From: a virus
Reading direction: 5' to 3' (one strand)
DNA length: 64,000 bases
IMG/VR virus record: IMGVR_UViG_3300044638_001843
Location: 1 to 64,000 of that record
Part shown: positions 1 through 64,000 of the stretch, in pieces
Position numbering within the stretch: the stretch's first letter is position 1
How the letters are laid out: the number at the start of each line of letters is the position of its first letter
Notes under the pieces: model-generated
What the model was told of the DNA's origin: nothing
Seen by the model: only the letters and a program-made list of their open reading frames with translations
Database searches by the model: none
Position numbers and translations under genes: made by a program

Positions 1-94
1 GCTGACCCCGATATAAAGCAAATAAGGGGTAGTAATAACCTAGGCTAAGGACCTAACCCACCCTGGCTTAGAGCAAGCTAATAGGGTTACTAGG

Positions 95-126
95 CAGTCT
101 ATGGGGAAACCTATAGACTGTCTTTC
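95..126 (+). promoter_or_regulatory. Stem-loop in leader of the first small gene
   Basis: An 8-bp perfect inverted repeat (CAGTCTAT / ATAGACTG) encloses a 10-nt loop, GGGGAAACCT, and is followed by TCTTTC. It lies 14 bases before the start codon at 140. It could be a weak terminator, a processing site or a 5' stabilising hairpin. The 3' arm contains CCTATAGACTG, which resembles CCTATAGACC at 63329, also in front of a tiny gene. The rest of positions 1-139 holds no gene that I can support, only short inverted repeats such as ACCCC(5-9)/GGGGT(26-30). Confidence 0.4.
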
Positions 127-139
127 ACAGGAGGCAAAA

Positions 140-259
140 ATGCCCGATAATTGGAAGGATGTCAGCGAATGGGAGCAGCTGATGTCTGAATATGGTATGG
201 CTCCCGAAGAAACTTTTGAGGATTCTAGTGATGATCGAAGTGACTCAGTGTCGTATTGA
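140..259 (+). CDS. Small acidic protein, 39 aa, unknown function
   Basis: This short reading frame starts with ATG 5 bases after a strong GGAGG ribosome site and encodes an acidic peptide (MPDNWKDVSEWEQLMSEYG...). It carries no recognisable domain. Its 3' end overlaps the next gene by 29 bases, the kind of coupling seen throughout the window. The strong ribosome site and the tight overlap are the main reasons to call it. I do not recognise the family. Confidence 0.55.
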   Translation: MPDNWKDVSEWEQLMSEYGMAPEETFEDSSDDRSDSVSY

Positions 260-500
260 CCTGTGGGCAGTTAACACTACCAACCCCCAGGCTCCAGCTT
301 TTAATGGATATGTTACCATTACGGTTGGTCAGGAAACTGTTAAGGTTCCCGTGTCCATCTGGGCTAACACCAATGCCCAGCATCCAAAGGCTCCTGCCCT
401 GAAGGGCAAGATCAGCCGCCCCAGCCCAAAACTGGAGCGACCACCCCTCGTTGAGGGTGTGACTGTGAACATTGTGGAAAATGTTCCTCTTCCGTTCTGA
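231..500 (+). CDS. Hypothetical early protein, 89 aa
   Basis: The start is placed at ATG 231, preceded by GAGGA at 8 bases, rather than at an in-frame start further upstream inside the previous gene. The protein begins MIEVTQCRIDLWAVNT and has alternating hydrophobic and polar stretches (YVTITVGQETVKVPVSIW) that suggest a small beta-rich fold. The C-terminal half is rich in proline and lysine. A strong intrinsic terminator follows at 508, so this gene and the 39-aa gene before it look like a two-gene transcription unit. Function unknown. Confidence 0.6.
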   Translation: MIEVTQCRIDLWAVNTTNPQAPAFNGYVTITVGQETVKVPVSIWANTNAQHPKAPALKGKISRPSPKLERPPLVEGVTVNIVENVPLPF

Positions 501-507
501 ATAAACT

Positions 508-542
508 GGGTAGCCTAGGTTAATCCCTAGGCTACCCCTTTT
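508..542 (+). terminator. Intrinsic terminator after the first early unit
   Basis: A perfect 12-bp stem (GGGTAGCCTAGG / CCTAGGCTACCC) closes the 6-nt loop TTAATC and runs into CTTTT. The AGG-TTAATC-CCT loop environment is repeated in the terminator at 63497. Confidence 0.85.
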
Positions 543-560
543 AACCTAGTATATAGCTAG
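543..560 (+). promoter_or_regulatory. Candidate promoter, shared 18-nt motif (copy 1)
   Basis: AACCTAGTATATAGCTAG matches the sequence at 4771 in 17 of 18 positions. Both copies sit between genes, just after a terminator or stop codon and upstream of a new gene run. TATATA could serve as a -10 element, but no good -35 is visible. The following AT-rich stretch 561-615 has several CCTAGG repeats and TTACTATAGTATTAA, a second possible start element. This could be a host or phage polymerase promoter. Confidence 0.4.
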
Positions 561-623
561 GGGTTAAACCTAGGTATTATTATTACTATAGTATTAATAT
601 TACCTAGGTATACCTAGGAGTAT

Positions 624-1034
624 ATGGCAATGTATAATTCATACACCCAAGTGATTGAAGAAGTAAGTAAGGAATTAGGTATTAAGGTTATTGCCCATAC
701 CTATGAAGGAGAGTACCAAACTACTCATTGCTATCTCCTATCAAATGGAGATAAGTATGCCCTGCTTTGGGTATACCAAGGCACTTGTGCCTTGTGTGAT
801 ACATTCCAGTTGTACTCGGAACAGTACTGGAACGCCCAGGAAAGAGGAGATAATACCGATAATATCTTTAAGCCATTTGTTGATGGCTATAGGTATGAGA
901 TTGGAGCTTTGGATTTCAGGACTTGTTCTGAGATTCTTAGAAACACAAGTATGGACTTTGCTGAGTCAGAGTCTAAGATCATGGAAGTAATTCTTGAAGC
1001 CCTAGTAAAGGATAACAATGGAAGAAATCTTTAA
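624..1034 (+). CDS. Hypothetical protein, 136 aa
   Basis: The gene starts at ATG 624, six bases after AGGAG, and follows the first terminator and candidate promoter, so it opens a new transcription unit that runs to the terminator at 3469. The protein (MAMYNSYTQVIEEVSKELG...) is soluble and mixed alpha/beta, with scattered cysteines (CYLL, GTCALCDTF). The CxxC in the middle may bind metal but there is no second pair. No family recognised. Confidence 0.65.
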   Translation: MAMYNSYTQVIEEVSKELGIKVIAHTYEGEYQTTHCYLLSNGDKYALLWVYQGTCALCDTFQLYSEQYWNAQERGDNTDNIFKPFVDGYRYEIGALDFRTCSEILRNTSMDFAESESKIMEVILEALVKDNNGRNL

Positions 1035-1158
1035 GAAGTTTAACGATCTAATGGTAACTATGGAAGAATACCAGGAAGAATATCCAATTAAGGATATTAT
1101 TTCCAAGCTTCAAGCAATTGAAGATGAAATTATGAAGGTAGATTCCCTTGGGTCTTGA
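1018..1158 (+). CDS. Small helical protein, 46 aa
   Basis: ATG 1018 lies inside the end of the preceding gene (17-bp overlap) and the frame ends inside the start of the next (11-bp overlap). The product is Glu/Lys-rich and looks like one amphipathic helix (MEEIFKKFNDLMVTMEEY...). It fills the gap between two better supported genes exactly, which argues it is real. Function unknown. Confidence 0.55.
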   Translation: MEEIFKKFNDLMVTMEEYQEEYPIKDIISKLQAIEDEIMKVDSLGS

Positions 1159-1516
1159 CACTTACGCATGTATCAGGAATGGCGACAAGTTTAAGCTCAT
1201 GGATGAAGACTTGTTTGTTCCCAACTATCTTGTTGGTGGCATCATGTCCAACATGGGTAACTCATTCCGTGGTAAAGTATACAATGATTACATTACATAT
1301 GTTACTGGGTTTTCATTGTATCAGGAAACAATTGACGAAGAGGATGTTAAGACAATGGCAAATAAACTTGCTATTGCTAGCGAAAGAATGTTTGTCATTG
1401 AACCTGGGTTTGAATCTCGTAATATCTATGGTATAGATAAACAAACTGCTAAAGAACTAGCAGAATGGTTTGGAATTGTTGCCAAGAACAACGGTGTTGT
1501 TTGTGGTTGGTGGTAA
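1148..1516 (+). CDS. MGLDxY-type phage protein, 122 aa, TTG start
   Basis: The protein reads MGLDTYACIRNGDKFKLMDED..., and an N-terminus of the form MGLDxY is common among short phage proteins of unknown function. To obtain that N-terminus translation must start at TTG 1148; AAGG lies about 10 bases upstream. The start overlaps the stop of the preceding small gene. No catalytic motif is visible, and the C-terminus is hydrophobic (GVVCGWW). Confidence 0.65.
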   Translation: MGLDTYACIRNGDKFKLMDEDLFVPNYLVGGIMSNMGNSFRGKVYNDYITYVTGFSLYQETIDEEDVKTMANKLAIASERMFVIEPGFESRNIYGIDKQTAKELAEWFGIVAKNNGVVCGWW

Positions 1517-1518
1517 AT

Positions 1519-1878
1519 ATGAACTATAACTTTATTGAACAAAAGCGTAACGAAAGAATTGAAAAGATTCGCAAGTATTGCGAAGAATATGATCTTGATT
1601 TTGGTTGTATTGAAGCATGCATTGCAGTGGATAATGCAGGCCCCATTACCACCAATCGAAAGATGTTGGAAGAAGCTGGCTTCACTTTGAAGGAAGTCAC
1701 TGATTCTAACTGGCGCGACTGGGCAGCAGCACTGGAAGACATTGGCATTCGCTTTGTTAACCTTCGGGAAGACAAGAACTATGCCAAGGTTATTAATGAA
1801 ATTCTAAATGAACAGATTACCGAATGTTGGGGTGGTCCCGACATGCAAGAATGCATTGATCTAAAGGATGTAAAGTAA
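1519..1878 (+). CDS. Hypothetical protein, 119 aa
   Basis: I place the start at ATG 1519, directly after the stop of the preceding gene, rather than at an upstream in-frame start buried in it. The product begins with a charged helix (MNYNFIEQKRNERIEKIRKYC) and has four scattered cysteines. No domain recognised. It is part of the early unit 624-3463. Confidence 0.6.
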   Translation: MNYNFIEQKRNERIEKIRKYCEEYDLDFGCIEACIAVDNAGPITTNRKMLEEAGFTLKEVTDSNWRDWAAALEDIGIRFVNLREDKNYAKVINEILNEQITECWGGPDMQECIDLKDVK

Positions 1879-2142
1879 ATGACTACTCGTACTAATCTCT
1901 CACAGACCTCGGAAATCAACTCTAAACTCACCGTTAACTGGCACTCGTTTGTTGACAGCAACAGTAAGTACAACTCTCCCTTTGTCTTTGAACTTAAGGT
2001 AAAGGAAACCAATGGAGATGAAGAAACCAACATCTCAATTCGGTTGACTGAGATTGAGTTTGATAACCTTCGGCATGCTCTGCGACACATCTCAGAGCTA
2101 AACATGAATCGTGGTCGTGTAGACACCGATGATATCTTCTAA
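1879..2142 (+). CDS. Hypothetical protein, 87 aa
   Basis: ATG 1879 follows the preceding stop without a gap, which suggests translational coupling. The protein looks beta-rich in the middle (PFVFELKVKETN, NISIRLTEIEF) with a short helix before an acidic end (DTDDIF). I do not recognise the family. It is 14 bp overlapped by the next frame. Confidence 0.55.
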   Translation: MTTRTNLSQTSEINSKLTVNWHSFVDSNSKYNSPFVFELKVKETNGDEETNISIRLTEIEFDNLRHALRHISELNMNRGRVDTDDIF

Positions 2143-2329
2143 GATACCCACGAACTCTAGGCCAGACTTGTCTACCTTTACGGTAGATGAGCTGGTCTTG
2201 GTTCGTGAAATGTTTCATAAGTTTCACAAAGAATCCGAAGCATCCCAGTATCTTACTGAAATTGATGTAATCAATGCAGAACTTGAATCCCGAAATCCCC
2301 CAGCAGCCGGACGATCTCCAGCTGACTGA
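2129..2329 (+). CDS. Hypothetical protein, 66 aa
   Basis: This frame starts at ATG 2129 inside the last codons of the preceding gene. The product is mostly helical (FTVDELVLVREMFHKFHKE) with a Pro/Ala-rich tail. The tail may be a by-product of overlap with another possible small frame at 2283. Function unknown. Confidence 0.5.
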   Translation: MISSKIPTNSRPDLSTFTVDELVLVREMFHKFHKESEASQYLTEIDVINAELESRNPPAAGRSPAD

Positions 2330-2420
2330 TGAACAAATGGTTTGGTGGGAGTTTCTAAATGTCCCAGACTATGACGAACCAAACGAAGTCGAATCAGACC
2401 CACGAATCCTCGGTGGCTGA
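2283..2420 (+). CDS. Possible small acidic protein, 45 aa, TTG start
   Basis: An open frame from TTG 2283 gives an acidic Trp-containing peptide (NPEIPQQPDDLQLTDEQMVWWEFL...). It overlaps its neighbours on both sides by about 50 bases and has no clear ribosome site. A shorter version could start at ATG 2337. It is listed because the composition is protein-like and the flanking frames leave a gap here, but it may be spurious. Confidence 0.3.
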   Translation: MNPEIPQQPDDLQLTDEQMVWWEFLNVPDYDEPNEVESDPRILGG

Positions 2421-2547
2421 GTATCTTCTAAAGAATACTTGGATTGTAGATTACACCGATGATGGTTGGGTACTTCAGGCAAACACCAATGAGTGGTTGC
2501 CACTAAAAGTTTTTATTGAAAGGTATAACATAAATGTCAATCTTTAG
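2359..2547 (+). CDS. Hypothetical protein, 62 aa
   Basis: The frame starts at ATG 2359, and an alternative start at the fifth codon is possible. The first 20 residues are rich in Thr, Gln and Asn, followed by a compact segment with tryptophans (NTWIVDYTDDGWVLQ) that looks beta-hairpin-like. It overlaps the DUF932 gene by 14 bp. No family recognised. Confidence 0.5.
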   Translation: MSQTMTNQTKSNQTHESSVAEYLLKNTWIVDYTDDGWVLQANTNEWLPLKVFIERYNINVNL

Positions 2548-3463
2548 TTCTTTTGGAACAGATGTAAATGGTCTATCGTTGGTTGAAGCCAATGAAAAGG
2601 CAGACCTTAATTGGACAGTTAACAAGAGTCCTATTGTTGCAGACAACAATGGAATCTCTGTTACTACCAATCGTTTCTTTGCTACTGTGCGTACTGATAA
2701 TGATACCATCCTTGGTATTGTTGGCCCAGACTACCAGGTAATTCAGAACCAGGAACTTGGCTTTATGGCTGAACAAATCAGCGATAAGGTTAAGATTGAA
2801 ACCGCTGGCTGTCTTGGTGGTGGTCAGCGTGTCTGGTATCTCATGCGAGGTAACAGCTTCAATGTTGGCAAGCGCGATGATGAAGTCAGGCCCTATACAC
2901 TATTTACTAGTGGGCATAATGGTCTGCATGCTTTGGATATTCTTCCAACTTCAGTTCGCGTTATCTGTGAAAACACCTTGAACCTTGCTCTTTCTACTAG
3001 GAAGATGGGTATTTCTATCAAGCACACAGGTAATGTTCAGGAACGAATTGACTCCTTGGTTGATGGTATTCAACAGTTCCAGAAGGTTACTGAAGTCTTT
3101 GCCAACAAGGCAAATGATCTTGCCAACAAGAATGTTACTGTTGAGTTTGTCCAGAAGTTCTGGACTCAGGTTTACATGAACATGTTTGGTGACATCCACA
3201 ACAATCCTTCAAATGAAAAGGAAGTTGATGCCAACAATCGTGCTGCTTCTGTTATGATTCGATGGTCTAACACCTTCGATGAAGAAGCTGGACAGGTTGG
3301 TTACAATATGTGGAATGCGGCTAATGCCGTGACCAACTGGCTGGACCACGGCCAAATCTATCGTGGTAACAAGAAGACAGAGAATAAGTTCAACGATGTT
3401 GTCTTTGGCAATCGCGCCAAGTACAAGATTGATGTTATGAACGCAGCTCTTGCTCTTGTTTGA
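2534..3463 (+). CDS. DUF932 family phage/plasmid protein, 309 aa
   Basis: The sequence follows the DUF932 (TIGR03299, phage/plasmid-like protein) pattern: an N-terminal DLNWTVNKSPI, then RFFATVRTD, ILGIVGPDYQVIQNQE, an ETAGCLGGGQRVWYLMR block near residues 95-110 and SVRVICENTLNLALS near 140. Length is typical of the family. The molecular role is not established; such genes are common in phages and conjugative elements and have often been linked to DNA metabolism or host interaction. It is the last gene before the terminator at 3469 and is the largest of the early unit. Confidence 0.85.
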   Translation: MSIFSSFGTDVNGLSLVEANEKADLNWTVNKSPIVADNNGISVTTNRFFATVRTDNDTILGIVGPDYQVIQNQELGFMAEQISDKVKIETAGCLGGGQRVWYLMRGNSFNVGKRDDEVRPYTLFTSGHNGLHALDILPTSVRVICENTLNLALSTRKMGISIKHTGNVQERIDSLVDGIQQFQKVTEVFANKANDLANKNVTVEFVQKFWTQVYMNMFGDIHNNPSNEKEVDANNRAASVMIRWSNTFDEEAGQVGYNMWNAANAVTNWLDHGQIYRGNKKTENKFNDVVFGNRAKYKIDVMNAALALV

Positions 3464-3468
3464 TTCAG

Positions 3469-3501
3469 GGGCTACTCCTTTAACTAGGGGTAGCCCTTTT
3501 A
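3469..3501 (+). terminator. Intrinsic terminator after the DUF932 gene
   Basis: GGGCTAC (3469-3475) pairs with GTAGCCC (3490-3496), extended by T-G, C-G, C-G and T-A pairs to about 11 bp around loop TTAACT, and is followed by TTTTA. It closes the early unit that begins at 624. Confidence 0.8.
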
Positions 3502-3504
3502 TTT

Positions 3505-3711
3505 ATGCCTATTATATCCGTACTTGACATTACAATTAGAGAAATAGATTACATTAATGGTGCTCCTCAGTTACCATTCAAAGAAATAAGAAAGGCCATA
3601 CCGATTGAAAGTTTACCTAAGAATTTACAATCTACACAACTCCCTGAGTCCGTTCTCGCAATGGTATTGGAGTCTCTTTACAAGCTGGAATCATTGCAGT
3701 CTACAGTTTGA
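3505..3711 (+). CDS. Hypothetical protein, 68 aa
   Basis: ATG 3505 lies directly after the terminator, so ribosome loading would need a promoter inside or beyond the hairpin, or read-through. The product (MPIISVLDITIREIDYING...) has a short beta start and a helical Leu/Glu-rich end. It precedes the 3722 gene and thyX. No family recognised. Confidence 0.5.
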   Translation: MPIISVLDITIREIDYINGAPQLPFKEIRKAIPIESLPKNLQSTQLPESVLAMVLESLYKLESLQSTV

Positions 3712-3721
3712 TAACAATGTA

Positions 3722-4069
3722 ATGCATTGCTTTGATGATTTTGAAATTCCCCGTTGGGTTTCTCTTAAGGGTGAATCAATGTTATTCAAAGATAAAGATG
3801 CTGCTACTAGCTTTTATATCGGTGAAACAGATGAGAAGCTATGCAATATTGTTATGTATGTAAATACGCTGCCACCAATGACTCCGTTTAAAAAGTTTCT
3901 AAGATGGCCTAGCTCTCTTACTAGGTTTATCTTTCCACCTAAGCGGGATGATTGTGTTCACAAGTGTTCTCTTGTACTAAATAAATTATTTAATATGCCT
4001 GTTATTACTACCAATGCAGAAGATATGATGCGGAAGTATAACATAAGGATGGAAGATGCAATCAGATAA
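3722..4069 (+). CDS. Hypothetical protein, about 115 aa
   Basis: The open frame extends upstream to 3605, but the upstream part overlaps the preceding gene and looks like shadow sequence, so I place the start at ATG 3722. No good ribosome site is seen, so the start is uncertain. The protein (MHCFDDFEIPRWVSLKGE...) contains FPPKRDDCVHKCSLVLNKLF, a cysteine at the head of a helix after a basic stretch. That loosely recalls small cysteine-hydrolase-like phage proteins, but the other catalytic residues cannot be assigned. It overlaps thyX by 14 bp. Confidence 0.55.
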   Translation: MHCFDDFEIPRWVSLKGESMLFKDKDAATSFYIGETDEKLCNIVMYVNTLPPMTPFKKFLRWPSSLTRFIFPPKRDDCVHKCSLVLNKLFNMPVITTNAEDMMRKYNIRMEDAIR

Positions 4070-4772
4070 AAAGATTCCTGTTGGTAATGCTGGATTTGTA
4101 CGGCTTGTTGATTTTATGGGTAGTGATCTATCCGTAGTCAATGCAGCTAGAGTTTCCTTTAACAAGGAAAGCTCTTGGGAATATGGTGATATGGGTGGTA
4201 TGCACTTATGTGACAAGGATGTTAGGTTGATTAACTATCTAGCCAAGCATAACCACTGGACTCCATTTGCTCATACTTCTCTTACATTCCACATCAAAGC
4301 ACCTATGCCAATCAGGACTCAGTTCTTCAAGCATAAGGTTGGCTTTGTTGAAAATGAAGTATCTCGTCGTTATGTAGATGATCAACCTGAGTTCTTTACA
4401 CCTGAGTGGTCGTATCGACCTGAAGGTTCTGTAAAGCAAGGTAGTGGTGAATATGTTACTACTGAGGATTACAATACAGCTTGGGCTGTATATCAAGATG
4501 CAATTACTGTAGCTAACAATGCCTACAATAGTTTGATTAAGCTTGGAATTGCACCTGAACAGGCACGCTTTGTGCTACCACAAGCTACTTATACTGAGTG
4601 GTATTGGACTGGATCGTTGTCTGCTCTAGCTCGATTCTATTCTCAGCGTATTAATAAGCATGCTCAGAAAGAAATTAAAGTCTATGCTGAAGTTATTGAT
4701 GCTCTTATTCCCAGTCTAATGAAGCATTCGTGGGATGCTTTGACTATGAAAAGTTGGATTAATTCCCAGTAA
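4056..4772 (+). CDS. thyX: Flavin-dependent thymidylate synthase ThyX, 238 aa
   Basis: ThyX methylates dUMP to dTMP using methylene-tetrahydrofolate and FAD. The sequence has the family core: VVNAARVSFN near residue 27, LAKHNHWTPFAHTSLTFHI near 63-80, and the signature region RTQFFKHKVGFVENEVSRRY near 87-106. The usual RHR of the signature is KHK here. The C-terminal PQATYTEWYWTGSLSALARF matches the substrate-binding helix of the family. Length is normal. It begins 14 bp inside the preceding gene. With the RNR, deaminase-like protein and kinase elsewhere in the window it supports dTTP supply during replication. Confidence 0.93.
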   Translation: MQSDKKIPVGNAGFVRLVDFMGSDLSVVNAARVSFNKESSWEYGDMGGMHLCDKDVRLINYLAKHNHWTPFAHTSLTFHIKAPMPIRTQFFKHKVGFVENEVSRRYVDDQPEFFTPEWSYRPEGSVKQGSGEYVTTEDYNTAWAVYQDAITVANNAYNSLIKLGIAPEQARFVLPQATYTEWYWTGSLSALARFYSQRINKHAQKEIKVYAEVIDALIPSLMKHSWDALTMKSWINSQ

Positions 4773-4788
4773 CCTAGTATATTGCTAG
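4771..4788 (+). promoter_or_regulatory. Candidate promoter, shared 18-nt motif (copy 2), before the RNA polymerase
   Basis: AACCTAGTATATTGCTAG overlaps the last bases of thyX and matches the motif at 543-560 in 17 of 18 positions. TATATT (4778-4783) lies 18 bases after TTGGAT (4754-4759), so a host sigma70-type promoter is possible. It lies 14 bases before the zinc-ribbon gene that is coupled to the RNA polymerase gene, a natural position for an early promoter. Confidence 0.4.
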
Positions 4789-4801
4789 AGAAATAAACTA
4801 C

Positions 4802-4957
4802 ATGGAAAAAGAAAACAAAGAAAACTATAGAATGGATTGTCCACTGTGTGGTTTTGTGGATGGTACACCTTATAAACCTGGTTCTTATTGTTATAATTGT
4901 GCAAAAGATTTGTACAATGACGAATGCAACTATGATAACTGTGAGGATGATGAGTGA
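4802..4957 (+). CDS. Small zinc-ribbon-like protein, 51 aa
   Basis: The product has two CxxC knuckles, CPLC near residue 13 and CYNC near 30, separated by 14 residues. This pattern suggests a zinc ribbon. An acidic tail with two more cysteines follows (NDECNYDNCEDDE). The stop codon overlaps the GTG start of the RNA polymerase gene (GTGA), so the two are translationally coupled. Role unknown; it may act with nucleic acid or with the polymerase, but that is inference from position only. Confidence 0.65.
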   Translation: MEKENKENYRMDCPLCGFVDGTPYKPGSYCYNCAKDLYNDECNYDNCEDDE

Positions 4958-7392
4958 AATTAACTACCTGGAATCAACTAACACCAGAACAAAAAGAATT
5001 TAGAGTAACTAATCAAAAGTTATTTGAAGAAGATCTGCTAGATAATGGTATTGAAAAATACTGGAAGGAGTATAACCGTGCCGTCGATGAAGGAAAGCCT
5101 GAGCAATTACTACTTGAAAGCGCAGTTATTCATCTTACACCTTTCTATCAAAAGTGGATTGACACATGTTCTAATAACCGCAAGTCGCCTGATTGGTTAG
5201 CACCATTACTTTGTGTTGGTGCAGCTAAGATGGCAGACATTACTATTAGAAATGTAATGCGCTTATTCCTAACTAGGAATACCATCCAAAGCTTTGATGA
5301 TACAATGGGCATTCCAAGCAATGCACCAGTAGCACAACAAGTAGCTAAGCTTATTGCTGATGATGTTATTAACATTGTATCCTATCAACAAGCAAAGAAG
5401 AAGTTCTCAGAAGATTGGAGAAAGCAATCCAAGTTCATTAAGAACTGGACAATCAAGCGGTGCAAAGCATTTACTAAAAAGGTTGGATCTATTCCAAAGC
5501 TAAAGGCTAAGGAAAAGGAAGACCTTGGGCATAACATGCTACGCATTGCTCTATCCAGTGATATCCTAGTAAGTAGGGTACATTGGAATGGAAAGAATCG
5601 TAAGTCATTACTTGTTTGTTTTGCTCCTTGGATTCTCAAGGAACTAAGCAAGCGACATGAATTACTAGAAGCAGCATGTCTTGTATATCGTCCTATGATC
5701 TGCCCACCTATCCAGCACACAGCAAAGGAAGATGGTGGTTTCTTATCTCCCTGGATCCGTAAGAAGATGATCAAGCGATATCATCCTGTTGGTGCAAACC
5801 CAAAGGATTGGGACTCAAGGCCAAGCGAGTTAGTTCTCCGTGGTCTTAATGCCCTCAGCCATACTGAGTGGTCAGTAAACAAACAAGTCTATGATGTAAT
5901 GAAGACTATGTTTGAGAATGACTACAAGCTTGCTAACCTACCTGCATTTACCTTTAAGGATTATGCATTCAGTAGGCCATACCCGGAGGGAGGGACAAAG
6001 GAAGAGCAAGCTAAGTGGATGCAGGAATCTAATGAAGCGTGGGGTGAGTGGTATAAAGAAGAACAAGCTAGAAGTAGAATGATTGTAAGACTACAGCTAG
6101 CTAAGAAGATGCTAGACTGGGGTTTCTTCTACATGCCATACACACTAGACTTTAGAGGTAGAGCCTACTCAGTATGTGAATTGCTATCACCTCAAGGTGT
6201 AGACTTTGATCGTGGACTTGTTCACTTTGCTTTACCACGCAAGCAGACACCGCGTGGTTTGTTCTGGTTGAAGGTACACCTAGCAAACCTATTCGATCAG
6301 GATAAGATTCCATTTGAAGATCGTGTTAAATGGGTAGATGATAATGCTGAAATGCTTATTGCAATAGCAGCTGATCCCTATTCAAACAAGCAATGGATTG
6401 ATGCTTCAAAGAAAAAGAATAAATCATTCCAACGTCTTGCTGCTATCTTTGAGTTTGCTCGTACCGATGGTATGACACAGCTCAATATTCAAATGGATGG
6501 TGCAAATAATGGTGGTCAACATTGGTCTGCTATTATGCGTAATAAGAAACTTGCTGTACTTACAAACCTAATTGATTCAGAATCTCCTCAAGATTTGTAT
6601 CAGTTTGTTGCAGATGCCAGTACAGAATACATGAAGCAACACCAAGAAAATAATTGGTATCAGGTATTCTTAATTAACTGGGATAATAAACTACCAAGGG
6701 CTGTAGCCAAGCGTCCTACTATGTGTGATGCTTATGGTCTTACATTCTATGGTATGCAGAAGTATGTAAAGCAAGAAGGCCATGTTGATTGGGTTCCAAA
6801 GGAATCCAGGGGTGGTGCTGTAGTAGAACTAAGCAGAGCTATTCAAGCTGGCTTGGGAGAAACTATGGAGTCACCCAACAAGGGTAAGGAATGGTTGCGA
6901 TCTGTTGCAGACATTCTAAACAGTATCAATAAACCTTTTGTATGGACAACTCCCAGCGGGTTTGAAGTACATCATGTGTACAATCAAGTGTTAGAAAGGG
7001 TTTCCTATGCCGAACTATTCAACAGGCAGCAGTTGGTATTCTCAACTGTTACGGAAGATCTCGACGGCAAGGCACAATATCTGGCGATTTCTCCAAACTT
7101 TATCCATGCGCTAGATGCAGCTCATATGTTTATGACAATTGGAGAAATGCTTAATCAAGGTATGTCTGCTTTCTCAATGGTACATGATTCCTTTGGAACA
7201 TATGCACCTGATGTTGATGAGATGCACTCCATACTAAGAGAACAGTTTGTTAAAATTCATCAGGAGAATCAGCTTGAAAACCTCAAAGAAGAAATTGAAA
7301 AGAAATACAAAATCTTCCTTCCCGACTGTCCACAACCAGACGGAGAGTTCGATGTTTCCGAAGTACTCGGATCTAAATATTTCTTTGCCTAA
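4954..7392 (+). CDS. T7-like single-subunit DNA-dependent RNA polymerase, 812 aa
   Basis: This is the phage RNA polymerase (T7 gene 1 type; T7 has 883 aa) that would transcribe phage genes from phage promoters. All catalytic motifs are present in the usual order: the T/DxxGR motif as DFRGR at 399-403, motif A D515 in DGANNGGQHWSA, motif B R582-x3-K586-x7-Y594-G, TTPSG at 665-669, and motif C VHDSFG with D745. The protein ends GSKYFFA, recalling the conserved FA terminus of T7 polymerase. Translation starts at GTG 4954, coupled to the preceding zinc-ribbon gene. Its end is overlapped by the next gene by 41 bp. Confidence 0.97.
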   Translation: MKLTTWNQLTPEQKEFRVTNQKLFEEDLLDNGIEKYWKEYNRAVDEGKPEQLLLESAVIHLTPFYQKWIDTCSNNRKSPDWLAPLLCVGAAKMADITIRNVMRLFLTRNTIQSFDDTMGIPSNAPVAQQVAKLIADDVINIVSYQQAKKKFSEDWRKQSKFIKNWTIKRCKAFTKKVGSIPKLKAKEKEDLGHNMLRIALSSDILVSRVHWNGKNRKSLLVCFAPWILKELSKRHELLEAACLVYRPMICPPIQHTAKEDGGFLSPWIRKKMIKRYHPVGANPKDWDSRPSELVLRGLNALSHTEWSVNKQVYDVMKTMFENDYKLANLPAFTFKDYAFSRPYPEGGTKEEQAKWMQESNEAWGEWYKEEQARSRMIVRLQLAKKMLDWGFFYMPYTLDFRGRAYSVCELLSPQGVDFDRGLVHFALPRKQTPRGLFWLKVHLANLFDQDKIPFEDRVKWVDDNAEMLIAIAADPYSNKQWIDASKKKNKSFQRLAAIFEFARTDGMTQLNIQMDGANNGGQHWSAIMRNKKLAVLTNLIDSESPQDLYQFVADASTEYMKQHQENNWYQVFLINWDNKLPRAVAKRPTMCDAYGLTFYGMQKYVKQEGHVDWVPKESRGGAVVELSRAIQAGLGETMESPNKGKEWLRSVADILNSINKPFVWTTPSGFEVHHVYNQVLERVSYAELFNRQQLVFSTVTEDLDGKAQYLAISPNFIHALDAAHMFMTIGEMLNQGMSAFSMVHDSFGTYAPDVDEMHSILREQFVKIHQENQLENLKEEIEKKYKIFLPDCPQPDGEFDVSEVLGSKYFFA

Positions 7393-7681
7393 TAATATTA
7401 CATATCCAACAATCCCTCAGTTAGTTTTAATTAGTTGGATTGATGCAGTAACTATTGGTGGTGAAGGCTGGCTTGATAGAAACAAGGCTTTGAATTATGC
7501 TAAAGATCCCTTGCCTATCATGGTTACAGTAGGTTTTATATTACATGAGGATGCTGATCACTTTGCAGTAACTAATACTGTAGGTCCAGATGAAACAGCA
7601 CAAGTTAATAAAATCCCAAAGCGAATGATTGTTGAGATTCAGGATTTAAATTATGGCAGAACAGAAGAACATAAGACGTAA
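7352..7681 (+). CDS. Hypothetical phage protein, 109 aa
   Basis: I place the start at ATG 7352, where GGAGAG lies 7 bases upstream within the end of the RNA polymerase gene. The middle reads PQLVLISWIDAVTIGGEGW, then GFILHEDADHFAVTNTVGPD and IPKRMIVEIQDL. That layout (a W-D segment, a GxxxxEDxxxxxxT segment, then IPxxxIxxI) occurs in small uncharacterised phage proteins. No enzymatic motif is visible. Confidence 0.65.
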   Translation: MFPKYSDLNISLPNNITYPTIPQLVLISWIDAVTIGGEGWLDRNKALNYAKDPLPIMVTVGFILHEDADHFAVTNTVGPDETAQVNKIPKRMIVEIQDLNYGRTEEHKT

Positions 7682-7787
7682 AGATACAAAGGATTTTAAT
7701 TATGACAAATTCAAAGCCAAGCAAGAAAAGAAACGACGAGAACAAGCCCGTCGTGCTGCGAGACAAAGGAAAAGTTACCTACAATAA
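7653..7787 (+). CDS. Possible small basic protein, 44 aa
   Basis: An alternative frame starts at ATG 7653 inside the previous gene and encodes a very basic peptide (MAEQKNIRRKDTKDFNYDKF...) ending in RKSYLQ. It overlaps the 76-aa frame at 7702 by 86 bases. GGATTT lies upstream of its start. The Arg/Lys-rich composition could be genuine or an effect of the overlapping frame; I rank it below the 76-aa frame. Confidence 0.3.
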   Translation: MAEQKNIRRKDTKDFNYDKFKAKQEKKRREQARRAARQRKSYLQ

Positions 7788-7932
7788 GTGGCAGGAACTA
7801 CACCTCAAGGGAGAGTTTGATGTCTATGCTCCTATCCCCCAAGATGATGGGGGAGAGCCGCTTCCTCCCCTAGCTGTACAGTGGAAAGAAGATGCTAAAA
7901 GGAGATTGAATGCGCACACTCGTAATCGGTGA
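7702..7932 (+). CDS. Hypothetical protein, 76 aa
   Basis: ATG 7702 follows AGGA at 9 bases. The N-terminal 25 residues are Lys/Asn/Asp-rich and probably disordered. The C-terminal part (NKWQELHLKGEFDVYAPIPQ, then PPLAVQWKEDAKRRL) looks like a folded small domain. It overlaps the phosphoesterase gene by 23 bp. No family recognised. Confidence 0.55.
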   Translation: MTNSKPSKKRNDENKPVVLRDKGKVTYNKWQELHLKGEFDVYAPIPQDDGGEPLPPLAVQWKEDAKRRLNAHTRNR

Positions 7933-8563
7933 CTTACACTGCCCAGCAGTGCATCCGGCTTATCTTGAATTCTGTAAAGAAATTCAACGTAAGTATAAGA
8001 CAAACAATACTGTATTCATTGGAGATATAATTGATCACGAAGCAATCTCCATGCATGACAAGAATCCAGATTTACCTGGACCACTAGAAGAATACAAAGC
8101 AGCTCTAGTAAAGGTTAAGGAATGGTACAAAGCATTTCCAAATGCTACTGTATGCGTTGGTAACCACGATGCTAGAGTTCATCGTAAATCAAATAAGCAT
8201 GGTATACCCAGCATGTATCTCAAGTCTTTCTCAGATTTATACAATACTCCTAGATGGAATTGGGTATTAGAATCTGAAGTAGATGAAGTATTATATACTC
8301 ATGGAGATGGCTGGGGTGGTATGTATCCATCGTTCAATGCTGCAAAAGCTAGACTACAATCAGTGGTTTGTGGTCATCACCATAGCATTGCTAGTATTAA
8401 CTGGATTCGTGGCCCTAAGACCATGTATTTTGGTATGAATGTTGGGGCCGGAATTGACCAATCAAATCCTGTATTCCAATATTCAAAGTCACATCTGAAG
8501 AAAGCCATCATCAGTTGTGGAGTAATCATTGATGGCAAACAACCCTATTTGGAGATTTACTAA
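7910..8563 (+). CDS. Calcineurin-like metallophosphoesterase, 217 aa
   Basis: The protein has the full metallophosphoesterase motif set in order: GDLHCP at residues 7-12, GDIIDHE near 38, GNHDAR near 84 and CGHHHS near 155. These supply the Asp, His and Asn ligands of the two-metal site. Such enzymes hydrolyse phosphomono- or diesters; in phages they often lie in replication or early regions, and the substrate is not known. The gene overlaps its neighbours at both ends (ATG of the next gene at 8563). Confidence 0.88.
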   Translation: MRTLVIGDLHCPAVHPAYLEFCKEIQRKYKTNNTVFIGDIIDHEAISMHDKNPDLPGPLEEYKAALVKVKEWYKAFPNATVCVGNHDARVHRKSNKHGIPSMYLKSFSDLYNTPRWNWVLESEVDEVLYTHGDGWGGMYPSFNAAKARLQSVVCGHHHSIASINWIRGPKTMYFGMNVGAGIDQSNPVFQYSKSHLKKAIISCGVIIDGKQPYLEIY

Positions 8564-8739
8564 TGAGTGAAGTAGAAACAAAGCCAGAACAGGTACGAGC
8601 TGTTCCTGTTGATGCTGTAGTTAATTACCTTGCTGACATCTATCGTCAGCTTGATGCAATTAGCTTCAACATTCGTTCTAATATTAATAACATTGCGCCT
8701 AAGCAAGAAGGAGAATCAAGCAATGCCAACGAAGAATAA
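8563..8739 (+). CDS. Small acidic protein, 58 aa
   Basis: The start ATG overlaps the phosphoesterase stop (TAATG) and the end overlaps the SSB start by 17 bp, so it sits in a tight coupled run. It reads as an acidic peptide with a helical centre (DAVVNYLADIYRQLDAISFN) and a Glu/Asn-rich tail. No domain recognised; its position suggests a replication-associated role but nothing shows it. Confidence 0.6.
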   Translation: MSEVETKPEQVRAVPVDAVVNYLADIYRQLDAISFNIRSNINNIAPKQEGESSNANEE

Positions 8740-9193
8740 GTATGCCAAGCCTTTTGTTACAGGTAATGTAACAGTTAAGTGGTCACACCTAATGTCACCA
8801 GATGACAAGTTCGGAAATCCAAATCACTCCGTAACTGTTGAGCTTACACCTGAGTTGCAGAAGCAACTTCAATCATCTGTTAAGGAACTAGGTGGAAAGA
8901 AGATCAATGGCCTAAAGGATGCTGATGGTATCAAGACCATCAAGTTTAAGAATGTCCTCAAGGCAAAGGAAGGCATCAAGACTTTCCCAGTCATTGGCCC
9001 GGATACCAAGCCAACGGAAACCGTACCATTTGGTTCCGATGTAGTCCGTGTCAAGGTAACCCCAGCCCTGATTGCTCGGGATAATTCTGTTTCGTTCTAC
9101 ATGGAATCAATCCAGTTGATTGAACGAAACTATGCTGGTGCTTCTTCAGAGTTTACCTCTGTTGAAGAACCTGCTAGTGATATTCCATTCTAA
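8723..9193 (+). CDS. Single-stranded DNA-binding protein (T7 gp2.5 type), 156 aa
   Basis: I start at ATG 8723, preceded by GAAGGAG, not at an upstream in-frame start within the previous gene. The protein has a beta-rich OB-like body (TGNVTVKWSHLM, VTVELTPELQK, DVVRVKVTPALI) and an acidic C-terminus ending EEPASDIPF. A terminal D-I-P-F with preceding acidic residues is the partner-binding tip typical of SSBs. In the T7 system the SSB contacts DNA polymerase and primase-helicase through this tail. It lies next to the resolvase gene, as expected for a replication module. Confidence 0.85.
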   Translation: MPTKNKYAKPFVTGNVTVKWSHLMSPDDKFGNPNHSVTVELTPELQKQLQSSVKELGGKKINGLKDADGIKTIKFKNVLKAKEGIKTFPVIGPDTKPTETVPFGSDVVRVKVTPALIARDNSVSFYMESIQLIERNYAGASSEFTSVEEPASDIPF

Positions 9194-9206
9194 TTAGGGA
9201 CTGCTT

Positions 9207-9608
9207 ATGATGGAGTATAAGTTTCCTGTTAATCCAGTAGCAGCAAGCCGACCAAGAGTTGGCAAGTTTGGTGCATACTTTACAGGACCTTATAAGAAGT
9301 TCCGGCATCTAGCGGCTCAGGTAATAAACCAAGTCCTGGGCCGGAACTTCACTCCTCTGAGCGGTAAGCTGGCAGTAGATATTAGATGCTATATAACAAG
9401 ACCTAAAACAACTAAGCTAGAATATCCAAGAGCTGATGTAGATAACTACAGTAAAGCTATTCTAGATTCGTTGAATGGTAAATTGTGGGAAGATGATTCT
9501 CAGATCTGGGCTTTATTCATTTCAAAACAATGGGCAGAGCCCGGGGAAGAAGGTTACTTTACCGTAACATTTGAAAAGATCAAAGATGCACATCGAAAAG
9601 TATCGTGA
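9207..9608 (+). CDS. rusA: RusA-family Holliday junction resolvase, 133 aa
   Basis: The fold signature of RusA is visible: an N-terminal FPVNPVAASRPRVGKFGAYF, a KKFR helix start, the RPKTTKL segment, and the acidic catalytic block RADVDNYSKAILDSLNG followed by LWEDDSQIWAL. The aspartates in DVDN, LDSL and EDD match the metal-binding residues of the family. It would resolve branched DNA before packaging, taking the place that endonuclease I (gp3) holds in T7. Its end is overlapped by the next gene by 23 bp. Confidence 0.87.
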   Translation: MMEYKFPVNPVAASRPRVGKFGAYFTGPYKKFRHLAAQVINQVLGRNFTPLSGKLAVDIRCYITRPKTTKLEYPRADVDNYSKAILDSLNGKLWEDDSQIWALFISKQWAEPGEEGYFTVTFEKIKDAHRKVS

Positions 9609-9960
9609 TATTGCCTACGCAGAATATCTAAAATGCAATCAACTAAGAAACTATAACCACGTTAGCATTGTTGTCCTTGACAATCGTGTACTTGGTGTTG
9701 GAACTAACAAGAGAAAGACCCATCCTCTAGCTATGAAGTATGGCTACAGGAACTATGAACTCCATAGTGAGCTCGATGCACTCTTGAAAGTACCACAACA
9801 TATGCGTGGTGAAGATCTTAAGTTGATTAACTTTAGGTTTGGTCCAAAGGGAGATATGAAGTTGTCCAAGCCTTGTGCCAAATGTTTGCCTTGGTGTATC
9901 AACACCTTCGCAGAAATTTATTATTCAATCCCCAACGGACTTGTTCAGTTGGAGTATTAG
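9586..9960 (+). CDS. Cytidine/dCMP deaminase-like protein, about 124 aa
   Basis: The protein shows the zinc-dependent deaminase pattern: a VLDNRVLGVGTNKRKTHP strand-loop, the HSELDAL segment (H-x-E with catalytic Glu) and PCAKC later (P-C-x-x-C). It is close in layout to phage deoxycytidylate deaminase-like proteins, which turn dCMP into dUMP for ThyX. It is short and lacks obvious allosteric sites, so the exact substrate (free nucleotide or other) is not certain. The start is ATG 9586; a TTG at 9571 is also in frame. Confidence 0.75.
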   Translation: MHIEKYRDIAYAEYLKCNQLRNYNHVSIVVLDNRVLGVGTNKRKTHPLAMKYGYRNYELHSELDALLKVPQHMRGEDLKLINFRFGPKGDMKLSKPCAKCLPWCINTFAEIYYSIPNGLVQLEY

Positions 9961-9973
9961 GTCAGGAGTAAAT

Positions 9974-10216
9974 ATGCTAGTTGAAATTTTGTTCTCGTTG
10001 TGTATAGTTGGTTTTGCTTTATTGCTTGTTCTGATGTATCAAGTAATCAAGCGTATCCGACAGATCAACAATGAAATTAAGAACGATAGAGATTATGCAG
10101 ACCAAGATGTTAATGACATCTACAAGCGTATTCTTGAAATCAGAGATGATTTTACTGTTCTCAACAGTCGCTTCAATTGTATTGAAGATTCAATCAAGAA
10201 GAAGAAGCGACGTTAA
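9974..10216 (+). CDS. Small membrane protein with coiled-coil tail, 80 aa
   Basis: The start at ATG 9974 has AGGAG 6 bases upstream. Residues 3-23 (VEILFSLCIVGFALLLVLMY) form a clear transmembrane segment. The rest is a charged helical region with heptad-like spacing that ends in Lys/Arg (KKKKRR). The layout resembles small single-pass phage proteins such as holin-like or superinfection factors, but position away from the lysis genes leaves its role open. Confidence 0.65.
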   Translation: MLVEILFSLCIVGFALLLVLMYQVIKRIRQINNEIKNDRDYADQDVNDIYKRILEIRDDFTVLNSRFNCIEDSIKKKKRR

Positions 10217-10239
10217 AGTAGGGGAGTAATCCCCTATGA

Positions 10240-10313
10240 AGAAGGGTGGCTGAAGTAGATAGAGCGCATGCCTTATAAGCGTGAATATGTGGGTGCAACT
10301 CCCGCCCCTTCTA
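10240..10313 (+). tRNA. tRNA-Ile (anticodon TAT)
   Basis: A complete cloverleaf folds: acceptor AGAAGGG / CCCTTCT with discriminator A, D stem GCT/AGC, anticodon stem CATGC/GCGTG with loop CTTATAA, and T arm GTGGG-TGCAACT-CCCGC. The anticodon is TAT, reading ATA. The T loop is slightly unusual. No CCA is encoded. It is followed at once by a terminator. Confidence 0.85.
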
Positions 10314-10316
10314 TTT

Positions 10317-10343
10317 AGGCCAAGGTGTTCTTGGCCTGTTTTT
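10317..10343 (+). terminator. Intrinsic terminator after tRNA-Ile
   Basis: AGGCCAAG (10317-10324) pairs with CTTGGCCT (10330-10337) around loop GTGTT, followed by GTTTTT. It separates the 8563-10313 run from the next gene at 10364. Confidence 0.8.
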
Positions 10344-10363
10344 ATCTCATAGGAATTAATGCA

Positions 10364-10918
10364 ATGCCTAATTGGTGTATGAATGAAGTGCGTATTTCCG
10401 GGCCGTACTCGGAAGTACATGAAATACTAACTAAGTGTGGTTACTACAGTAATCAAGAGTTCAAGATGAATAGCTTTATCCCAATGCCGGATGAAGTTCG
10501 TAATACTGTATCACCCATGCCAAAGACTGAAGAACAAATCCTAGCAGAAGCAAAGAAGTATAACTGGCTTGTATCAGAAGTTAACGATGCGCTTAGCCGT
10601 GCTATTACTTCAGAAGAAGCAGAACGGTACAATGAAAACTACCGTAAGTATGGTGCGCATGATTGGTATGATTGGGCTATGAAGTACTGGGGTGTCAAGT
10701 GGGATCTATCAGATGTTTCTTGGGTTGAGGTTGAACTACCTGATCCAGGAGATGCAAAGTCAACAGATGATGCAACCTTTACCATTAACTTTGATACTGC
10801 CTGGGGTCCCCCAGATATGTTCTACCATTTCCTTTCTAAGAATTACCCTAACTGCCATATCTCATGGTTCTACCATGAACCAATGATGGAATTTGCTGGA
10901 TACCTAAACAATGAATGA
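10364..10918 (+). CDS. Api92-like (MPNWC) phage protein, 184 aa
   Basis: The N-terminus MPNWCMNEVRISGPYSEV is the hallmark of a phage family that includes the Api92-like ferredoxin-fold proteins (DUF1281 type): a start of the form MPNWCxNxLxI. The C-terminal part also fits (DWYDWAMKYWGVKWDLSDV, then NFDTAWGPPDMFYHFL and WFYHEPMM). An in-frame GTG lies inside the terminator upstream, but ATG 10364 gives the conserved start. Molecular function is not known. Confidence 0.82.
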   Translation: MPNWCMNEVRISGPYSEVHEILTKCGYYSNQEFKMNSFIPMPDEVRNTVSPMPKTEEQILAEAKKYNWLVSEVNDALSRAITSEEAERYNENYRKYGAHDWYDWAMKYWGVKWDLSDVSWVEVELPDPGDAKSTDDATFTINFDTAWGPPDMFYHFLSKNYPNCHISWFYHEPMMEFAGYLNNE

Positions 10919-11339
10919 ACTAATTGCTCAACAGTGGGTTACTGCTCTGCGTAGTGGAGACTATAAGCAAGGTAAGAGTGTACTACATAATCAAGATACT
11001 AACACTTATTGCTGCCTTGGTGTTCTCTGCGACTTGTATGTGCAAGAAAACAACAATAGAGATTCTTATTGCCAACAGCGTATGCTTAGTGATACCTCAA
11101 TTGTTACATGCTTTGGTGATTCTACTGGTACTTTGCCAAGCGATGTTCGTATTTGGGCAGGTATTGGAGATGACAATGGACAGTTTAAGTACAACAAACC
11201 CATCCCAGGTCGTGATACTTCATACTTTAGGGATGAAGATACTTGCTTGCTCACCAGTATGAACGATGGCGAGTACGGCCACGACTTTACCTTTGAAGAA
11301 ATTGCAAACATTATTGAAGAACAATGGAGACAGCTATGA
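10911..11339 (+). CDS. Phage protein of the YCCLGVLCDLY type, 142 aa
   Basis: The start overlaps the preceding stop by 8 bp. The protein has an N-terminal WVTALRSGDYKQGKSVL, then TYCCLGVLCDLY near residue 33-44 and a C-terminal LLTSMNDG...DFTFEEIANIIEE. This arrangement is found in small proteins of many tailed phages, whose function is unknown. The cysteines in the centre could bind a metal. Confidence 0.65.
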   Translation: MNELIAQQWVTALRSGDYKQGKSVLHNQDTNTYCCLGVLCDLYVQENNNRDSYCQQRMLSDTSIVTCFGDSTGTLPSDVRIWAGIGDDNGQFKYNKPIPGRDTSYFRDEDTCLLTSMNDGEYGHDFTFEEIANIIEEQWRQL

Positions 11340-11572
11340 ACTTCGGTATTGATCCTAATAATCGGGATCGCTGTGTTATCCAGGCCCCCTGTGATCTTGC
11401 TTATATGCAGAAGCAGCGTGATCTTCTTTGGAAGATCTACTCTGATTCCCTGCTCTCTAGTGATGAAGATCTTGCTTATCTCCGTACCACTATCGGTTTT
11501 CTAGATCACTTTATTCACGGCGTATACTTTGTAGCTGCTGAATATCACACCGCTAACAGGAGTATTTATTAA
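11336..11572 (+). CDS. Hypothetical protein, 78 aa
   Basis: I choose ATG 11336, which overlaps the previous stop as ATGA and has GGAGA 7 bases upstream, over ATG 11324. The product starts MNFGIDPNNRDRCVIQAPCD and continues as two helices (LAYMQKQRDLLWKIYSDSLL). No domain recognised. Confidence 0.55.
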   Translation: MNFGIDPNNRDRCVIQAPCDLAYMQKQRDLLWKIYSDSLLSSDEDLAYLRTTIGFLDHFIHGVYFVAAEYHTANRSIY

Positions 11573-11914
11573 ATGCTTATTAAGTCAAATGAAAAGTTTG
11601 TCAAGAAGTTTAAGATTCCCTTTGTTTATTATCATCTTTGTATATCTTTTAAGTTAAACAACGAACAAGATCTTTATGACCCTGTTGATTGGATCATGGG
11701 AAAAGATTGTACCTACGGTAAAAATAAGAAACGCGCTAGTGCTTTCAAGAAGTTTAAGCTTCTTGAACCCGACACTGGATATAATCTTATGACTCACGAA
11801 AGAGATCTTACTTTCTTTCAATTAACAAAAGAACAGATACGGTATCTTGTCAACACTTATAAGAATAGTCCATTCCGTATTACTTATCTTGCTTGTGATA
11901 TAGATGACGAATAA
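11573..11914 (+). CDS. Hypothetical protein, 113 aa
   Basis: The gene begins directly after the preceding stop, with AGGAG 10 bases upstream. The protein is basic in the middle (YGKNKKRASAFKKFKLLE) and has an N-terminal FKIPFVYYHLCISFKL beta segment. It ends CDIDDE. Family not recognised. It overlaps the next frame by 11 bp. Confidence 0.55.
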   Translation: MLIKSNEKFVKKFKIPFVYYHLCISFKLNNEQDLYDPVDWIMGKDCTYGKNKKRASAFKKFKLLEPDTGYNLMTHERDLTFFQLTKEQIRYLVNTYKNSPFRITYLACDIDDE

Positions 11915-12137
11915 ATCTAATACATTGGTATCAATGCAATTGTTAGGATTGCGTTTGGCTATCATGGTACTCAGACCGTTGCTGTATCTGGTAGCAAGTA
12001 TCACTTGGCGGTTGGATGAGGTATACTACCGAATGAATGAATTGCGCAACCGTCTAAATAAAAAGGTAGAGCAACACAAAGCAAACAAAGCACTAGATCG
12101 CATTGCACAATTCGATCAGGAGAATGGATTACTATGA
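11904..12137 (+). CDS. Small membrane-associated protein, 77 aa
   Basis: Residues about 11-34 (MQLLGLRLAIMVLRPLLYLV plus a few more) are hydrophobic with two arginines, consistent with an amphipathic or transmembrane helix. They are followed by a charged helical tail (LRNRLNKKVEQHKANKALDR). The layout is like the 9974 product. Function unknown. Confidence 0.55.
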   Translation: MTNKSNTLVSMQLLGLRLAIMVLRPLLYLVASITWRLDEVYYRMNELRNRLNKKVEQHKANKALDRIAQFDQENGLL

Positions 12138-12322
12138 AACAAGAAACACATCATACAATTTTAGTACTACCGGATGGAGAAACTTGGTCTACTATTTCTG
12201 GATGTTCTGTTCTTGTTATAACAGACAATCAATTTAAAGACCTATGTGAAGACAGAATTGATGCAAGAGATTTAATGGCTACTCAAGTAATCTTACTTAG
12301 TCATCTTAAAAATCTTGAATAA
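12134..12322 (+). CDS. Hypothetical protein, 62 aa
   Basis: It overlaps the previous stop as ATGA. The sequence MKQETHHTILVLPDGETWST begins with a beta strand and a DGETW turn; SGCSVLVITDNQF follows. It looks like a small folded domain of unknown role. It is the last coding frame before the tRNA cluster. Confidence 0.55.
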   Translation: MKQETHHTILVLPDGETWSTISGCSVLVITDNQFKDLCEDRIDARDLMATQVILLSHLKNLE

Positions 12323-12328
12323 TTAAAC

Positions 12329-12397
12329 GAGATGGTAGCCCAAGTAGAGGCAGGTAGACAATACCACACAGTGTAGGTTCAAGCCCTACCCATCTCA
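12329..12397 (+). tRNA. tRNA-like element with atypical anticodon arm
   Basis: A perfect 7-bp acceptor stem (GAGATGG / CCATCTC, discriminator A), a D arm (GCC/GGC) and a canonical T arm (GTAGG-TTCAAGC-CCTAC) are present. The 21 bases between D and T arms do not form a normal 5-bp anticodon stem. The best fold is GGT-AGACAAT-ACC, with no U at position 33. The D loop also lacks GG. It may be a decayed tRNA, a tRNA with a non-standard arm or a tRNA mimic. It lies first in the tRNA cluster. Confidence 0.5.
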
Positions 12398-12401
12398 ATA
12401 T

Positions 12402-12475
12402 ATCTCCATAGCTCAACTGGATAGAGCAACAGCCTTCTAAGCTGTAGGTTGCTGGTTCAAGTCCAGCTGGGGATG
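12402..12475 (+). tRNA. tRNA-Arg (anticodon TCT)
   Basis: A clean cloverleaf: acceptor ATCTCCA / TGGGGAT, D arm GCTC/GAGC, anticodon stem ACAGC/GCTGT with loop CTTCTAA, and T arm GCTGG-TTCAAGT-CCAGC. It reads AGA, the dominant Arg codon of the long late genes. No encoded CCA. Confidence 0.93.
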
Positions 12476-12476
12476 C

Positions 12477-12558
12477 GGCTCCGTGGCGAAACTGGCATAC
12501 GCAGTAGACTTAAAATCTGCCGCCGCAAGGCGTGGGGGTTCGATTCCCCCCGGAGTCA
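12477..12558 (+). tRNA. tRNA-Leu (anticodon TAA)
   Basis: Class II tRNA with a long variable arm (CGCCGCAAGGCG): acceptor GGCTCCG / CGGAGTC, anticodon loop CTTAAAA, and T arm GGGGG-TTCGATT-CCCCC. It reads TTA. It starts one base after tRNA-Arg ends, so the cluster is probably processed from one transcript. Confidence 0.93.
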
Positions 12559-12560
12559 TC

Positions 12561-12633
12561 GCCCTCTTAGCTCAGTTGGTAGAGCAGTTGACTTTTAATC
12601 AATCGGTCGTAGGTTCAAATCCTACAGGGGGCA
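12561..12633 (+). tRNA. tRNA-Lys (anticodon TTT)
   Basis: Acceptor GCCCTCT / AGGGGGC, D arm GCTC/GAGC, anticodon stem GTTGA/TCAAT with loop CTTTTAA, and T arm GTAGG-TTCAAAT-CCTAC. It reads AAA. It ends 19 bases before the primase-helicase start codon. Confidence 0.93.
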
Positions 12634-12652
12634 TTCATTTAGAAAGGTTATT

Positions 12653-14368
12653 ATGGAAACAGAATCAAAAGTTATTAATCGTAAGCGTTGTCCAGCATGT
12701 GCTGCACAGGGTAATGATACATCAGGTAACAATCTTGCTGTCTATGATGACGGCCATAGCTATTGCTATGCTTGTAAGTTTTATATTAAAGGAACAAAGA
12801 CTAGTATGGAAACAGTAGTAGAAACTCCAGTTGTAGACACAGCATTTAGGACTGGTCAACCAGTTGCTTTGCAGCATCGTCGTATTACAGAGAAGACTGC
12901 ACGACGCTATGGCTACATGACTGGTGTTAATAACAGCGAGATTGAAAACTTTTACAATGCTGAGGGCCAACTACAAGCCCAGCATATTCGATACAATGGA
13001 AAGAACTTTGCGTGGATTGGTAACACCAACAACCTACAGTTCTATGGTCAGCACCTATTCTCTGGTGGTGGCAAGCGAATCTGCATTACTGAAGGTGCTA
13101 TTGACTGCCTGACAATGGATCAGGTATTTGAAAACAAGTATCCAGTTGTTTCAATTCCCAATGGTGTAAACTCAGCAGTCAAGGCTGTAAAGGATAACTA
13201 TAGTTTCATTTCATCCTTTGAAACCGTTGTCATTTGCTTTGATATGGATGAGGCTGGCCAGAAGGCAGCGCGTGAGGTAGCAGAGATCCTACCACCCGGC
13301 AAGGCATACATCATGTCCCTGCCACGAAAGGATCCTAATGAGATGCTAGTTAATGCAGAGACAGCCCAGCTACTCCAGGCTTACTGGAATGCCAAGGCTT
13401 ATTCTCCAGACTCTATCCTGCATGTCAGCCAGGTTGTTTCGGATACAAGCAAGCCATCCTCAGATGTCTATGAGTATCCTTGGGATTCTCTAACTACCTT
13501 TATGATTGGTCAGGATTCCGGTCGGCTTAATCTGTGGACATCAGCCACTGGTCATGGTAAGTCAACCATTATCCGTGAGCTAGTCATGGATCATCTTAAT
13601 CATGGTCGTAATGTTGGTGCTGTATTCCTAGAAGAATCACCAGAGCAAACCGTAGATGACCTTATCTCACTTAAACTTGGCAAACCTGTTCGCAAGATCA
13701 TGTCTCAGCGTCAGCTTAATGAACTTAGAAAGAAGAACAACAAACCTACCGTAGATATGGTAGAGGATAATCTAACAGATGACGAATACACAACTGCAAA
13801 ATCAGAGATTGGCAGCAAGGCTCTCTTCCTTTATGATCACATTGGTAATGCGAACATTAGTAACATTATCAATCGTCTTGAGTATATGGCTGTTGGTCTT
13901 GACTGTCGCATTATCTTTCTTGATCACATTACCCTTCTGGGTAATATGCTACTTAGTGCGGGAACCGATTACGGTAACGATGAACGACTAGTTCTAGACT
14001 CCGTAATGAAGAAGCTTCGTGAATTGGTAGAGCGTACTGGAGTTACTATCCATGTCATTGCTCATATCAAGAAGACGGATAAGAATGTAGACGAAGGTGA
14101 TCGCATTAATCTTAATGACCTTCGTGGCTCTGGCTCACTTGCTCAGATCTCTGACAATGTGTTTGCACTAGAGCGTAATGCCCAGCATCCAGATCCACTT
14201 ATCTGCAATACTACCAACATCCGTGTACTTAAGAACCGTAAGGGTGGTCGTAGAGGTGTCTCTACTGCTTTGTATTACAACGACCAAACAGCCAAGCTTA
14301 TTGATGTGCCATTCGTTGTAACACCGGAAGGAGAAATAATTTATCGCCATGACAACATTAGCATTTGA
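12653..14368 (+). CDS. Bifunctional DNA primase-helicase (T7 gp4 type), 571 aa
   Basis: The N-terminus carries a zinc-binding domain with C13, C16, C38 and C41 (CPAC...CYAC). A Toprim primase core follows, with E147 in ITEGAID and D197/D199 in CFDMDEAG. The C-terminal RecA-like helicase has Walker A ATGHGKST with K303, and IIFLDHITLLG as the Walker B region, followed by IHVIAHIKKTD and LRGSGSLAQISD. Length is close to T7 gp4 (566 aa). It unwinds DNA and makes primers at the fork, working with the 14349 polymerase and the SSB. The end overlaps the polymerase gene by 20 bp. Confidence 0.95.
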   Translation: METESKVINRKRCPACAAQGNDTSGNNLAVYDDGHSYCYACKFYIKGTKTSMETVVETPVVDTAFRTGQPVALQHRRITEKTARRYGYMTGVNNSEIENFYNAEGQLQAQHIRYNGKNFAWIGNTNNLQFYGQHLFSGGGKRICITEGAIDCLTMDQVFENKYPVVSIPNGVNSAVKAVKDNYSFISSFETVVICFDMDEAGQKAAREVAEILPPGKAYIMSLPRKDPNEMLVNAETAQLLQAYWNAKAYSPDSILHVSQVVSDTSKPSSDVYEYPWDSLTTFMIGQDSGRLNLWTSATGHGKSTIIRELVMDHLNHGRNVGAVFLEESPEQTVDDLISLKLGKPVRKIMSQRQLNELRKKNNKPTVDMVEDNLTDDEYTTAKSEIGSKALFLYDHIGNANISNIINRLEYMAVGLDCRIIFLDHITLLGNMLLSAGTDYGNDERLVLDSVMKKLRELVERTGVTIHVIAHIKKTDKNVDEGDRINLNDLRGSGSLAQISDNVFALERNAQHPDPLICNTTNIRVLKNRKGGRRGVSTALYYNDQTAKLIDVPFVVTPEGEIIYRHDNISI

Positions 14369-16070
14369 TATTGAAGCAGATGGTCTTAATGAAGTAGTAG
14401 CTGGTAAGAAGAAGACCTATCTAAAGGAAGCAACCAAGGTTTGGTGCTTGTCAATTGTAGATGTAGACACAAAAGAAAAGTATCTATTTGAGCAGGATAA
14501 CCTGGAAGAAGGTATCCAAATGCTGCGTGATGCTGATCTTATTGTTGGTCATAATATCTATGGCTTTGACATTCCTTTGATTGAGAGGTTATTTGGTTCT
14601 CTTGATAAGGAACCATTTACACAGGTTCTTGATACACTTATCCTAGCAAGAATGATGTGGCCAGACAATCCACCAACCCCAGACCAAAGCAACTCTCTTG
14701 CTTCTTGGGGTGAGTTCTTGGGTGAACCTAAGATCAATTATCAATCTGGTTGGGATTGTTATACTCAAGAAATGGGTACTTACTGTGTTCAAGACTCAGT
14801 AGTAACTGCTAAGTTGTTTACATTCCTAACAACACAACCATACTTTAAGACATATTCCAGAGCAATCCGCATGGAGCATGTGGTAGCTGACATGATTAAA
14901 CGTCAGGTTGAGAATGGTTTTGCATTTGATATTGACAAAGCTGAAAACCTTGAGATGGAACTGTTGATTGAGAAGTCTCAGATTGAAGATGAAATGCGAC
15001 GCATCTTTCCTGACAAGGTAATTGAACGCTATTCAGAGAAGACTGGTAAGAGACTGAAGGATAAGATTGAAGTATTCAATCCTGGTTCTCGACAACAGAT
15101 TGCAGAAAGACTAAAGGAAAAGTATGGATGGGAACCTAATGAAACCGATAAGGGTAATCCAAAGGTTGATCACGATGTCCTATCCCAGCTAGAATATCCT
15201 GAAGCTAAGACACTATGCAAATACTTTGACCTTATTAAACTAATGGGTCAGGTATCTGATTGGGTTTCTCGGGCCAAGCAATCTAGAGATAAGAAGATTC
15301 ACGGCTATGTAAATACCCTTGGTACTGTAACTGGCCGTATGTCTGCCAAAGAACCTAACATGCAGCAGGTTCACTCAGACTCCAGAGCACGGGCTTTGTT
15401 CCGTCCTCGGGATGGATGGGTTCTTGTAGGCTGTGACCTCAAGGGTCTAGAACTGCGAATGCTTGCACACTATCTACACCAGTACGATGGTGGTACTTAT
15501 TCCAAGGTAGTAGTTGAGGGTGACATCCATACTCACAACCAAACCGCTATGGAACTAGACTCAAGAAACACAGCTAAGACTGCAATCTATTGTTTCTTAT
15601 ATGGTGGTGGCGATGAGAAGTTTGGTAAGACTGTTGGCTGCACGGCATACAAGGCCAAGCAAATCAAGAACAAACTTCTATCAAACATCCCTGGACTTAA
15701 GAAAGTTATTGATAATTGTCGCTTTGATACTTTGAATGCTGGGTCTGTAAAGCCATTTAACTGGCGGCCTATTCCAGTACGCAAGGAACACGCAGCTCTC
15801 AATACACTACTACAATCCAGCGGAGCACATATTGCCAAAGCATGGGCCTGCGTAGCAGACCATAGACTAAAGCTAGAGGTTGGTTCTGATAAGTTTGGTT
15901 GGGTTGCTTCTGTACATGACGAACTACAGATTGAATGTCATCCAGACTATGCACATAAGATTGGTAGCATTCTTTGTGAATCAGCAACCACAGCTGGTGA
16001 TCTAATGAAGTGCAACTGTGTTATTGAAGCTGAATACAAGATTGGTTCTAACTGGTCGGAGACACACTAA
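14349..16070 (+). CDS. Family A DNA polymerase (T7 gp5 type), 573 aa
   Basis: The N-terminal 3'-5' exonuclease has D7 and E9 (FDIEADG), VGHNIYGFDIPLI and YCVQDSVVTAKLF. The polymerase part has motif A D363 in CDLKGLELRMLAHYL, motif B R406-x3-K410-x7-Y418-G and motif C VHDE with H523 and D524. It is shorter than T7 gp5 (704 aa); the missing length lies between the exonuclease and motif A, where T7 carries its thumb and thioredoxin-binding insert. The stop codon overlaps the next ATG. Confidence 0.95.
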   Translation: MTTLAFDIEADGLNEVVAGKKKTYLKEATKVWCLSIVDVDTKEKYLFEQDNLEEGIQMLRDADLIVGHNIYGFDIPLIERLFGSLDKEPFTQVLDTLILARMMWPDNPPTPDQSNSLASWGEFLGEPKINYQSGWDCYTQEMGTYCVQDSVVTAKLFTFLTTQPYFKTYSRAIRMEHVVADMIKRQVENGFAFDIDKAENLEMELLIEKSQIEDEMRRIFPDKVIERYSEKTGKRLKDKIEVFNPGSRQQIAERLKEKYGWEPNETDKGNPKVDHDVLSQLEYPEAKTLCKYFDLIKLMGQVSDWVSRAKQSRDKKIHGYVNTLGTVTGRMSAKEPNMQQVHSDSRARALFRPRDGWVLVGCDLKGLELRMLAHYLHQYDGGTYSKVVVEGDIHTHNQTAMELDSRNTAKTAIYCFLYGGGDEKFGKTVGCTAYKAKQIKNKLLSNIPGLKKVIDNCRFDTLNAGSVKPFNWRPIPVRKEHAALNTLLQSSGAHIAKAWACVADHRLKLEVGSDKFGWVASVHDELQIECHPDYAHKIGSILCESATTAGDLMKCNCVIEAEYKIGSNWSETH

Positions 16071-16285
16071 TGACAGATGCAGTTTACTTTATGAGACAAG
16101 TAAACGAGTTTATAGCTAGTAATCCAAGACATCCAATTGTTGTTGAATACCACAGAGGTAACATTGGACTTGGTTTTATAATTCGTAATTGGAAGGAAAT
16201 ACAGAATGAGAATTTTTCAGATAAGTGGCAAGGGCAGAGTTGGGAAAACAACAGTAGCTCAAGAGATTCAAAAGAAAGCATTTGA
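16070..16285 (+). CDS. Hypothetical protein, up to 71 aa, overlapping the kinase gene
   Basis: The ATG overlaps the DNA polymerase stop (TAATG) and the frame fills the 135-base gap before the kinase gene. The first 45 residues (MTDAVYFMRQVNEFIASNP, then PIVVEYHRGNIGLGFII) look protein-like. The last third overlaps the kinase by 80 bases and is Ser/Asn-rich, as expected of a frame squeezed against another. Function unknown. Confidence 0.5.
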   Translation: MTDAVYFMRQVNEFIASNPRHPIVVEYHRGNIGLGFIIRNWKEIQNENFSDKWQGQSWENNSSSRDSKESI

Positions 16286-16853
16286 AGCTGGTTTTATTCC
16301 TGTTATCCTTCCATTTGCTGACTCACTAAAGAAGGCGGCACTAGAATTAGGATACTCAAAGGAATCTAATCCAGATGAGTATCGTAAGTTCTGCCAAGAA
16401 CTTGGTGCTGGTAAGCGTAAAGAAGATCCTAATTACTGGATCAATAAAACATTTGAGTCTATTCAAAACTATATGTTAAAAGAAGTAGATAATCAAATGG
16501 AAGATAAAGAGTTCTGGGAATATGTAATTATTCAGGATGATGTAAGATACATGAATGAGATTGCTCTTGGTAGAGAGCTGGCTGCTATTCAAATCTTTAT
16601 TGATTCCGGTGGTCGTACACTACCAGAACATGATGCTGAGTGGAGAAACCACGAAAGCGAAGAACTTGCCAACAAGATTGAAGAATCATTTGGCAATGTT
16701 AATAGTGACTATGAAGAGCTATTTGATATTATTCTATTTAATGGATCTACTCTTGCACACCTAAAGGAAGATATTGATTCTGACTTTGATGCTTGGGTAG
16801 AACTTGGTAAACTAGAAATTGAAGAAATGGATTGGTCTGAAGAGGATGAATAA
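16206..16853 (+). CDS. Deoxynucleoside monophosphate kinase-like P-loop protein, 215 aa
   Basis: Residues 8-16 (GKGRVGKTT) form a Walker A loop at the N-terminus, and a central VIIQDDVRYMNEIALG matches the LID-adjacent Asp/Arg segment of phage dNMP kinases. The C-terminus is strongly acidic (EEMDWSEEDE). Such kinases phosphorylate dNMPs, linking ThyX and the deaminase to dNTP pools. The start is set at ATG 16206 with GGAAGG about 14 bases upstream. It ends in an 8-bp overlap with the exonuclease gene. Confidence 0.75.
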   Translation: MRIFQISGKGRVGKTTVAQEIQKKAFEAGFIPVILPFADSLKKAALELGYSKESNPDEYRKFCQELGAGKRKEDPNYWINKTFESIQNYMLKEVDNQMEDKEFWEYVIIQDDVRYMNEIALGRELAAIQIFIDSGGRTLPEHDAEWRNHESEELANKIEESFGNVNSDYEELFDIILFNGSTLAHLKEDIDSDFDAWVELGKLEIEEMDWSEEDE

Positions 16854-17640
16854 ACCAAATGAAGCAATTCTTGACGGAGATATTCTGGCCTATAGAGCAG
16901 CTTTCTGGGCAGACCAGGAAGGCATTGATGCATTGCAGGAAAGAATCGACCAAGACATCCGTAACTGGACTCCCCCTGGTATGGACAAGGTTTATATTGC
17001 TATGTCCTGCCCAAGAGAAAAGAACTACCGAAGGCTTTTCTGGTCTGAGTATAAAAAACATAGAGAAGATGTCAAGCCACCAGACTCAATGAAGTATGCG
17101 CTTGAGTGTATTTATGATACTCAATTAACCACTCGTTGTGTAGATAGGCTAGAGGCAGATGATCTAATAGGTATGCTTGTCTCAGAGGGTCGTTGTATTG
17201 GTGTTACAGTAGATAAGGATCTTCGTCAGATTCCTGGATGGCACTGGAATCCTGACAAAGAACCAGAATCAGTTCTGGTTTCACAAGAAGATGCCGATAC
17301 TTATTTCTATCAGCAATGGATTACCGGAGATTCTACTGATAATATTTGGGGTCTTTGGAAGTTTGGTCCAGCCAAAGCAAAGAAGGTTCTAGAAAACAAT
17401 CCCAAAGAAACTTGGGATTCTGTAATTATGGATCTTTATCATAATGAAGACTGGGGCAAAAGACCTGATAATAAAATTCCAGAAGGTATGACTAGAGAAG
17501 AGTTTGCCCTAGCTCAAGCAAGATGCGTTAGGATTCTTAGAAACGGCGATTACAATAAAGAAACCCAGCAGATTTCTCTTTGGAGTCCTAATAACCTAAC
17601 TGATAGAAACATTTTAGACTTACAGAAGGAGAAAGAATGA
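16846..17640 (+). CDS. 5'-3' exonuclease (T7 gp6 / FEN-like), 264 aa
   Basis: The PIN/FEN-type nuclease core is visible: EAILDGDILAYRAAFWAD at the N-terminus, LEADDLIGMLVSEG with the paired acidic residues near residue 100, VTVDKDLRQIPGW near 122, and a helix-hairpin-helix-like TGDSTDNIWGLWKFGPAKAK near 158. In T7 the matching enzyme degrades host DNA and removes RNA primers. The start is ATG 16846 with GAAGAGG just upstream; an earlier in-frame ATG at 16819 lies inside the kinase. It overlaps the RNR start by 4 bp (ATGA). Confidence 0.9.
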   Translation: MNKPNEAILDGDILAYRAAFWADQEGIDALQERIDQDIRNWTPPGMDKVYIAMSCPREKNYRRLFWSEYKKHREDVKPPDSMKYALECIYDTQLTTRCVDRLEADDLIGMLVSEGRCIGVTVDKDLRQIPGWHWNPDKEPESVLVSQEDADTYFYQQWITGDSTDNIWGLWKFGPAKAKKVLENNPKETWDSVIMDLYHNEDWGKRPDNKIPEGMTREEFALAQARCVRILRNGDYNKETQQISLWSPNNLTDRNILDLQKEKE

Positions 17641-19553
17641 GTAAGATATTTGAAGACTTTGTGGCAGTAGACAAGTATTGCCGTTGGATACCAGAGATTA
17701 ACCGTAGAGAATCCTGGGAAGAGGCTGTTAATAGATACTTTGACTACCTAATTAAACGGTTTGATCTTAATAAGATTCTTCCTATTAGTATGAAGGAAGA
17801 TCTTAATAAGGCAAGACAGATGATGATAAACCGCGAAGTCTTTGGATCAATGCGTGCTCTTATGACTGCTGGTCCAGCTCTAGATAAGGATGATGTCGCT
17901 GCTTATAACTGCTGCTATGTTGCCGTTAATTCTGTTGAATCCTTTTCAAACATACTTTATACCTTAGCTTGTGGTACTGGTGTAGGTTTTTCAGTAGAAG
18001 CTGAAGAAGTTAATAACCTACCATCAGTTCCAAAATCAATTACTAAGGTATCAGATTCTATTGTAGTTGAAGATTCCAGAGAAGGCTGGGCAAATGCCTA
18101 TAAGTGTTTTATTACAGAGCTGTTTAATGGTAAGCATTTTAATGTAGACGTAAGTAAAATACGGCCATCTGGTACTAGACTAAAGACTTTTGGTGGTAGA
18201 GCTAGTGGTCCAGAACCATTTGTTAGACTAATTAAGTTTACTGCCAATGTATTTAATAATGCTTGTGGTCGAAGACTAAAGCCAATTGAAGTACATGATC
18301 TTGTTTGCCAGATTGCTGATAGCATTATTAGTGGTGGTGTTCGTAGATCAGCTTTAATTAGCTTATCAGATCTCAGCGACTACGAGATGGCCCATGCTAA
18401 GAGTGGTCCTTGGTGGGAAAAGAATGGCAGAAGATCACTTGCTAATAACTCTGCTGTATTTGAATCCAAGCCAGACATGGGAACATTCCTAAAAGAGTGG
18501 TCTTCTCTTTATGATTCTCGTTCCGGCGAGCGTGGTATTTGTAATAGAGAATCAATGAAGAACATTGCAGCTAAGGCTGGTAGAAACCCAGACTATAAGT
18601 TTGGAACTAATCCATGTTCTGAAATTATTCTACGACCAAATCAATTCTGTAATCTAAGTACTGTAGTAGTTAAGCCTAATGACCAAGCTCCACAGCTAAT
18701 CGAAAAGATTAAGCTAGCTACAATCCTAGGTACTATTCAATCAGCAATGACAAACTTTACTTACTTCAAGAGTAATGACAACCATGAGTTTGAAAATAAC
18801 TGCAAGGAAGAAAGATTACTTGGAGTAAGTATGACGGGTATCTTTGACAACAATCTAACTAACGGTGGTCAAGGTGCTCCTGAATTGAAGAAGCTTCTAG
18901 AAGCCCTTAGATTTGTATCACATGGCATCAATAAAGCATGGGCCAGTGTACTACAGATTGAAGAAAGCAAGTCTATTACATGCATTAAGCCAGAAGGAAC
19001 CACCTCTTGCGTAGCTGGATCAGCCAGTGGATTACATCCACGATATGATCACTATTATGTAAGAAGAATTCGTATGGAAAAGAACTCACCTATGGCTAAC
19101 TTCATGCGTGATTCTGGTATTCCAAATGAACCATGTGTAATGAAACCAGACCATACAGCTGTGTTTTCATTCCCAATTAAAGCAGACTTTGGTGTAACTC
19201 AGAAAGAAGTAAATGCTTTAGGACATCTTAATTTGTGGTTAGCATATCAGCTATGGTACTGCGACCACAAACCAAGTGTTACTATTAACTACACAGATAA
19301 TGATTTCCTGGTTGTTGGTGGTTGGTTGTGGGAAAACTGGAATCTAGTTTCTGGTGTTTCTTTCTTGCCATCAGAAGATCATGTTTATCAGCAAGCACCA
19401 TTTGAATCTATTACTCTTGCAGAGTACGAGCAAATGGAAGCATCTATGCCTAAGTCTGTAAACTGGAGCTTACTATCCAAATATGAATTAGAAGATTCAA
19501 CAAAAGCTTCACACGCTATGGCATGCACTGCTAATGGCTGTGAACTAACATAA
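17637..19553 (+). CDS. nrdJ: Class II (B12-dependent) ribonucleotide reductase, monomeric type, 638 aa
   Basis: The sequence follows monomeric adenosylcobalamin-dependent ribonucleotide reductases. It has NREVFGSMRALMTAGPAL, then YNCCYVAV with an active-site cysteine, and LACGTGVGFSVE. Next come KIRPSGTRLKTFGGRASGP, SGGVRRSALIS, and TNPCSEIILRPNQFCNLST with the thiyl-radical and partner cysteines. The C-terminus holds a redox CxxxxC pair (CTANGC) as in the Lactobacillus enzyme. At 638 aa it is about 100 residues shorter than that enzyme. It makes deoxynucleotides without oxygen dependence but needs cobalamin from the host. It is coupled to the exonuclease gene. Confidence 0.92.
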   Translation: MSKIFEDFVAVDKYCRWIPEINRRESWEEAVNRYFDYLIKRFDLNKILPISMKEDLNKARQMMINREVFGSMRALMTAGPALDKDDVAAYNCCYVAVNSVESFSNILYTLACGTGVGFSVEAEEVNNLPSVPKSITKVSDSIVVEDSREGWANAYKCFITELFNGKHFNVDVSKIRPSGTRLKTFGGRASGPEPFVRLIKFTANVFNNACGRRLKPIEVHDLVCQIADSIISGGVRRSALISLSDLSDYEMAHAKSGPWWEKNGRRSLANNSAVFESKPDMGTFLKEWSSLYDSRSGERGICNRESMKNIAAKAGRNPDYKFGTNPCSEIILRPNQFCNLSTVVVKPNDQAPQLIEKIKLATILGTIQSAMTNFTYFKSNDNHEFENNCKEERLLGVSMTGIFDNNLTNGGQGAPELKKLLEALRFVSHGINKAWASVLQIEESKSITCIKPEGTTSCVAGSASGLHPRYDHYYVRRIRMEKNSPMANFMRDSGIPNEPCVMKPDHTAVFSFPIKADFGVTQKEVNALGHLNLWLAYQLWYCDHKPSVTINYTDNDFLVVGGWLWENWNLVSGVSFLPSEDHVYQQAPFESITLAEYEQMEASMPKSVNWSLLSKYELEDSTKASHAMACTANGCELT

Positions 19554-19562
19554 GGAGGTTTT

Positions 19563-19793
19563 ATGCCAACAAGATTTGTAGAGTCTGAATATGATATGGA
19601 CGAAGTTGTTAAGGAAGCAATCAGTCTAGTCAAACTAACCGACTCAACTCTTGATGTGGGTTTTCATAACAAGAAGATGGTAAAAATCTTTTTAGATAAT
19701 TTCCATCAAGCAATACATGAGAATCATATAGAACCCGGCCCCAAGAATTTTATGCTAAACATATTGATAAATGAATCAGATGAACAGACTTGA
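19563..19793 (+). CDS. Hypothetical acidic protein, 76 aa
   Basis: A very strong ribosome site (TAAGGAGG, 5 bases before ATG 19563) marks this start. The product (MPTRFVESEYDMDEVVKEAI...) is helical and acidic with a DNFHQAIHEN helix. It bridges the RNR and the structural genes. No family recognised. Confidence 0.65.
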   Translation: MPTRFVESEYDMDEVVKEAISLVKLTDSTLDVGFHNKKMVKIFLDNFHQAIHENHIEPGPKNFMLNILINESDEQT

Positions 19794-20037
19794 TATTCTT
19801 TTATCGCAGTGGAGATTAGGGGTCATTCGTGATCCCGATCTCCGTTTGGCATTGAGTGTTATTAATGATTATAGGAATGCAACAAATGAAAGAAAATCTA
19901 AGGATATCCAAGGAACTAGTCCAGTACTTGGAGAAAATAATAACTCTTCAGACGAGCGATCTAAAACTAAAGGACTACGACAGAGGGGTAAAAAACGGAC
20001 AGCTGGAAATAGTCCAGAAGATCAAGGTTCTTTATGA
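19771..20037 (+). CDS. Hypothetical protein, up to 88 aa, nested overlap with 19877 frame
   Basis: The first 40 residues (MNRLDILLSQWRLGVIRDPD, then LRLALSVINDY) look like genuine helical protein. The remainder is low-complexity Lys/Ser/Arg/Gly and overlaps the next frame over 161 bases. Either both frames are translated, or a frameshift joins the front of this one to the back of the next. Weak ribosome site. Confidence 0.45.
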   Translation: MNQMNRLDILLSQWRLGVIRDPDLRLALSVINDYRNATNERKSKDIQGTSPVLGENNNSSDERSKTKGLRQRGKKRTAGNSPEDQGSL

Positions 20038-20056
20038 AGCTCAAGAAAGGAAGTAA
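19877..20056 (+). CDS. Hypothetical coiled-coil protein, about 59 aa
   Basis: The frame ends 2 bases before the start of the 20059 gene and its last codons hold that gene's AGGAAG ribosome site, so it is well placed. The product is helical (KENLRISKELVQYLEKIITL) and contains KDYDRGVKNGQLEIVQKI, a DYxRGxxxGxL layout seen in short frames upstream of phage portal genes. The start is uncertain; a GTG at 19856 or ATG at 19865 is also possible. Confidence 0.5.
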   Translation: MQQMKENLRISKELVQYLEKIITLQTSDLKLKDYDRGVKNGQLEIVQKIKVLYEAQERK

Positions 20057-20058
20057 CT

Positions 20059-20409
20059 ATGGGTGGTGGTAAAGGTGGTAGTCGTGGTCCCAGTTGGGAA
20101 CAGCAAACACAATTTCAAAGAGACATGCAAAGAGAAGCATTAGAAGCACAAAAGCAAATGCAACTTGAAGCTGAAGAACGACTAAGAGTACAGCGAGAGC
20201 AGGAAAAAGAAGAAGAAGCAGAACGTAGACAAGAAGCTGCTCTTGCTAAGGAAGAAGAACTCCGTGCTCAAGAAGAACAAGAAGCAGCTGTCTTTGCTGA
20301 AATGACTGGTCAGGTTGGAGAAGAATCAAACGATGAAGGCATGGGCTTTAATCTAGATGCTCCAACAATTGAAAGACCAGAGTACGAACAAGAAACAAGA
20401 CCAGAATAA
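20059..20409 (+). CDS. Coiled-coil protein before the portal, 116 aa (T7 gp7.3-like by position)
   Basis: The protein opens MGGGKGGSRGPSWEQQTQF, then forms an almost uninterrupted Glu/Gln/Arg/Ala helix from about residue 15 to 80, and ends in an acidic Pro-containing tail. In T7-like phages the slot in front of the portal gene holds a small assembly or tail protein (gp7.3), and the Gly-rich start is compatible. The assignment rests on position and composition only. Confidence 0.55.
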   Translation: MGGGKGGSRGPSWEQQTQFQRDMQREALEAQKQMQLEAEERLRVQREQEKEEEAERRQEAALAKEEELRAQEEQEAAVFAEMTGQVGEESNDEGMGFNLDAPTIERPEYEQETRPE

Positions 20410-20418
20410 GGAGAGTAA

Positions 20419-22023
20419 ATGAAATCCGAAAAGACCATAAAAGATAGGTGGCTTGTCTTACATGCTAAGAGAGACACCAAGTTAAACAAAGCTAGGGCTT
20501 GTTCGGCAATAACAGTTCCCTCTTTATTGCCATACCAGTCTATGTCTCAGCAGGATAATCTATTCCAGACTTATTCCTCTGTTCAATCCCGTGGAGTTAC
20601 TTCCTTGGCTAGTAAAATCCTTAGTGTTCTTATACCCCTAAATGATACACCATTCTTTTCATTTGGGTTAAAAAATGGTAGAGAACCTAGCCCAGAGGTT
20701 GCTGAATATCTAGACAAGCTATCCTATCAGGTCTATCGGAAACTAATTTCAAACAACCTAAGAGAAGCTTCTTACCTTGCCATGCAACATTTAATTGTTG
20801 TTGGTGATGTTCTTATTATAATGGAGAACGACTTCTCTTATCGAGTTGTTAGATTAGATCAGTTTGTTATTCGTAGAGATGTTAACGGTGCTGTAAAAGA
20901 GTTTATTTACTTAGAGTTTATTTCACCAAGTAATGAAGAACCAGCTAGTGCATATGACTTTATGGCTGGCGAAGAACATCAAAGCGGATACAAGACAGTT
21001 TATATTCGTGTTTCACAAACAGAAGATAACAACTGGAAAGTAGAAAAAGAACTAGACGGAGAGATAATTGATGTAGGTTATTATGATGTACTACCATATG
21101 TTATTCTTCGATGGTCAAGTGTAGCTGGTGAGGATTATGGTAGAGCCCATGTAGAAGATATCTATTCAGATATTAAAACACTAGAGGCTTACACAAGAGC
21201 TTTAATTCAAGGCATGGGTGCTGGCTCTACCTTTTTTATGGGTGTTGACCCAGCTGGTATTACAGAACTAGATGACCTATCTGTAGCCGTTAACGGTCAA
21301 TGGGTAGCTGCCCGTAAGAATGAGGTCTTTACTATATCTCCCGGTGACACCATCAATCCACAGTTACAGGTTGGCAACGCAGCCGTAGAATCTATGCGTA
21401 AGGAGGTAGGGCAAGGCTTCCTACTACAAACCGCATCTATGCCTACGGGTGACAGAGTAACAGCCACTGCCGTCCGTGCTGTTGGTAATGAATTGGAAAC
21501 AATCCTAGGTGGTACATTCTCAGCTATTGCTAGAGACTTTATGGTTCCTGTAGTTAAGAGAACAATCTATTTGATGTTGCAGAATAATGAGATTGATCCG
21601 GGAATGCGTGAACAGTTTGATGAAACAAACGGTATTCTTAACATTGAAATTTTAACTGGTCTTCAGTCTCTATCCAGAGAATCTGATCTGACTAAGCTAT
21701 TACAGATGGGTGAGATGGTAAGAAACCTACCACCAGATGCGGCTAGTTCTTTCAAGTGGGAATCATACGCCAGAGCTTTAATTACCTCGCTTGGATTTGA
21801 TCCTAGCAACTGGGTAAAGAGCGAAGAAGATATCCGTAAAGAAGAAATGGCAGCCGCTGACCGACAACAGCAGATGGAAATGCAGAAGATGTATGCCCAG
21901 TCTGCTCTTAATACAGTTAGTGGCGCTGCTCAACAAGATCTTGTACAAAATGGTGGTAAGAATATTCCACCACAGTTTAGTGAGCAAGCTCTTAAAATTC
22001 TAGGTCCAAGCTTAGGAGTATAA
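20419..22023 (+). CDS. Portal (head-tail connector) protein, T7 gp8 type, 534 aa
   Basis: The dodecameric portal forms the DNA channel at one capsid vertex. The sequence begins with helices typical of the podovirus connector family (KDRWLVLHAKRDTKLNKARA, then LLPYQSMSQQDNLFQTYSSV and RGVTSLASKILSVLIPLND). It continues with VVGDVLIIMEND, a wing-crown region around PYVILRWSSVAGEDYGRAHV, and PTGDRVTATAVRAVGNELE in the stem. Length matches T7 gp8 (536 aa). GGAGAG precedes the start. Confidence 0.95.
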   Translation: MKSEKTIKDRWLVLHAKRDTKLNKARACSAITVPSLLPYQSMSQQDNLFQTYSSVQSRGVTSLASKILSVLIPLNDTPFFSFGLKNGREPSPEVAEYLDKLSYQVYRKLISNNLREASYLAMQHLIVVGDVLIIMENDFSYRVVRLDQFVIRRDVNGAVKEFIYLEFISPSNEEPASAYDFMAGEEHQSGYKTVYIRVSQTEDNNWKVEKELDGEIIDVGYYDVLPYVILRWSSVAGEDYGRAHVEDIYSDIKTLEAYTRALIQGMGAGSTFFMGVDPAGITELDDLSVAVNGQWVAARKNEVFTISPGDTINPQLQVGNAAVESMRKEVGQGFLLQTASMPTGDRVTATAVRAVGNELETILGGTFSAIARDFMVPVVKRTIYLMLQNNEIDPGMREQFDETNGILNIEILTGLQSLSRESDLTKLLQMGEMVRNLPPDAASSFKWESYARALITSLGFDPSNWVKSEEDIRKEEMAAADRQQQMEMQKMYAQSALNTVSGAAQQDLVQNGGKNIPPQFSEQALKILGPSLGV

Positions 22024-22024
22024 T

Positions 22025-22324
22025 ATGGCTAAGAGAGTAGATAAAAAATCAATGCCTTGTAATAAACCAAGACCATCTACATCCCCCGGTAAAAAGAGAA
22101 TGGTTAAAGCTTGCTCAGGTGGGCAAGAAAAGGTCATTCACTTTGGAGCCAAAGGATATGGACATAACTATTCACCCGAAGCAAGGAAGAGTTTTAAAGC
22201 TAGACACAACTGCGCTGGTGCAACCAATAAACTTTCTGCCAAGTACTGGGCTTGTAAAAATCTATGGGCTGGCCCCGGTGGATCTAAACAAAGTTGCCCT
22301 AAAGGTAGAAAGTGTAAGGGATGA
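22025..22324 (+). CDS. Small basic Cys-rich phage protein, 99 aa
   Basis: The protein is highly basic with five cysteines and the block SFKARHNCAGATNKLSAKYWACKNLW. KSMPCNKPRPSTSPGKKRMV at the front is also characteristic. I recognise this as a family that recurs next to structural genes in T7-like phages of marine bacteria; function unknown. The cysteines and lysines suggest zinc or DNA binding. It follows the portal by one base and overlaps the next gene by 4 bp. Confidence 0.7.
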   Translation: MAKRVDKKSMPCNKPRPSTSPGKKRMVKACSGGQEKVIHFGAKGYGHNYSPEARKSFKARHNCAGATNKLSAKYWACKNLWAGPGGSKQSCPKGRKCKG

Positions 22325-23982
22325 GTGACCTAGAAAAAAGAAAACAATCTGCGGTAGCTAGAAGACTTGCTGTAAATGTTAATGATACAGTAAGCTTAGT
22401 AATTAGTAGTTTAAATAATGATCTTCAATCCTTTAAAACTTTAACAAATACTAATGTATCTTCTATTAATTCGCAGCTAAATGTTATTAATCTTGGTTTA
22501 TCCAAGGTAACAAATACGCTTAATGCTCAGTTTGATATAAGCGATCCTAATAGCTGGGAGTTTAGATTACAAAATCTAGAAGCAACCTTCTCTCCGGTGT
22601 CTATAAGTGGGACAACCAATGAAGTTACTGTAGATGTACTAGCAGTTAATAGTTATCAAATTGGATTACCAGATGATGTTATATTAGAAACCTTGGAAGC
22701 TGATGGAATTTCTGTAAAAAGTTTAGGTAAACTAGAGTTATTTAATTTAACTAACTCGGTTCGTGTGGCCCACTCCTGTCCTTCTGGATTAGCAAATAAC
22801 CATGAATACATCTGGCCTACAGCTATGGGGTTAGCTAAAGAATCTTTAATGATTCAATCGGTTGTAAGCCGAGTAGCACAGCTTGTATGGTATTCTCCAG
22901 TATTGGTTGATCAAGTAAATACATTTACATTTAAGCAAAGCTTTGATGCTGGTTTAGATGTTACTGGTTCTATTGATGGTCCCGGTTCTGGTTCTTTAAC
23001 AATTAGCAATGGTGCTGGTGATGTTGTTATTACATCACCAATTACAACTATTGGTAACGGCGCTATTGATTTTACTATTGATGCTGCTTCAGGTACAGTC
23101 GATGGCTCAGCGTTTGAATGGCAAACGGGTGATTTATCTACAGGTACTTTAGTAACAACCGGTAATATTACACTTCAGAATGCTGAAAGAATCCAAAACA
23201 CAACAAATGGCCGGGTAGATATTGCTCCAGCCCCTTCAGCAAGCAGCTTTGGTCTATCCATTGATATGACAAGCAAAGGTACAGGAGCCAGACTAACAAC
23301 CGTAACAGGTACATTAGGCACTACACTAAGTACTGGTGTTTTAGAATCTCTAGTCGAATTCCAAGCACCCAAGTTTACCTTGACTACAATAACTCTTAGT
23401 TCGTCAGTTGGTGGTGCTTTAGAATATGATGGTCAAGTTACCTATGCAAACACGGCTTCTGGTCGTGGTGTAATGGTAACTGAGCAAACAAGTATTCTAA
23501 CATCTTCAAGAAACATCAATAGTGCTACTGGTAACCAGAATATATTTGGTACTCCACAGGATGTTATTACATTGGCTGCTAATACTACTTACATGATCCG
23601 TGGTTACCTATTCTTAAATATGGGTACAACAACAACTAGACATATAGCATTAAGATTTACTGAAAGTCTTTCTGCAAATCCACCTACAATTCATTTCTCT
23701 ACAATAGGCATGCCTTCTACTGGGGGTGCTGCGTCAAGAGCACAAGATATGGCCTATTTTACAACGCTATCGGGTGGTAATATGACACAAAGCACTATTA
23801 CTAATGCTAACTACATCGCTTGGATTACTGGTGTAATAACAACTGTAGACTCAGTTACTATTACCCCACAGATTGCATTCAGTGCTGCACCGGGTAATAC
23901 TTGTTCTGTAAATAGGGGAACTTTTATTTCATTTATACCCTACGGATCAAACACAATGGCTGCTGTTGGTCCTTGGAGTTAA
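22321..23982 (+). CDS. Structural / fibre-like protein, 553 aa
   Basis: The protein starts with a helical region containing heptad-like repeats (residues 20-75). It then becomes Gly/Ser/Thr/Ile-rich and beta-repetitive (for example GPGSGSLTISNGAGDVVITS near 220-240), and ends with a compact domain (TTYMIRGYLFLNMGTTTTRH, then FISFIPYGSN). This is the usual make-up of trimeric phage fibres or head decoration fibres, but no specific family is recognised. It lies between portal and scaffold, where T7 has no such gene. Confidence 0.65.
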   Translation: MSDLEKRKQSAVARRLAVNVNDTVSLVISSLNNDLQSFKTLTNTNVSSINSQLNVINLGLSKVTNTLNAQFDISDPNSWEFRLQNLEATFSPVSISGTTNEVTVDVLAVNSYQIGLPDDVILETLEADGISVKSLGKLELFNLTNSVRVAHSCPSGLANNHEYIWPTAMGLAKESLMIQSVVSRVAQLVWYSPVLVDQVNTFTFKQSFDAGLDVTGSIDGPGSGSLTISNGAGDVVITSPITTIGNGAIDFTIDAASGTVDGSAFEWQTGDLSTGTLVTTGNITLQNAERIQNTTNGRVDIAPAPSASSFGLSIDMTSKGTGARLTTVTGTLGTTLSTGVLESLVEFQAPKFTLTTITLSSSVGGALEYDGQVTYANTASGRGVMVTEQTSILTSSRNINSATGNQNIFGTPQDVITLAANTTYMIRGYLFLNMGTTTTRHIALRFTESLSANPPTIHFSTIGMPSTGGAASRAQDMAYFTTLSGGNMTQSTITNANYIAWITGVITTVDSVTITPQIAFSAAPGNTCSVNRGTFISFIPYGSNTMAAVGPWS

Positions 23983-23990
23983 GGAGAGTT

Positions 23991-24158
23991 ATGGCTAAGA
24001 GAAATTGGATTAAGGGCGCAATTAAAAGACCAGGAGCACTTACTAAGAAAGCCAAGGCTGCTGGCAAATCTATTACTCAATACTGTAAGAGTGGCAAACT
24101 AGACACAAGAACAAAGCGTCAATGCAGCTTGGCTAAAACTCTTAAGTCTTTCAAATAA
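23991..24158 (+). CDS. Tiny basic protein of the IKRPGAL type, 55 aa
   Basis: Start at ATG 23991 after AAGGAGAG. The sequence MAKRNWIKGAIKRPGALTKK has the WIxxAIKxPGAL pattern of very short basic proteins that recur in many phages and viral metagenome contigs. Residues 30-55 carry two cysteines and more Lys/Arg. Function unknown; the charge suggests nucleic acid binding, possibly inside the virion. Confidence 0.7.
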   Translation: MAKRNWIKGAIKRPGALTKKAKAAGKSITQYCKSGKLDTRTKRQCSLAKTLKSFK

Positions 24159-24188
24159 CCAAGTAGTTAGAATCTTTAAGGAGATTAT

Positions 24189-24329
24189 ATGCCAAAAGAC
24201 GCATGCTATAATAAGGTAATGTCTAGGTATAAAGGTAAACATAGCGCATATGCTTCAGGCGCAATGGTCAAATGCCGTAAGGTAGGGGCCAAAAACTGGG
24301 GCAATAAGACCAAGAAAGGAGGAAAGTAA
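24189..24329 (+). CDS. Tiny basic protein of the ACYxKV...SAYASG type, 46 aa
   Basis: The peptide contains DACYNKVMSRYKGKHSAYAS followed by GAMVKCRKVGAKNWGNK. This is a widespread short viral family with the pattern ACYxKVxxRYxxxxSAYASGxxVxCRKxGxxNW. AAGGAG lies 7 bases before the ATG. Two conserved cysteines. Function unknown. It is the first of four tiny frames that are coupled stop to start. Confidence 0.7.
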   Translation: MPKDACYNKVMSRYKGKHSAYASGAMVKCRKVGAKNWGNKTKKGGK

Positions 24330-24330
24330 T

Positions 24331-24438
24331 ATGCCAAAGGTAGGTAAGAAGACATTCCCATACACAGCTAAGGGCAAGGCCATGGCCAAGACCGCAGCTA
24401 AGAAGACCGGGAAGAAGATGACAAAGGGTATGAAGTAA
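24331..24438 (+). CDS. Tiny basic protein of the FPYTxKGKAxA type, 35 aa
   Basis: The peptide MPKVGKKTFPYTAKGKAMAK continues with TAAKKTGKKMTKGMK. It matches a recurrent viral micro-protein pattern (PKVGxKxFPYTxKGKAxAK). Lysines make up about a third. AGGAGG lies 7 bases upstream. Its stop overlaps the next start (TAATG). Confidence 0.65.
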   Translation: MPKVGKKTFPYTAKGKAMAKTAAKKTGKKMTKGMK

Positions 24439-24674
24439 TGGCTGACTTTTCTCAGGAAAAGAAGTACGGATTACATGGTTGGTTCAAGCGGAACAATGGT
24501 AAGGGCTGGATTAATTGCAAGACTGGTGGCCCCTGTGGTCGGAAATCTGCCAGCTCTGGAGGCTCTTATCCCGCTTGCCGACCAACCAAAGCACAATGTA
24601 CCTCCAAGGGTGTCAAGGCTAAGAAAAGCTCTAAGCCAGTACGGTGGGGGTCTTCCAAGAAAGGAAAGAAGTAA
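24438..24674 (+). CDS. Small basic protein of the GLHGWFxRNNGKGW type, 78 aa
   Basis: The N-terminal half reads KYGLHGWFKRNNGKGWINCK then TGGPCGRKSASSGGSYPACR. This is a recognisable family of small viral proteins with conserved Trp and Cys residues. The C-terminus is a run of Lys, Ser and Gly. A metal-binding role of the cysteines is plausible. It is coupled to frames on both sides. Confidence 0.7.
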   Translation: MADFSQEKKYGLHGWFKRNNGKGWINCKTGGPCGRKSASSGGSYPACRPTKAQCTSKGVKAKKSSKPVRWGSSKKGKK

Positions 24675-24748
24675 TGGCTAAGAAGAAATCAAAGAAGTCT
24701 GGTAAATCAACAAAGAAGATGTCATGTGGTTGTGGGGGTAAGAAATGA
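24674..24748 (+). CDS. Micro-protein, 24 aa, Lys/Ser-rich with CGCGG end
   Basis: ATG 24674 overlaps the preceding stop and its TGA overlaps the next ATG. The peptide is MAKKKSKKSGKSTKKMSCGC ending GGKK. AAGGAAAG precedes the ATG. The perfect coupling on both sides supports translation despite the size. The Cys-Gly-Cys ending recalls the CGC in the 33312 product. Confidence 0.5.
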   Translation: MAKKKSKKSGKSTKKMSCGCGGKK

Positions 24749-25044
24749 TTCCTCCAAATGGAAGCTTTAAAATAATTAGCAATGCAGCTCTTTCTGCCAA
24801 AACTTTAGTTCCTTTAGGAACTACTCATATTATGTTAACAGCAAGCCACTCTGGAAACAGTGATATTGGTCATGCTCACCTTGAAATCTATGCAGCATTC
24901 AGTGATACAAATCCAACACTAGATAATATTGCTTTACCAACAAATGTATTTATTGCTATCAGTAATTTAGTTGCTGGCACTTCCGGTATTAAAGGTGCAG
25001 ACGCTGATGCTGAAAGCGTAACATTCGCACGAATAATGGGATAA
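24745..25044 (+). CDS. Hypothetical, probably structural, protein, 99 aa
   Basis: The ATG overlaps the preceding TGA. Unlike its basic neighbours this protein is hydrophobic and beta-rich (HIMLTASHSGNSDIGHAHLE) and has few charges. It may be a small virion or head-fibre-associated protein. Family not recognised. Confidence 0.55.
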   Translation: MIPPNGSFKIISNAALSAKTLVPLGTTHIMLTASHSGNSDIGHAHLEIYAAFSDTNPTLDNIALPTNVFIAISNLVAGTSGIKGADADAESVTFARIMG

Positions 25045-25054
25045 AGGAGAACAA

Positions 25055-28000
25055 ATGAATCCACTATCATATCCTCAAGTATTAGCTTTAAGCAAGGGTT
25101 TAAACTTTTTCTATATTGAAAACAATAACGTAAGCCCTGTATCATTTTCACCAATTAGTAGCCGTATACTTTTATCTGATAGTGGTGTTCTTCTTAGAGA
25201 AAAGACTTCTATTGTAGAGTTTAAAGCATGGGAGCAGTCTTCATTTATTGGCCGACAAGTATTTGGTTTAGGAAATCCACCAAAGGTTTTAGGAGAGTAC
25301 CCCGCTGTCTATGGAATTAAAAAGTGTAATGATAGTTCTATTAGAAATATACTAAAGTTTAGTTACTTTGATTACTTCGGTGATCCTGGATTTTTTAATA
25401 GACCTACATCAGAACAGGGTTTCTTTTTCAATACCGAAGAAGGCGAGCTTGCCCCAGAACCTTGGATGCAGGTCGAAAAAAACTATGTTAACTCAGATCA
25501 TATAGTTGGTGTTTATGCGTTTACAGACACACTAAATAATATTAAACCTTTTAATTCCGAAGGAATTCCAACAAATACTTCAGAATTAGATTATCACTGT
25601 ATTGCTATCCTTGCTTTAGGTAATAGAGAACGAGCCACAGAAGATGATGGATTCTTTGTAAATGTTGTAGGTGGTGGTGATAACTGGCTACTCCAAAAAG
25701 CTAATGGAACTATTGACTCAATTGGTGTTAGAAGCAACGAGTGTGATAGTTTTATTTTTGACCCCTTCAATGGACCAGTCTTTCCATCTGGTAGATTAAA
25801 TAATATTAATGAAGACTATGAAGATGTAAAACCAGCTAACTATAGTGCAAGAATTACTTCCATGGAACCTTATGGTATTTGGCTACCAAATTCGGTTGCT
25901 CCCAATACTCCAATTACTTTAGATAGTTTAAGTTGGATTTTTGCTGGAGGTCCAGAAGAAGCCCAAATATTTAGAGCACTAGATGCAGATGTTTATACAA
26001 ATGCTATTCAAAGATGTGATGATGAATTCTCTATTGATAACGTATATCCTTTCTATCCTTACTCTAAAACAACTGGCACAAATAACGAAAAATTTAATGA
26101 TTTAGGTGGATTAGAAAGTACATTAATAATACTTAAAAATACTACAACAGACTACTGGGAACAAGGTTTAGCTGGAACCATGATAACAAGCGGTCAAGGT
26201 GGATTTAGAACAGACAGAAAATCAGCAAATCAAGTATTATTAAATTCGTTATCTACAAAAAATAAAGAGTTAAGTTTAGGTTATACTAGTAATCAAGAAG
26301 GCGGTGCATCTCCATATGAACTAGTTGATACACAAAGACGAGCTGCTGCTTCTCCAGCTGGTGGCTTTGGCAGTATTAAACCAATTGAATTTTATAAAGC
26401 ACCATATTTTGACTTTGTTACAAATGAAGTTAAAGGATCCAGCAAACAAAGAATAAGTTGTGGTTTCTTTTCTGCTCTCCATATTACTCCTTCTGGTTTA
26501 ATAGATGCCCCACAAAACGCATATTCAACAACAGATGCTTCACCATTTTCTTTAGATATTACTTTACTAGTTAGAAATACTTATAATAACCGTGAAATAA
26601 ATATACAAAATCCAAACCTAGTAGATAAGAGTTCAGCTACAGCTACTGATTTAGGATTTGCTAGTGGTTCTTTTAGTTCTACTATTAATGCAGCTATTGC
26701 TGGAGAAGACATAAAAAAGGTATGTGGATATCAAGATGAAATTGCTTTCATAAATTCAGGAAATGCACTACACTATGCTGGATTTAATACTAATTTAGCG
26801 AGTGTTATTAATGGTGATGAGGTTGTTGATGTTGCTCTAAATAAAAATACAAACGCTAGTTCACGAAGATGGTTAGTAAAAATTATTTCAAGTGGTGGCG
26901 TTGAAGTTATTGATGGGGTTACTGGCCCAAGTCAAATAGGTGATTTAGTAGCAAACAAACCACAACCTTCAACTGCCAAGGGTGGATTTGTAAGTGTTGA
27001 TGCTGGATTTGATCATGCTATAGTTTTAAGAGAAGATGGGGCTGCCTTTGCCTGGGGTAATAATACATTTGGTCAGACCAGTGTACCTGCTGGATTATTC
27101 TTCCGGGAAGTAAAAGCACATGGTAACTATAGCTGTGGCATTACCACAGATAATACATTAAAGGTTTGGGGATCTTTGCAAGCAACAATTAGTGACGTAA
27201 GAAACTGTTGGGTAAGTGAATCCTTTATTGTAGTAGAGAAGTATCAATTTGCCTTTGCATCTACCTATACTGTAGTAGGAGATGCACCAGCATTTGTTAC
27301 TTCTTTTTTAAACAACTACAATTTTAATCCTCGTATAAGAAAACTTGCTGTTACACCTACTTATTTAATAGCCGAAAACTCAGAAAAAGAAAATTATATT
27401 GTAACAGCCGGTTCAAATACAAATGGAATTCTTACTGTACCAAGTACATCTTTATTTCAAGATTTAAGATTATTGCATGCAGCTAAAAACTATTCTTTAG
27501 TTGTTGGTGAAACAGGAATTAAAGCACCACTAAAAGAAGTTTATACAAAAGATACCGATGAAGATGGTATTGATGATGTTACAGTTGATTATGTGTCAAT
27601 ACATCAAGCAAGTGATGTAGCCCTTGTAACTTTAGATTCTAACGGATCTGTCAGAATTTTATATGTAGATTTAAATGCAATTGGTTCAAATACTACTATC
27701 GGATGGAATGGTTTAGCTTACTTTGGTAAGGATGAATTAATACCATTTTTAACTAGAGATGACGGAACAATTCCAAGTATTGACAATGAAGGATTTGTTA
27801 AAGTTGTAGCAGCAGGAGGATATGGTAGAAGACCTTGCGTTGTTTGGTTATTACATGAAACTGGTAGTCTATATGGATTAGAGTTAACATCTTCTGTTAA
27901 ATATGATTCTTTTAATCAGCTATATAAAACTAATCCACTAGAAGTAAACTTTGGAAAACCAAACAACGGTATTGATTTATCTACTCAATACTCTGTTTGC

Positions 28001-28954
28001 TATCCAAATAATACCTTTCAACCTAATGCTACTGGTGGATCTAGATTGTTTATCAAGCACGCTTTAAACAAGATTCCAAAAGATTCCAGTGGTAATAGAT
28101 TCCCGGTTATAGATATCTTTGGAAGTTATGCAACTTATGGTGGTTGTGTTTGTGCTAATACCAAATATACTGGAACTGAATCTGAAGAAATTCCATATCA
28201 AGAACCAGAAATTGTTTTCTTCCCTCCTGTTGGTTGTGGTTGGGGGCAGTTACAAGAAGATATGTTATCAAAAATTCAACAAAGAAAAGCTGTATTTAGT
28301 TCTACTGGTAATGCTACATATATTGATAATCCTAATTTTAATAGAGAACTATACAATGAAGTTTTTGGTATTGTAGACGAATCAAAAGGACCAACAACAA
28401 TAACGTATGCTCCACCAAGAAATGTATTTTATGCTAGAGCTCCCCGTAGTGCTTCTACTGCTGCGGCATCAGTTACTGTTGGCTCTGGTTTATGTGTTTT
28501 AGGTAGTAATGGTAATGTAACATTCTTAGGTACAACTAAAGCATTTGTAAACTATGATGCTCCAAGTAATCTAAGTACATTTAATTCAGATCTAACTTCT
28601 AAAGGATTTACTAAAACTAATTCTTCATTTTCCCCATCGCTATTAAGTACTATTTTCAATAGATTTACACCTGATGTTGGTGTAAGTAGATTAAAGTTTC
28701 CAAAACCAGAGTATGCAAACTCTTTAGAAGAGTTTAATACTCCAGTTGATTTTGATATTGATACTGGTGTAGCTGGTGGTGGTGCTATTATTATCCCTGG
28801 TTTAGATTTTTCTCTTTCTCCTCCAGGATCACAGATATTCTTCTTAGATCGTGAAACAACACAAGCACAAGATTTTAACTTAGACAGTTCTGTAGGTTCA
28901 GTCGAAAAACAACTACACAATACTGGTTTAAAACTTATTAAAAAAATAAAGTGA
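25055..28954 (+). CDS. Large structural/adhesin-like protein with RCC1-type repeats, 1299 aa
   Basis: The N-terminus (LSYPQVLALSKGLNFFYIEN) shares a layout with the start of the next large protein, which suggests a common virion-attachment segment. Residues about 560-950 contain beta-propeller blades of the RCC1 kind: FVSVDAGFDHAIVLREDGAA then FAWGNNTFGQTS, KAHGNYSCGITTDNTLKVWG, HAAKNYSLVVGE, and VAAGGYGRRPCVVWLLHETG. RCC1-like propellers bind proteins or glycans, so this is probably a host-contact or fibre protein, although no phage family is recognised. The C-terminal third is Gly/Ser/Pro/Asn-rich. GGAGA precedes ATG 25055. Confidence 0.65.
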   Translation: MNPLSYPQVLALSKGLNFFYIENNNVSPVSFSPISSRILLSDSGVLLREKTSIVEFKAWEQSSFIGRQVFGLGNPPKVLGEYPAVYGIKKCNDSSIRNILKFSYFDYFGDPGFFNRPTSEQGFFFNTEEGELAPEPWMQVEKNYVNSDHIVGVYAFTDTLNNIKPFNSEGIPTNTSELDYHCIAILALGNRERATEDDGFFVNVVGGGDNWLLQKANGTIDSIGVRSNECDSFIFDPFNGPVFPSGRLNNINEDYEDVKPANYSARITSMEPYGIWLPNSVAPNTPITLDSLSWIFAGGPEEAQIFRALDADVYTNAIQRCDDEFSIDNVYPFYPYSKTTGTNNEKFNDLGGLESTLIILKNTTTDYWEQGLAGTMITSGQGGFRTDRKSANQVLLNSLSTKNKELSLGYTSNQEGGASPYELVDTQRRAAASPAGGFGSIKPIEFYKAPYFDFVTNEVKGSSKQRISCGFFSALHITPSGLIDAPQNAYSTTDASPFSLDITLLVRNTYNNREINIQNPNLVDKSSATATDLGFASGSFSSTINAAIAGEDIKKVCGYQDEIAFINSGNALHYAGFNTNLASVINGDEVVDVALNKNTNASSRRWLVKIISSGGVEVIDGVTGPSQIGDLVANKPQPSTAKGGFVSVDAGFDHAIVLREDGAAFAWGNNTFGQTSVPAGLFFREVKAHGNYSCGITTDNTLKVWGSLQATISDVRNCWVSESFIVVEKYQFAFASTYTVVGDAPAFVTSFLNNYNFNPRIRKLAVTPTYLIAENSEKENYIVTAGSNTNGILTVPSTSLFQDLRLLHAAKNYSLVVGETGIKAPLKEVYTKDTDEDGIDDVTVDYVSIHQASDVALVTLDSNGSVRILYVDLNAIGSNTTIGWNGLAYFGKDELIPFLTRDDGTIPSIDNEGFVKVVAAGGYGRRPCVVWLLHETGSLYGLELTSSVKYDSFNQLYKTNPLEVNFGKPNNGIDLSTQYSVCYPNNTFQPNATGGSRLFIKHALNKIPKDSSGNRFPVIDIFGSYATYGGCVCANTKYTGTESEEIPYQEPEIVFFPPVGCGWGQLQEDMLSKIQQRKAVFSSTGNATYIDNPNFNRELYNEVFGIVDESKGPTTITYAPPRNVFYARAPRSASTAAASVTVGSGLCVLGSNGNVTFLGTTKAFVNYDAPSNLSTFNSDLTSKGFTKTNSSFSPSLLSTIFNRFTPDVGVSRLKFPKPEYANSLEEFNTPVDFDIDTGVAGGGAIIIPGLDFSLSPPGSQIFFLDRETTQAQDFNLDSSVGSVEKQLHNTGLKLIKKIK

Positions 28955-28961
28955 GGTTAAC

Positions 28962-30311
28962 ATGACAATTACTTATCAACAACAACTTGCATTGCGTCGT
29001 GGTTTGTTTTTAGACACAACTACAAACCAGTTAATTACCTTTGATCCTGTAGTAGCTAATACTCAAGGACTTGCAGATATTGATAGAACTGAATTAGTTG
29101 AAATTAGTATACCAATTGATTCTGAAGGATCAAATGAAACCGTTAATTCTGTATTTTCTATTTCTCCCCCCGGAGAAAGTGTAAACATTTTAGAAGATGG
29201 CAAAACAGTTACTGATATTGCTGTATGGCAAACTGTAACAGGGGCTGTTGGATCTAAGTATATTTGGCCAAGAAATATTCAGTCAGCCGAAGAAGCCCCA
29301 CAAGTTGGTGATAAAGTATCTTCTTTTGCTACTGTAGTAGATAGTATGTATGCTAACAATACAGTTATAGAAGAAATTAATCCAACCATGACTTTTACAA
29401 TTAAGGATATTGTTATTGTAGGTGGAAGTGCAGAAGCACTAGAGGTTTGGGTATTAGCTACTCCAGACCAAGGTGATATTAAATTTCCTATTTCGGGCTC
29501 ATGGGCTAATGTTCCCATTGCTCAAAAATTTACATTTACTCTTGCAAGTAACATAGATATTGGTTTATCATTTTTGGGTGTAATTGGACAAGCATTTAAT
29601 AGTAAATTAAAAGAAATTTTAGGTTACACTAACTTTACTCCTTCGGATCATACTCAGTGTACTATAACTAACTTTATTAAAGATTTATTTTCTAGTGATT
29701 ATTCTATAGATACTTATACTGTAAATAGTATACCAAGTTATGTAGTAGCAAATGGAAGAGTTGGTATTAATATTGGTAATGCAACAATAGACTCTCCAAC
29801 ACCAGAGGTTTCTGGAGCACTTACATTTAGATTTTATTTAGAAAAAGAAACTATGTTATGCTTTGCTGAAGGAGCTGATTTACCTGAAAATCCAACTATA
29901 GGACTTGCAGGCATATTATGGACAGATGTATCTATTGAAAAATGGAACACACCTAATCCCCCTGGAAAAATTCTTTTCCATGATTCTTTTAGTCTTGGTA
30001 TTCTTCCCTCTACAATTACATTTGTACCAAATACTGGTGATGGTTCTAATGATGACGAATCTGCAAATCCATCTTCAACTCTAGGATCACATTTACTTTG
30101 TTATAAATTAAACAACCCTTTAGTAAGTTTTACATCAGCTGGATCTACTTTTAGTAAATCTGATATTACTAGGGTTTCATTTGGTTCAACAACAAGTACA
30201 GCGCAAACCGCCTATGTTGGTGATTCAATTAATAAGGATAGTTTATTAGATAATTGGGAAAATGGTTACCACAGAGCTGGTATGATTTTACAAAATAAAC
30301 TTAAGAAATAA
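28962..30311 (+). CDS. Structural/adhesin-like protein, 449 aa
   Basis: The protein starts MTITYQQQLALRRGLFLDTT, matching the LALxxGL segment of the 1299-aa product before it. It is beta-rich with few cysteines, and has a SKYIWPRN motif and long Ser/Thr/Asn stretches typical of phage receptor-binding or fibre proteins. It ends with a short Lys-rich tail. Gene order suggests that the two proteins act in the same appendage. Role inferred only. Confidence 0.6.
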   Translation: MTITYQQQLALRRGLFLDTTTNQLITFDPVVANTQGLADIDRTELVEISIPIDSEGSNETVNSVFSISPPGESVNILEDGKTVTDIAVWQTVTGAVGSKYIWPRNIQSAEEAPQVGDKVSSFATVVDSMYANNTVIEEINPTMTFTIKDIVIVGGSAEALEVWVLATPDQGDIKFPISGSWANVPIAQKFTFTLASNIDIGLSFLGVIGQAFNSKLKEILGYTNFTPSDHTQCTITNFIKDLFSSDYSIDTYTVNSIPSYVVANGRVGINIGNATIDSPTPEVSGALTFRFYLEKETMLCFAEGADLPENPTIGLAGILWTDVSIEKWNTPNPPGKILFHDSFSLGILPSTITFVPNTGDGSNDDESANPSSTLGSHLLCYKLNNPLVSFTSAGSTFSKSDITRVSFGSTTSTAQTAYVGDSINKDSLLDNWENGYHRAGMILQNKLKK

Positions 30312-30320
30312 GGAGTATTT

Positions 30321-30548
30321 ATGGGTGCAAGAAAGAAAAAGAAAGCCGCTGCTGCTGGTCCTGGTCCTCAAGGAGTCGGTAAACCATCTCTAATAGAATC
30401 ATTAAAAAAGATTAAAGTAGAAAGAACCGAAGTTCCTAAGAAATCTATGGCTACTAGAAAAGCAGAAATGAATGCTAGTAGGGCAGAATCAAAGAGCATT
30501 AGGAAAAAGAACATGGCAAAGAAATCTACAGGAGTAAACCCACAATGA
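30321..30548 (+). CDS. Small highly basic protein, 75 aa
   Basis: MGARKKKKAAAAGPGPQGVG is followed by long Lys/Arg/Glu helices with repeated KxxMA segments. AAGGAG lies 6 bases before the ATG. It carries no cysteine. The composition resembles nucleic-acid-binding or histone-tail-like peptides. Unknown function. It overlaps the next frame by 4 bp. Confidence 0.55.
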   Translation: MGARKKKKAAAAGPGPQGVGKPSLIESLKKIKVERTEVPKKSMATRKAEMNASRAESKSIRKKNMAKKSTGVNPQ

Positions 30549-30763
30549 TGAGTAATCCTGGAAGAAAAGAAGCTATGGGTAAAGAACCAGCTAGAAAGGG
30601 TGGTAAGACCCGCCCTAATATGCAAAGCAACCAAGGCCCAGGAACTAGCGAATCTACTGGTAAGTTTCAACTTCTCAGTGGGTTATCTGGAAGTGTTAAT
30701 AACAAACCAAAGAAAAAGGTTTCAAAAAACCCAACTCCAAATATAAAGATGGGTTATAAATGA
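30545..30763 (+). CDS. Small basic Gly/Asn/Lys-rich protein, 72 aa
   Basis: The frame begins ATGATGAGT, overlapping the previous stop, and its own stop overlaps the next ATG (ATGA). The peptide (MMSNPGRKEAMGKEPARKGG...) is rich in Gly, Lys, Asn and Pro and probably disordered. It is one of a run of three coupled basic frames in front of the scaffold gene. Confidence 0.5.
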   Translation: MMSNPGRKEAMGKEPARKGGKTRPNMQSNQGPGTSESTGKFQLLSGLSGSVNNKPKKKVSKNPTPNIKMGYK

Positions 30764-30864
30764 AACCTAAAGTTAATGTAGATTATATCAAAACACGGAC
30801 TGGTCCTAAGCCAGATACTAAGAAACCTCAACCAAAAATCAAACCTAAGACTGGTCGTAAGTGA
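30760..30864 (+). CDS. Micro-protein, 34 aa, Lys/Pro-rich
   Basis: MKPKVNVDYIKTRTGPKPDT continues with KKPQPKIKPKTGRK. It is almost wholly Lys, Pro, Thr and Arg, reminiscent of DNA-binding tails. ATG 30760 overlaps the preceding stop. The scaffold gene starts 26 bases after it, with its own strong ribosome site. Confidence 0.45.
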   Translation: MKPKVNVDYIKTRTGPKPDTKKPQPKIKPKTGRK

Positions 30865-30890
30865 TCAATAATCTTAGTAAGGAGAGATAA

Positions 30891-31826
30891 ATGTTAGAAC
30901 AAAACAATGCTGAACAATCTCAGCCTGTCGAGACTCAGCCAGAATTAGTTAATACCACTCCAGCTGAAGATCCAGTTACAACACATGAACGTGCTATGTT
31001 TAACAAGTATGTTCAGGATCAGGGTCAGAAGATCCCATCTAACTTCAAGGATGCGGATGCGTGGTTTAACAGCCTGTTAGAAGCCCGTAAAGGCTTTACA
31101 CAGGCAAGGCAGGAAGTAGCTGCCCTGAAGAAGCAGTACAATGAGAATGGCGTTAGCAACCCTGCTTACCAGCCATCAGGTGTAGTCGATCAGGTTCAAG
31201 AAGAACCTAAGTCAGAAGACCTTTCTGGAATACCAGAAGATCTCAAAATCACAATGCAAGATGCTTCCAAGCCTCCTGTAAATTCTCGGATTAGTACAGA
31301 AGATTGGGCTAAGTGGGGTAAAGAAATTGACTCTACTGGTTCCGTAAGTGCTACTACCCGTAAGGAAATTAAGGATAAGATGGGAGCTGATGATGTGATT
31401 ATTGAACAAATGATCCGTGGTCGTAAGGCATTAGCCAAACAATCATGGGACGATGCAGCTTCGGTTGTAGGCGGAGGAGACAACCTAAAGCGATTGTTCA
31501 AGTGGGCGCAAACCAATCTTTCTAAGGAAGAGGTTGATGCCACAAACCGTGCCTTGCAGACCAATGCATACAGAAATGTTTTGCTAGGCTTAAAGGCTAG
31601 ATTTGAATCTGAAACTACACCAGCAAAGCCAGCAAGTAAGGAACCACAGGCTTTGCAGAACAGGGTTAATCCCTCCCAGGTTCCACAACAAGTGCAAGTA
31701 TTTAAGAATATGGCAGAACAAAAAGCTGCTGTAGCTGACCCCCGTTATCGTACTGATGCTAATTTCAGACGGGCCGTTGAGCAAATGCTTATTAATACTT
31801 CACGGTATGGGTTTAGAAATCGTTAA
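30891..31826 (+). CDS. Capsid assembly (scaffolding) protein, T7 gp9 type, 311 aa
   Basis: This protein would guide assembly of the capsid protein into the procapsid and then leave. It lies directly before the major capsid gene as in T7. It is acidic, Gln/Glu-rich and helical, with DADAWFNSLLEARKGFTQAR near residues 54-73, and a basic C-terminal helix (DANFRRAVEQMLINTSRYGF) that would contact the capsid. T7 gp9 has 307 aa. AAGGAGAG precedes ATG 30891. Confidence 0.88.
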   Translation: MLEQNNAEQSQPVETQPELVNTTPAEDPVTTHERAMFNKYVQDQGQKIPSNFKDADAWFNSLLEARKGFTQARQEVAALKKQYNENGVSNPAYQPSGVVDQVQEEPKSEDLSGIPEDLKITMQDASKPPVNSRISTEDWAKWGKEIDSTGSVSATTRKEIKDKMGADDVIIEQMIRGRKALAKQSWDDAASVVGGGDNLKRLFKWAQTNLSKEEVDATNRALQTNAYRNVLLGLKARFESETTPAKPASKEPQALQNRVNPSQVPQQVQVFKNMAEQKAAVADPRYRTDANFRRAVEQMLINTSRYGFRNR

Positions 31827-31861
31827 CTCCGTATAATCCAATGGACACGGAATAACTAATG

Positions 31862-31894
31862 GTTTCTCCTATGTATATTTATTATGAGAGAAAC
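31862..31894 (+). promoter_or_regulatory. Hairpin in the capsid gene leader
   Basis: GTTTCTC (31862-31868) pairs with GAGAAAC (31888-31894) around a 19-nt AT-rich loop, then TTTAATT. It lies in the 89-base spacer between scaffold and capsid genes, which also holds CCGT/ACGG arms at 31829 and 31847. In T7 the strongest late promoter is in this place. It may be a promoter region or an mRNA-processing hairpin; no defined promoter can be read. Confidence 0.3.
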
Positions 31895-31915
31895 TTTAAT
31901 TAAGGAGAAACAACT

Positions 31916-33238
31916 ATGCCAATTAACGGCGACGATTTAGGTACAATTTTCCCAGTAGGTACTGATGTAGGCAACTGGCCAAACGGTGGTACAGCACCCT
32001 CAACTACTTCTATTCCAGTTACTAGTGGTGCATCTGATCCAAACTACTGGCTTCCTATTTGGAGCGGTGAGGTTATTCACGCTTATGACCAGTACAACAT
32101 CTTTGAGCCAATGGTTGTAACTGAAACCATTGAATCAGGTACTACCAAGCGTTTCCCAATTACTGGGACCGTTGGTCACAAGGGTGTATGGGAAGCAGGC
32201 GAAGAACTACTAGGTGATACTGGTATTTCAACCCCAGGTTGGTTCGATATCTCACTCGATCAGCGTCCTATGTGCGCTTTCTTTGAGCTTGATGATATCC
32301 ACCTCATGCTTACTCAGTGGGACTACAGAGCTGAACTAGCCCGTCAGGCTGGTCTTGCTCTAGCTAATGTCCGTGACAAGCAGATTGCTTGCATGATTGC
32401 TCAGGGCGCATTTGCTTCCAACCGCAATCCATTCGGTACTGGTTATGCTGGTATGAACAACAGCAGCAACCTTATCCTACCACCCGATGCAGTATTCAAT
32501 GCTCTCGGCAACACCAAGTGTGATCCAGATGCAGTAGTTGCAAAGGAAAAGAGAACCAATGCAGCACTAGCCCTACTTGAATACCTAGAGCGGTACATGG
32601 TTCACTTACAGGAGATCGACGTTATGGGTGGTGAAGTTTACTGTGCAGTAACTCCACAGGCTTTCCATGACATTCGCGCTCTTGGTATTGCTCGTAACGT
32701 CGGTGATCTAGTTGGCGGTGCTGGCCGTCCATTCTTCGGTGGCGTTGCCGAAGCTGGTGGTCTTGGTGCTCCACTAAACACTGGCATGTTTGGTCTAAGT
32801 GATACCCTTGAGTATATGGGTGTTAAGATCATTAAGAGCAACCACCTTGGCCAGCTTGACCACACTTGGGTAAACACCGCTGGTGTTGCAACCCCCAAGA
32901 CAATTGGTGTTACTGGCATTGGTGCTGTTGGTGATGAAATTGGCATTGTAACCGATCTTGGTGATGCTAAGTATAACTTTAACTTTGCTCAAACAACTGG
33001 TGTTTCTGCCACAGTAACCCCAGGTACACTATCATCCGGTGATACTGTATCGCCTGTTAAGGCTCTCGTATGGCAGAAGAATGCTGTATGCTCAATGCGC
33101 CTACAGGGCATGAAGGTTGAGACTGTTAAGGATGTCCGTAGAGGTACATTCTTTACCGTTAGCAGCATCATGGGTGGCGCAGGTATCCTACGCCCAGAAC
33201 TCTGCGGCGCAATCCAGGGTACTTACACTGTTGCTTAA
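31916..33238 (+). CDS. Major capsid protein, T7 gp10 type, 440 aa
   Basis: The HK97-fold shell protein. Recognisable segments are YWLPIWSGEVIHAYDQYNIF near residues 44-63, KRFPITGTVGHKGVWEAGEE, WFDISLDQRPMCAFFELDDI and TQWDYRAELARQAGLALANV; the C-terminus has the VWQKNAVCSMRLQGMKVETV block that is typical of gp10-like proteins. Strong GGAG ribosome site. Codons for Arg are mostly CGT, unlike the AGA-rich fibre and ejection genes, as expected for the most expressed gene. A strong terminator follows. Confidence 0.95.
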   Translation: MPINGDDLGTIFPVGTDVGNWPNGGTAPSTTSIPVTSGASDPNYWLPIWSGEVIHAYDQYNIFEPMVVTETIESGTTKRFPITGTVGHKGVWEAGEELLGDTGISTPGWFDISLDQRPMCAFFELDDIHLMLTQWDYRAELARQAGLALANVRDKQIACMIAQGAFASNRNPFGTGYAGMNNSSNLILPPDAVFNALGNTKCDPDAVVAKEKRTNAALALLEYLERYMVHLQEIDVMGGEVYCAVTPQAFHDIRALGIARNVGDLVGGAGRPFFGGVAEAGGLGAPLNTGMFGLSDTLEYMGVKIIKSNHLGQLDHTWVNTAGVATPKTIGVTGIGAVGDEIGIVTDLGDAKYNFNFAQTTGVSATVTPGTLSSGDTVSPVKALVWQKNAVCSMRLQGMKVETVKDVRRGTFFTVSSIMGGAGILRPELCGAIQGTYTVA

Positions 33239-33263
33239 TCTAGCGTTTAGCTAATAACTCATG

Positions 33264-33297
33264 CCTAGGGAGTCGAAAGATTCCCTAGGTATTTTTT
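33264..33297 (+). terminator. Intrinsic terminator after the capsid gene
   Basis: An 11-bp stem (CCTAGGGAGTC / GATTCCCTAGG) closed by a GAAA tetraloop and followed by TATTTTTT. This is the position of the T-phi terminator in T7, after gene 10. Confidence 0.92.
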
Positions 33298-33311
33298 CTA
33301 AAGGAGGATTT

Positions 33312-33473
33312 ATGAAACCATATAATCCAATTCAACAATCGTCTAGAGGACTTGGCGATTCCGTAGCTAAGGTTTTTAAAAAACTAGGTATAGATAAGAA
33401 GCCTGGTTGTGGCTGCGAGAAGAGACAAGAAATGCTGAATAAGTTAGTACCCTATAAGAAAGGATCAAAGTAA
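33312..33473 (+). CDS. Small Cys-containing basic protein, 53 aa
   Basis: I start at ATG 33312 after AAAGGAGG; the open frame upstream runs through the terminator. The peptide contains GLGDSVAKVFKKLGIDKKPG then CGCEKRQEMLNKLVPYKK. That pattern (GLGDxxxKxxxxLGI...CGCxKRxExLNKLxPY) recurs in short phage and viral-metagenome proteins. The Cys pair may bind zinc. Function unknown. Confidence 0.7.
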   Translation: MKPYNPIQQSSRGLGDSVAKVFKKLGIDKKPGCGCEKRQEMLNKLVPYKKGSK

Positions 33474-34141
33474 TGGGTTTGTATTCGTATACGGATGCTA
33501 TAAACCATATGTTACTTGCTTCCGGTGAGCATCTGGTTAGTGATATTGAAACTGAGTCAGGCGTAGATACAAGTGTAGCTCAGTTTATACTTAACCAAGC
33601 CATCAAGTCTGCAACAATGAGGGGTATAGCAAATAATAGGTTTGTAGATACATATGAGCCTGAAGTCGATGGTAAAATTCTTTTGCCAGCTAATGCTTGC
33701 TATGCCCAAGTTGTCGAGCCGTTGTTTGATTCTACGACGGGGGAGGTGATCCATACTACTATTAAGTCCAATCCACCTCGGCTTTTCAACATTACCAAGC
33801 AGACAGATGTATTTGACAAGGCTTTAAAGGTCGAAGTAATTGTTCTACTAGGTGATCCTTCTAGCATATCCAATCCTTATGGATGGAATGATATTGATTC
33901 TCCATTGCAGCGCGGTATAATGGAAACCGCAGCAAGAGAATATCAAGCAGTAACTCAGGGTGATCCGAATGTAGATCAGTACTTAGCTAGCAGAGAGCAA
34001 TTCCATGTAGCTAGAGGTAGAGCTTCTGATATCTCAAAGAAGCGTCGAAGTATATTTGGTGGTGATCCAGGAACTAAAGCAGCTGTAGATCGCCGTGGTA
34101 TACTAAGTAACGATCCTTACTTTACAAGAACGAGGTTTTAA
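33473..34141 (+). CDS. Tail tubular protein A (T7 gp11 type), 222 aa
   Basis: This is the adaptor between portal and nozzle. It opens MGLYSYTDAINHMLLASGEH, with VDTSVAQFILNQAIKSATMR and RGIMETAAREYQAVTQGDPN later, all in line with the gp11 family. T7 gp11 has 196 aa. It overlaps the preceding stop and is followed after 3 bases by the gp12 homologue. Confidence 0.9.
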   Translation: MGLYSYTDAINHMLLASGEHLVSDIETESGVDTSVAQFILNQAIKSATMRGIANNRFVDTYEPEVDGKILLPANACYAQVVEPLFDSTTGEVIHTTIKSNPPRLFNITKQTDVFDKALKVEVIVLLGDPSSISNPYGWNDIDSPLQRGIMETAAREYQAVTQGDPNVDQYLASREQFHVARGRASDISKKRRSIFGGDPGTKAAVDRRGILSNDPYFTRTRF

Positions 34142-34144
34142 TTT

Positions 34145-37030
34145 ATGCCGTTTATCAGACTTCCTATTAATTCACTTAGCGGTGGTGTTGGCAGACAAGC
34201 ACCAACAAAACGATTGCTTTCAGAAGCACAAAACATTGATAACTGTCTGGTTACACTAGAGAAGTCTGTTGAAAAACGGCCACCACTTACTAAAGTTAGT
34301 TGTGAATCTGGTTCACCATACCTAGGTCAAACAGAGAATTCTCCGCTTAGCGTAAAGAATTCAACACCGCTTACTAACTTCTTGGATCCTCTTGACCCAA
34401 ATCAAGATGGTCCTTTAACAAACTTTAATACTGATAATTTGTTTTTCCATTTCTTGGATATAGATGGATTTAATCGTTATTGTATTATTATTAATAGAGC
34501 TGCTTATAAGTTTGATCCCGTTGCTGTAAATAGTTTTCACTATGAACCTGCTGGATTTGGTGTAGCTATTGATATTAAGTTAGATGATTTTATTTCTGTT
34601 TATAGAATTGAACCAACCGAGTGGATTAAGGAAACAGTAGACAATAGCGCAGGAATAAATAATACAAGTGGATTTAACCGAAGTGTATTTGAGTACTTAA
34701 CATTTGGTAATAAAACTGGTCTTGCTTCTTATAAAATGGCAAACCAAGAAATTCAAATATCAAGCTCTACTCCGATGAAAGATACATTTGGTGCTATTGA
34801 TTATGATGTTGGTATTATTCTATGGAATAAACTAGTTCCATTGGATTTTATGCCTAACAATGCAAGCTTAGAATCTAGTGGTGTTGGTTTTAAAAGCCCC
34901 AGTTTTTATTCAAACATTCCTAACAATGAATATATTCACTCTGGAGATGTAATTAATTATAAGATTTCTGCTAGGCCACCTGCTTACAATGGTGCAAATG
35001 TTGCAGAACCAGCCATCCAAGAAGATATATTAGGTTCATTTGATATTAATGGTGATTTTATTGAGAATCCTTTTTATTGGGATAATGTTAGAGATGATAT
35101 TATATTTGAAGTAGATGCATCAAATGAGTTATATGAAGAAGTTGAAAAAGGACAAAGTAGAGAAAACTTTGGTAACATACCACAGATAGTTTCTTTAGGT
35201 TCAGATAATAATATATCTCAAGCAGTCAAGGACCCAAACGGCTGGCAGGCTGTAAGAATGTTCCACCATTATTTAGATAATCCACGGAATATTCCTATTC
35301 CATTGGTTGATGGTATTGAAGTAATTGACTGGACTAAAGATCACTATCATAGAACATCACCACTTCCTCAAGAAGACCGTGATGGAGAAACAAGTTACTG
35401 GGGATTTGGTAAGGTGTTCAATGCTAGAAGCCCATACCTTACATTCCCCGCTGGTTTCTATAGAGCAACCAGATATAAGAAGAATCCTTACTTTGAGCGT
35501 GTAAGATCTGAAGGTCCAAATACAGTATTTGATCACAGAAGATTCCCCTTAATTATTTATAAGGATACCGCTACAGATGGACAGTGGCGTGTCAAGCACT
35601 TACCTTTATTCCCACGACGATCTGGAACATCCTTAAATAATCCAGGTCCATCCTGTGTTAATAAAAAAGAAAAGATTCAGTCTATGGCTATTTGGAAAAA
35701 TAGATTATGGTTTGCTACTAATAATAATCTATTAGCTAGTAAAACTAATTCTTTCTTTAACTTTTGGATTGATGATGTTAATAACATAACAGAGACAGAT
35801 CCTATTGATATTCAAGCAAGCGTTGGATCCTACAACAAGCTAAGTCATATTGTACCATATCAGAATATCATGCTTGCCCTTAGCTCTGGATCTACTCAGT
35901 TTGAAGTTCGTGGTGGATCTTTAGATACCAACATATCTGCATTTAATGTAGAGTTTAGACCTACATCTTACTTCAGTACTTCCAAGCTAGTTGCTCCCCA
36001 AAAGATGGCAACAAGTATTTTCTTTATGGATAATGGGAAAAGCTATCTTTATGTTTCTGGTGGATCAATGGGAGATGAGTATTCAACCAGTCAAGATGTA
36101 AGCTTCCATTGTAGGGGATACTTGCCAGATGCTATCTCAGCAATTACTGCAAGCTCAGCTACAAATTCTATATTTGCCGTAGACAGTGCAAATAAAAATG
36201 AAATATATGTTCATACCTTTAGAGTTAATAATAATGCAATAGCTCAAAATGCATTCCATAGGTGGATTCTATCTGAAAATGATAAGGTTGTTGCTATGAA
36301 TACTTATGAAAAGGATATGTACATTATTTCTAGAAGACAGACTTCAAGCCTAAGTCCATCTGAAGGATTGGCTGTTTACTATGTATCCTTAGAGTCTGTT
36401 CCAGTAACCACACCCATGATAGATTGGTTACAGAAGATTGAATCACCAAGTATTTTCTATGATTCAATTTCTGAAGAATCTACAATTACCTTACCCGTAT
36501 ATGACCCATTAATTGATTATGTAGTCCTTCACGAAGATTGGGGTAATGATGCCTATAATGCCTATGAGGTTACAGAAAACTTTGCTGATCCTATTACTGG
36601 TCAAACCAAAATCAAGGTTACTGGTGATATATCAGAAAACGCCGTTTGGATAGGTAGATCTTATTTAATGAATGTTGAGCTATCTCCACTGATTGCTAGA
36701 TCATCAGATGATTCTTCATCTGTTAGCGAAGGTGTGTTAAATATTAAGAGACTGACAACTAGGCACTTTAATACAGGTAACTATGATGTTATAATTGCAA
36801 GGAAGAATAGAGCTCAGTCTGTTACAACCTTCAATCCATTGGATCTTAATAATCCTTTAACACCAATAGGTAATCTAAAGATATCAGAAGTTGGGGAGCA
36901 CTTTACTAAGGTTCTTGCGTTCTCAGAAAACCTCAGTATTTTTATACAATCACCCTACCCAACACCATGTAATATAACAAATATCGAAGTACTTGGTACA
37001 TTTAGACCAAGAAATACCAGTATTGAATAA
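34145..37030 (+). CDS. Tail tubular protein B / nozzle (T7 gp12 type), 961 aa
   Basis: The N-terminus has the gp12 hallmark SLSGGVGRQAPTKRLLSEAQ followed by NIDNCLVTLEKSVEKRPP. The rest is beta-rich with WRVKHLPLFPRRSGTS and WKNRLWFATNNNLLASKTNS, which match platform domains of the nozzle. T7 gp12 has 794 aa; the extra length here lies mainly after residue 60 (Pro/Asp/Asn-rich inserts). It forms the DNA-exit nozzle to which the fibres attach. Confidence 0.92.
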   Translation: MPFIRLPINSLSGGVGRQAPTKRLLSEAQNIDNCLVTLEKSVEKRPPLTKVSCESGSPYLGQTENSPLSVKNSTPLTNFLDPLDPNQDGPLTNFNTDNLFFHFLDIDGFNRYCIIINRAAYKFDPVAVNSFHYEPAGFGVAIDIKLDDFISVYRIEPTEWIKETVDNSAGINNTSGFNRSVFEYLTFGNKTGLASYKMANQEIQISSSTPMKDTFGAIDYDVGIILWNKLVPLDFMPNNASLESSGVGFKSPSFYSNIPNNEYIHSGDVINYKISARPPAYNGANVAEPAIQEDILGSFDINGDFIENPFYWDNVRDDIIFEVDASNELYEEVEKGQSRENFGNIPQIVSLGSDNNISQAVKDPNGWQAVRMFHHYLDNPRNIPIPLVDGIEVIDWTKDHYHRTSPLPQEDRDGETSYWGFGKVFNARSPYLTFPAGFYRATRYKKNPYFERVRSEGPNTVFDHRRFPLIIYKDTATDGQWRVKHLPLFPRRSGTSLNNPGPSCVNKKEKIQSMAIWKNRLWFATNNNLLASKTNSFFNFWIDDVNNITETDPIDIQASVGSYNKLSHIVPYQNIMLALSSGSTQFEVRGGSLDTNISAFNVEFRPTSYFSTSKLVAPQKMATSIFFMDNGKSYLYVSGGSMGDEYSTSQDVSFHCRGYLPDAISAITASSATNSIFAVDSANKNEIYVHTFRVNNNAIAQNAFHRWILSENDKVVAMNTYEKDMYIISRRQTSSLSPSEGLAVYYVSLESVPVTTPMIDWLQKIESPSIFYDSISEESTITLPVYDPLIDYVVLHEDWGNDAYNAYEVTENFADPITGQTKIKVTGDISENAVWIGRSYLMNVELSPLIARSSDDSSSVSEGVLNIKRLTTRHFNTGNYDVIIARKNRAQSVTTFNPLDLNNPLTPIGNLKISEVGEHFTKVLAFSENLSIFIQSPYPTPCNITNIEVLGTFRPRNTSIE

Positions 37031-37039
37031 GGAGAAACA

Positions 37040-40000
37040 ATGCCCTGCTACAGTTACAGTGACGGTAATCCCGTATTTTATGCCGACAACATAGAAAAAG
37101 TTTATTCAGCTAGTGGAGCAACTTACTCCTTTTCAGACATCAACTGGATTTGTGAGTTTCCTGTTACTTCCCAGCTAAAGGTTTATACTAGAGCTTCTGC
37201 TGGAGCTGAAGAGACTCAGTTAATTGAAAATACAGACTATGTTTTTGATGTAGACAATAACAATATTGTTTTCAATACTGCTCCAACATCAGGTCAGGTT
37301 GTTATTAGAAGAAGTACACCATCTGATAGAATGCTATTTAGGTTTGTAGATGGTGCTAAGCTTACAGCAGAGCAGCTTAACACTTCTTTCCACCAACTTT
37401 TGTTTGCCATACAGGAAAAAGAATTTGCAAGCGATAAGATTTCATACTTTTCAACTGGTGGTCTTACTGTAGAAGGTGGTGTTAGTCCTTTAGTTTTCGA
37501 TTTAGATAGTATTGCTATTGGTGATACTTTAATATGGCAGGGTGATAAGTTTGTTCCTGGTTCCAGTGGTGGCGGTGGTGGAAGCAGTACATTCCTTCCA
37601 GTCCTTACAGCTCCAATTGAAGCTGGTAGTATCTTGGTTGTAAGTGGAACTCCTTTGCAATGGCGCAATGTTGTTCCTACAGTAGATATTACAGTAGATA
37701 ATCTTATCTTTAAGGATCGTGTATTCTATAAGAATAGAACTATTGGTAATGACTTATCATATACTTCTGATTCTACAAGTATTAATGTTAGCAGTAAATC
37801 TTTCTTAACAAGATTTAAGTCTGCTTCACCAGGATTACAGTGGGTTCTTTTAGATGCTCCTACTGGATACCATTTAGTTAAGACACTAATACCAGCGGGG
37901 CAAGACCATCAAGACCCAGAAGAATGGTTTAACTGGGTACAAGAAACTTTAGATGATATTGCAATTGATAGTGGTAACCCAACCAAGATGAAATTCTATT
38001 GGAATATTGGGTTAAACCGTCAGGATTATAAATCAGATGCCTCAGCTGTAGAAGTAAATACAGATGGCATATGGAAAAACACTAGAAATAATCCTTTAAA
38101 CTGCCAGAATACTCAATTCTGGGATCACCCATGTGAGCTTTACTCTCCTTATGGATATGTTCACTATAAGTTATTTGGCGATCCAGCAAATGCTCCGTTT
38201 ACCACAAACGAAACCCAATGGATATCTTCTATCGTAGAGAGTATTGATGGCACAATCACTGATCTTTTAGGAGTACAGTATACAGGAGTTACAACCTGGA
38301 GATATGATAGCCCCTGGTCTTATGGTTTAGCTAGAACAAAGGCTGGTTTAATACAACTAGACCCCACTGATTTTGATTTGGATGATCCTAATAATACCAC
38401 TTTAGATCATCATTCAAAGGTTTACGGTTACGGTATTAAGGCTTTTTATCTAAGCATTCCACAATGCACCACCTCTACACTTAAGTTACCAGTATTCTTA
38501 TCTGGAACAGATGATTACTTCCATTTAGATGAAACTGAAGGTGGTGTGGCTGAGAGTACAGTAGTTGATGCTATTAATGCTTTAGGTTCTTCTTGGTCAC
38601 CGAGTGATCCACAAACAAATTTGGCTGTAGGCACACCAAGAACATATTGTGATTTTTATTTACTTGGGTTACGCGATTTAGCTTTTGCCGGATCTAGATT
38701 ATTATATCAATTTAATAACGATGTAGACTTAGAAACTAAACGGGCTAGAGATACATTAAGTAGATACTATAAAGCAGGCGCAATAAAGGCAGATTATTCT
38801 GGTTGGAATACTTTAACTACTTCTTTCTTTGGTGAAACTGGATTTAAAAGACTAGAAATACCTAGTGAAGATATTAAACCAATTACCTTTAAGATTCCAG
38901 AGCAAATAATTTACTACAATGAAATTGCACTGGCACTTGGAATGAGTCCTTCTTCAACAACTGTTGATGATTGTAAGAAAAATGTTAGATTCCAGGGTCT
39001 TTCAAGAAACTATATTACAATCTATGACGATCCATCTCCTAGTGCGCAACAATACAATGATGTTAGGGGAAAAAGATATACTTCAGCTACACTGGCTGAA
39101 TCGCCCAGTAATGGTTTGGTTGATGCTGGTGGTTACTACTTTAAAGCAGATAGTTTTTGGGAAGATTGGTGTACGGAGTGGTCTGAAGACATTTTGCCTA
39201 ATCCACTCCATGTAAGAAATGTAACAAATAATTTTTATAATGAAGCCTGTATTGATTGGTTTGTAACAGAAACAAACCTAAGTTCTCTTACTGGAATTTC
39301 TGTCACTAGTCCAAGTACTAATTCTTATTATAATACCTGGAATACAATGCCCACCCTATCTAATATATCTGCTACAGCTGGGCAGTTATCAAATATAAAG
39401 GGTAAATACTTTGTACCCTGGTTATATAGACCAAATGAATTACATGTTGATGCTGCTACAGCCCCACCAACAAGTGGATTTCATATTAATGATGATAAAG
39501 GATACCAAGGAACACACCTTTTAAACATTGACGCTAACTGTTTATTCTCACAGGCTTCTAACTTTATTCCAGACCCTGTAGATGAGTATGTATTTAGAAT
39601 TGTTTCTAAGGGTGAAATAGCTTCTTTGGTTAGGGATCCATCTAAAGATGTATTAAACAGTGCTGTTGTTTTAGAGTGGGGTCTTAACAATCAACCAACA
39701 TCTGGAACAACCCAAGTACTTACTAATATTGAAGATATATTTGCAGATTCTTCTGATATCGAAGCTCTTAGAGCATCTTCAAGATATGATTATTCTAAGT
39801 TAAAAGTATATATTAAAAATGAACAAATAGAGAATCATGGTGGTACTTTTAGATATGTTATAACTCTTGCTATTCAAACACCAAGAATTAAATCAATTGG
39901 TTATTCAAAAGTATTTAGAAGATTTACATCACAGAATTTAAGTTTAGATTACCCAAATTGGGATGATAATGGAACTGATTCTGAAAAAGATGGTGGTCCC

Positions 40001-40324
40001 TGGAACTTTAGTTTAATAGACTTTAGGAATACATCTACAAGTACTGGCAATGCACTTTATACTGAAGGTTCTTTTGATGCTGATACTGTATCTTTTGGAG
40101 AAGGTACAATGGATTCAGTTGAAGGTAATTTAGGAACTACTAGAATTTCTTCAATTGCTCCTATGATTTCTGGTAGAAATGAATGTGCAGTTAAGTTTAC
40201 AAGAGCTGGTATTCCTGGTAATCTATGGATTAGATTGTCTGTACTTACATCAGATGCTTGTGAGCCATTGCTTGTTGGATTAGATCCAGACAATCTTAAC
40301 TTTAGTGAGTTTACAGAGGAGTAA
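37040..40324 (+). CDS. Tail fibre protein with T7 gp17-type N-terminal domain, 1094 aa
   Basis: Residues 1-135 form the tail-attachment domain of the T7 fibre family: an N-terminal ATYSFSDINWICEFPVTSQL, then YVFDVDNNNIVFNTAPTSGQ and LTAEQLNTSFHQLLFAIQEK. After a Gly/Ser linker (SSGGGGGSS near 175) comes a long Asp/Thr/Tyr/Trp-rich region with no recognised family, presumably the receptor-binding shaft and tip. GGAGAAAC precedes the ATG. Confidence 0.9.
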   Translation: MPCYSYSDGNPVFYADNIEKVYSASGATYSFSDINWICEFPVTSQLKVYTRASAGAEETQLIENTDYVFDVDNNNIVFNTAPTSGQVVIRRSTPSDRMLFRFVDGAKLTAEQLNTSFHQLLFAIQEKEFASDKISYFSTGGLTVEGGVSPLVFDLDSIAIGDTLIWQGDKFVPGSSGGGGGSSTFLPVLTAPIEAGSILVVSGTPLQWRNVVPTVDITVDNLIFKDRVFYKNRTIGNDLSYTSDSTSINVSSKSFLTRFKSASPGLQWVLLDAPTGYHLVKTLIPAGQDHQDPEEWFNWVQETLDDIAIDSGNPTKMKFYWNIGLNRQDYKSDASAVEVNTDGIWKNTRNNPLNCQNTQFWDHPCELYSPYGYVHYKLFGDPANAPFTTNETQWISSIVESIDGTITDLLGVQYTGVTTWRYDSPWSYGLARTKAGLIQLDPTDFDLDDPNNTTLDHHSKVYGYGIKAFYLSIPQCTTSTLKLPVFLSGTDDYFHLDETEGGVAESTVVDAINALGSSWSPSDPQTNLAVGTPRTYCDFYLLGLRDLAFAGSRLLYQFNNDVDLETKRARDTLSRYYKAGAIKADYSGWNTLTTSFFGETGFKRLEIPSEDIKPITFKIPEQIIYYNEIALALGMSPSSTTVDDCKKNVRFQGLSRNYITIYDDPSPSAQQYNDVRGKRYTSATLAESPSNGLVDAGGYYFKADSFWEDWCTEWSEDILPNPLHVRNVTNNFYNEACIDWFVTETNLSSLTGISVTSPSTNSYYNTWNTMPTLSNISATAGQLSNIKGKYFVPWLYRPNELHVDAATAPPTSGFHINDDKGYQGTHLLNIDANCLFSQASNFIPDPVDEYVFRIVSKGEIASLVRDPSKDVLNSAVVLEWGLNNQPTSGTTQVLTNIEDIFADSSDIEALRASSRYDYSKLKVYIKNEQIENHGGTFRYVITLAIQTPRIKSIGYSKVFRRFTSQNLSLDYPNWDDNGTDSEKDGGPWNFSLIDFRNTSTSTGNALYTEGSFDADTVSFGEGTMDSVEGNLGTTRISSIAPMISGRNECAVKFTRAGIPGNLWIRLSVLTSDACEPLLVGLDPDNLNFSEFTEE

Positions 40325-40328
40325 TAAT

Positions 40329-40592
40329 ATGAAAGACGAAAAACCAAATGTTTCATCAGTAATTCAGTGGATTCAATTGGTAGTTCTTAGTGTTGGTGTT
40401 GGTGGATTCTTTGTTGATATTGGTAAACGAACACAACAACTTGACAAGCAGAATCAAGATTTATTAGAACTAAAGGTTATTGTCCAAGATCTAGTCAAAG
40501 CCCAGATTCAAATTTCATCTAATGATGCTACACATAAAGCCATGTTAGATGATCTTAAATCACGGGTTGTAGAACTAGAAAGAAGGCGATAA
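40329..40592 (+). CDS. Holin-like membrane protein, 87 aa
   Basis: Residues 12-33 (IQWIQLVVLSVGVGGFFVDI) form a single transmembrane segment, followed by a coiled coil up to the C-terminal ERRR. A short N-terminus, one membrane helix and a charged tail match class II/III phage holins and XhlA-like proteins, and the place after the fibre gene is that of T7 gene 17.5. The open frame starts 24 bases earlier, but ATG 40329 has GGAG upstream. It overlaps the next gene by 1 bp. Confidence 0.65.
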   Translation: MKDEKPNVSSVIQWIQLVVLSVGVGGFFVDIGKRTQQLDKQNQDLLELKVIVQDLVKAQIQISSNDATHKAMLDDLKSRVVELERRR

Positions 40593-41137
40593 TGAATAGA
40601 CTAATACTACTTTTTTGTTTATTATTTACTGTAGGCTGTAAATCACCTACTGCTCAGATTGCTAAGGATGCTAATCAAGTATCTAGTTTAGCTCAATCTT
40701 CTAAAGAAAGGTTTGTTAGGATTGATGAAGCCACAAAAACCGAGGTTATAGATGTTGCGTCGATTCAGTCAGAATGTTCTGACGGGATCAATGAACAAGA
40801 TACTATAGTTGGTTTAACAAAGTCTACATTAGTTGCGTTAACTAAAGTAGAAGACGAGGTTCCTTGGTGGGCTAGTTTATTATCTTATATAATGGTAGCA
40901 CTTAGTATCCTAGCTATATGCTTTATACTATGGTATACTGGGTTAGGAACATTACTTAAGAGTATATTCTATTCTTTAGGTTTATTTATTCCTAAAGCTA
41001 AACTAGAGCAGGCAGAGCTAGCTAAGAAAACGCTAGACGAGTCTGATCCAGTTACCCCTAGGGAGATGGTTGCTGCACTACGGGCATCTGATAAAGCCTT
41101 TGATGCAGCTTACACTAAATTAAGTAAGGAGAAATAA
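40592..41137 (+). CDS. Predicted lipoprotein with internal membrane helix, 181 aa (spanin-like candidate)
   Basis: The first 16 residues (MNRLILLFCLLFTVGC) are a lipoprotein signal with a lipobox ending at Cys16. A second hydrophobic segment at about 93-121 (WWASLLSYIMVALSILAICF and on) can cross the membrane. A helical C-terminus follows. In T7 the lysis cassette next to the terminase genes holds the spanins (18.5/18.7). A lipoprotein here fits that slot, though the extra membrane helix is not typical. Confidence 0.55.
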   Translation: MNRLILLFCLLFTVGCKSPTAQIAKDANQVSSLAQSSKERFVRIDEATKTEVIDVASIQSECSDGINEQDTIVGLTKSTLVALTKVEDEVPWWASLLSYIMVALSILAICFILWYTGLGTLLKSIFYSLGLFIPKAKLEQAELAKKTLDESDPVTPREMVAALRASDKAFDAAYTKLSKEK

Positions 41138-41138
41138 C

Positions 41139-41240
41139 ATGGAATCATTTTTAGGTAGTCTTTGGTTTGCTGGTATGACATTAGTTGTTGGCTATGTCCT
41201 TGGTCACATCTTCCCAATCAGCAAGTTTGGTAGCAAGTAA
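41139..41240 (+). CDS. Small membrane protein, 33 aa
   Basis: MESFLGSLWFAGMTLVVGYV followed by LGHIFPISKFGSK is a single membrane helix with a basic end. Short frames of this kind (M-x3-LGSLW..., G-x2-LGH) lie just before terminase genes in several T7-like phages. AAGGAG is 6 bases upstream of ATG 41139. A lysis or membrane-anchoring role is possible. Confidence 0.6.
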   Translation: MESFLGSLWFAGMTLVVGYVLGHIFPISKFGSK

Positions 41241-41241
41241 T

Positions 41242-41463
41242 ATGAAAGATCAACTTAGCAAGCTCCAGGAACTGCTAATTAGCCGTTTAATTGCTGACTT
41301 TGGCGATGAGGCTAAGTGTACTCCTGGTTTTTATACCGTAGTTCGCGGTATCCTTAGTGATCATAAGGATCAGGTCAATAAGATTCCTAGCGAGTCTATT
41401 GAAGCCGTAGAACTAGCCATGAAAAACGCAGCACCATTCAAAATGAATAAGGCTGCTTACTGA
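41242..41463 (+). CDS. Small terminase subunit candidate (T7 gp18 type), 73 aa
   Basis: The start at ATG 41242 follows the preceding stop. The protein MKDQLSKLQELLISRLIADF, then CTPGFYTVVRGILSDHKDQV, resembles small DNA-maturase subunits of T7-like phages, which are short, helical and carry a LLxxRI...CTxxxxxVxxxxLxDH layout. It lies directly before the large subunit as in T7. Confidence 0.7.
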   Translation: MKDQLSKLQELLISRLIADFGDEAKCTPGFYTVVRGILSDHKDQVNKIPSESIEAVELAMKNAAPFKMNKAAY

Positions 41464-41475
41464 TAGGAGATAAGG

Positions 41476-43140
41476 ATGCGTGTTCCCCAGGAAGTAATTG
41501 ACGATTTTAGAAATCACTTATACTTTTGTTTTAAACATCTTGGACTGGGAGAACCAACACGAATCCAATATGAGTTAGCCAGACAAATACAAGAGGGTCC
41601 CGATGATCAGATTATTGCGGCAGGCCGTGGTACTGGTAAATCTACCATTACTGCTTGCTTGGCTAGTTGGGAATGGTTAAAGAATCCCAACTGCACCTTC
41701 CTTGTATTGTCCAATACTCAGGGCAAAGCCATTGACTTTGTTTCTCAGGCTAGAAAAATTCTATCTGTTGTTCCTTATTGTGTACATCTAATCCCCGGAG
41801 ATACAGATAAGGACAATGCCCTTGGTTTTAATGTAGCCATTAGAACCAAGTTTACACAGGACTTGAGTTGTGCTGCCCGAGGTATTACAGGGCAGATTAC
41901 AGGTCTTCACGCTGATCGTATTATCCTAGATGATATTGAGATTGCGGGTAAGAATGAGACTCCCATTGGTAAGGAGAACTTACTCAAGAAGTTAAATGAA
42001 CTTGAATCTATACGCAATAAGCCATCTAGGGTTATTTTCCTAGGAACACCCCATTATCAGGACTCTATTTACAATGTCCTTAAGGGTTCTTACCCCATGA
42101 TTAAGTACCCAGCAGAAATGCCAAATACAACCGTACCCCATGAAGTCGAGGACGTGGCTCCCTGGGTCCTAGACTTGGATATAGAGCCAGGGGACGCTAC
42201 ACAGCCAGAGAGGTTCGACCGAACCGAGCTAGCCGCCAGACAGGCTAAAATGGGGCCTAGTGCCTATGCCCTCCAGTACCGTCTAATTACAAGCCTAGCT
42301 GATGCTGATAGATACCCACTTAAGTTACGGGACCTACTAGTTATAGATATAGACCCGGAAGTAGGGCCTGATAGATTGGTATGGCAGGGGCAGAATGGAT
42401 TACAGGGTATGCCTATGTTTGGAATTTCGGGTGACTTAATTCCAGAGCCAATGCATGTGTCTAGTTCGTATATGCCGTGGCAGCATATGCATCTAACCAT
42501 AGATCCTTCCGGTAGAGGCACAGATCAAACCGGAGTTTGTATAGCCTCTGTTCTAAGTGGTATGATATTTGTACATGAGCTTCTTGGAATAGAAGGTGGG
42601 TACAGTGATGCTACTTTATTAAAGATTGCAAAGCTAGTAAAGGAATATAAAATACCATTAGTTCGTGTTGAGTCTAACTTTGGTGATGGCTTGTTTACTA
42701 AGGTATTAATTCCATTTTTAATAGAGCACTGTGGTAAGGTTGGAGTAGAAGAATTCAAAGTAACTGGACAAAAGGAACTAAGAATCATAGAAACTCTTGA
42801 ACCTGTCATGGCTATGCATAGATTAGTTATAGCCCGAAAGGCAATTAAAGATGAACAAAACCAAATCCAACTTACAAGGTTGCATCGGGGTCGTGGTGCT
42901 TTACGCCATGATGACCGTGTTGATGCTTTATCTGCTGCTGTAGATTTTTATAAAAGCCATATGTCAATGGATACTGAAAAAACAGCCAAGGATTTAGAAA
43001 AGAAAGCTTGGCAAAAGAGAGTAAAGAATTGGGCTGAGAACTTTAGAGCTGGTGACTATTATCCTAATAGCGGAGCTACTAAATTAATTGCAACCAATCA
43101 TAAACCTAAAAAGAAAGGTAAAAGTCAATGGGGATGGTAA
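41476..43140 (+). CDS. Terminase large subunit / DNA maturase B (T7 gp19 type), 554 aa
   Basis: The ATPase has Walker A AAGRGTGKST (residues 48-57, Lys55) and a Walker B-like ADRIILDDIE with acidic catalytic residues. The nuclease part has LTIDPSGRGTDQTGVCIAS, the metal-binding Asp of the RNase H-like fold, then VRVESNFGDGLF and RHDDRVDALSAAVDFY. Length is close to T7 gp19 (586 aa). It packages DNA through the portal. GGAG precedes ATG 41476; its last 13 bases overlap the next gene. Confidence 0.95.
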   Translation: MRVPQEVIDDFRNHLYFCFKHLGLGEPTRIQYELARQIQEGPDDQIIAAGRGTGKSTITACLASWEWLKNPNCTFLVLSNTQGKAIDFVSQARKILSVVPYCVHLIPGDTDKDNALGFNVAIRTKFTQDLSCAARGITGQITGLHADRIILDDIEIAGKNETPIGKENLLKKLNELESIRNKPSRVIFLGTPHYQDSIYNVLKGSYPMIKYPAEMPNTTVPHEVEDVAPWVLDLDIEPGDATQPERFDRTELAARQAKMGPSAYALQYRLITSLADADRYPLKLRDLLVIDIDPEVGPDRLVWQGQNGLQGMPMFGISGDLIPEPMHVSSSYMPWQHMHLTIDPSGRGTDQTGVCIASVLSGMIFVHELLGIEGGYSDATLLKIAKLVKEYKIPLVRVESNFGDGLFTKVLIPFLIEHCGKVGVEEFKVTGQKELRIIETLEPVMAMHRLVIARKAIKDEQNQIQLTRLHRGRGALRHDDRVDALSAAVDFYKSHMSMDTEKTAKDLEKKAWQKRVKNWAENFRAGDYYPNSGATKLIATNHKPKKKGKSQWGW

Positions 43141-43907
43141 AAGAATTTATTGCTTCAGTGTTGTTTATTTCTATTATTTCACTTGTTAATTATTTATTCC
43201 CTTCAGAAAATCTTTGCTTCTTGCCTATTGCCCTTGGAGCTATGTCATTAGCTCAGGGTGTTATGGGTGGTATGGCAGCAAGTGCAAAAGCAGAAAGAGA
43301 AAATGAAGAAGCCCTAGCTAAATGGGGTGCAGCAACTGTACAGAAAGCTTGGAATAATTCTAAAGCTCAGCTAGAAGCCGTACAGCAGTTTGAAAACCAA
43401 CTTAAAAAGAATAGACAAATATCCGAAACAGCTTTTGCTTATAACTATGATGCAATGGGTGCTGCAAAAGTTGCTAATACAATGAAGCAAGAACAAACAT
43501 ATAATCTTGCAGCCGCTCAAAGAGCCGCTTTAACTTCTTCTGTTGGTGCTAGAGGTTTAGCTGCTAAATCAGGATCTACTACAGCTATGTTAATGGCTCA
43601 AGCCAAGTCTTTGATGGAAGAAAATGGTAGACAAGAAATGGAATTTGCCCAGCAAGTTAAGAATATCAATACCCAAACCAAGAATATGTTGAACAATCGA
43701 ACAGAGAATGTATTTATTGCTGACTTCCAGGGTTATGATGCAGCTCCACAGCTACAGGATACTGGTTCTCCATTAGTTGCTGGCATTATGTCTGGTGTTT
43801 CTGGAGCATTTGGTGGTATGTTAACTGGTGCAAACCTTTCTAATGCTATGGGTAGTGGTGGTATAGGTGGATTGTTTGGTATGAGTGGTGGTATTTTAGG
43901 AACATAA
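43128..43907 (+). CDS. Internal virion protein, T7 gp14-like, 259 aa
   Basis: The protein starts with a hydrophobic stretch (VKEFIASVLFISIISLVNYL) and another Gly/Ala-rich segment (LGAMSLAQGVMGGMAASAKA). It continues with long Gln/Ala/Asn helices and ends in Gly/Met/Ser repeats (GSGGIGGLFGMSGGILGT). This is the pattern of gp14, which inserts in the outer membrane during DNA ejection. T7 gp14 has 196 aa. Unlike T7, the gene follows the large terminase rather than preceding the fibre. Confidence 0.75.
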   Translation: MGMVKEFIASVLFISIISLVNYLFPSENLCFLPIALGAMSLAQGVMGGMAASAKAERENEEALAKWGAATVQKAWNNSKAQLEAVQQFENQLKKNRQISETAFAYNYDAMGAAKVANTMKQEQTYNLAAAQRAALTSSVGARGLAAKSGSTTAMLMAQAKSLMEENGRQEMEFAQQVKNINTQTKNMLNNRTENVFIADFQGYDAAPQLQDTGSPLVAGIMSGVSGAFGGMLTGANLSNAMGSGGIGGLFGMSGGILGT

Positions 43908-43922
43908 ACCTGGAGGTTAATA

Positions 43923-46900
43923 ATGGCTATAGATCCTAACATTTTAAAAATTGGCGGTAACCGTGGTTTGAATTTAAATGTAACTCCAGGCTCTGTTGCA
44001 GAACCCGGTAGAACAATTGGAGGTAGATTCCAGGTAGGTGCGCCCCAAACAGCTGTTGGTCCTAGCGGAGATGAAGCTTTATATGCTAATCTTTCTATTA
44101 TTGCTGGTGGTGTTGTAGACTCAGCCCAGAATATTGCACAACTTGCCGAGTTTAACAATAATGTTAGCTGGCAAGATTGGTACGCTGATAGTTGGGAAGG
44201 TGATAAAAGCAAAAGAAGAGCAATACTTGATAATACAGAATTAAATTCAGAAGAAAAAAGAAATCAATTAATTAAGTTATTAGATGAAGCTCCCAGCAAT
44301 GGTGCAAATAAAGCAAGAAAAGCACAACTTTATGGTGATTGGTTAGACCAAGATCCAGATTCAACAGGAATTTTTCAATCAGCCTATACTACCTTTCAAC
44401 AAGAAACACTAACACTATCACCAGAAGATAGACTTAGACAATTTGAAACTACTTTTGGATACGAATTATCTTATGGAAATGAACAAGCTGTTTCTGCCAG
44501 ACTAGGATATGAAAGAGATGTATTAAATTTTAATAATGAGAATGCCATTACACAGGGTAAGCTAGCTTTAGAAAGAAATAGCGGATATGTAAATGATGTT
44601 TTAGATGCTATGCTTTCAGAAGAACTTGGTGATAACATACCAATGCAAGAACTTAGAAGACAAGCAGAAGCCGAAGGATCATTACCACAGTTTGAACAAA
44701 CCCTCGGTCAGGCTCAGTTAATCAGAGAAAATCGAGCATCAGCAGATGTTATTCAAAGTGTTTTATTAAGCAATCTTAATATTAACTCAAGCTCTGAAAT
44801 CTTTTCTCCGTTTGATCAAACAATGTCTAACTTGATTACAGCTAAATCAACTCAATTGTCAAGAGAGTATGGTTTAAAAATGGCTAAAGCTACTGCGGTT
44901 CAGGAGGAAACAAATAAAGCTTATACTAGAATGTCATTTAGCCAGACTCCATTAAATGTAGATCCTAGTAAAAATGGAGCTGAAATAGCAGCTTTACTTG
45001 CAACCATAAATCAACTAGATGGCAAAGATCGCAACGAAGCAATGGCAGCATTAATAAGTTCATTAGTAACAACCTCAGAAGCAAACAGATTTAATTATAA
45101 TCAAGCAATAACATTTAGCACTGATTTATTTATTAAGGTTTGGGAAACGGCAACACCATCTCAAAGAAGAATATTAAGCCAAATGGGTTTTGTTCCCACA
45201 CCACCAGCAATTTCTCCTGAAGATTTAAAAAAGATATACGATCAACCAAGTTTTGCATCAACCAATAGAGATAAGATTGAGCTTGCTGTTACTGGTGTTT
45301 TATCTTCTAATGATAGATTTGCAAAGGGTGTTTCCGAACAACTAACTGCTGCTACTGCTCCATTTGAAACATTGCAAATTGAAGGTCCTCAATCAGCTTA
45401 TGGTTTAGCTGTTGCTTTAGATGCTACGGTTAAACAACTTGGTATGAGTGGCAATTCTCCAGCATTTTTAAGACTAGAAGCTTTGCGATCTAGTAATACA
45501 AGCAATAGACTACGGGGTGAAAATGGATTGCAAATCTGGACACTTGGTTTAGGATTACCTCCAGAAGACTATGAACTATTTATTGCAGCTAATACCGATG
45601 GTGTTGCTAGAACACCAGAAATGAATGCTGTCATTACTAAGTATGGAAAACTTCCTTCTTTAACAGAAGAAATGAAAGCTATATCAGACTCTGTATCCAA
45701 AGGTGATAAGCTAACTCAAAGTTTAAATAAAAAAATAAATGAAACCATAGATAGTGTTGTAAAAGCTGTAGCAAAAACGGGAGGACCTACTGTTACTGGT
45801 GTGTTTGACAAAAACCATTTTAAAGATTTAACTACAGCAGCCAATAATTTTCCTGAAAGATCGGGAGTTGTAGATAGGCTTGTACATGATAATCCTGCTT
45901 TAGGTTCAATTGCACAAAAAACTGTAGAAGCTGCTAGTAAATTTACTTATGGTAAAACAATAGGTAATAATCAGTATAGTTTTGAAATACCTCAAGCAGC
46001 TAATGGAATTCCCTTACCAAAACAACTAACTGAAAGACTAAAAGAAATAGCGGATCTGCGGCAAAAAGAATTAGATGCCTTATTAAAAGAATCTCCAATT
46101 GCATACAAAGCTAAACTAAATGATATTAGGGCTGAACTCAATACGTTGGCTGTTCAAGAAATGGTATTAATGGAAGCTTCTAACAATCCGTCTATAGTAG
46201 GAAACAAACCAGAAGAGTTAGCATCACAGCAAGCTGCATTAAGGCAAGTGGTAGAGACTACATTAAGAACTCAAGATGAGTATGCTGCTCTATTTAGATC
46301 AAGTAACATAAGTCCAAAAGAACCCTTTTTATCGCCTATCATGGGTGATAACGATGTTGCAACAATTCAATTAGTTGATGGAGCAGGTAATACAAATACA
46401 GAAAACTATTCAAGACTTGTGTATAGAGTAACTAATGGAACGTCTGATAGCAATTCACAGTTTTTACCAACATTACAAAAAGCATTTACAGCTTTGGGTT
46501 CTAATAATGGTAACGCTCAATTAACAATGGAAACATCAAAACAAGAAATGATGTATTTATTTGCGGTTGCAGATGGCATTGCAGCAAAAGCTACTATTGA
46601 GTCTAAAGGTGATCCTTATGTTATGTTACAAAGAGTACAAACTAGAATTAATCAACTCTTAGTAGGATCTGATTTAAGTTCATATAGACCAACTCTTAGA
46701 AAACTAGTAGAACTTAAGTTAGCTGACAATCCAGAGTTTGGTAAAACAAATGGTGTTAGGTTTATTCCTAGTGATCCAAATGATACATTTGCTAGATTAA
46801 CTGGCACAGCTAAAAAAACTTTAACAGATAAAATGACAGCAGAGCAGAGCAGGCTTGATAGAGTATCTAAGTATTTATTTAAATCTTTAATGCTTCATAC

Positions 46901-48281
46901 GGAAGATAACATAAGAGGTAAGGGAATGGATCTTACCAAGCTACCACAATCAACTTCATGGGGAGGGTCTGGTACGCAAGATTTTATTACTAATGCTGGT
47001 TTGTTAGCTCCATTTAATGTTAGAACACTTATAAACGATGAAGCATCTATTAGTATACGAGATGATGGCAATGCTGTCTTGGGATATTGGGAACAATCTG
47101 GATGGAAAATTCCAGGTAATTCAGAAACAGAAAAACAAACATCTATTGTAGTAGCATTAGCTAATGCTTCTGGTATGCCTGTTAATGTTGATAAAGATGG
47201 TATTGTATCGTTGTATATGACAACCTATGATGATAGTAGAAATCTAAGTTTAGTAGAATTAACAAATGATAACTTTGGATTCATTGTAGAAACCTTAACA
47301 GGATCTCTTTCTACTAATAGGGACTTTACTAATTTCTTAGAAGCTCACCGTACCGTTGAACCAAATAGCACAAACCTAGTAGAAGTTCTATCAACTTGGC
47401 AAGACTATGATTCTTTCTTTGGTAGTAGTAGAGGAAATATCGTAATTCCAAACTATAGAAGTTATGAGGTTGGTTCTTGGAAGACTTTAAACTGGGGAAC
47501 AGACCCAGCAATGGTAGCGGAATCAGGTAATATAATTATTCCAGCAGAGCACGAAAAATATAGAATGCCTATGCTAGCTGTTCCAGATTCAATTCAAGCT
47601 GTTCCTGGTTCTTTTACTGAATCCAATACTATTGAAGAAAATAGAGAGGGTAATCTTCTTTTTGATGATGAGCGTTATATTCCAGGCATGCGCGGCAAGG
47701 AATCTACCTATGCTACTATCTGGCTATTTGGAGAACGCTCTAAAAATAGATTAAGTGAAGCCGCCTTTAAAGAAGATTTAACAAAAATTATTACTTCAGC
47801 TTTAAGTGGCCGGGAACTTAATCCGTCAACTATAGCTAAAATTAATGATTCCGCTAGTAGACTTGCTGGTGGTTCAGATGCAAGATCAAAAACAAATGCT
47901 ATGGTTTTAATGGCTGCTAATGATATTTTAGGTAGTGGGTTTAAAATACTACCAGATGATTTATTTGCTGTAGGTAATGGCATATTTAGTGATACTGCAT
48001 CAAACAGAGATACATCAACATTTAAAATTAACTTTGGTAAAGATGCTAAAGTTACACAACTAGTTTCAACAGAAGATGGAACACCATTTCCAGTTAATTA
48101 TAGGATTCCCTTTGATCCTAGTATGTTTCCTGTAGAACTAACTGGTTCTTTTGCTAGCCAAATTCAATTATCAAATATGCAAAGACAACTTGATTTCATT
48201 AGAGAAAACTTTATCCACGACCGCGGCCATCCTAATTATGGCCATCCTTGGATTCACTTTAAGGGAGACAGTAATAAATGA
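43923..48281 (+). CDS. Internal virion / ejection protein, 1452 aa (T7 gp15-like by position)
   Basis: The protein is a long, mostly helical, Gln/Asn/Ala/Leu-rich polypeptide with no signal peptide and almost no cysteine. It begins with a Gly-rich segment (ILKIGGNRGLNLNVTPGSVA), then INNNVSWQDW-like helices. Position after the gp14-like gene and before the two other giant proteins points to the ejectosome. It is about twice the length of T7 gp15 (747 aa). No enzymatic motif was found. GGAGG precedes the ATG; it overlaps the next gene by 4 bp. Confidence 0.65.
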   Translation: MAIDPNILKIGGNRGLNLNVTPGSVAEPGRTIGGRFQVGAPQTAVGPSGDEALYANLSIIAGGVVDSAQNIAQLAEFNNNVSWQDWYADSWEGDKSKRRAILDNTELNSEEKRNQLIKLLDEAPSNGANKARKAQLYGDWLDQDPDSTGIFQSAYTTFQQETLTLSPEDRLRQFETTFGYELSYGNEQAVSARLGYERDVLNFNNENAITQGKLALERNSGYVNDVLDAMLSEELGDNIPMQELRRQAEAEGSLPQFEQTLGQAQLIRENRASADVIQSVLLSNLNINSSSEIFSPFDQTMSNLITAKSTQLSREYGLKMAKATAVQEETNKAYTRMSFSQTPLNVDPSKNGAEIAALLATINQLDGKDRNEAMAALISSLVTTSEANRFNYNQAITFSTDLFIKVWETATPSQRRILSQMGFVPTPPAISPEDLKKIYDQPSFASTNRDKIELAVTGVLSSNDRFAKGVSEQLTAATAPFETLQIEGPQSAYGLAVALDATVKQLGMSGNSPAFLRLEALRSSNTSNRLRGENGLQIWTLGLGLPPEDYELFIAANTDGVARTPEMNAVITKYGKLPSLTEEMKAISDSVSKGDKLTQSLNKKINETIDSVVKAVAKTGGPTVTGVFDKNHFKDLTTAANNFPERSGVVDRLVHDNPALGSIAQKTVEAASKFTYGKTIGNNQYSFEIPQAANGIPLPKQLTERLKEIADLRQKELDALLKESPIAYKAKLNDIRAELNTLAVQEMVLMEASNNPSIVGNKPEELASQQAALRQVVETTLRTQDEYAALFRSSNISPKEPFLSPIMGDNDVATIQLVDGAGNTNTENYSRLVYRVTNGTSDSNSQFLPTLQKAFTALGSNNGNAQLTMETSKQEMMYLFAVADGIAAKATIESKGDPYVMLQRVQTRINQLLVGSDLSSYRPTLRKLVELKLADNPEFGKTNGVRFIPSDPNDTFARLTGTAKKTLTDKMTAEQSRLDRVSKYLFKSLMLHTEDNIRGKGMDLTKLPQSTSWGGSGTQDFITNAGLLAPFNVRTLINDEASISIRDDGNAVLGYWEQSGWKIPGNSETEKQTSIVVALANASGMPVNVDKDGIVSLYMTTYDDSRNLSLVELTNDNFGFIVETLTGSLSTNRDFTNFLEAHRTVEPNSTNLVEVLSTWQDYDSFFGSSRGNIVIPNYRSYEVGSWKTLNWGTDPAMVAESGNIIIPAEHEKYRMPMLAVPDSIQAVPGSFTESNTIEENREGNLLFDDERYIPGMRGKESTYATIWLFGERSKNRLSEAAFKEDLTKIITSALSGRELNPSTIAKINDSASRLAGGSDARSKTNAMVLMAANDILGSGFKILPDDLFAVGNGIFSDTASNRDTSTFKINFGKDAKVTQLVSTEDGTPFPVNYRIPFDPSMFPVELTGSFASQIQLSNMQRQLDFIRENFIHDRGHPNYGHPWIHFKGDSNK

Positions 48282-51034
48282 ACCAGTACAACTTATTAGG
48301 TGAGTCCTTTAATCCTAAAGATTTTTCTTCTTTACTTATACCAGTAGTTAAGGATGAAGACAATGAATTAGTAAGAGCAGATATGAAAGCATACAACGAA
48401 TACTCTAATGATATTCAGTTGTACGATTATATTAACTCTTATATAAAAGAGTCTTACATTAAACCAGTAGATGAAAGTGCAGAAGAAGAAAAGAAGAAGC
48501 AAGCAGCTAAAGAGTGGCAATCTTCTTTAGGTAGAGATCCTAGTTCTACAGATCAACTTACAGATGAAGCTACAGTTAGAAGCAGAGAATTAAATAACAT
48601 AGGTCCACTTGTATTTAGAGACAACGGTACTGGTAAATTATTATTCGGTCAGCCAGCAAGAGATGAACTACAGTGGACGGTATCACAGGGTAGGGATAAT
48701 GTAGAAGGTATCTTTGGGTTTGAGAACACAGCCCTTGGTCAGGTTGCTTTGCGAATGATGGGTTCTGAGTTTAATACAGATTCTTTCTATGAAGAATTAA
48801 ACAAGCTTAACATGTCATTAGATCCAGAAAAAAGAAAGCAAACATTAGAAAGATTAAAGGGAATGGCAGGGTGGGCTGAGTATGGTGCTCTTGCTAACTG
48901 GGTTCAGTTTCTTCCTGGCGTAGATCCAGAGGATCGGTTTAATGCATCGGAAGAAGTATTAAATGTATTTGGGTATAAAGGATTTAATGCATTTGGAAGA
49001 AACTATTATTCGTCTGATCCATTTGATTTAGCCGCTAACCTTCCATCTAATCCTAACTGGAACTATAACAAAGCATGGGAAGCTTTTACTACAACAAACC
49101 CAGGCGCAGCAGCCTGGTTTGAAACAAATGGATTTAATGTTCAATCTAGATTAAAGAATACTAGACATGAATTAGATTTCTTTTATGAACTAAATGAATT
49201 TATTGATACAAATGCTTTCCAACGTATTATGTCATCAGATGTAGAACAAATGAGTTCTACTGGATATGCTTGGAAGACAACAGTATTACCCCTAATTAGA
49301 GATTCGTTTGCTTCAGTAGATGCTCCTCTAGATATTGCAGTAACTGTTGGCCTTGGTACTTTAACTGCTGGTACTAGTACGGCTGCTTTGGTTGGAGCAA
49401 GAACAGCATTAATGGCTGGTAAAATTGGATCCACAAGTTTAAAAACATTGAATGCAGTCCAGCGATTTAGGAAGGGTGCTGAAATTGTTACTTCTTGGTT
49501 ACCTCATAATATAGCGGGTAGGTTTGCTAAAAACGCTACATCAATAACTGGTAAAACTGCTAGCTATGTCGGAACCAGTGTTGGTAATGGTATTATTACT
49601 GGTGCTTGGTATAATATAAATAACCAGTTAAATAATATGGATAATGATGATACATATCGCTGGAGTACAGAAAACCTAGCTCACGATATTGCATTAGAAA
49701 TAGTTGGTGAACTTGGATTGGGTGGTGCAGCCACTATGGCACAGGCTGGTGTCTTTAAGCTAGGTGGTTTAATAGACAAAGGCACTGGATCTTATATTGG
49801 TAAAGCAGCCAAGAAGCAATTTGAAAAGCTTCCAACAGAACTAAAAGAAGTACTAAAAGCTTCTGCATCTTTAGGTAGAGTTGGTAACATGGGCGATATG
49901 AATAACTATGAATTACAATTATATACTGATTCAGTTGTTATGATGTATGCTATGCGTACTGCTGGTGTTATTGACCCAAAAAATCCAACCCTAAACTTTA
50001 GAACAGCAGCTGCTTGGGGTGTAGCTACTAGTAGACTAAGTGCAGAAAAAGCCAACACCACCTTGAAAACAGCCAAAGAAGAGTTTGCTAGAAAGAAAAA
50101 AGAACTGCAAGATAGTGGGTCTACTGAAGTATTAACAGATGAAGATCAAGATATGTATGTATCTAATATGTTATTATCTGCTATGCTTAGTGATTCTAGA
50201 GTTAATCCAGATACACAGGAAAGAATCTTTAATCTCTGGAACAGCATTGAACGTGAGCAATTTAATCGTGAGTTTAGAAGTACTCCAGAAATTGAAACCA
50301 AACAAAAAGAAATATCAGACTTAGAAGATCAAAAACTAGATCTTGTAGAACAACTAGCCAAAAGATCAAAAAAGATTTCTCAAGTAGAAAAAGATATTCT
50401 TCAAGTAGAAATAGATGATAGGACTGCTAAGATTGCTATTAAAACTTCAGAACTAGAAACATTACAGAGTTCAGTTAAGACAGTAGAAAACATGTCAGCA
50501 GAAGAGTTAGCTACAAAGCTTTACGAATGGCGTAAAGGTAAAAGAGAAAGAGTTAAAACTTTATTGGGTTTAATCAATCCATCAGCAACTGTAGCTGCAA
50601 CAACTGAACTACTATCTCCCGAAGAAATGCAACAAGTTGCTACTGACTTAGGTGCTTCAGCTCCAGAAGTAATACAAGCAATGGCAGAATCTGAAGTAGA
50701 GTCCGGCCTTCCCCGTGATCTTGGTGTGGCCACAGCTGGGGCTTTAAGCGTTGCTGCGGCTTCTGTTAGCCAACCAGCAGCACCAGCAATGGAAGCCGCT
50801 CCCGTGGCTGAAGTAGTTCCAGAAGTTGAAGCTGCCCCCGTAACAGAAGCAGCTCCAATAACAGAAGAAGCTGCTGAAATTGTAACAGCTGAACCTGCTG
50901 TAGCACCTTCAACCGAGGTTATAGAAGCTACCCCAGAAGCCGTACTTACTGAGATTATTGGTAGACTAAAGAGTATTGATAGAGTATATCTATTCAATAA
51001 TATATTACAAAAATACAAAGACGTATGTAAATAA
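48278..51034 (+). CDS. Internal virion / ejection protein with membrane-like segments, 918 aa
   Basis: The N-terminal third is acidic and helical. Residues about 345-400 (DIAVTVGLGTLTAGTSTAAL and GARTALMAGKIG) and 425-450 are Gly/Ala-rich hydrophobic segments that could enter a membrane. A coiled coil follows at about 665-745. Residues about 800-900 are an Ala/Pro/Glu/Val repeat region (AAPVAEVVPEVEAAPVTEAA). The protein probably lies in the capsid core and helps DNA cross the envelope. No close T7 counterpart; coupling to both giant neighbours supports this. Confidence 0.6.
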   Translation: MNQYNLLGESFNPKDFSSLLIPVVKDEDNELVRADMKAYNEYSNDIQLYDYINSYIKESYIKPVDESAEEEKKKQAAKEWQSSLGRDPSSTDQLTDEATVRSRELNNIGPLVFRDNGTGKLLFGQPARDELQWTVSQGRDNVEGIFGFENTALGQVALRMMGSEFNTDSFYEELNKLNMSLDPEKRKQTLERLKGMAGWAEYGALANWVQFLPGVDPEDRFNASEEVLNVFGYKGFNAFGRNYYSSDPFDLAANLPSNPNWNYNKAWEAFTTTNPGAAAWFETNGFNVQSRLKNTRHELDFFYELNEFIDTNAFQRIMSSDVEQMSSTGYAWKTTVLPLIRDSFASVDAPLDIAVTVGLGTLTAGTSTAALVGARTALMAGKIGSTSLKTLNAVQRFRKGAEIVTSWLPHNIAGRFAKNATSITGKTASYVGTSVGNGIITGAWYNINNQLNNMDNDDTYRWSTENLAHDIALEIVGELGLGGAATMAQAGVFKLGGLIDKGTGSYIGKAAKKQFEKLPTELKEVLKASASLGRVGNMGDMNNYELQLYTDSVVMMYAMRTAGVIDPKNPTLNFRTAAAWGVATSRLSAEKANTTLKTAKEEFARKKKELQDSGSTEVLTDEDQDMYVSNMLLSAMLSDSRVNPDTQERIFNLWNSIEREQFNREFRSTPEIETKQKEISDLEDQKLDLVEQLAKRSKKISQVEKDILQVEIDDRTAKIAIKTSELETLQSSVKTVENMSAEELATKLYEWRKGKRERVKTLLGLINPSATVAATTELLSPEEMQQVATDLGASAPEVIQAMAESEVESGLPRDLGVATAGALSVAAASVSQPAAPAMEAAPVAEVVPEVEAAPVTEAAPITEEAAEIVTAEPAVAPSTEVIEATPEAVLTEIIGRLKSIDRVYLFNNILQKYKDVCK

Positions 51035-51045
51035 GGAGAATACAA

Positions 51046-54000
51046 ATGGGCAAATGCAGCGAAGAGGTTTTAAACAAGATACGAGAAGAACTAAAGTCAA
51101 GTGGTGCAGAACCTGAAACAATTAATACTGTTGTTTCTTTATTTGAAAAGTCTGTTGAAACCGATGCATCTGCCGACTTGGTATCAAAAACCCTCACTAA
51201 TTCTTTATTTACAACTTCAGATATTGAGAAGCTTAATAAACTAATTTCAAAGTTTAGAAGAGCTAAGGGTGATATAACTAAAGTTACTAATGACGATCTG
51301 TCTGAATTTACTTTCTTATGGTCTAAGTGGCAAGCTTACATGGAAGGTAAAGTACTTATTGCCGAGGGATTCAAAACAAAGGAAACTCTAGAACTAAAGA
51401 AAAAACTAAGAAAGCTAGAAAGTAAGTTCCTTAGTGAAGGTAAAATTAAAGAAGCAAGAACACTTAATAGATTAATTAGAAAAATAGAAGCAACCGAAAA
51501 GCAGAATAGAAATGCTGGTAGATTTATTAGGAACATAGAGTTTGAAGGTAGACTAGAAAAAACTAAAGCTTTACTTAATGCTGTTAATGCGTCTTATGAA
51601 TTTGAGGCTTCAAACAATGAGACAATTAAAAAACTAAACAATACTAGATTTGCTTTAGTTGGTGAGCTTCAAAGAGAAACAGACCCAGAAAAGAAAAAAG
51701 AAATTCAAAAAAAGATTGATGAGAATGTCAAAGAAACTACCACAAAAACAAATGAAATCTTATTAAGTAAGGCATTTAGAAAGCAACAGAAAGCAGACTC
51801 AACTGGTCAAATATCTCTATATGAAGCAGTTAAAGAACTTAGTTCTGAGATTGATAAGAACTCATCTACATACCGCCTTGCTCTAAATGAACTGATTGAT
51901 TCTCGTAATACCCTAGAACATGATAAGCAATTGTTTGAATTAGCCAAACAGGGTATTCAGGTGCTTAATACAAGTAAGGCTTTGTTGGATGCTATTAGAA
52001 AAGAAAAGGGCGGCAAAGTTACTGTAGCAGAACTAAAAGCAGTAATCGGAGATTTGGGTGTTTCCATTGATCAATTAATTATTGATACCCACAATAAAGT
52101 TAATCCAAAAGAAAAAGCAAAGTCTTTAAAGGGAAGTACTGAACTAGATAACAATACACTATCTTCTATCTTTAATACATTAGCTAATCTAGCAATAGAT
52201 CAGGCTTTTTCAAATGGCATTGCTTTAGGTTTTGAGTTTTCACCAGAAGATCAAATGTTAGCAGATAATCTAAAAGCAGCTAGTAATAACATGGATATTG
52301 AAAACGAAGACCAGGTAAATAACGATACTGTTATGCCAAAGGCTAGAACAGCCAGCAAAGCTAAGGAAGAAACCCTTAGTACTAGAGAACAAAAAATTAA
52401 AGAGTTTAAAGAAGGCACTGACTTTAAGAAGCTTTATGTAATGTTAAAGCAAGCCTTAGAGCGTGTAGAAACACTGAGAAAACTACCACAGTTCTCAGAG
52501 CATATATCAAGAGATATGGTTTTAGCAGCCCTAGGACCACAGTTACACCTACTAAATCCAGACATTTATTTTAGTAGTGCTGTTGTAACTGCAACATCTG
52601 TAGCACGACTAACAGCTCCGGCTCTATCTAGCTTGCCTGTACCGCCAGCATTAGAAAAAGCTTTTGCTAATTTAGGTATGGATCCAAGAGCAATTAAGGG
52701 TTTACCTGAAGTAGCAAACCCAGATGAATACGCAAGAAACTGGGATAGAGTTATTTCATTTGATATTGAAACAAAGGGTGATGAGATCTTTATGATTTCT
52801 ATTAGACACTCAGCAACAGAAGAAAGACTTGATCCTTCTATTGAACAGCTTGTTTCAAATCCAGCCAAAGGTTCTATTGGTAACTTTACTGCTTATTCAA
52901 AAGAAGATCTACTGCGATTCTTACGATCTTTAGAATTAATGCAAAATATGGGATGGAAGGTTGCTGGATTTAATAATGTTGGATTTGATTTAGCTTCTAT
53001 AGCTAAATCTATTGGTACAGAAGAAGCATCAAATCTAGCCGCTCGGGTTGCTTTAAGATCATATGATATGTACGCTTGGATTAAGATGCAATATGGAGCT
53101 ACTGTTAATTTAGACAACCTTGCAACAGCAACACTTGGTCGAGGAAAGATTAAAGGCGTAACTGGCACAAGTGTAGTAGATCTTTTACTTGCAGCAAAAA
53201 CAGAAGAAGAAACTTCAAAGGCACTAGAGTATTCTAGAAACGACTCTGATTTAGTATTTGAGATTATTGAAAACCTAAGATCAAACCCATCACGAAACCT
53301 TACTGTTAATGTAAACAATGTAGATAAGAGTACTGTAAATTTAAGTTTAAGTAATCCACTTCAAACATGGCAACTAGCTATTTTTCACAGTAATACAAAT
53401 AGTAACTTTAATGGATTCTTTTTAGAATACAATGCAGCAGGAGTACAACCAGCAATAAATAACTTTGTTGGTGAATCTAGTAATGCTGAAAGAACATCTA
53501 GACTGCTATTTAATACAGAAGCAGTTAGAGATCAGTTGCTATTGCATATGTCTTTATCTTTAAGAGCAGATCCAGATACAGCTGTAGTTGGAGAAACTTT
53601 AATTAAAGAAGCCGAAAGACTTACTAAAAAAGAACAAGAAGTTCTTGTTACTCAGATGAAGTTAATGAGAACACATAGGCAAGCTGGTATTGAAGCAAAG
53701 AAAGCTTTACTTGGTTCTGATGGAGAACCAAAGTTTATTCTTTCAATCATTGAAGGTGAACCAAAATATATTGAAGCAACTACCAGTACAACAGCTGAGT
53801 CTCAGTATGAAGCAGCAGTAATTGAAGCATTTAATCAGTTTTACTTAGATATGGCAGGGGATAGAGTACCAGCCGATCAGATAGTTTCTCGGATGAATGA
53901 AAAGATTGTTGAGTATGGATTTAGAGAAAAGACTGGATCAGAAACCCAAGCAGACTACATTAAAGCTTTTATTAACGAAGTAATCTTGCCATCAGTTAAA

Positions 54001-57000
54001 GCAAAAGCTATAACAGACTTTGGTAATGGTAATACTGATTATGCTCCTGCTTGGAATGTTGGATATGCTATAGCTCAGATTGCAATGGGTAGACGAGATG
54101 GTATTATGGATTCTAGATTTATTGAAGAGCAAGCATTTGTTACTCCACTATCTACAATGAATGACCTGGAAAACAATGCAAAGAATCTATCTGAGTCTAT
54201 AAAAGTTAGACAACCACATAGAAAAAATGTATCTATGTTTGCCCCAATATCCCTTAAGCAATATGAAGAAGTATACAATGACTGGGCTTTACGGCAAAGA
54301 ATAAACCATATTCTAAACGGTGATAGATACAAAGGATTGTCAGAAGAAGAACTACGAAAGAAACTAGCCGACATTCGTGGGGCTGAGTATATGCGTAGAG
54401 TTTCTGTATTAGCTAAGTCAACAACAATAATTCCCGATATTACCCCCACGGTAAATAACAGACAGTTATTTAATGAGCTTCCAACAATTGAAGATACACT
54501 AGATAGAACTCTAGAAACCTTACTAGACTTACCAGCAATTGGTGTTGCTGTAGTACATGACTCTGTATTTTTAAGAACAAAAGTAGTTGTAGATAATGAT
54601 GGTAAGAGTTTAAAATTCTCCAGACTAGAAGCATCACCTGGTGCTTGGTCTGCACGATCAATTATCAACGGTCAGCTTGTAGCCCAGTTAGGTTGGTATC
54701 AAACATATGGTATTACTGATGGTGCTATTAAAACATCGCTTGAAGAAACAGCTAAGGGTATTCAAGCTGGTAAACTGCAATTAAAGAATATAGATTATTT
54801 TGACTTTGACTTTAATGGTGTTCACCACATGTTAATGTTAATGTTGGCTTATAATATTCCAAACGACGTAGGTACTAGAGGTGTAGCAAACCTTATAAAA
54901 AATCTAAATCTTTCTGAATGGTGGTCAACTGTAGATGCCAACAAGGATGACTTTTATACTCAAGTATCTCTTCAAGTCCAGAAGAATATTGCAGAGCAGT
55001 ATGTTAAACTATCTGAAAGAAAACAAACAGCACCGCTAACTAAAGATGAACAAGCTAAGTTTGATTCATTAGAAAAGTGGAATGCTATTTTAAACAGCAT
55101 GGACGAAACAGGATCCAAGAGAACTTTTAGAGATTTCTTTAAGGCTGCTGTATTACCTCGTTTGTATCAGGGCGGTATTCCTAGTATTTCACAAGCTCTA
55201 TTTGAAAAAACTCAAGATCCAGAGTTTAAAGAAACATTCCCATCTATTGTTATTAACAATGCTGATATTGGTTTTTTGTTAAAGGATGCTGAGTTTAGCG
55301 GCGTTATTGGATTAATTAAGTTAATAGACGAAACAATAAATATTTCTGTCGATGGTAGAACTAAACTAAAACAACAACTAGATGAGTGGAACCAAAAACT
55401 TTTCTACAAAGATGGTGTACAAAGACATCATGCAGTTCTTAAGGAAATGGGAAAGTCAACCGATTTTGGTCGCGGTATCATTGATGATACAACACTAACT
55501 AATCTTATCAATCTTCGTATTGATGCGGCTGCAAGAATGTTGGTAAAACCTAGTGATATTATGCAGTTTGGATCTTTAGAGTCAGCTATTAATAATAAGA
55601 AACAACGTCTAGCTAAACTGTGGGCTGACCGAATTAACGCGGGTCGAGAGTATGTAAGAACTAAGGGTGGTACTCTTACAACCCGTGGAGAATATATTAA
55701 GCTAGCTGAGATTATGGGTAGAGATCCCCAAGCTTGGAAAGACTTACCGTTACTGGCTGCTATAAACACTGCTAATAGAACACCACTTAAGATTAGAGAA
55801 GAAGCTATTAGAGAAGCCACAGAAGAGTTTGGTGTTAATGTAAATGACTATCTTGGTAATTCTGGTAACTATCTTTTCTTCCAGAGTTTAGCCAGAGACT
55901 TGGCTGGTGGTCGTATGTACACAACACCATCCGGTATTTCATACCAGGGTCCTTCTTATTCTCAAGTCGCTACTCCAGCTCCTTTTGATCCAGCCGATGT
56001 AGACACTACAGCTTTATGGGAAATTGACGAGTTTTCTTTTGCTAGACTAGCAAGAGAAAATCCAGAAGAAGCCCGTAGATACATTACTCAATTAGTCCTA
56101 CAGCAATATGAATTACGGTTGGCTACTGAGTATATGGCTAATGACTATAACGATAAAACTCTAGAGACACCCGAAAGATTCCTAGAAGATTGGTCGCGCA
56201 TTAGTAAAAAGGAAAGAGAATTCTATGCCAGACGGCGTAGTATAGAAACCCTAAGAACAGCTCAGGCAGAGGCTCAGATTGAATCCGTTGTTACACCCGG
56301 TGGTGCAAGACCTAACGCCAAGAACTGGATTAAAGAAGCTCGTAAGCGCGGCTTGCTATTAGAGCAGGGATTAAGATATCTTGCTTCTCCATCCCGAGTT
56401 ATTGGGGATACCAGTAAAGCATTTGAAGAGTCTAATCAAAAAATGGGTATATTTGCATTTAGACCCAAGACTGCCGATATTGATATTACAGATCTACCTA
56501 TTTACGCTTTAGCAGAATTAGCTATTGAACGCCGTATTGATAAAGAAAATGAAAACTGGGTAAGAGCAAGTAAGAAGAATAAAGCACCAAGTTCTGTAAC
56601 AGATATTATTCCAGAACAGGCTATAGGGTACACTCATACAGTAAACCCAGAATCTTTACCATATGTTCCAAGAGAACTTATGTCACTGGGTTTACTTACT
56701 AATCTAACAGATGTATCAACTAAACTTGCCGTTGAGCAAGCTAGAATTCAAAGCAGACTTTATAGGTTTGCAAAGCAAAATGGATTAATGCATCTCTTAC
56801 CGCGCGGTAGAGAAAACTGGGCTGCTGTTCATTTCATTAGAATGGCTCATGTCCGAGGTGGTTACCCACTACTAAGAAAACTTGGTAAGGTTTATAATGC
56901 AGATGAAAATACTTTAGTATCTGAATATAACTTAGGTGTATCAAAGTTCTTAACATCCATGTTTGATATTATTGAGTATCAACACAATACAATGGATAAG

Positions 57001-60000
57001 GATGTAACACAGTTAGACTTTAATTACTTTGGTGGGTTTAATCCAAAGATGTTTAAGGGTATGCGTGGAAGTCCAACATACTACAATCTTCTTACAATGT
57101 TGTCTGATGCATCAGAACAACTAGGAAGTCTTAAGTATGGTCTTACTGTTTCATCAAGAACTAGAGTAGCAGGACCCGACTCGCAACCTATTGACGAAAA
57201 CACAAGAACACTACCGGTAACCGTACAAGCTATGGATGCTGTTAACCTTGTGTTTATTCTTTACAACTTAACAAAAGTAAAACAAGTAGCTACTGAATTA
57301 GTTAAAGCTAGAAATATTGCTGGTGTTGAATTTGATCCTGCTGGACAAGTAATACCTGAATCAATCCCAGCAAACGCAGCAGTTACATTGCTACCAGAAA
57401 TTCTAAGTAGACCAGAGTTTACAGAAGCTGACATAAGATCCGTAGGGCTATATGTACTTTATAATGAGTATCAAAATACTGCTGAGCTTGTTGTTGATAA
57501 ACCCACGGCTAATACAATGGATATTCAAACAGCCATTGGTCCAGTCCCACAAGTAAATGTTAATGATAGTAAAACAAAGTATGCGTTCACACCAGAAATG
57601 TTAAACTCATTGTTACTTGCTTTAAGAAACTCTGTTGTACTAAACCAGGCTGAACTTGCTTATGCTACTAATAAATCAATTGGTGAAAAGAAGTCAAACC
57701 TAGAGCGTGGCAATCTACAAAGAACATTAGAATATTACAATGGGGCTAGAGAACTAAAAGCCGATGAAGCTACAGTTTTCTCGGCTCTCCATGCTGGACT
57801 ATCTCCACTGTATACTTTAGATGGTGGTATGTATGATGCCCGATATAATGTTCAGTATGAAATTTTAGATTCTATTAGATACTTAGCCAAAGAAAACTTT
57901 AATTTAATTTCTACTAAGTATTTAGATAGTCGATCTACACCGTTTACTGTAAAAGCATATGAACTAGCTTTGCTTATGCCACTTCAAAGAGCTATAGCAA
58001 TTGCTGAAAATAACAATCTTAAGTCTGCTTTAAATACTATTAACAGTACTTTAAATAATAATCCACAAGAGATTAGACAGCTATTACCAATTATTTCTTT
58101 GGCTATATCAAAGCCAACAATGGAACTAAATGCTATTAAAGCTCTTGTTGATTATACATTCAGTAGAGAAGGTATTTCAAAAGCCAAAGTTGATGCCCTA
58201 ACTAGTGATATTCAGATTCTTTTAAATGTAGTTAGAAGCATTACAGATCCACAGTCTAATGAGTTCTATACACCAGTTAGAGCTTTCTTACAGCGGCTAG
58301 ATGTACCAACTGATAAACTAAATGAACTAGATGCTACTGTTCAGTTTATTGCTTATCAGGAAGAAAGAGGTAAGAAACTAAACGCAGAACAACAGAATAA
58401 AGTTAGACTAGCCGTTTCTCACTCTATTAAAAACTTACAAGAAGATTCTCAATTAAGTCTTTCATTCTATGGAACTGGACCAAAAGAATCAGCTAATAAG
58501 TTTGGGAATGAAACAATATTCTTGTCTACATTTGTAAATTCAGGTGAACAACTAAATAATCAAATTAAGTCTTTAGGATTGGATGCACTAACAGAACAGA
58601 TGTATAGAGCTATGATTGGATTTATTTTACATAAGCATCCAGAACTTGAAGGTCACTTGACTATTAGCATAGATGATGTTGAAGGAAATAGATTAGCTAA
58701 AATCCGTAAGGTTAATGATGTATTTAATATTGTCTTTGCTAAGTCTCCAAACACAATTAAAGCAGCAGTTGCTGGTAAAACAACTGAACAAGCTATTGAA
58801 GTAATAGCACATGAGCTATCCCATATTGCTTTAAACTATTCTAAGATTAGAGATAGAATTGGTTATGAAGAAGCAATTGAAAGCTTAATGACAGACACCG
58901 GGCAAGAAGCAATAGAAAAAATGGTTACTAATGCTTTTGCTGGTGGGGTGCTAACTAGAAATGAAATCACTAAACTAGTTTCTTACTATCAACAAAACTT
59001 GGAAGAAGCTTTGGTTATGTGGGGAAGCCAAATGCTTATTACAAGAGCAATGGGTAAAGATCGTGTTGAGCTAAAGGCTATAGAGGAAGAAAACAATATA
59101 GCTAGTAAGGTTAATTCTTGGTGGAAGAGAACCTTTAAATCTATTGAATACTTTGTAAATAATCTAGTTACATTCTTAGATGAAATGACTGGTAGTAGAT
59201 TTGTTGGTGTATCAGACAAAGTAAACAGAGTCTTTAATGGATTCTTTGATGCTACTTCAGATCTTAGAATGGAAGACAAAGCCGTATACGATGATGTACT
59301 TGAAGAAAGTTTTATTATCTCAAATGCGGATGTATATTATAATCCTGGTTCAACATCTACTGAACGTACTGCTTATCTTGAAGAGCAAGAAAGAAATCAG
59401 AATCAGTACAGAAGATTAACCCAAGAGCTTAGTACACTGGATCCAAACTCAGCAGAATATGCAAGAGTTAAAAGAGAACTAGACTCTATTAGAGATAAGT
59501 GGCAAAATAATGTAGACCACTTAGGTATCTCTGATGAACTATACTATGATACATTAACTAGACTACGCAACAGAAATGATGTTGTAGGTCGTGAATTTGA
59601 TTATGCAGAAACAACAGAAGAAGAGATTGTACTAGCAGATCACATTATTAGAAAGCTGTCAGAGGTTCGTGGCAAGCGTGTCGATAGCCCAGGTACAGCT
59701 GCGTATCTAGCTAGACAAATGATGAATCTATTCTCAGGCACTGTGTCTATGCAAGACGATGGACATGCAAGAAATAGATTAATCCAAACACTACAGAAGA
59801 TTTCTACTTCTGTTTATCTTGTAACTGGTAATCAATCTGGCCAAACCTATAACTCTGCTTTTGGTATTATTGTATCACTAGCGCACTTAATTGATGCCGA
59901 AGCACAAACAGTAGATTCATACTTTGAAGGTAACGGCGGATTAGATGGTATTAAACAAAACCAATACCAAGTAAATCTATTGGTTAATCAAGTATCTTCT

Positions 60001-63000
60001 GTTTATAACCAAATTGTTTCAGAGTTTTCTTCAGCAATCCCAGTACCAGGCGCAACTAATAGATCTGGAGATATTATCCTAGAGTCATTTAGTTACCTAG
60101 CCAGTGGTAAGATTGATCCTTCATTTAATGAAAAGGAACAAGCTGCTATCCGTAGACTTGGAGATACATATCGTAAGTCTTCAGAACTATTACATGGAAT
60201 AATTACAGATGCTAATCTAAAAGATAGATCAAGACCATTCCATGATAGCTACCTTGCATTCAAGTTAGATATTGATCAGTTTAGAGAAGAAAAGAATAAA
60301 GCTGGTTATCAAACAAGAAGAACGCAGTTTATTCAATCTGTATCTTCTTTAATCAAAGCAAAACAACTTTCACAGTTACAAGATCTTGATAGAGTACATC
60401 CGGTTACATTTATGTTGACTTCCGGGTTACCAACACTTAAGACATCTAACTCATCAGACATGTCTTCAGAACAAGAGTTTATTAGCTTTATTGAAAGAAA
60501 CGCAAGTGGATCTACAAATCCAAATTCAGTAGAGGCTATTATATTTAACTCTATTCTTTCTTATGCTGCTCAGGTTAAAGAAGGATCTGTTGATTTAGCA
60601 ACTAAAAAGGATCTCATTAGATCAGGTGCAACTGTTGGAAACTCGGTTGCATTGAAAGATTTAAAGAAAGGCTACAAGGCTTTACTAGAAGCAAGCACTA
60701 GTAGAACAGCTACTGTAACTGGATTGCTTACAGCACATACATCAGGTATTACCCCAGAACAAGTAAAGATAATCCAGAATGCAATAAAGAATACCATTAC
60801 TTCTGATATTGGCAATCCACCCAATATGAAAGCAAAGCTTCAAGCTATGCGTTCTGAGAGATTCCCAATTAAGATCAAAGAAGAAAGAAATATCTTTAGT
60901 GCATCTACAAATACAATTCCAGAACTACTGGCAATAGACTTCTTAAATACTATTGGTTCTTCTGCTGCTATTACTTATAAGGATGACATCAACCTAACAA
61001 TAGATGATATCTTTGGTGATAACTTTACTGAAGTACTTGGCGTAGAGGAAATGAGATCTATTCGTAGTGGCTTCTCCAGAGACATAAGATCTATTATTAA
61101 ATCAATTGGATCTGGTTTAGGTCAGCAAGCTGTATCAAGTTCATTGATTTACAAGATGACTGGGGTACAAGGGTATGATGTTCTTAAACTAATTAGGACT
61201 CTAAAGGCATATGTCGATGGAGCCAATAGACCAACTGGATCTCATATATCACAGGGTCAGTTTGAAAGAACCGAACAAGGTGTAAGAGCTAAACCCCTAT
61301 CACAAGCAGAAGTCAAGTTACTTAGTGATGCCTTAACAGTATTGGAGCACAAGTATCAGTATATGTGGAACATGCGTTCTGCTGTATCTGGTGATGCCAT
61401 TGGTAAGAATGCAATTAAGTTTACAACACAAGCTGCCCACCTAATTTGGGGTGGTAACCAGATTGCCGCTGGTATTCTTGTAGACTCTTCAGCAGCAGCC
61501 GTTGGTGCTATGATGCTAGGCGGTGCTGGTGGTGTACTTGGTTTCTATGGCAGATACATTGGAGATGTCCTTAGATTAAGCTTTGGTGCATTTAGTGATG
61601 GATGGAAACAAACCCAGGTTCGTGGTGACTTTGCCGACTTTGCAGAAATACTTTGGGATACTAATAGTAACTTTGTTGAGTCATGGGAAAAGTTATATGG
61701 TGAAGTAGACTTTACTAGAAAAACCGGAAGACTGGCTAGTAGATTCTTAAGCTTTAACCAAGCACTAAATATGTCAACATCTATCTCTGCAAGAACAGCT
61801 TTGGCTAAAACTGCATTAGTACAACTCAATAGACAACTAAATACTAACAACCTAGAAGAAGTAAGACGTATGCTTATTGATGGTGAATTGGAATCTGGTA
61901 ACTATAGAGGATATGTAACTCTGATGAAAAAGCTAAAGAACAACGGCTTTAGAAAACTATCTTCACCTGAAACAATTCTACGAATGAAAGCTGCTGGTAT
62001 GTTTGAGGTTGGGGTTATCGAAAGCCTTAAGTTCTTAAAGCAATCAGGACCAATTAGTATTTCTCAGTATATGGACAAAATCCTAGATCTTGATAAAGAT
62101 TTTAGCGTTAATGTAGATGGTGTTACCGTAAATAAACAAATGCTAATACAAGCTGTAGGAGCTATTGAAAAGTTCCAAGACTTGGCAGTTAAACAATCAT
62201 TAATATCTTCTTCAGCTTTTGATGGTATAACAGATGATTCTCCACTAAGCAAGTTCTTAAGCTTGTATAGATCATATTCAATTCTATTTGCTGGTCAGAT
62301 GTTACTACGCAACAGTGCCAGAATGTCTACATCAAAGATGGCTGGACTCATGTTGGTATATACCATTACCGATATTATGTATCAGACTATGCTTGCAGCA
62401 GCCAGCGGGTTCCTTGCTGGGGATGAGATTGAAAGATTACTAAGGGGTGAACCATCTGAAAAGGTAATTAAACTTATTGCTAAAGCAGCAGTAAGAAACC
62501 CCATGTTTACTTTACAGGGCAACTTCTTGTTGGATACTACCTTGTTCTTGGCAGATACAGTTGCTGGTAACAAGGGATTAGAACCAGAGATTGCACCGCT
62601 AGGTGTTACTGCTATGGTACGATTACTAAAGAACCTAGCAACCAATACCAATACCTTTATCAATGCACAGTCAGATGAAGAAAGAATTAAGTCAGCTTAC
62701 AATGGTGGATTATATTTACTACCAATACTAAATCAAGCTTGGTTTAAAACTTTAATTAATCAGGGCTTAGCTACAGAAGCAAAGAAACAAACAATGGGTT
62801 CCTTTGATTCTGGAAGACGCAATAGTGAAGGTAGACCCATGAATACAGCATTTGCTACAGCTTATGCTGAATACGAAAACATGCAACTACCTACGCCAAA
62901 CAATATAGCACAGGCTATACTTAAGTCATTGTATCAAACTGAAATGAATAACAAACTTCAGCAATACATGCATCAGTTTAAAAAGAAACAAATGCCAAAC

Positions 63001-63153
63001 CTAGGTCTAACAGCTCCAGAAACTCCAGTACCAGAGAAGCCAGTAGAAACAACTTCTACCAGCGAAGTCATGGTTGGACCTAAGCCAAGCACTGGTTCAT
63101 CTCTACAAAAGGAAGCAACAACACCAATTAAAGCTCCAGACTCACTGAAGTAA
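51046..63153 (+). CDS. Giant multidomain internal virion protein, 4035 aa, with exonuclease-, RNA polymerase- and zincin-like regions
   Basis: At 12.1 kb this is 19% of the window and lies where T7 has gp16 (1318 aa). Residues 1-560 are coiled-coil-rich. Residues 566-745 carry DEDD exonuclease motifs. Residues 1145-1645 carry single-subunit RNA polymerase motifs in an unusual order: HD at 1171-1172, D1253, R1362/K1366/Y1374, TTPSG at 1626-1630. HELSH lies at 2589-2593. Gly/Ala-rich hydrophobic segments lie near 3465-3505 and 3765-3795, and the tail is Pro/Thr/Ser-rich. The frame is unbroken, so the gene is under selection. N4 carries a comparable 3500-aa virion RNA polymerase. Start at ATG 51046 after GGAG. 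Entry with the DNA into the host is inferred from gene position. Confidence 0.8.
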   Translation: MGKCSEEVLNKIREELKSSGAEPETINTVVSLFEKSVETDASADLVSKTLTNSLFTTSDIEKLNKLISKFRRAKGDITKVTNDDLSEFTFLWSKWQAYMEGKVLIAEGFKTKETLELKKKLRKLESKFLSEGKIKEARTLNRLIRKIEATEKQNRNAGRFIRNIEFEGRLEKTKALLNAVNASYEFEASNNETIKKLNNTRFALVGELQRETDPEKKKEIQKKIDENVKETTTKTNEILLSKAFRKQQKADSTGQISLYEAVKELSSEIDKNSSTYRLALNELIDSRNTLEHDKQLFELAKQGIQVLNTSKALLDAIRKEKGGKVTVAELKAVIGDLGVSIDQLIIDTHNKVNPKEKAKSLKGSTELDNNTLSSIFNTLANLAIDQAFSNGIALGFEFSPEDQMLADNLKAASNNMDIENEDQVNNDTVMPKARTASKAKEETLSTREQKIKEFKEGTDFKKLYVMLKQALERVETLRKLPQFSEHISRDMVLAALGPQLHLLNPDIYFSSAVVTATSVARLTAPALSSLPVPPALEKAFANLGMDPRAIKGLPEVANPDEYARNWDRVISFDIETKGDEIFMISIRHSATEERLDPSIEQLVSNPAKGSIGNFTAYSKEDLLRFLRSLELMQNMGWKVAGFNNVGFDLASIAKSIGTEEASNLAARVALRSYDMYAWIKMQYGATVNLDNLATATLGRGKIKGVTGTSVVDLLLAAKTEEETSKALEYSRNDSDLVFEIIENLRSNPSRNLTVNVNNVDKSTVNLSLSNPLQTWQLAIFHSNTNSNFNGFFLEYNAAGVQPAINNFVGESSNAERTSRLLFNTEAVRDQLLLHMSLSLRADPDTAVVGETLIKEAERLTKKEQEVLVTQMKLMRTHRQAGIEAKKALLGSDGEPKFILSIIEGEPKYIEATTSTTAESQYEAAVIEAFNQFYLDMAGDRVPADQIVSRMNEKIVEYGFREKTGSETQADYIKAFINEVILPSVKAKAITDFGNGNTDYAPAWNVGYAIAQIAMGRRDGIMDSRFIEEQAFVTPLSTMNDLENNAKNLSESIKVRQPHRKNVSMFAPISLKQYEEVYNDWALRQRINHILNGDRYKGLSEEELRKKLADIRGAEYMRRVSVLAKSTTIIPDITPTVNNRQLFNELPTIEDTLDRTLETLLDLPAIGVAVVHDSVFLRTKVVVDNDGKSLKFSRLEASPGAWSARSIINGQLVAQLGWYQTYGITDGAIKTSLEETAKGIQAGKLQLKNIDYFDFDFNGVHHMLMLMLAYNIPNDVGTRGVANLIKNLNLSEWWSTVDANKDDFYTQVSLQVQKNIAEQYVKLSERKQTAPLTKDEQAKFDSLEKWNAILNSMDETGSKRTFRDFFKAAVLPRLYQGGIPSISQALFEKTQDPEFKETFPSIVINNADIGFLLKDAEFSGVIGLIKLIDETINISVDGRTKLKQQLDEWNQKLFYKDGVQRHHAVLKEMGKSTDFGRGIIDDTTLTNLINLRIDAAARMLVKPSDIMQFGSLESAINNKKQRLAKLWADRINAGREYVRTKGGTLTTRGEYIKLAEIMGRDPQAWKDLPLLAAINTANRTPLKIREEAIREATEEFGVNVNDYLGNSGNYLFFQSLARDLAGGRMYTTPSGISYQGPSYSQVATPAPFDPADVDTTALWEIDEFSFARLARENPEEARRYITQLVLQQYELRLATEYMANDYNDKTLETPERFLEDWSRISKKEREFYARRRSIETLRTAQAEAQIESVVTPGGARPNAKNWIKEARKRGLLLEQGLRYLASPSRVIGDTSKAFEESNQKMGIFAFRPKTADIDITDLPIYALAELAIERRIDKENENWVRASKKNKAPSSVTDIIPEQAIGYTHTVNPESLPYVPRELMSLGLLTNLTDVSTKLAVEQARIQSRLYRFAKQNGLMHLLPRGRENWAAVHFIRMAHVRGGYPLLRKLGKVYNADENTLVSEYNLGVSKFLTSMFDIIEYQHNTMDKDVTQLDFNYFGGFNPKMFKGMRGSPTYYNLLTMLSDASEQLGSLKYGLTVSSRTRVAGPDSQPIDENTRTLPVTVQAMDAVNLVFILYNLTKVKQVATELVKARNIAGVEFDPAGQVIPESIPANAAVTLLPEILSRPEFTEADIRSVGLYVLYNEYQNTAELVVDKPTANTMDIQTAIGPVPQVNVNDSKTKYAFTPEMLNSLLLALRNSVVLNQAELAYATNKSIGEKKSNLERGNLQRTLEYYNGARELKADEATVFSALHAGLSPLYTLDGGMYDARYNVQYEILDSIRYLAKENFNLISTKYLDSRSTPFTVKAYELALLMPLQRAIAIAENNNLKSALNTINSTLNNNPQEIRQLLPIISLAISKPTMELNAIKALVDYTFSREGISKAKVDALTSDIQILLNVVRSITDPQSNEFYTPVRAFLQRLDVPTDKLNELDATVQFIAYQEERGKKLNAEQQNKVRLAVSHSIKNLQEDSQLSLSFYGTGPKESANKFGNETIFLSTFVNSGEQLNNQIKSLGLDALTEQMYRAMIGFILHKHPELEGHLTISIDDVEGNRLAKIRKVNDVFNIVFAKSPNTIKAAVAGKTTEQAIEVIAHELSHIALNYSKIRDRIGYEEAIESLMTDTGQEAIEKMVTNAFAGGVLTRNEITKLVSYYQQNLEEALVMWGSQMLITRAMGKDRVELKAIEEENNIASKVNSWWKRTFKSIEYFVNNLVTFLDEMTGSRFVGVSDKVNRVFNGFFDATSDLRMEDKAVYDDVLEESFIISNADVYYNPGSTSTERTAYLEEQERNQNQYRRLTQELSTLDPNSAEYARVKRELDSIRDKWQNNVDHLGISDELYYDTLTRLRNRNDVVGREFDYAETTEEEIVLADHIIRKLSEVRGKRVDSPGTAAYLARQMMNLFSGTVSMQDDGHARNRLIQTLQKISTSVYLVTGNQSGQTYNSAFGIIVSLAHLIDAEAQTVDSYFEGNGGLDGIKQNQYQVNLLVNQVSSVYNQIVSEFSSAIPVPGATNRSGDIILESFSYLASGKIDPSFNEKEQAAIRRLGDTYRKSSELLHGIITDANLKDRSRPFHDSYLAFKLDIDQFREEKNKAGYQTRRTQFIQSVSSLIKAKQLSQLQDLDRVHPVTFMLTSGLPTLKTSNSSDMSSEQEFISFIERNASGSTNPNSVEAIIFNSILSYAAQVKEGSVDLATKKDLIRSGATVGNSVALKDLKKGYKALLEASTSRTATVTGLLTAHTSGITPEQVKIIQNAIKNTITSDIGNPPNMKAKLQAMRSERFPIKIKEERNIFSASTNTIPELLAIDFLNTIGSSAAITYKDDINLTIDDIFGDNFTEVLGVEEMRSIRSGFSRDIRSIIKSIGSGLGQQAVSSSLIYKMTGVQGYDVLKLIRTLKAYVDGANRPTGSHISQGQFERTEQGVRAKPLSQAEVKLLSDALTVLEHKYQYMWNMRSAVSGDAIGKNAIKFTTQAAHLIWGGNQIAAGILVDSSAAAVGAMMLGGAGGVLGFYGRYIGDVLRLSFGAFSDGWKQTQVRGDFADFAEILWDTNSNFVESWEKLYGEVDFTRKTGRLASRFLSFNQALNMSTSISARTALAKTALVQLNRQLNTNNLEEVRRMLIDGELESGNYRGYVTLMKKLKNNGFRKLSSPETILRMKAAGMFEVGVIESLKFLKQSGPISISQYMDKILDLDKDFSVNVDGVTVNKQMLIQAVGAIEKFQDLAVKQSLISSSAFDGITDDSPLSKFLSLYRSYSILFAGQMLLRNSARMSTSKMAGLMLVYTITDIMYQTMLAAASGFLAGDEIERLLRGEPSEKVIKLIAKAAVRNPMFTLQGNFLLDTTLFLADTVAGNKGLEPEIAPLGVTAMVRLLKNLATNTNTFINAQSDEERIKSAYNGGLYLLPILNQAWFKTLINQGLATEAKKQTMGSFDSGRRNSEGRPMNTAFATAYAEYENMQLPTPNNIAQAILKSLYQTEMNNKLQQYMHQFKKKQMPNLGLTAPETPVPEKPVETTSTSEVMVGPKPSTGSSLQKEATTPIKAPDSLK
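52741..53280 (+). other. DEDD-type 3'-5' exonuclease-like domain within the giant protein
   Basis: Residues 566-745 contain Exo I as ISFDIETKGDEIFMISI (D573, E575), Exo II as AGFNNVGFDLASI (D648 after N-x3-F) and Exo III as EYSRNDSDLV (Y729-x3-D733). This is the motif set of proofreading exonucleases of family A and B polymerases and relates to FDIEADG in the phage's own DNA polymerase. All four acidic residues and the Exo III tyrosine are intact, so the domain could be active. Confidence 0.75.
54478..55980 (+). other. Single-subunit RNA polymerase-like palm/fingers domain within the giant protein
   Basis: Residues 1145-1645. D1253 in DFDFNGVHHMLMLML lines up with motif A (D-x4-G-[IL]-Q-H). 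A helix DDFYTQVSLQVQKNI follows, as DIYGIVAKKVNEI does in T7. R1362-x3-K1366-x7-Y1374 (RDFFKAAVLPRLYQGG) fits motif B exactly in spacing. TTPSG at 1626 matches TTPSG in the 4954 polymerase. VAVVHDSVF (D1172), preceded by a helix, looks like motif C but lies 81 residues before motif A. A conventional T/DxxGR motif was not found. Motif A to B distance is 113 residues, close to the 111 that I recall for N4. Confidence 0.6.
58723..59070 (+). other. Zincin-like (HExxH) segment within the giant protein
   Basis: Residues 2560-2675. VIAHELSHIALNYSKI contains H2589-E2590-x2-H2593. About 60 residues on, NLEEALVMWGS offers E2653 or E2654 as a third zinc ligand. The preceding helix is amphipathic, as in gluzincin metalloproteases. 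A peptidase could process virion or host proteins, but substrate and activity are unknown. Confidence 0.55.
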
Positions 63154-63240
63154 ATCGACTTAGGGGTCAGAAATTTCTGAGGGGTTAGGTAAGGAATTAG
63201 AGGGTGGATATCCCCCTCTATCCCCCCCAATCAAACAAAG

Positions 63241-63276
63241 CAACCAGAGAACTAATAATTCTCTGGTTGTTTTTTT
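63241..63276 (+). terminator. Intrinsic terminator after the ejection-protein operon
   Basis: CAACCAGAGAA (63241-63251) pairs perfectly with TTCTCTGGTTG (63259-63269) around a 7-nt loop and runs into TTTTTTT. It closes the late transcript. Positions 63154-63240 hold no gene; a C-rich tract (ATCCCCCTCTATCCCCCCC) lies there. Confidence 0.93.
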
Positions 63277-63328
63277 CCCAGGTAGATTCCCTACCTATCC
63301 CTATCACTGGGGTTCAGTGAATCTAGGT

Positions 63329-63338
63329 CCTATAGACC
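63329..63338 (+). promoter_or_regulatory. CCTATAGACC element before a tiny gene, candidate phage promoter core
   Basis: CCTATAGACC lies within GGTC-CTATA-GACC, a small inverted repeat, 15 bases before ATG 63353. CCTATAGACT occurs at 110-119 in the leader of the 140 gene. T7-type promoters end in CTATAG at the start site, so this could be the core of a promoter for the 4954 polymerase. Two occurrences are weak evidence. Confidence 0.25.
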
Positions 63339-63352
63339 AGAAAGATTAGGGG

Positions 63353-63496
63353 ATGCAAACCTACAAGTTTGAAATCCTGCATAGCACACGCGGACGGGTT
63401 ACCGTTACAGTCAAGGCTCATAGCCTTGAGAAGGCGTGGATGCGCCTTTACGTCAAGCACACGCCAGTCCACATTGTTCGATGGTGGCAGTGCTGA
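63353..63496 (+). CDS. Small basic protein, 47 aa
   Basis: MQTYKFEILHSTRGRVTVTV continues with KAHSLEKAWMRLYVKHTPVH and ends in IVRWWQC. It looks like a beta-hairpin-helix-beta micro-domain. Start codon ATG 63353 follows TTAGGGG. A larger open frame at 63369 on the same strand is a shadow. The gene is bounded by its own terminator, as the early genes at 140-500 are. Confidence 0.55.
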   Translation: MQTYKFEILHSTRGRVTVTVKAHSLEKAWMRLYVKHTPVHIVRWWQC

Positions 63497-63533
63497 GAAA
63501 TTCCCCCAGGTTAATCCCTGGGGGATTTCTTTA
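63497..63533 (+). terminator. Intrinsic terminator after the 47-aa gene
   Basis: CCCCCAGG pairs with CCTGGGGG around loop TTAATC, extended by AGAAAT/ATTTCT with one bulged T. The following T run is short (TTTA). Loop and flanks (AGG-TTAATC-CCT) repeat those of the terminator at 508. Confidence 0.8.
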
Positions 63534-63601
63534 TGGGTAGCATATGCTGCCTCTGTTAGGCCCCTACAGTCTTAGGGGTTGTCTTGCAAAGGAATAAGAA
63601 G

Positions 63602-63808
63602 ATGGATATTCTTATCACTCGATTCCTGACAAACGAGGAAACCGTTTTGTACTCAGTAGAAAATGACGGTTACACCGTTCCCCGCGAGATGTTCGCTCTT
63701 TCCCCAAAGGAAAGCAATTTGTGGACGTGGAAGGAAGTTTGCCACTACGTTTGGTACTGGTCTCACGAAACCAATGTCACTGTCACCGTCCGCTACAAGA
63801 AAGGGTAA
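63602..63808 (+). CDS. Hypothetical protein, 68 aa
   Basis: Start at ATG 63602, with AAAGGA 9 bases before it; a TTG at 63584 is in frame but less likely. The product (MDILITRFLTNEETVLYSVE...) has a WTWKEVCHYVWYWS stretch of aromatic residues and a VTVTVRYKKG end. Small beta-rich fold, no family recognised. Upstream, 63534-63601 holds inverted repeats (GTAGCATATGCTGC; CCCCTA/TAGGGG). Confidence 0.55.
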   Translation: MDILITRFLTNEETVLYSVENDGYTVPREMFALSPKESNLWTWKEVCHYVWYWSHETNVTVTVRYKKG

Positions 63809-63848
63809 GTCGTTTTCGGGTAAGATGTGATTAATGGCTTGCCCGAAG

Positions 63849-63880
63849 CATCCCCCGGAGAAATCCGGGGGGTGTTTTTT
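63849..63880 (+). terminator. Intrinsic terminator after the 68-aa gene
   Basis: CATCCCCCGGA pairs with TCCGGGGGGTG (one G-U pair) around a GAAA tetraloop and is followed by TTTTTT. Very strong predicted hairpin. Confidence 0.92.
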
Positions 63881-63881
63881 A

Positions 63882-63933
63882 TGGGTTGAATGTAACCCAA
63901 GCCCTACTGTTGGGCAAGCTCATGGCTAGAGCT
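63882..63933 (+). promoter_or_regulatory. Three tandem short hairpins upstream of a new gene
   Basis: TGGGTT-GAATGT-AACCCA (63882-63899), GCCC-TACTGTT-GGGC (63901-63915) and AGCTC-ATGGCTA-GAGCT (63917-63933) stand in a row directly after the terminator. TATATAAG follows at 63934. They precede ATG 63980 by about 46 bases. A promoter or protein/polymerase recognition site is possible; N4-type virion polymerases recognise hairpins, but those have shorter loops. Confidence 0.35.
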
Positions 63934-63979
63934 ATATAAGTCAAGCCCTAACTCCTTCTTATAGAGAGGAAACCACCCA

Positions 63980-64000
63980 ATGAACATTCCATTCTTGGGT
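63980..64000 (+). CDS. Start of a gene cut by the window edge
   Basis: ATG 63980 follows GAGAGGA at 9 bases and encodes MNIPFLG before the window ends. The frame is open to the edge. With seven codons nothing can be said of its function. The ribosome site and the preceding regulatory region support a real start. Confidence 0.4.

Follow-up and report, generated by a model that had tools for sequence, protein, structure and literature searches.

The genome of an uncultured short-tailed phage, represented by IMG/VR record IMGVR_UViG_3300044638_001843, carries, judging from sequence, three RNA-polymerase-like proteins: a T7-type enzyme of 812 residues, a smaller enzyme of 625 residues, and a giant protein of 4035 residues. 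We propose that these proteins could support a three-step, largely self-sufficient transcription plan running from the giant through the 625-aa enzyme to the 812-aa enzyme, and we put the probability of this reading at about one half. A preliminary description had counted two single-subunit polymerase-like proteins; it missed the 625-aa gene, which starts 21 bases before the end of the window (the whole stretch of DNA analysed, 64,000 nt, identical to bases 1–64000 of the record).

The record is 69066 bases long, and its last ~860 bases (68208–69066) repeat its start (1–860), with differences; two strains may be mixed at this join. Because of this end repeat, and because a 99% identical genome with its ends elsewhere was assembled across the junction, spanning the giant gene, the junction and the 812-aa polymerase gene, the map is taken to be circular, with a length of ~68.2 kb. 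T7-like core genes are present for primase-helicase, family-A DNA polymerase, exonuclease, portal, scaffold, major head, tail and terminase. A tail-like protein of 1299 aa with RCC1-type repeats is encoded at 25055–28954, and four tRNA genes (Ile, Arg, Leu, Lys) are located at 10240–12633. The GC content rises from ~0.37 to 0.50–0.55 downstream of the giant gene, in a region (record 63153–67500, window 63153–64000) that contains the 625-aa polymerase gene; outside this region it is about 0.33–0.46.

The first of the canonical enzymes lies entirely within the window:

4954–7392, plus strand: 812-aa T7-type single-subunit RNA polymerase with a GTG start (PF00940, phrog_414, invariant catalytic residues)

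The earlier claim of a complete T7-like polymerase at this position was borne out. The protein matches PF00940 with E=2.6e-83, above the curated cut-off, and phrog_414 with E=3e-158. The residues of the DxxGR motif (399–403, DFRGR), D515 of motif A (DGANNG), K586 and Y594 of motif B, and H744-D745 of motif C are all invariant in 15 aligned sequences. By its PF00940 domain and this catalytic set the protein classifies as T7-type, albeit with an identity of about 28% at best to the nearest phage records. A search for a repeated late promoter for this enzyme found none. Its stop codon is overlapped by the probable TTG start of a conserved gene (7385–7681), which is kept downstream of the polymerase in all relatives aligned.

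Only the beginning of the second canonical enzyme falls inside the window:

63980–64000, plus strand: first 21 bases of the gene for a 625-aa single-subunit RNA polymerase (family profile, invariant columns)

The gene occupies record positions 63980–65857, ending outside the window, and a homologue of about 590–640 aa is located immediately behind the giant gene in each of the nine relatives that were read. When searched alone against families, the 625-aa sequence of this phage gave no match. The profile of its family picks up T7 and mitochondrial RNA polymerases at ~1e-15 (T7: E=5e-16) with the motifs in register, and also the 812-aa polymerases; in addition, four members of the family match PF00940. 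An alignment of ten sequences contains the invariant residues R173, D284, G289, K338, Y346, H562 and D563, and thereby includes the R, D-x4-G, K-x7-Y and HD that make up the catalytic set of single-subunit polymerases. With the R of DxxGR, D-x4-G, K-x7-Y and HD in canonical order, and with profile similarity to solved members, the protein is assigned to the single-subunit family from its sequence. Since both the catalytic set and the profile matches point the same way, two canonical single-subunit RNA polymerases are counted besides the giant; both occur in nine out of nine relatives with records that are long enough. A distant genome of ~70 kb (contig IMGVR_UViG_3300037634_000921, hereafter L084) has just one detected canonical RNA polymerase. 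The PHROG nearest to the 625-aa family is phrog_414, rather than the N4-like family. The counterpart of N4 RNAPII is likely to be the 625-aa enzyme and not the 812-aa one.

The giant protein and two genes preceding it are strongly depleted of cysteine:

43923–48281, plus strand: candidate ejection partner of 1452 aa, no cysteine (cysteine depletion; no family match)
48278–51034, plus strand: candidate ejection partner of 918 aa, one cysteine (cysteine depletion; no clear family match)
51046–63153, plus strand: giant of 4035 aa, putatively ejected, containing an exonuclease and polymerase motifs in rearranged order (family alignment, cysteine depletion)

Judged by the other genes of the phage, about 39 cysteines would be expected in the 4035 residues of the giant, which has 1; together, the three proteins have 2 in 6405 residues. 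The ejected proteins gp15 and gp16 of T7 and gp50, gp51 and gp52 of N4 contain none, while 12 and 13 are present in the polymerases of T7 and N4, respectively, that work solely within the cell. Ejection of the giant is supported by this near-absence of cysteine, as it is common to N4 gp50–52 and T7 gp15–16; cysteine depletion and gene position likewise support a putative ejection set of the giant with the 918- and 1452-aa proteins. Comparison of the latter two with T7 gp15/16 and N4 gp51/50 (hhalign) gave no signal. The sole cysteine of the giant is residue 4 (within 51046–51063), and all full-length relatives of the close family have one at residue 3–6.

No match to the whole giant was found in Pfam, PHROG and phage databases, and no relative was confirmed in a bacterial and archaeal genome collection. 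The polymerase-like region that had been claimed for this protein left no trace in Pfam, PHROGs, a PDB sequence search or tblastn, but invariant polymerase-type motifs are present in the family alignment, in a rearranged order. This alignment comprises 14 giants, the distant L084 protein being considered separately or added. The following elements were identified in the giant:

52741–53280, plus strand: DEDDy family-B type 3'-5' exonuclease domain, aa about 566–745 (catalytic set, PDB profile, AlphaFold)
54556–54561, plus strand: HD, aa 1171–1172, probable motif C (invariant in 14 giants)
54802–54825, plus strand: motif A, D1253-x4-G1258, aa 1253–1260 (family alignment, N4 vRNAP alignment)
55129–55176, plus strand: motif B, K1366-x7-Y1374-x2-G1377, aa 1362–1377 (family alignment, N4 vRNAP alignment)
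55759–55797, plus strand: AIN block, aa 1572–1584, AINTANRTPLKIR (T7 RNA polymerase: AINIAQNTAWKIN) (hhalign E 0.0013, in register)
55909–55914, plus strand: GR (R1623), candidate DxxGR motif (R kept in every giant, that of L084 included)

The first of these elements is the exonuclease. Residues D573, E575, D648, Y729 and D733 are invariant in the 14 giants, the region is modelled confidently by AlphaFold, and a PDB search with its profile hits the corresponding domain of family-B DNA polymerases (E=5.3e-5), to which the FDIET, NGxxFD and YxxxD segments align. With Exo I DxE, Exo II D and Exo III YxxxD, the domain has the sequence signature of the DEDDy type. The giant differs from family-B DNA polymerases in that no polymerase domain of that family was seen in it. 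The L084 giant lacks the exonuclease motifs. Elsewhere in the protein (58810–58824, aa 2589–2593) a zinc-protease-like HExxH is found, also present in three relatives and replaced by EExxH in the others.

The near-invariant columns of the giant, 149 in number, contain each of the polymerase-type motifs HD, D-x4-G and K-x7-Y a single time, all inside 204 residues. When L084 is included (about 20% identity), 14 columns remain invariant, among them D1172, D1253, G1258, K1366 and Y1374; the H of HD is replaced by Q in L084 (QD), with the D kept. The block containing motifs A and B aligns in register with the virion RNA polymerases (vRNAPs) of the N4 family, from D559 through K670/Y678, at a weak E=0.0015. 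When 63 segments along the giant were compared with these vRNAPs, the top three were those over the A-B block; the 625-aa family likewise gave its best scores with these segments, at motif B. The AIN block ('AINxxQxTxWxIN'; AINQMQNSGLKLN in the giant of relative L052) aligns in register with T7-type polymerases by profile alignment, at a weak E=0.0013. Anomalous runs aside, column shuffles reached a maximum of 21.1 for the A-B block (observed 31.6) and 18.0 for the AIN block (observed 33.2). The anomalous runs, six overall (2–4 per 200), scored about 135 with only 12–34 columns aligned and were treated as numerical artefacts; all remaining shuffles stay below the observed score.

As a complete family-B-type proofreading exonuclease lies ahead of these motifs, the exonuclease-polymerase part of the giant could also be read as a polymerase for DNA repair or end processing that accompanies the genome, and not as a transcriptase. 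This appears improbable, since G stands at position D+5 of motif A and, in most members, S or C after the HD. Both features are RNA-polymerase-type, whereas family-A DNA polymerases have E at these positions. Moreover, in profile comparisons the A-B block is closest to the vRNAPs and the 625-aa RNA polymerases, and not to the family-A DNA polymerase of the phage itself.

The order of the motifs in this region would be HD-A-B-AIN-GR, as AIN and GR come after motif B, but before motif A elsewhere in the family, where the order is AIN-GR-A-B-HD; simple rotation of the canonical order does not produce the one in the giant. The position of A-B ahead of AIN-GR is the firmer part of this assignment from the alignment, and HD is likely, but not certain, to be motif C. 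A simple rotation would result if D1428 (LIDxxIG) were motif C, making the giant a plain circular permutation A-B-C-AIN-GR, a variant of our main proposal. Although D1428 is invariant in the 14-member alignment, it is Q in L084, whereas the HD aspartate is kept; it also lies just 62 residues from motif B, a distance that ranges from 159 to 281 across the other single-subunit enzymes in the comparison, and the HD hallmark is missing. We consider this variant highly improbable, and prefer the order that begins with HD.

Two AlphaFold runs did not resolve the polymerase region of the giant or yield a polymerase fold, Foldseek with the first model gave no match at E <= 0.001, and profiles of the A-B and AIN-GR blocks found no polymerase among PDB chains. 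N4-type virion RNA polymerases have the canonical order TxxGR-A-B-C, and the giant falls outside that family because its motif order is rearranged. We tentatively suggest, at somewhat less than even odds, that the giant represents a new class of virion RNA polymerase: single-subunit-type, with a permuted C-A-B arrangement and AIN/GR behind it, fused to a proofreading-type exonuclease within an ejected protein of 4000 aa, and heading a cascade of three polymerases. No permuted (C-A-B) palm was encountered for the single-subunit DNA-dependent RNA polymerase family in the literature searched.

Elements with a possible role in transcription were found upstream of both canonical polymerase genes:

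544–562, plus strand: promoter-like ACCTAGTATATAGCTAGGG at the start of the operon leading to the 812-aa polymerase (conserved in nine relatives)
4772–4788, plus strand: second promoter-like copy, before the small gene that precedes 4954 (16/17 identical to the copy at 544)
63241–63276, plus strand: terminator-like hairpin and T run after the giant gene
63502–63525, plus strand: gene-end hairpin in the region between the giant and 625-aa genes
63852–63871, plus strand: gene-end hairpin with a GAAA loop, before the 625-aa gene

A motif common to 543–560 and the gene before 4954 had been noted in the preliminary description, and is real: ACCTAGTATATAGCTAG at 544 and the copy at 4772 match at 16 of 17 positions. 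In nine relatives the element recurs as CCTAG[TC]ATATAGCTAGGG, about 4.1–4.5 kb upstream of the 812-aa polymerase. Good copies in the record are those at 544, 4772 and 68815 (in the repeated end), with a partial copy at 66333; the late region of the record contains no good copy. The element at 544 is followed by an AT-rich palindrome (565–620) flanked by CCTAGGTA, and similar structures are seen in relatives.

The genes of the GC-richer region terminate with CCTAGG-type hairpins, found also at record positions 65872, 66260 and 66895. In relatives, the loops of such gene-end hairpins include GAAA, GCAA and UUCG types, and in many cases another small inverted repeat lies behind the hairpin. N4-type vRNAP promoters are short DNA hairpins with 3-base loops. 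A role of the CCTAGG hairpins as N4-like hairpin promoters is disfavoured, as several of their loops are GNRA or UUCG and most copies lie 5–21 bases past a stop codon.

A scan that detected T7 A1–A3 as positive control identified no sigma-70-like site between the giant and the 625-aa gene, either here or in seven of the ten genomes scanned. In the first 7.5 kb, such sites are fewer than expected. These data bear on a rival explanation, in which the giant is an ejection protein only, with a polymerase-like region that is vestigial or has another role, and the early transcripts, including those for the 625-aa and 812-aa enzymes, are made by host RNA polymerase. This is how T7, with a single RNA polymerase, has its early genes expressed. 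The T7-like genome plan is in keeping with this explanation, as are the failure of standard searches and AlphaFold to recover the polymerase region, and host promoters may deviate from the scanned consensus. Nevertheless, we judge it rather unlikely, although clearly worth weighing: catalytic-type residues are strictly conserved across about 20% identity, the scan found no sigma-70-like promoter ahead of the 625-aa gene in this genome and most of its relatives, and such sites are scarce in the first 7.5 kb.

For the three-step plan that we favour, the sequence itself shows the two canonical polymerases, the exonuclease, the motif set of the giant, the order of the genes, the scarcity of cysteine and the conserved promoter-like element; ejection, the activity of the giant, the assignment of promoters to polymerases and the timing are what we infer. 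An injected single-chain polymerase with host-independent early transcription is known from N4-like phages. Like the N4 vRNAP, the giant would be packaged and then ejected, together with two partners, and its rearranged polymerase domain would transcribe an early region just past its own gene (63.2–68.2 kb on the circular map). The rearranged motifs next to a proofreading-type nuclease suggest that the giant may start its own transcription upon cell entry. The early region would yield the 625-aa minimal RNA polymerase, the presumed RNAPII counterpart, which, by reading CCTAGTATATAGCTAGGG-type promoters, would bring about production of the 812-aa polymerase. Finally, this T7-type enzyme would transcribe the T7-like replication and virion genes. 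The hybrid T7/N4 plan put forward earlier finds partial support, as the giant looks ejected, has N4-vRNAP-like motifs A and B, and is followed by a polymerase gene in a region where no sigma-70-like promoters were found. It is changed in that there are three polymerases, the RNAPII counterpart is likely the 625-aa enzyme, and the domain in the giant is reordered and lies behind an exonuclease.

The closest system in its working is phage N4 (Schitoviridae), with its virion RNA polymerase gp50 and RNAPII gp15/gp16 (PMC4496689, PMC12633501). Common properties are a cysteine-free-type giant ejection protein of 3500–4000 aa (here a candidate) with a polymerase domain (likewise a candidate here) in mid-protein, a resemblance in motif A (DxxxNG) and motif B (KxxxTxxxYxxGxxGI), and a second, small phage RNA polymerase, of 673 aa in two chains in N4 and 625 aa in one chain here. 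In contrast to N4, the giant has a rearranged motif order and a preceding exonuclease, a third polymerase of T7 type is present, and the virion and replication genes are T7-like. The phage therefore departs from the Schitoviridae plan of a vRNAP with a heterodimeric RNAPII, as its small polymerase is single-chain and a third polymerase is present. With T7-like phages (Autographiviridae and kin) it shares an RNA polymerase gene ahead of T7-like replication and virion genes, but it has a genome of 68 kb versus about 40 kb, and two canonical polymerases and a giant versus one polymerase in T7.

A permuted palm, with C before A and B, is found in the RNA-dependent RNA polymerases of permutotetraviruses and birnaviruses (PMC4666646). 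Their likeness to the giant is in the C-A-B order only, without homology; these enzymes are RNA-templated, come from RNA viruses and belong to another polymerase lineage. If active, the giant would, as far as we found, be the first single-subunit DNA-dependent RNA polymerase with permuted motifs. In that case, its fused exonuclease raises the question whether the protein proofreads as an RNA polymerase or works on the entering genome as a nuclease-transcriptase. The lineage appears to combine T7-like replication and virion genes with an N4-like strategy and a very divergent giant.

Follow-up and report, generated by a model that had tools for sequence, protein, structure and literature searches.

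The last of three large genes in this phage genome encodes a 4035-residue protein that, judged from its sequence, is probably a divergent, ejected virion RNA polymerase (vRNAP) of the N4 kind, located outside the Schitoviridae and carrying an additional exonuclease domain (probability about 0.7). Phage N4 injects its virion RNA polymerase together with its DNA. An N4-type vRNAP is favoured by a specific motif signature, by a segment ending in motif B that aligns in register with 13 vRNAPs, and by the HExxH domain that follows. Functional kinship with the N4 vRNAP is better supported than formal membership of its family, because two defining motifs were not located and the Pfam models of the family were unmatched. 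The original prediction, made on the window (the whole stretch of 64,000 nucleotides analysed here), was of an N4-like polymerase domain inside a giant ejection protein. The conserved motifs A and B and further N4-like features bear it out in part; on the other side, the structure predictions were unusable, no significant match was found for motif C or TxxGR, the TTPSG element is not conserved, and packaging in the virion is presumed. The upstream exonuclease domain, the HExxH domain and a diverged polymerase gene downstream of the giant gene are additions to that prediction.

Genome context

The virus record that contains the window comprises 69,066 bases, and the features discussed here are collected in Table 1. 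The three large genes lie 3' of the terminase gene (41476-43140) and of an open reading frame of 259 residues. The ends of the record repeat imperfectly (window 1-126 and 482-794 against record 68206-68331 and 68751-69066, with 99% and 90.5% identity), and the record may therefore hold almost the entire genome, with ends that are redundant or result from circular assembly.

Table 1. Features of the giant gene and its surroundings (window coordinates unless stated otherwise).
Feature	Position	Strand	Remarks
T7-type single-subunit RNA polymerase, 812 aa	4954..7392	+	phrog_414 E 3.1e-158; PF00940 E 2.6e-83
1452-aa protein, probable co-ejected protein	43923..48281	+	cysteine-free
918-aa protein, probable co-ejected protein	48278..51034	+	sole cysteine is residue 917
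Giant protein, candidate virion RNA polymerase	51046..63153	+	4035 aa; single cysteine is residue 4
DEDDy 3'-5' exonuclease-like domain, residues 568-745	52747..53280	+	D573, E575, D648, Y729 and D733 invariant in 6/6
HD(S/A), residues 1171-1173	54556..54564	+	H and D invariant in 6/6; either equivalent of the DxxGR region or displaced motif C
Motif A, YFDFxxNGxHHM, residues 1251-1262	54796..54831	+	D1253 invariant; G1258 at +5; most conserved 40-aa window
D-x-Y segment, residues 1301-1314	54946..54987	+	hhalign pairing with N-D-L-Y of N4
Motif B, R1362-x3-K1366-x7-Y1374	55129..55176	+	invariant in 7/7; in register with N4 motif B
TTPSG of the original prediction	55921..55935	+	not conserved; outside the claim
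TVQxxD(A/S), residues 2059-2065	57220..57240	+	possible counterpart of the N4 segment preceding motif C; inside the second most conserved window
Collinear motif C candidate D2275, h-x-D-(A/S)-x-x-Y	57853..57885	+	D2275 and Y2279 invariant in two alignments; profile match not significant
Zincin-like domain, residues 2557-2704	58714..59157	+	HELSH 2589-2593; E2654 invariant; hhalign to N4 C1 domain E 1.5e-5
Diverged further single-subunit RNA polymerase, start of 625-aa ORF	63980..64000, to 65857 in record	+	hhalign to G001/G005 polymerases (586/620 aa), E 1.5e-6

Besides the giant protein and the T7-type RNA polymerase, the phage encodes a separate DNA polymerase (phrog_17). A polymerase-like ORF of 625 residues begins 0.8 kb downstream of the giant gene; on its own it matched no model in Pfam or PHROG, and its motif B lysine appears by eye to be replaced by arginine. 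Three of seven related records, several of which are fragments, match phrog_414, and two of these (G001 and G005) match it twice. The second match is a polymerase of 586-620 residues (a scan of one of them matched PF00940 at E 9.4e-16), and the G001 and G005 relatives of the 625-residue ORF (L089 and L092) look intact. N4 likewise combines its vRNAP with a small polymerase, RNAPII, of 673 residues in two chains, as described in the relevant passages of PMC4496689.

A unit of 40 nucleotides occurs five times after the giant gene (window 63504-63543 and 63852-63891; record 65876, 66264 and 66898). It contains a G+C-rich hairpin and a T-rich run, followed by TTATGGG in four of the five copies, and three matches to its core were found in a related record (G002, L094). 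These may be terminator-promoter units for one phage polymerase.

Homologues of the giant protein

Scans of viral contigs recovered six homologues of the giant protein, all from uncultured viruses. Identity to the protein of the window is 99% for L001, 43% for L002 and 23-24% for L008/L020, L017, L018 and L019, and the lowest pairwise identity within the family is 21.8%. The complete homologues span 3986-4055 residues from stop to stop. L001 was excluded from the six-member alignments on account of its near-identity, and further pieces of the same records (L003, L007, L010, L012-L016, L021-L023 and L084) are not counted as members. An eighth contig (L085) is likewise uncounted, with a 152-residue match to L018 that ends before motif A. 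A motif-pattern scan of genome contigs returned 29 stretches, of which a single one, a 135-residue ORF in L032, matched the family profile at E < 0.01 (E 0.0016); in the other 28, rejected as members, the motif sat in unrelated reading frames.

The six aligned giants share 297 invariant positions. When windows of 40 residues are ranked by invariant columns, motif A is the densest (14 of 40), followed by residues 2026-2065 (11) and motif B (9), and the window containing HD(S/A) is one of three with eight invariant positions. The second-ranked window (57121-57240; TR...TVQxxD) is situated between motif B and D2275.

Motifs A and B

The residues named in the original prediction, D1253 (codon at nucleotide 54802) in motif A and R1362, K1366 and Y1374 in motif B, were found exactly in the assigned places, as was TTPSG at residue 1626. 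The same prediction had called for an inspection of D1253, K1366 and Y1374 among homologues; these residues, together with R1362, are unchanged in all seven giants, and none of the homologues has lost them. The neighbouring D1255 varies, being D, N or K among the members. Over the full 4035 residues of the giant, the patterns R-x3-K-x7-Y and D-x4-G-x-[QH]-H are each found at a single place.

Both patterns, as well as the glycine at position +5 of motif A, are shared with T7-type RNA polymerases, including the 812-residue enzyme of the phage itself, whose predicted motif B spacing (R582, K586, Y594) we verified. The giant differs from these enzymes in being about five times longer and in giving no secure profile match to their motif blocks. 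TTPSG is indeed present at residue 665 of the 812-residue polymerase, as had been predicted, but apart from the giant of the window it is kept only in L001 and is missing at this place from the five other aligned members. As the likeness is restricted to the window and L001, TTPSG was dropped as an indication of shared ancestry between the two proteins.

A joint signature was defined as D-x3-N-G, 55-140 residues and R-x3-K-x7-Y-x-[SG], and was scanned against 478 open stretches of at least 200 residues (322,542 residues in total, with some loci duplicated). All 33 matches fall in loci of the giant family (20) or in vRNAP loci (13), and none elsewhere; the latter represent 7 of 13 vRNAPs, some of them present twice. 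The signature was derived from the giant and vRNAP families themselves, and its distribution thus shows specificity rather than an independent discovery. Motifs A and B jointly arose in one of 2000 shuffles of the giant sequence, and in combination with a downstream HExxH in none of 2000.

Similarity to N4-type virion RNA polymerases

The D-x3-N-G form of motif A is common to the giant, to N4 (DGVTNG) and to 12 of 13 Schitoviridae vRNAPs, the vRNAP of RHEph16 having DGKTDG. The distance from the motif A aspartate to the motif B lysine is 113 residues in the giant and 86-113 in the six aligned members, compared with 111 in N4 and 91-138 in the 11 of 13 vRNAPs that are caught by the pattern. In a profile alignment of the 13 vRNAPs with the six giants, the N-D-L-Y of N4 is placed on D-F-Y of the giant, and the two families then continue in register through motif B. 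The corresponding hhalign comparison (N4 1530-1720 against giant 1225-1410) scores 26.8, a value reached by none of 60 and none of 250 column shuffles (maximum of the 250, 22.9) and by none of 39 other windows of 186 residues in the giant (best, 23.75).

Other profile comparisons are less selective. When whole proteins are compared, the segment through motif B is the third hit, with low probability. In windows of 110 residues, two unrelated places in the giant score above the motif region with the N4 A-B block (rank 3 of 75), and one other place scores higher with the T7-like A block. Taken alone, the motif A blocks match the giant weakly (5 of 20 shuffles as good for N4, 1 of 20 for the T7-like block), and the T7-like block for motif B fails to match the corresponding site of the giant (14 of 20). 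On these profiles, the similarity of the segment ending in motif B to vRNAPs is real but modest.

The HExxH domain of the N4 vRNAP constitutes its C1 domain (PMC12633501, in the part describing the domains). An HExxH motif follows the polymerase region in all 13 vRNAPs and in all six aligned giants. The N4 C1 profile scores 43.7 against the HExxH block of the giant (shuffle maximum 24.1, none of 60 as good), and the top two of 36 giant windows for this profile contain the HExxH. The N4 C2 domain has no significant match in giant residues 2760-4035 (4 of 20 shuffles as good).

The giant thus resembles N4 gp50 and the Schitoviridae vRNAPs in being a single chain of more than 3000 residues that adjoins large structural genes, in the N4 form D-x3-N-G with R-x3-K-x7-Y about 111 residues further on, in an HExxH after the polymerase, and in a sequence from which cysteine is absent (vRNAPs) or almost absent (giant). 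The form of motif A, the spacing of motifs A and B, the HExxH domain and the near-absence of cysteine point to the N4 rather than the T7 type. By contrast with the N4 vRNAP, the giant is about 500 residues longer, contains an upstream DEDDy exonuclease domain and one N-terminal cysteine, lacks a significant match to motif C, TxxGR and C2, and is encoded in a genome with a T7-type RNA polymerase.

Candidates for motif C

A collinear candidate for motif C is the segment around D2275. The N4 motif C block does not match giant residues 2200-2330 significantly (13 of 60 shuffles as good). The distance from D2275 to HExxH is 314 residues, compared with the 280 that separate the motif C aspartate from HExxH in N4; the motif B lysine lies 909 residues ahead of D2275, compared with 281 in N4. 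If D2275 is motif C, about 600 extra residues follow motif B. The N4 C block scores best of 75 windows at TVQxxD(A/S), yet two of 20 shuffles equal this score. Two further candidates were rejected. Near residue 2138, three members have LDDFG or LDDYG and L018 has LDSYQ, but the aspartate is gone in the window (LYNEYQ) and in L002 (NYTAYN); D2264 was superseded by D2275, which is invariant in both alignments.

These results bear on the possibility that the giant, though distantly related to the N4 vRNAP, has lost RNA synthesis in its polymerase domain, which would instead act as a scaffold for ejection or DNA translocation, transcription being left to the 812-residue enzyme and the one of about 600 residues. 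We consider this unlikely. It would explain why motif C escapes significant identification and why the region near 2138, which resembles a motif C hairpin, has no aspartate in the window and L002, and it agrees with the presence of other single-subunit polymerases in the same genomes. However, the catalytic residues of motifs A and B are invariant at 22% identity, in windows that rank first and third in conservation, which is unexpected for a dead site, and both D2275 and D1172 are invariant and available as a second metal ligand.

Database searches and structure predictions

A tblastn search of 50,697 phage records returned no match for giant residues 501-1900 and 1901-4035, nor for the neighbouring protein of 1452 residues; membership of the Schitoviridae, tested in this way, finds no likeness to isolates for giant residues 501-4035 or for the neighbour. 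The same search with a segment of L018 gave three weak matches in Streptomyces phages (E 0.5). Pfam vRNAP and RNA_pol models did not match the giant up to E 1. With segments of three giants and a limit of E 10, the sole model of these kinds was vRNAP_dom_2, which matched the zincin segment of L019 at E 0.11. The models PF21894, PF21769, PF21867 and PF21624 all match N4, and none of them matches the giant; the distant vRNAP of PEV2 also falls just below the PF21894 cut-off (26.9 against 27). AlphaFold models of giant residues 965-2160, a stretch without D2275, and of an L019 stretch that includes the D2275 equivalent had mean pLDDT values of 40.1 and 39.5, respectively, and were unusable; both rested on six sequences. 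With the L019 model, Foldseek listed 210 matches at E values of at most 10, none of them at E 0.001 or better.

The absence of matching family models, the failure of most single-motif profile tests and the two unusable structure predictions would agree with a protein that contains no polymerase at all. It would then be a large ejection protein built of several domains, exonuclease and zincin among them, and its likeness to motifs A and B would have arisen by chance. A class of giant "polyvalent" phage proteins that carry zincin domains has been described (Iyer et al. 2017, PMC5512222, in the sections on these proteins). They include vRNAP modules joined to HExxH peptidase-like domains, as in the giant, and differ from it in their fusions to ART, lysozyme and PBECR domains. 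In spite of this precedent, a chance resemblance is quite improbable: the joint signature is confined to the giant family and the vRNAPs among the 478 ORFs, and the motif region is both in register with the vRNAPs and collinear with the HExxH domain.

The TxxGR region and the order of the motifs

The N4 TxxGR block does not match giant residues 1110-1220 (12 of 20 shuffles as good); it peaks at the motif A window of the giant (0 of 20 shuffles), which is the wrong place. By eye, HD(S/A) could correspond to DxxGR, with SPG at 1197-1199 (SAG in L018) in place of the NPQ/SPQ found after DxxGR in N4 and the phage's own enzyme.

HD(S/A) is also, by eye, the segment most similar to motif C of T7, but it is positioned 81 residues ahead of motif A. 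C-A-B permuted palms are known in some RNA-virus replicases; we know of no such permutation in single-subunit DNA-dependent RNA polymerases. A circularly permuted palm, in which HD(S/A) would be the true motif C of an exonuclease-bearing, injected RNA polymerase with motif order C-A-B, was initially preferred on the grounds that all members have HD(S/A) ahead of motif A. This arrangement is now regarded as very unlikely, since 13 vRNAPs share with the giants a collinear segment as well as motif B and HExxH, and better T7-like motif C windows exist elsewhere in the giant: the T7-like C block scores 14.8 at residues 1101-1210 (4 of 150 shuffles as good), and 17.3 and 15.7 in overlapping windows within 2806-2970.

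The exonuclease domain

The residues of the exonuclease motifs D-x-E, N-x4-D and Y-x3-D are invariant in the six aligned giants. PF13482 is detected in five of the six (matches listed up to E 10, best 1.9e-11), one member scoring 27.6 bits against a curated cut-off of 22, and PF10108 in two of the six (best 1.1e-5). Among solved chains, 11 of the 12 listed for this region are DNA polymerases of the family B kind, the best being 2jgu (E 4.6e-4). The domain has the same active-site residues as the PolB-type DEDDy exonucleases (PF13482, PF10108), and is found in a polymerase-like giant protein instead of a DNA polymerase.

An exonuclease upstream of a polymerase is the arrangement typical of DNA polymerases, and family A DNA polymerases have a glutamate that acts as a steric gate at position +5 after the motif A aspartate. 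The giant, N4 and the phage's own RNA polymerase have glycine instead, and the giant is therefore expected to be an RNA polymerase. That it is a DNA polymerase-like enzyme, with an exonuclease joined to a family A-type polymerase that would repair or fill in the genome on entry, is highly improbable in spite of the PolB-type domain upstream, given this glycine, the separate DNA polymerase of the phage and the roughly 500 residues that part the end of the exonuclease from motif A.

An exonuclease upstream of a vRNAP-like polymerase region appears to be a new feature with respect to known vRNAPs. Scans of three vRNAPs listed no exonuclease model, the word "exonuclease" is absent from the text of the N4 structure paper (PMC12633501), and its one occurrence in the text of PMC5512222 is in the reference list. 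In the openly licensed literature of PubMed Central, the excerpts of the matches listed include no N4-type vRNAP with an exonuclease domain and none in a phage of such make-up.

Cysteine depletion

The giant has one cysteine; five other proteins of the same phage contain cysteine at a rate that would give 70 in a chain of its length. A single cysteine, at residue 4 or 5, is present in all five giants with a complete N-terminus, and all 13 vRNAPs are cysteine-free. The near-absence of cysteine from the giant and the proteins of 1452 and 918 residues fits their passage through the tail and the envelope. Depletion is not confined to these three ejection candidates, as the portal-like protein of 534 residues likewise has just one cysteine. 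Large size and missing cysteine have already been used to argue for a vRNAP, in the passage on this protein in the StenR_269 paper.

The sole cysteines of the giant (codon 51055-51057) and of the 918-residue protein are placed at the extreme ends of the chains. The conservation of the N-terminal cysteine in the five giants hints at processing or modification.

Proposed role and significance

In the course of infection anticipated for an N4-like vRNAP, the giant would be packaged with the proteins of 1452 and 918 residues and would leave the particle with the DNA, passing through the tail and envelope. Its N4-type polymerase domain, with D1253 and R1362/K1366/Y1374 in the putative active site, is predicted to transcribe the first phage genes and to start transcription without the host enzyme. 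The early transcripts may then yield the 812-residue T7-type polymerase and perhaps also the downstream polymerase of about 600 residues. For the upstream DEDDy exonuclease, possible roles are the trimming or proofreading of transcripts, or an action on nucleic acid as it enters the cell.

Injected single-subunit RNA polymerases are said to be limited to N4-like phages or prophages, in the portion of PMC5512222 that deals with them. If the proposal for the giant is true, a vRNAP family exists outside N4-like phages and is co-resident with a T7-type polymerase, and host-independent first transcription would be a module that has moved between phage types. Cysteine depletion could offer an easy way of recognizing other ejected proteins. 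An injected polymerase would, moreover, be joined to a DEDDy exonuclease, and a role of the latter in RNA proofreading or as a nuclease at the time of entry would become testable.
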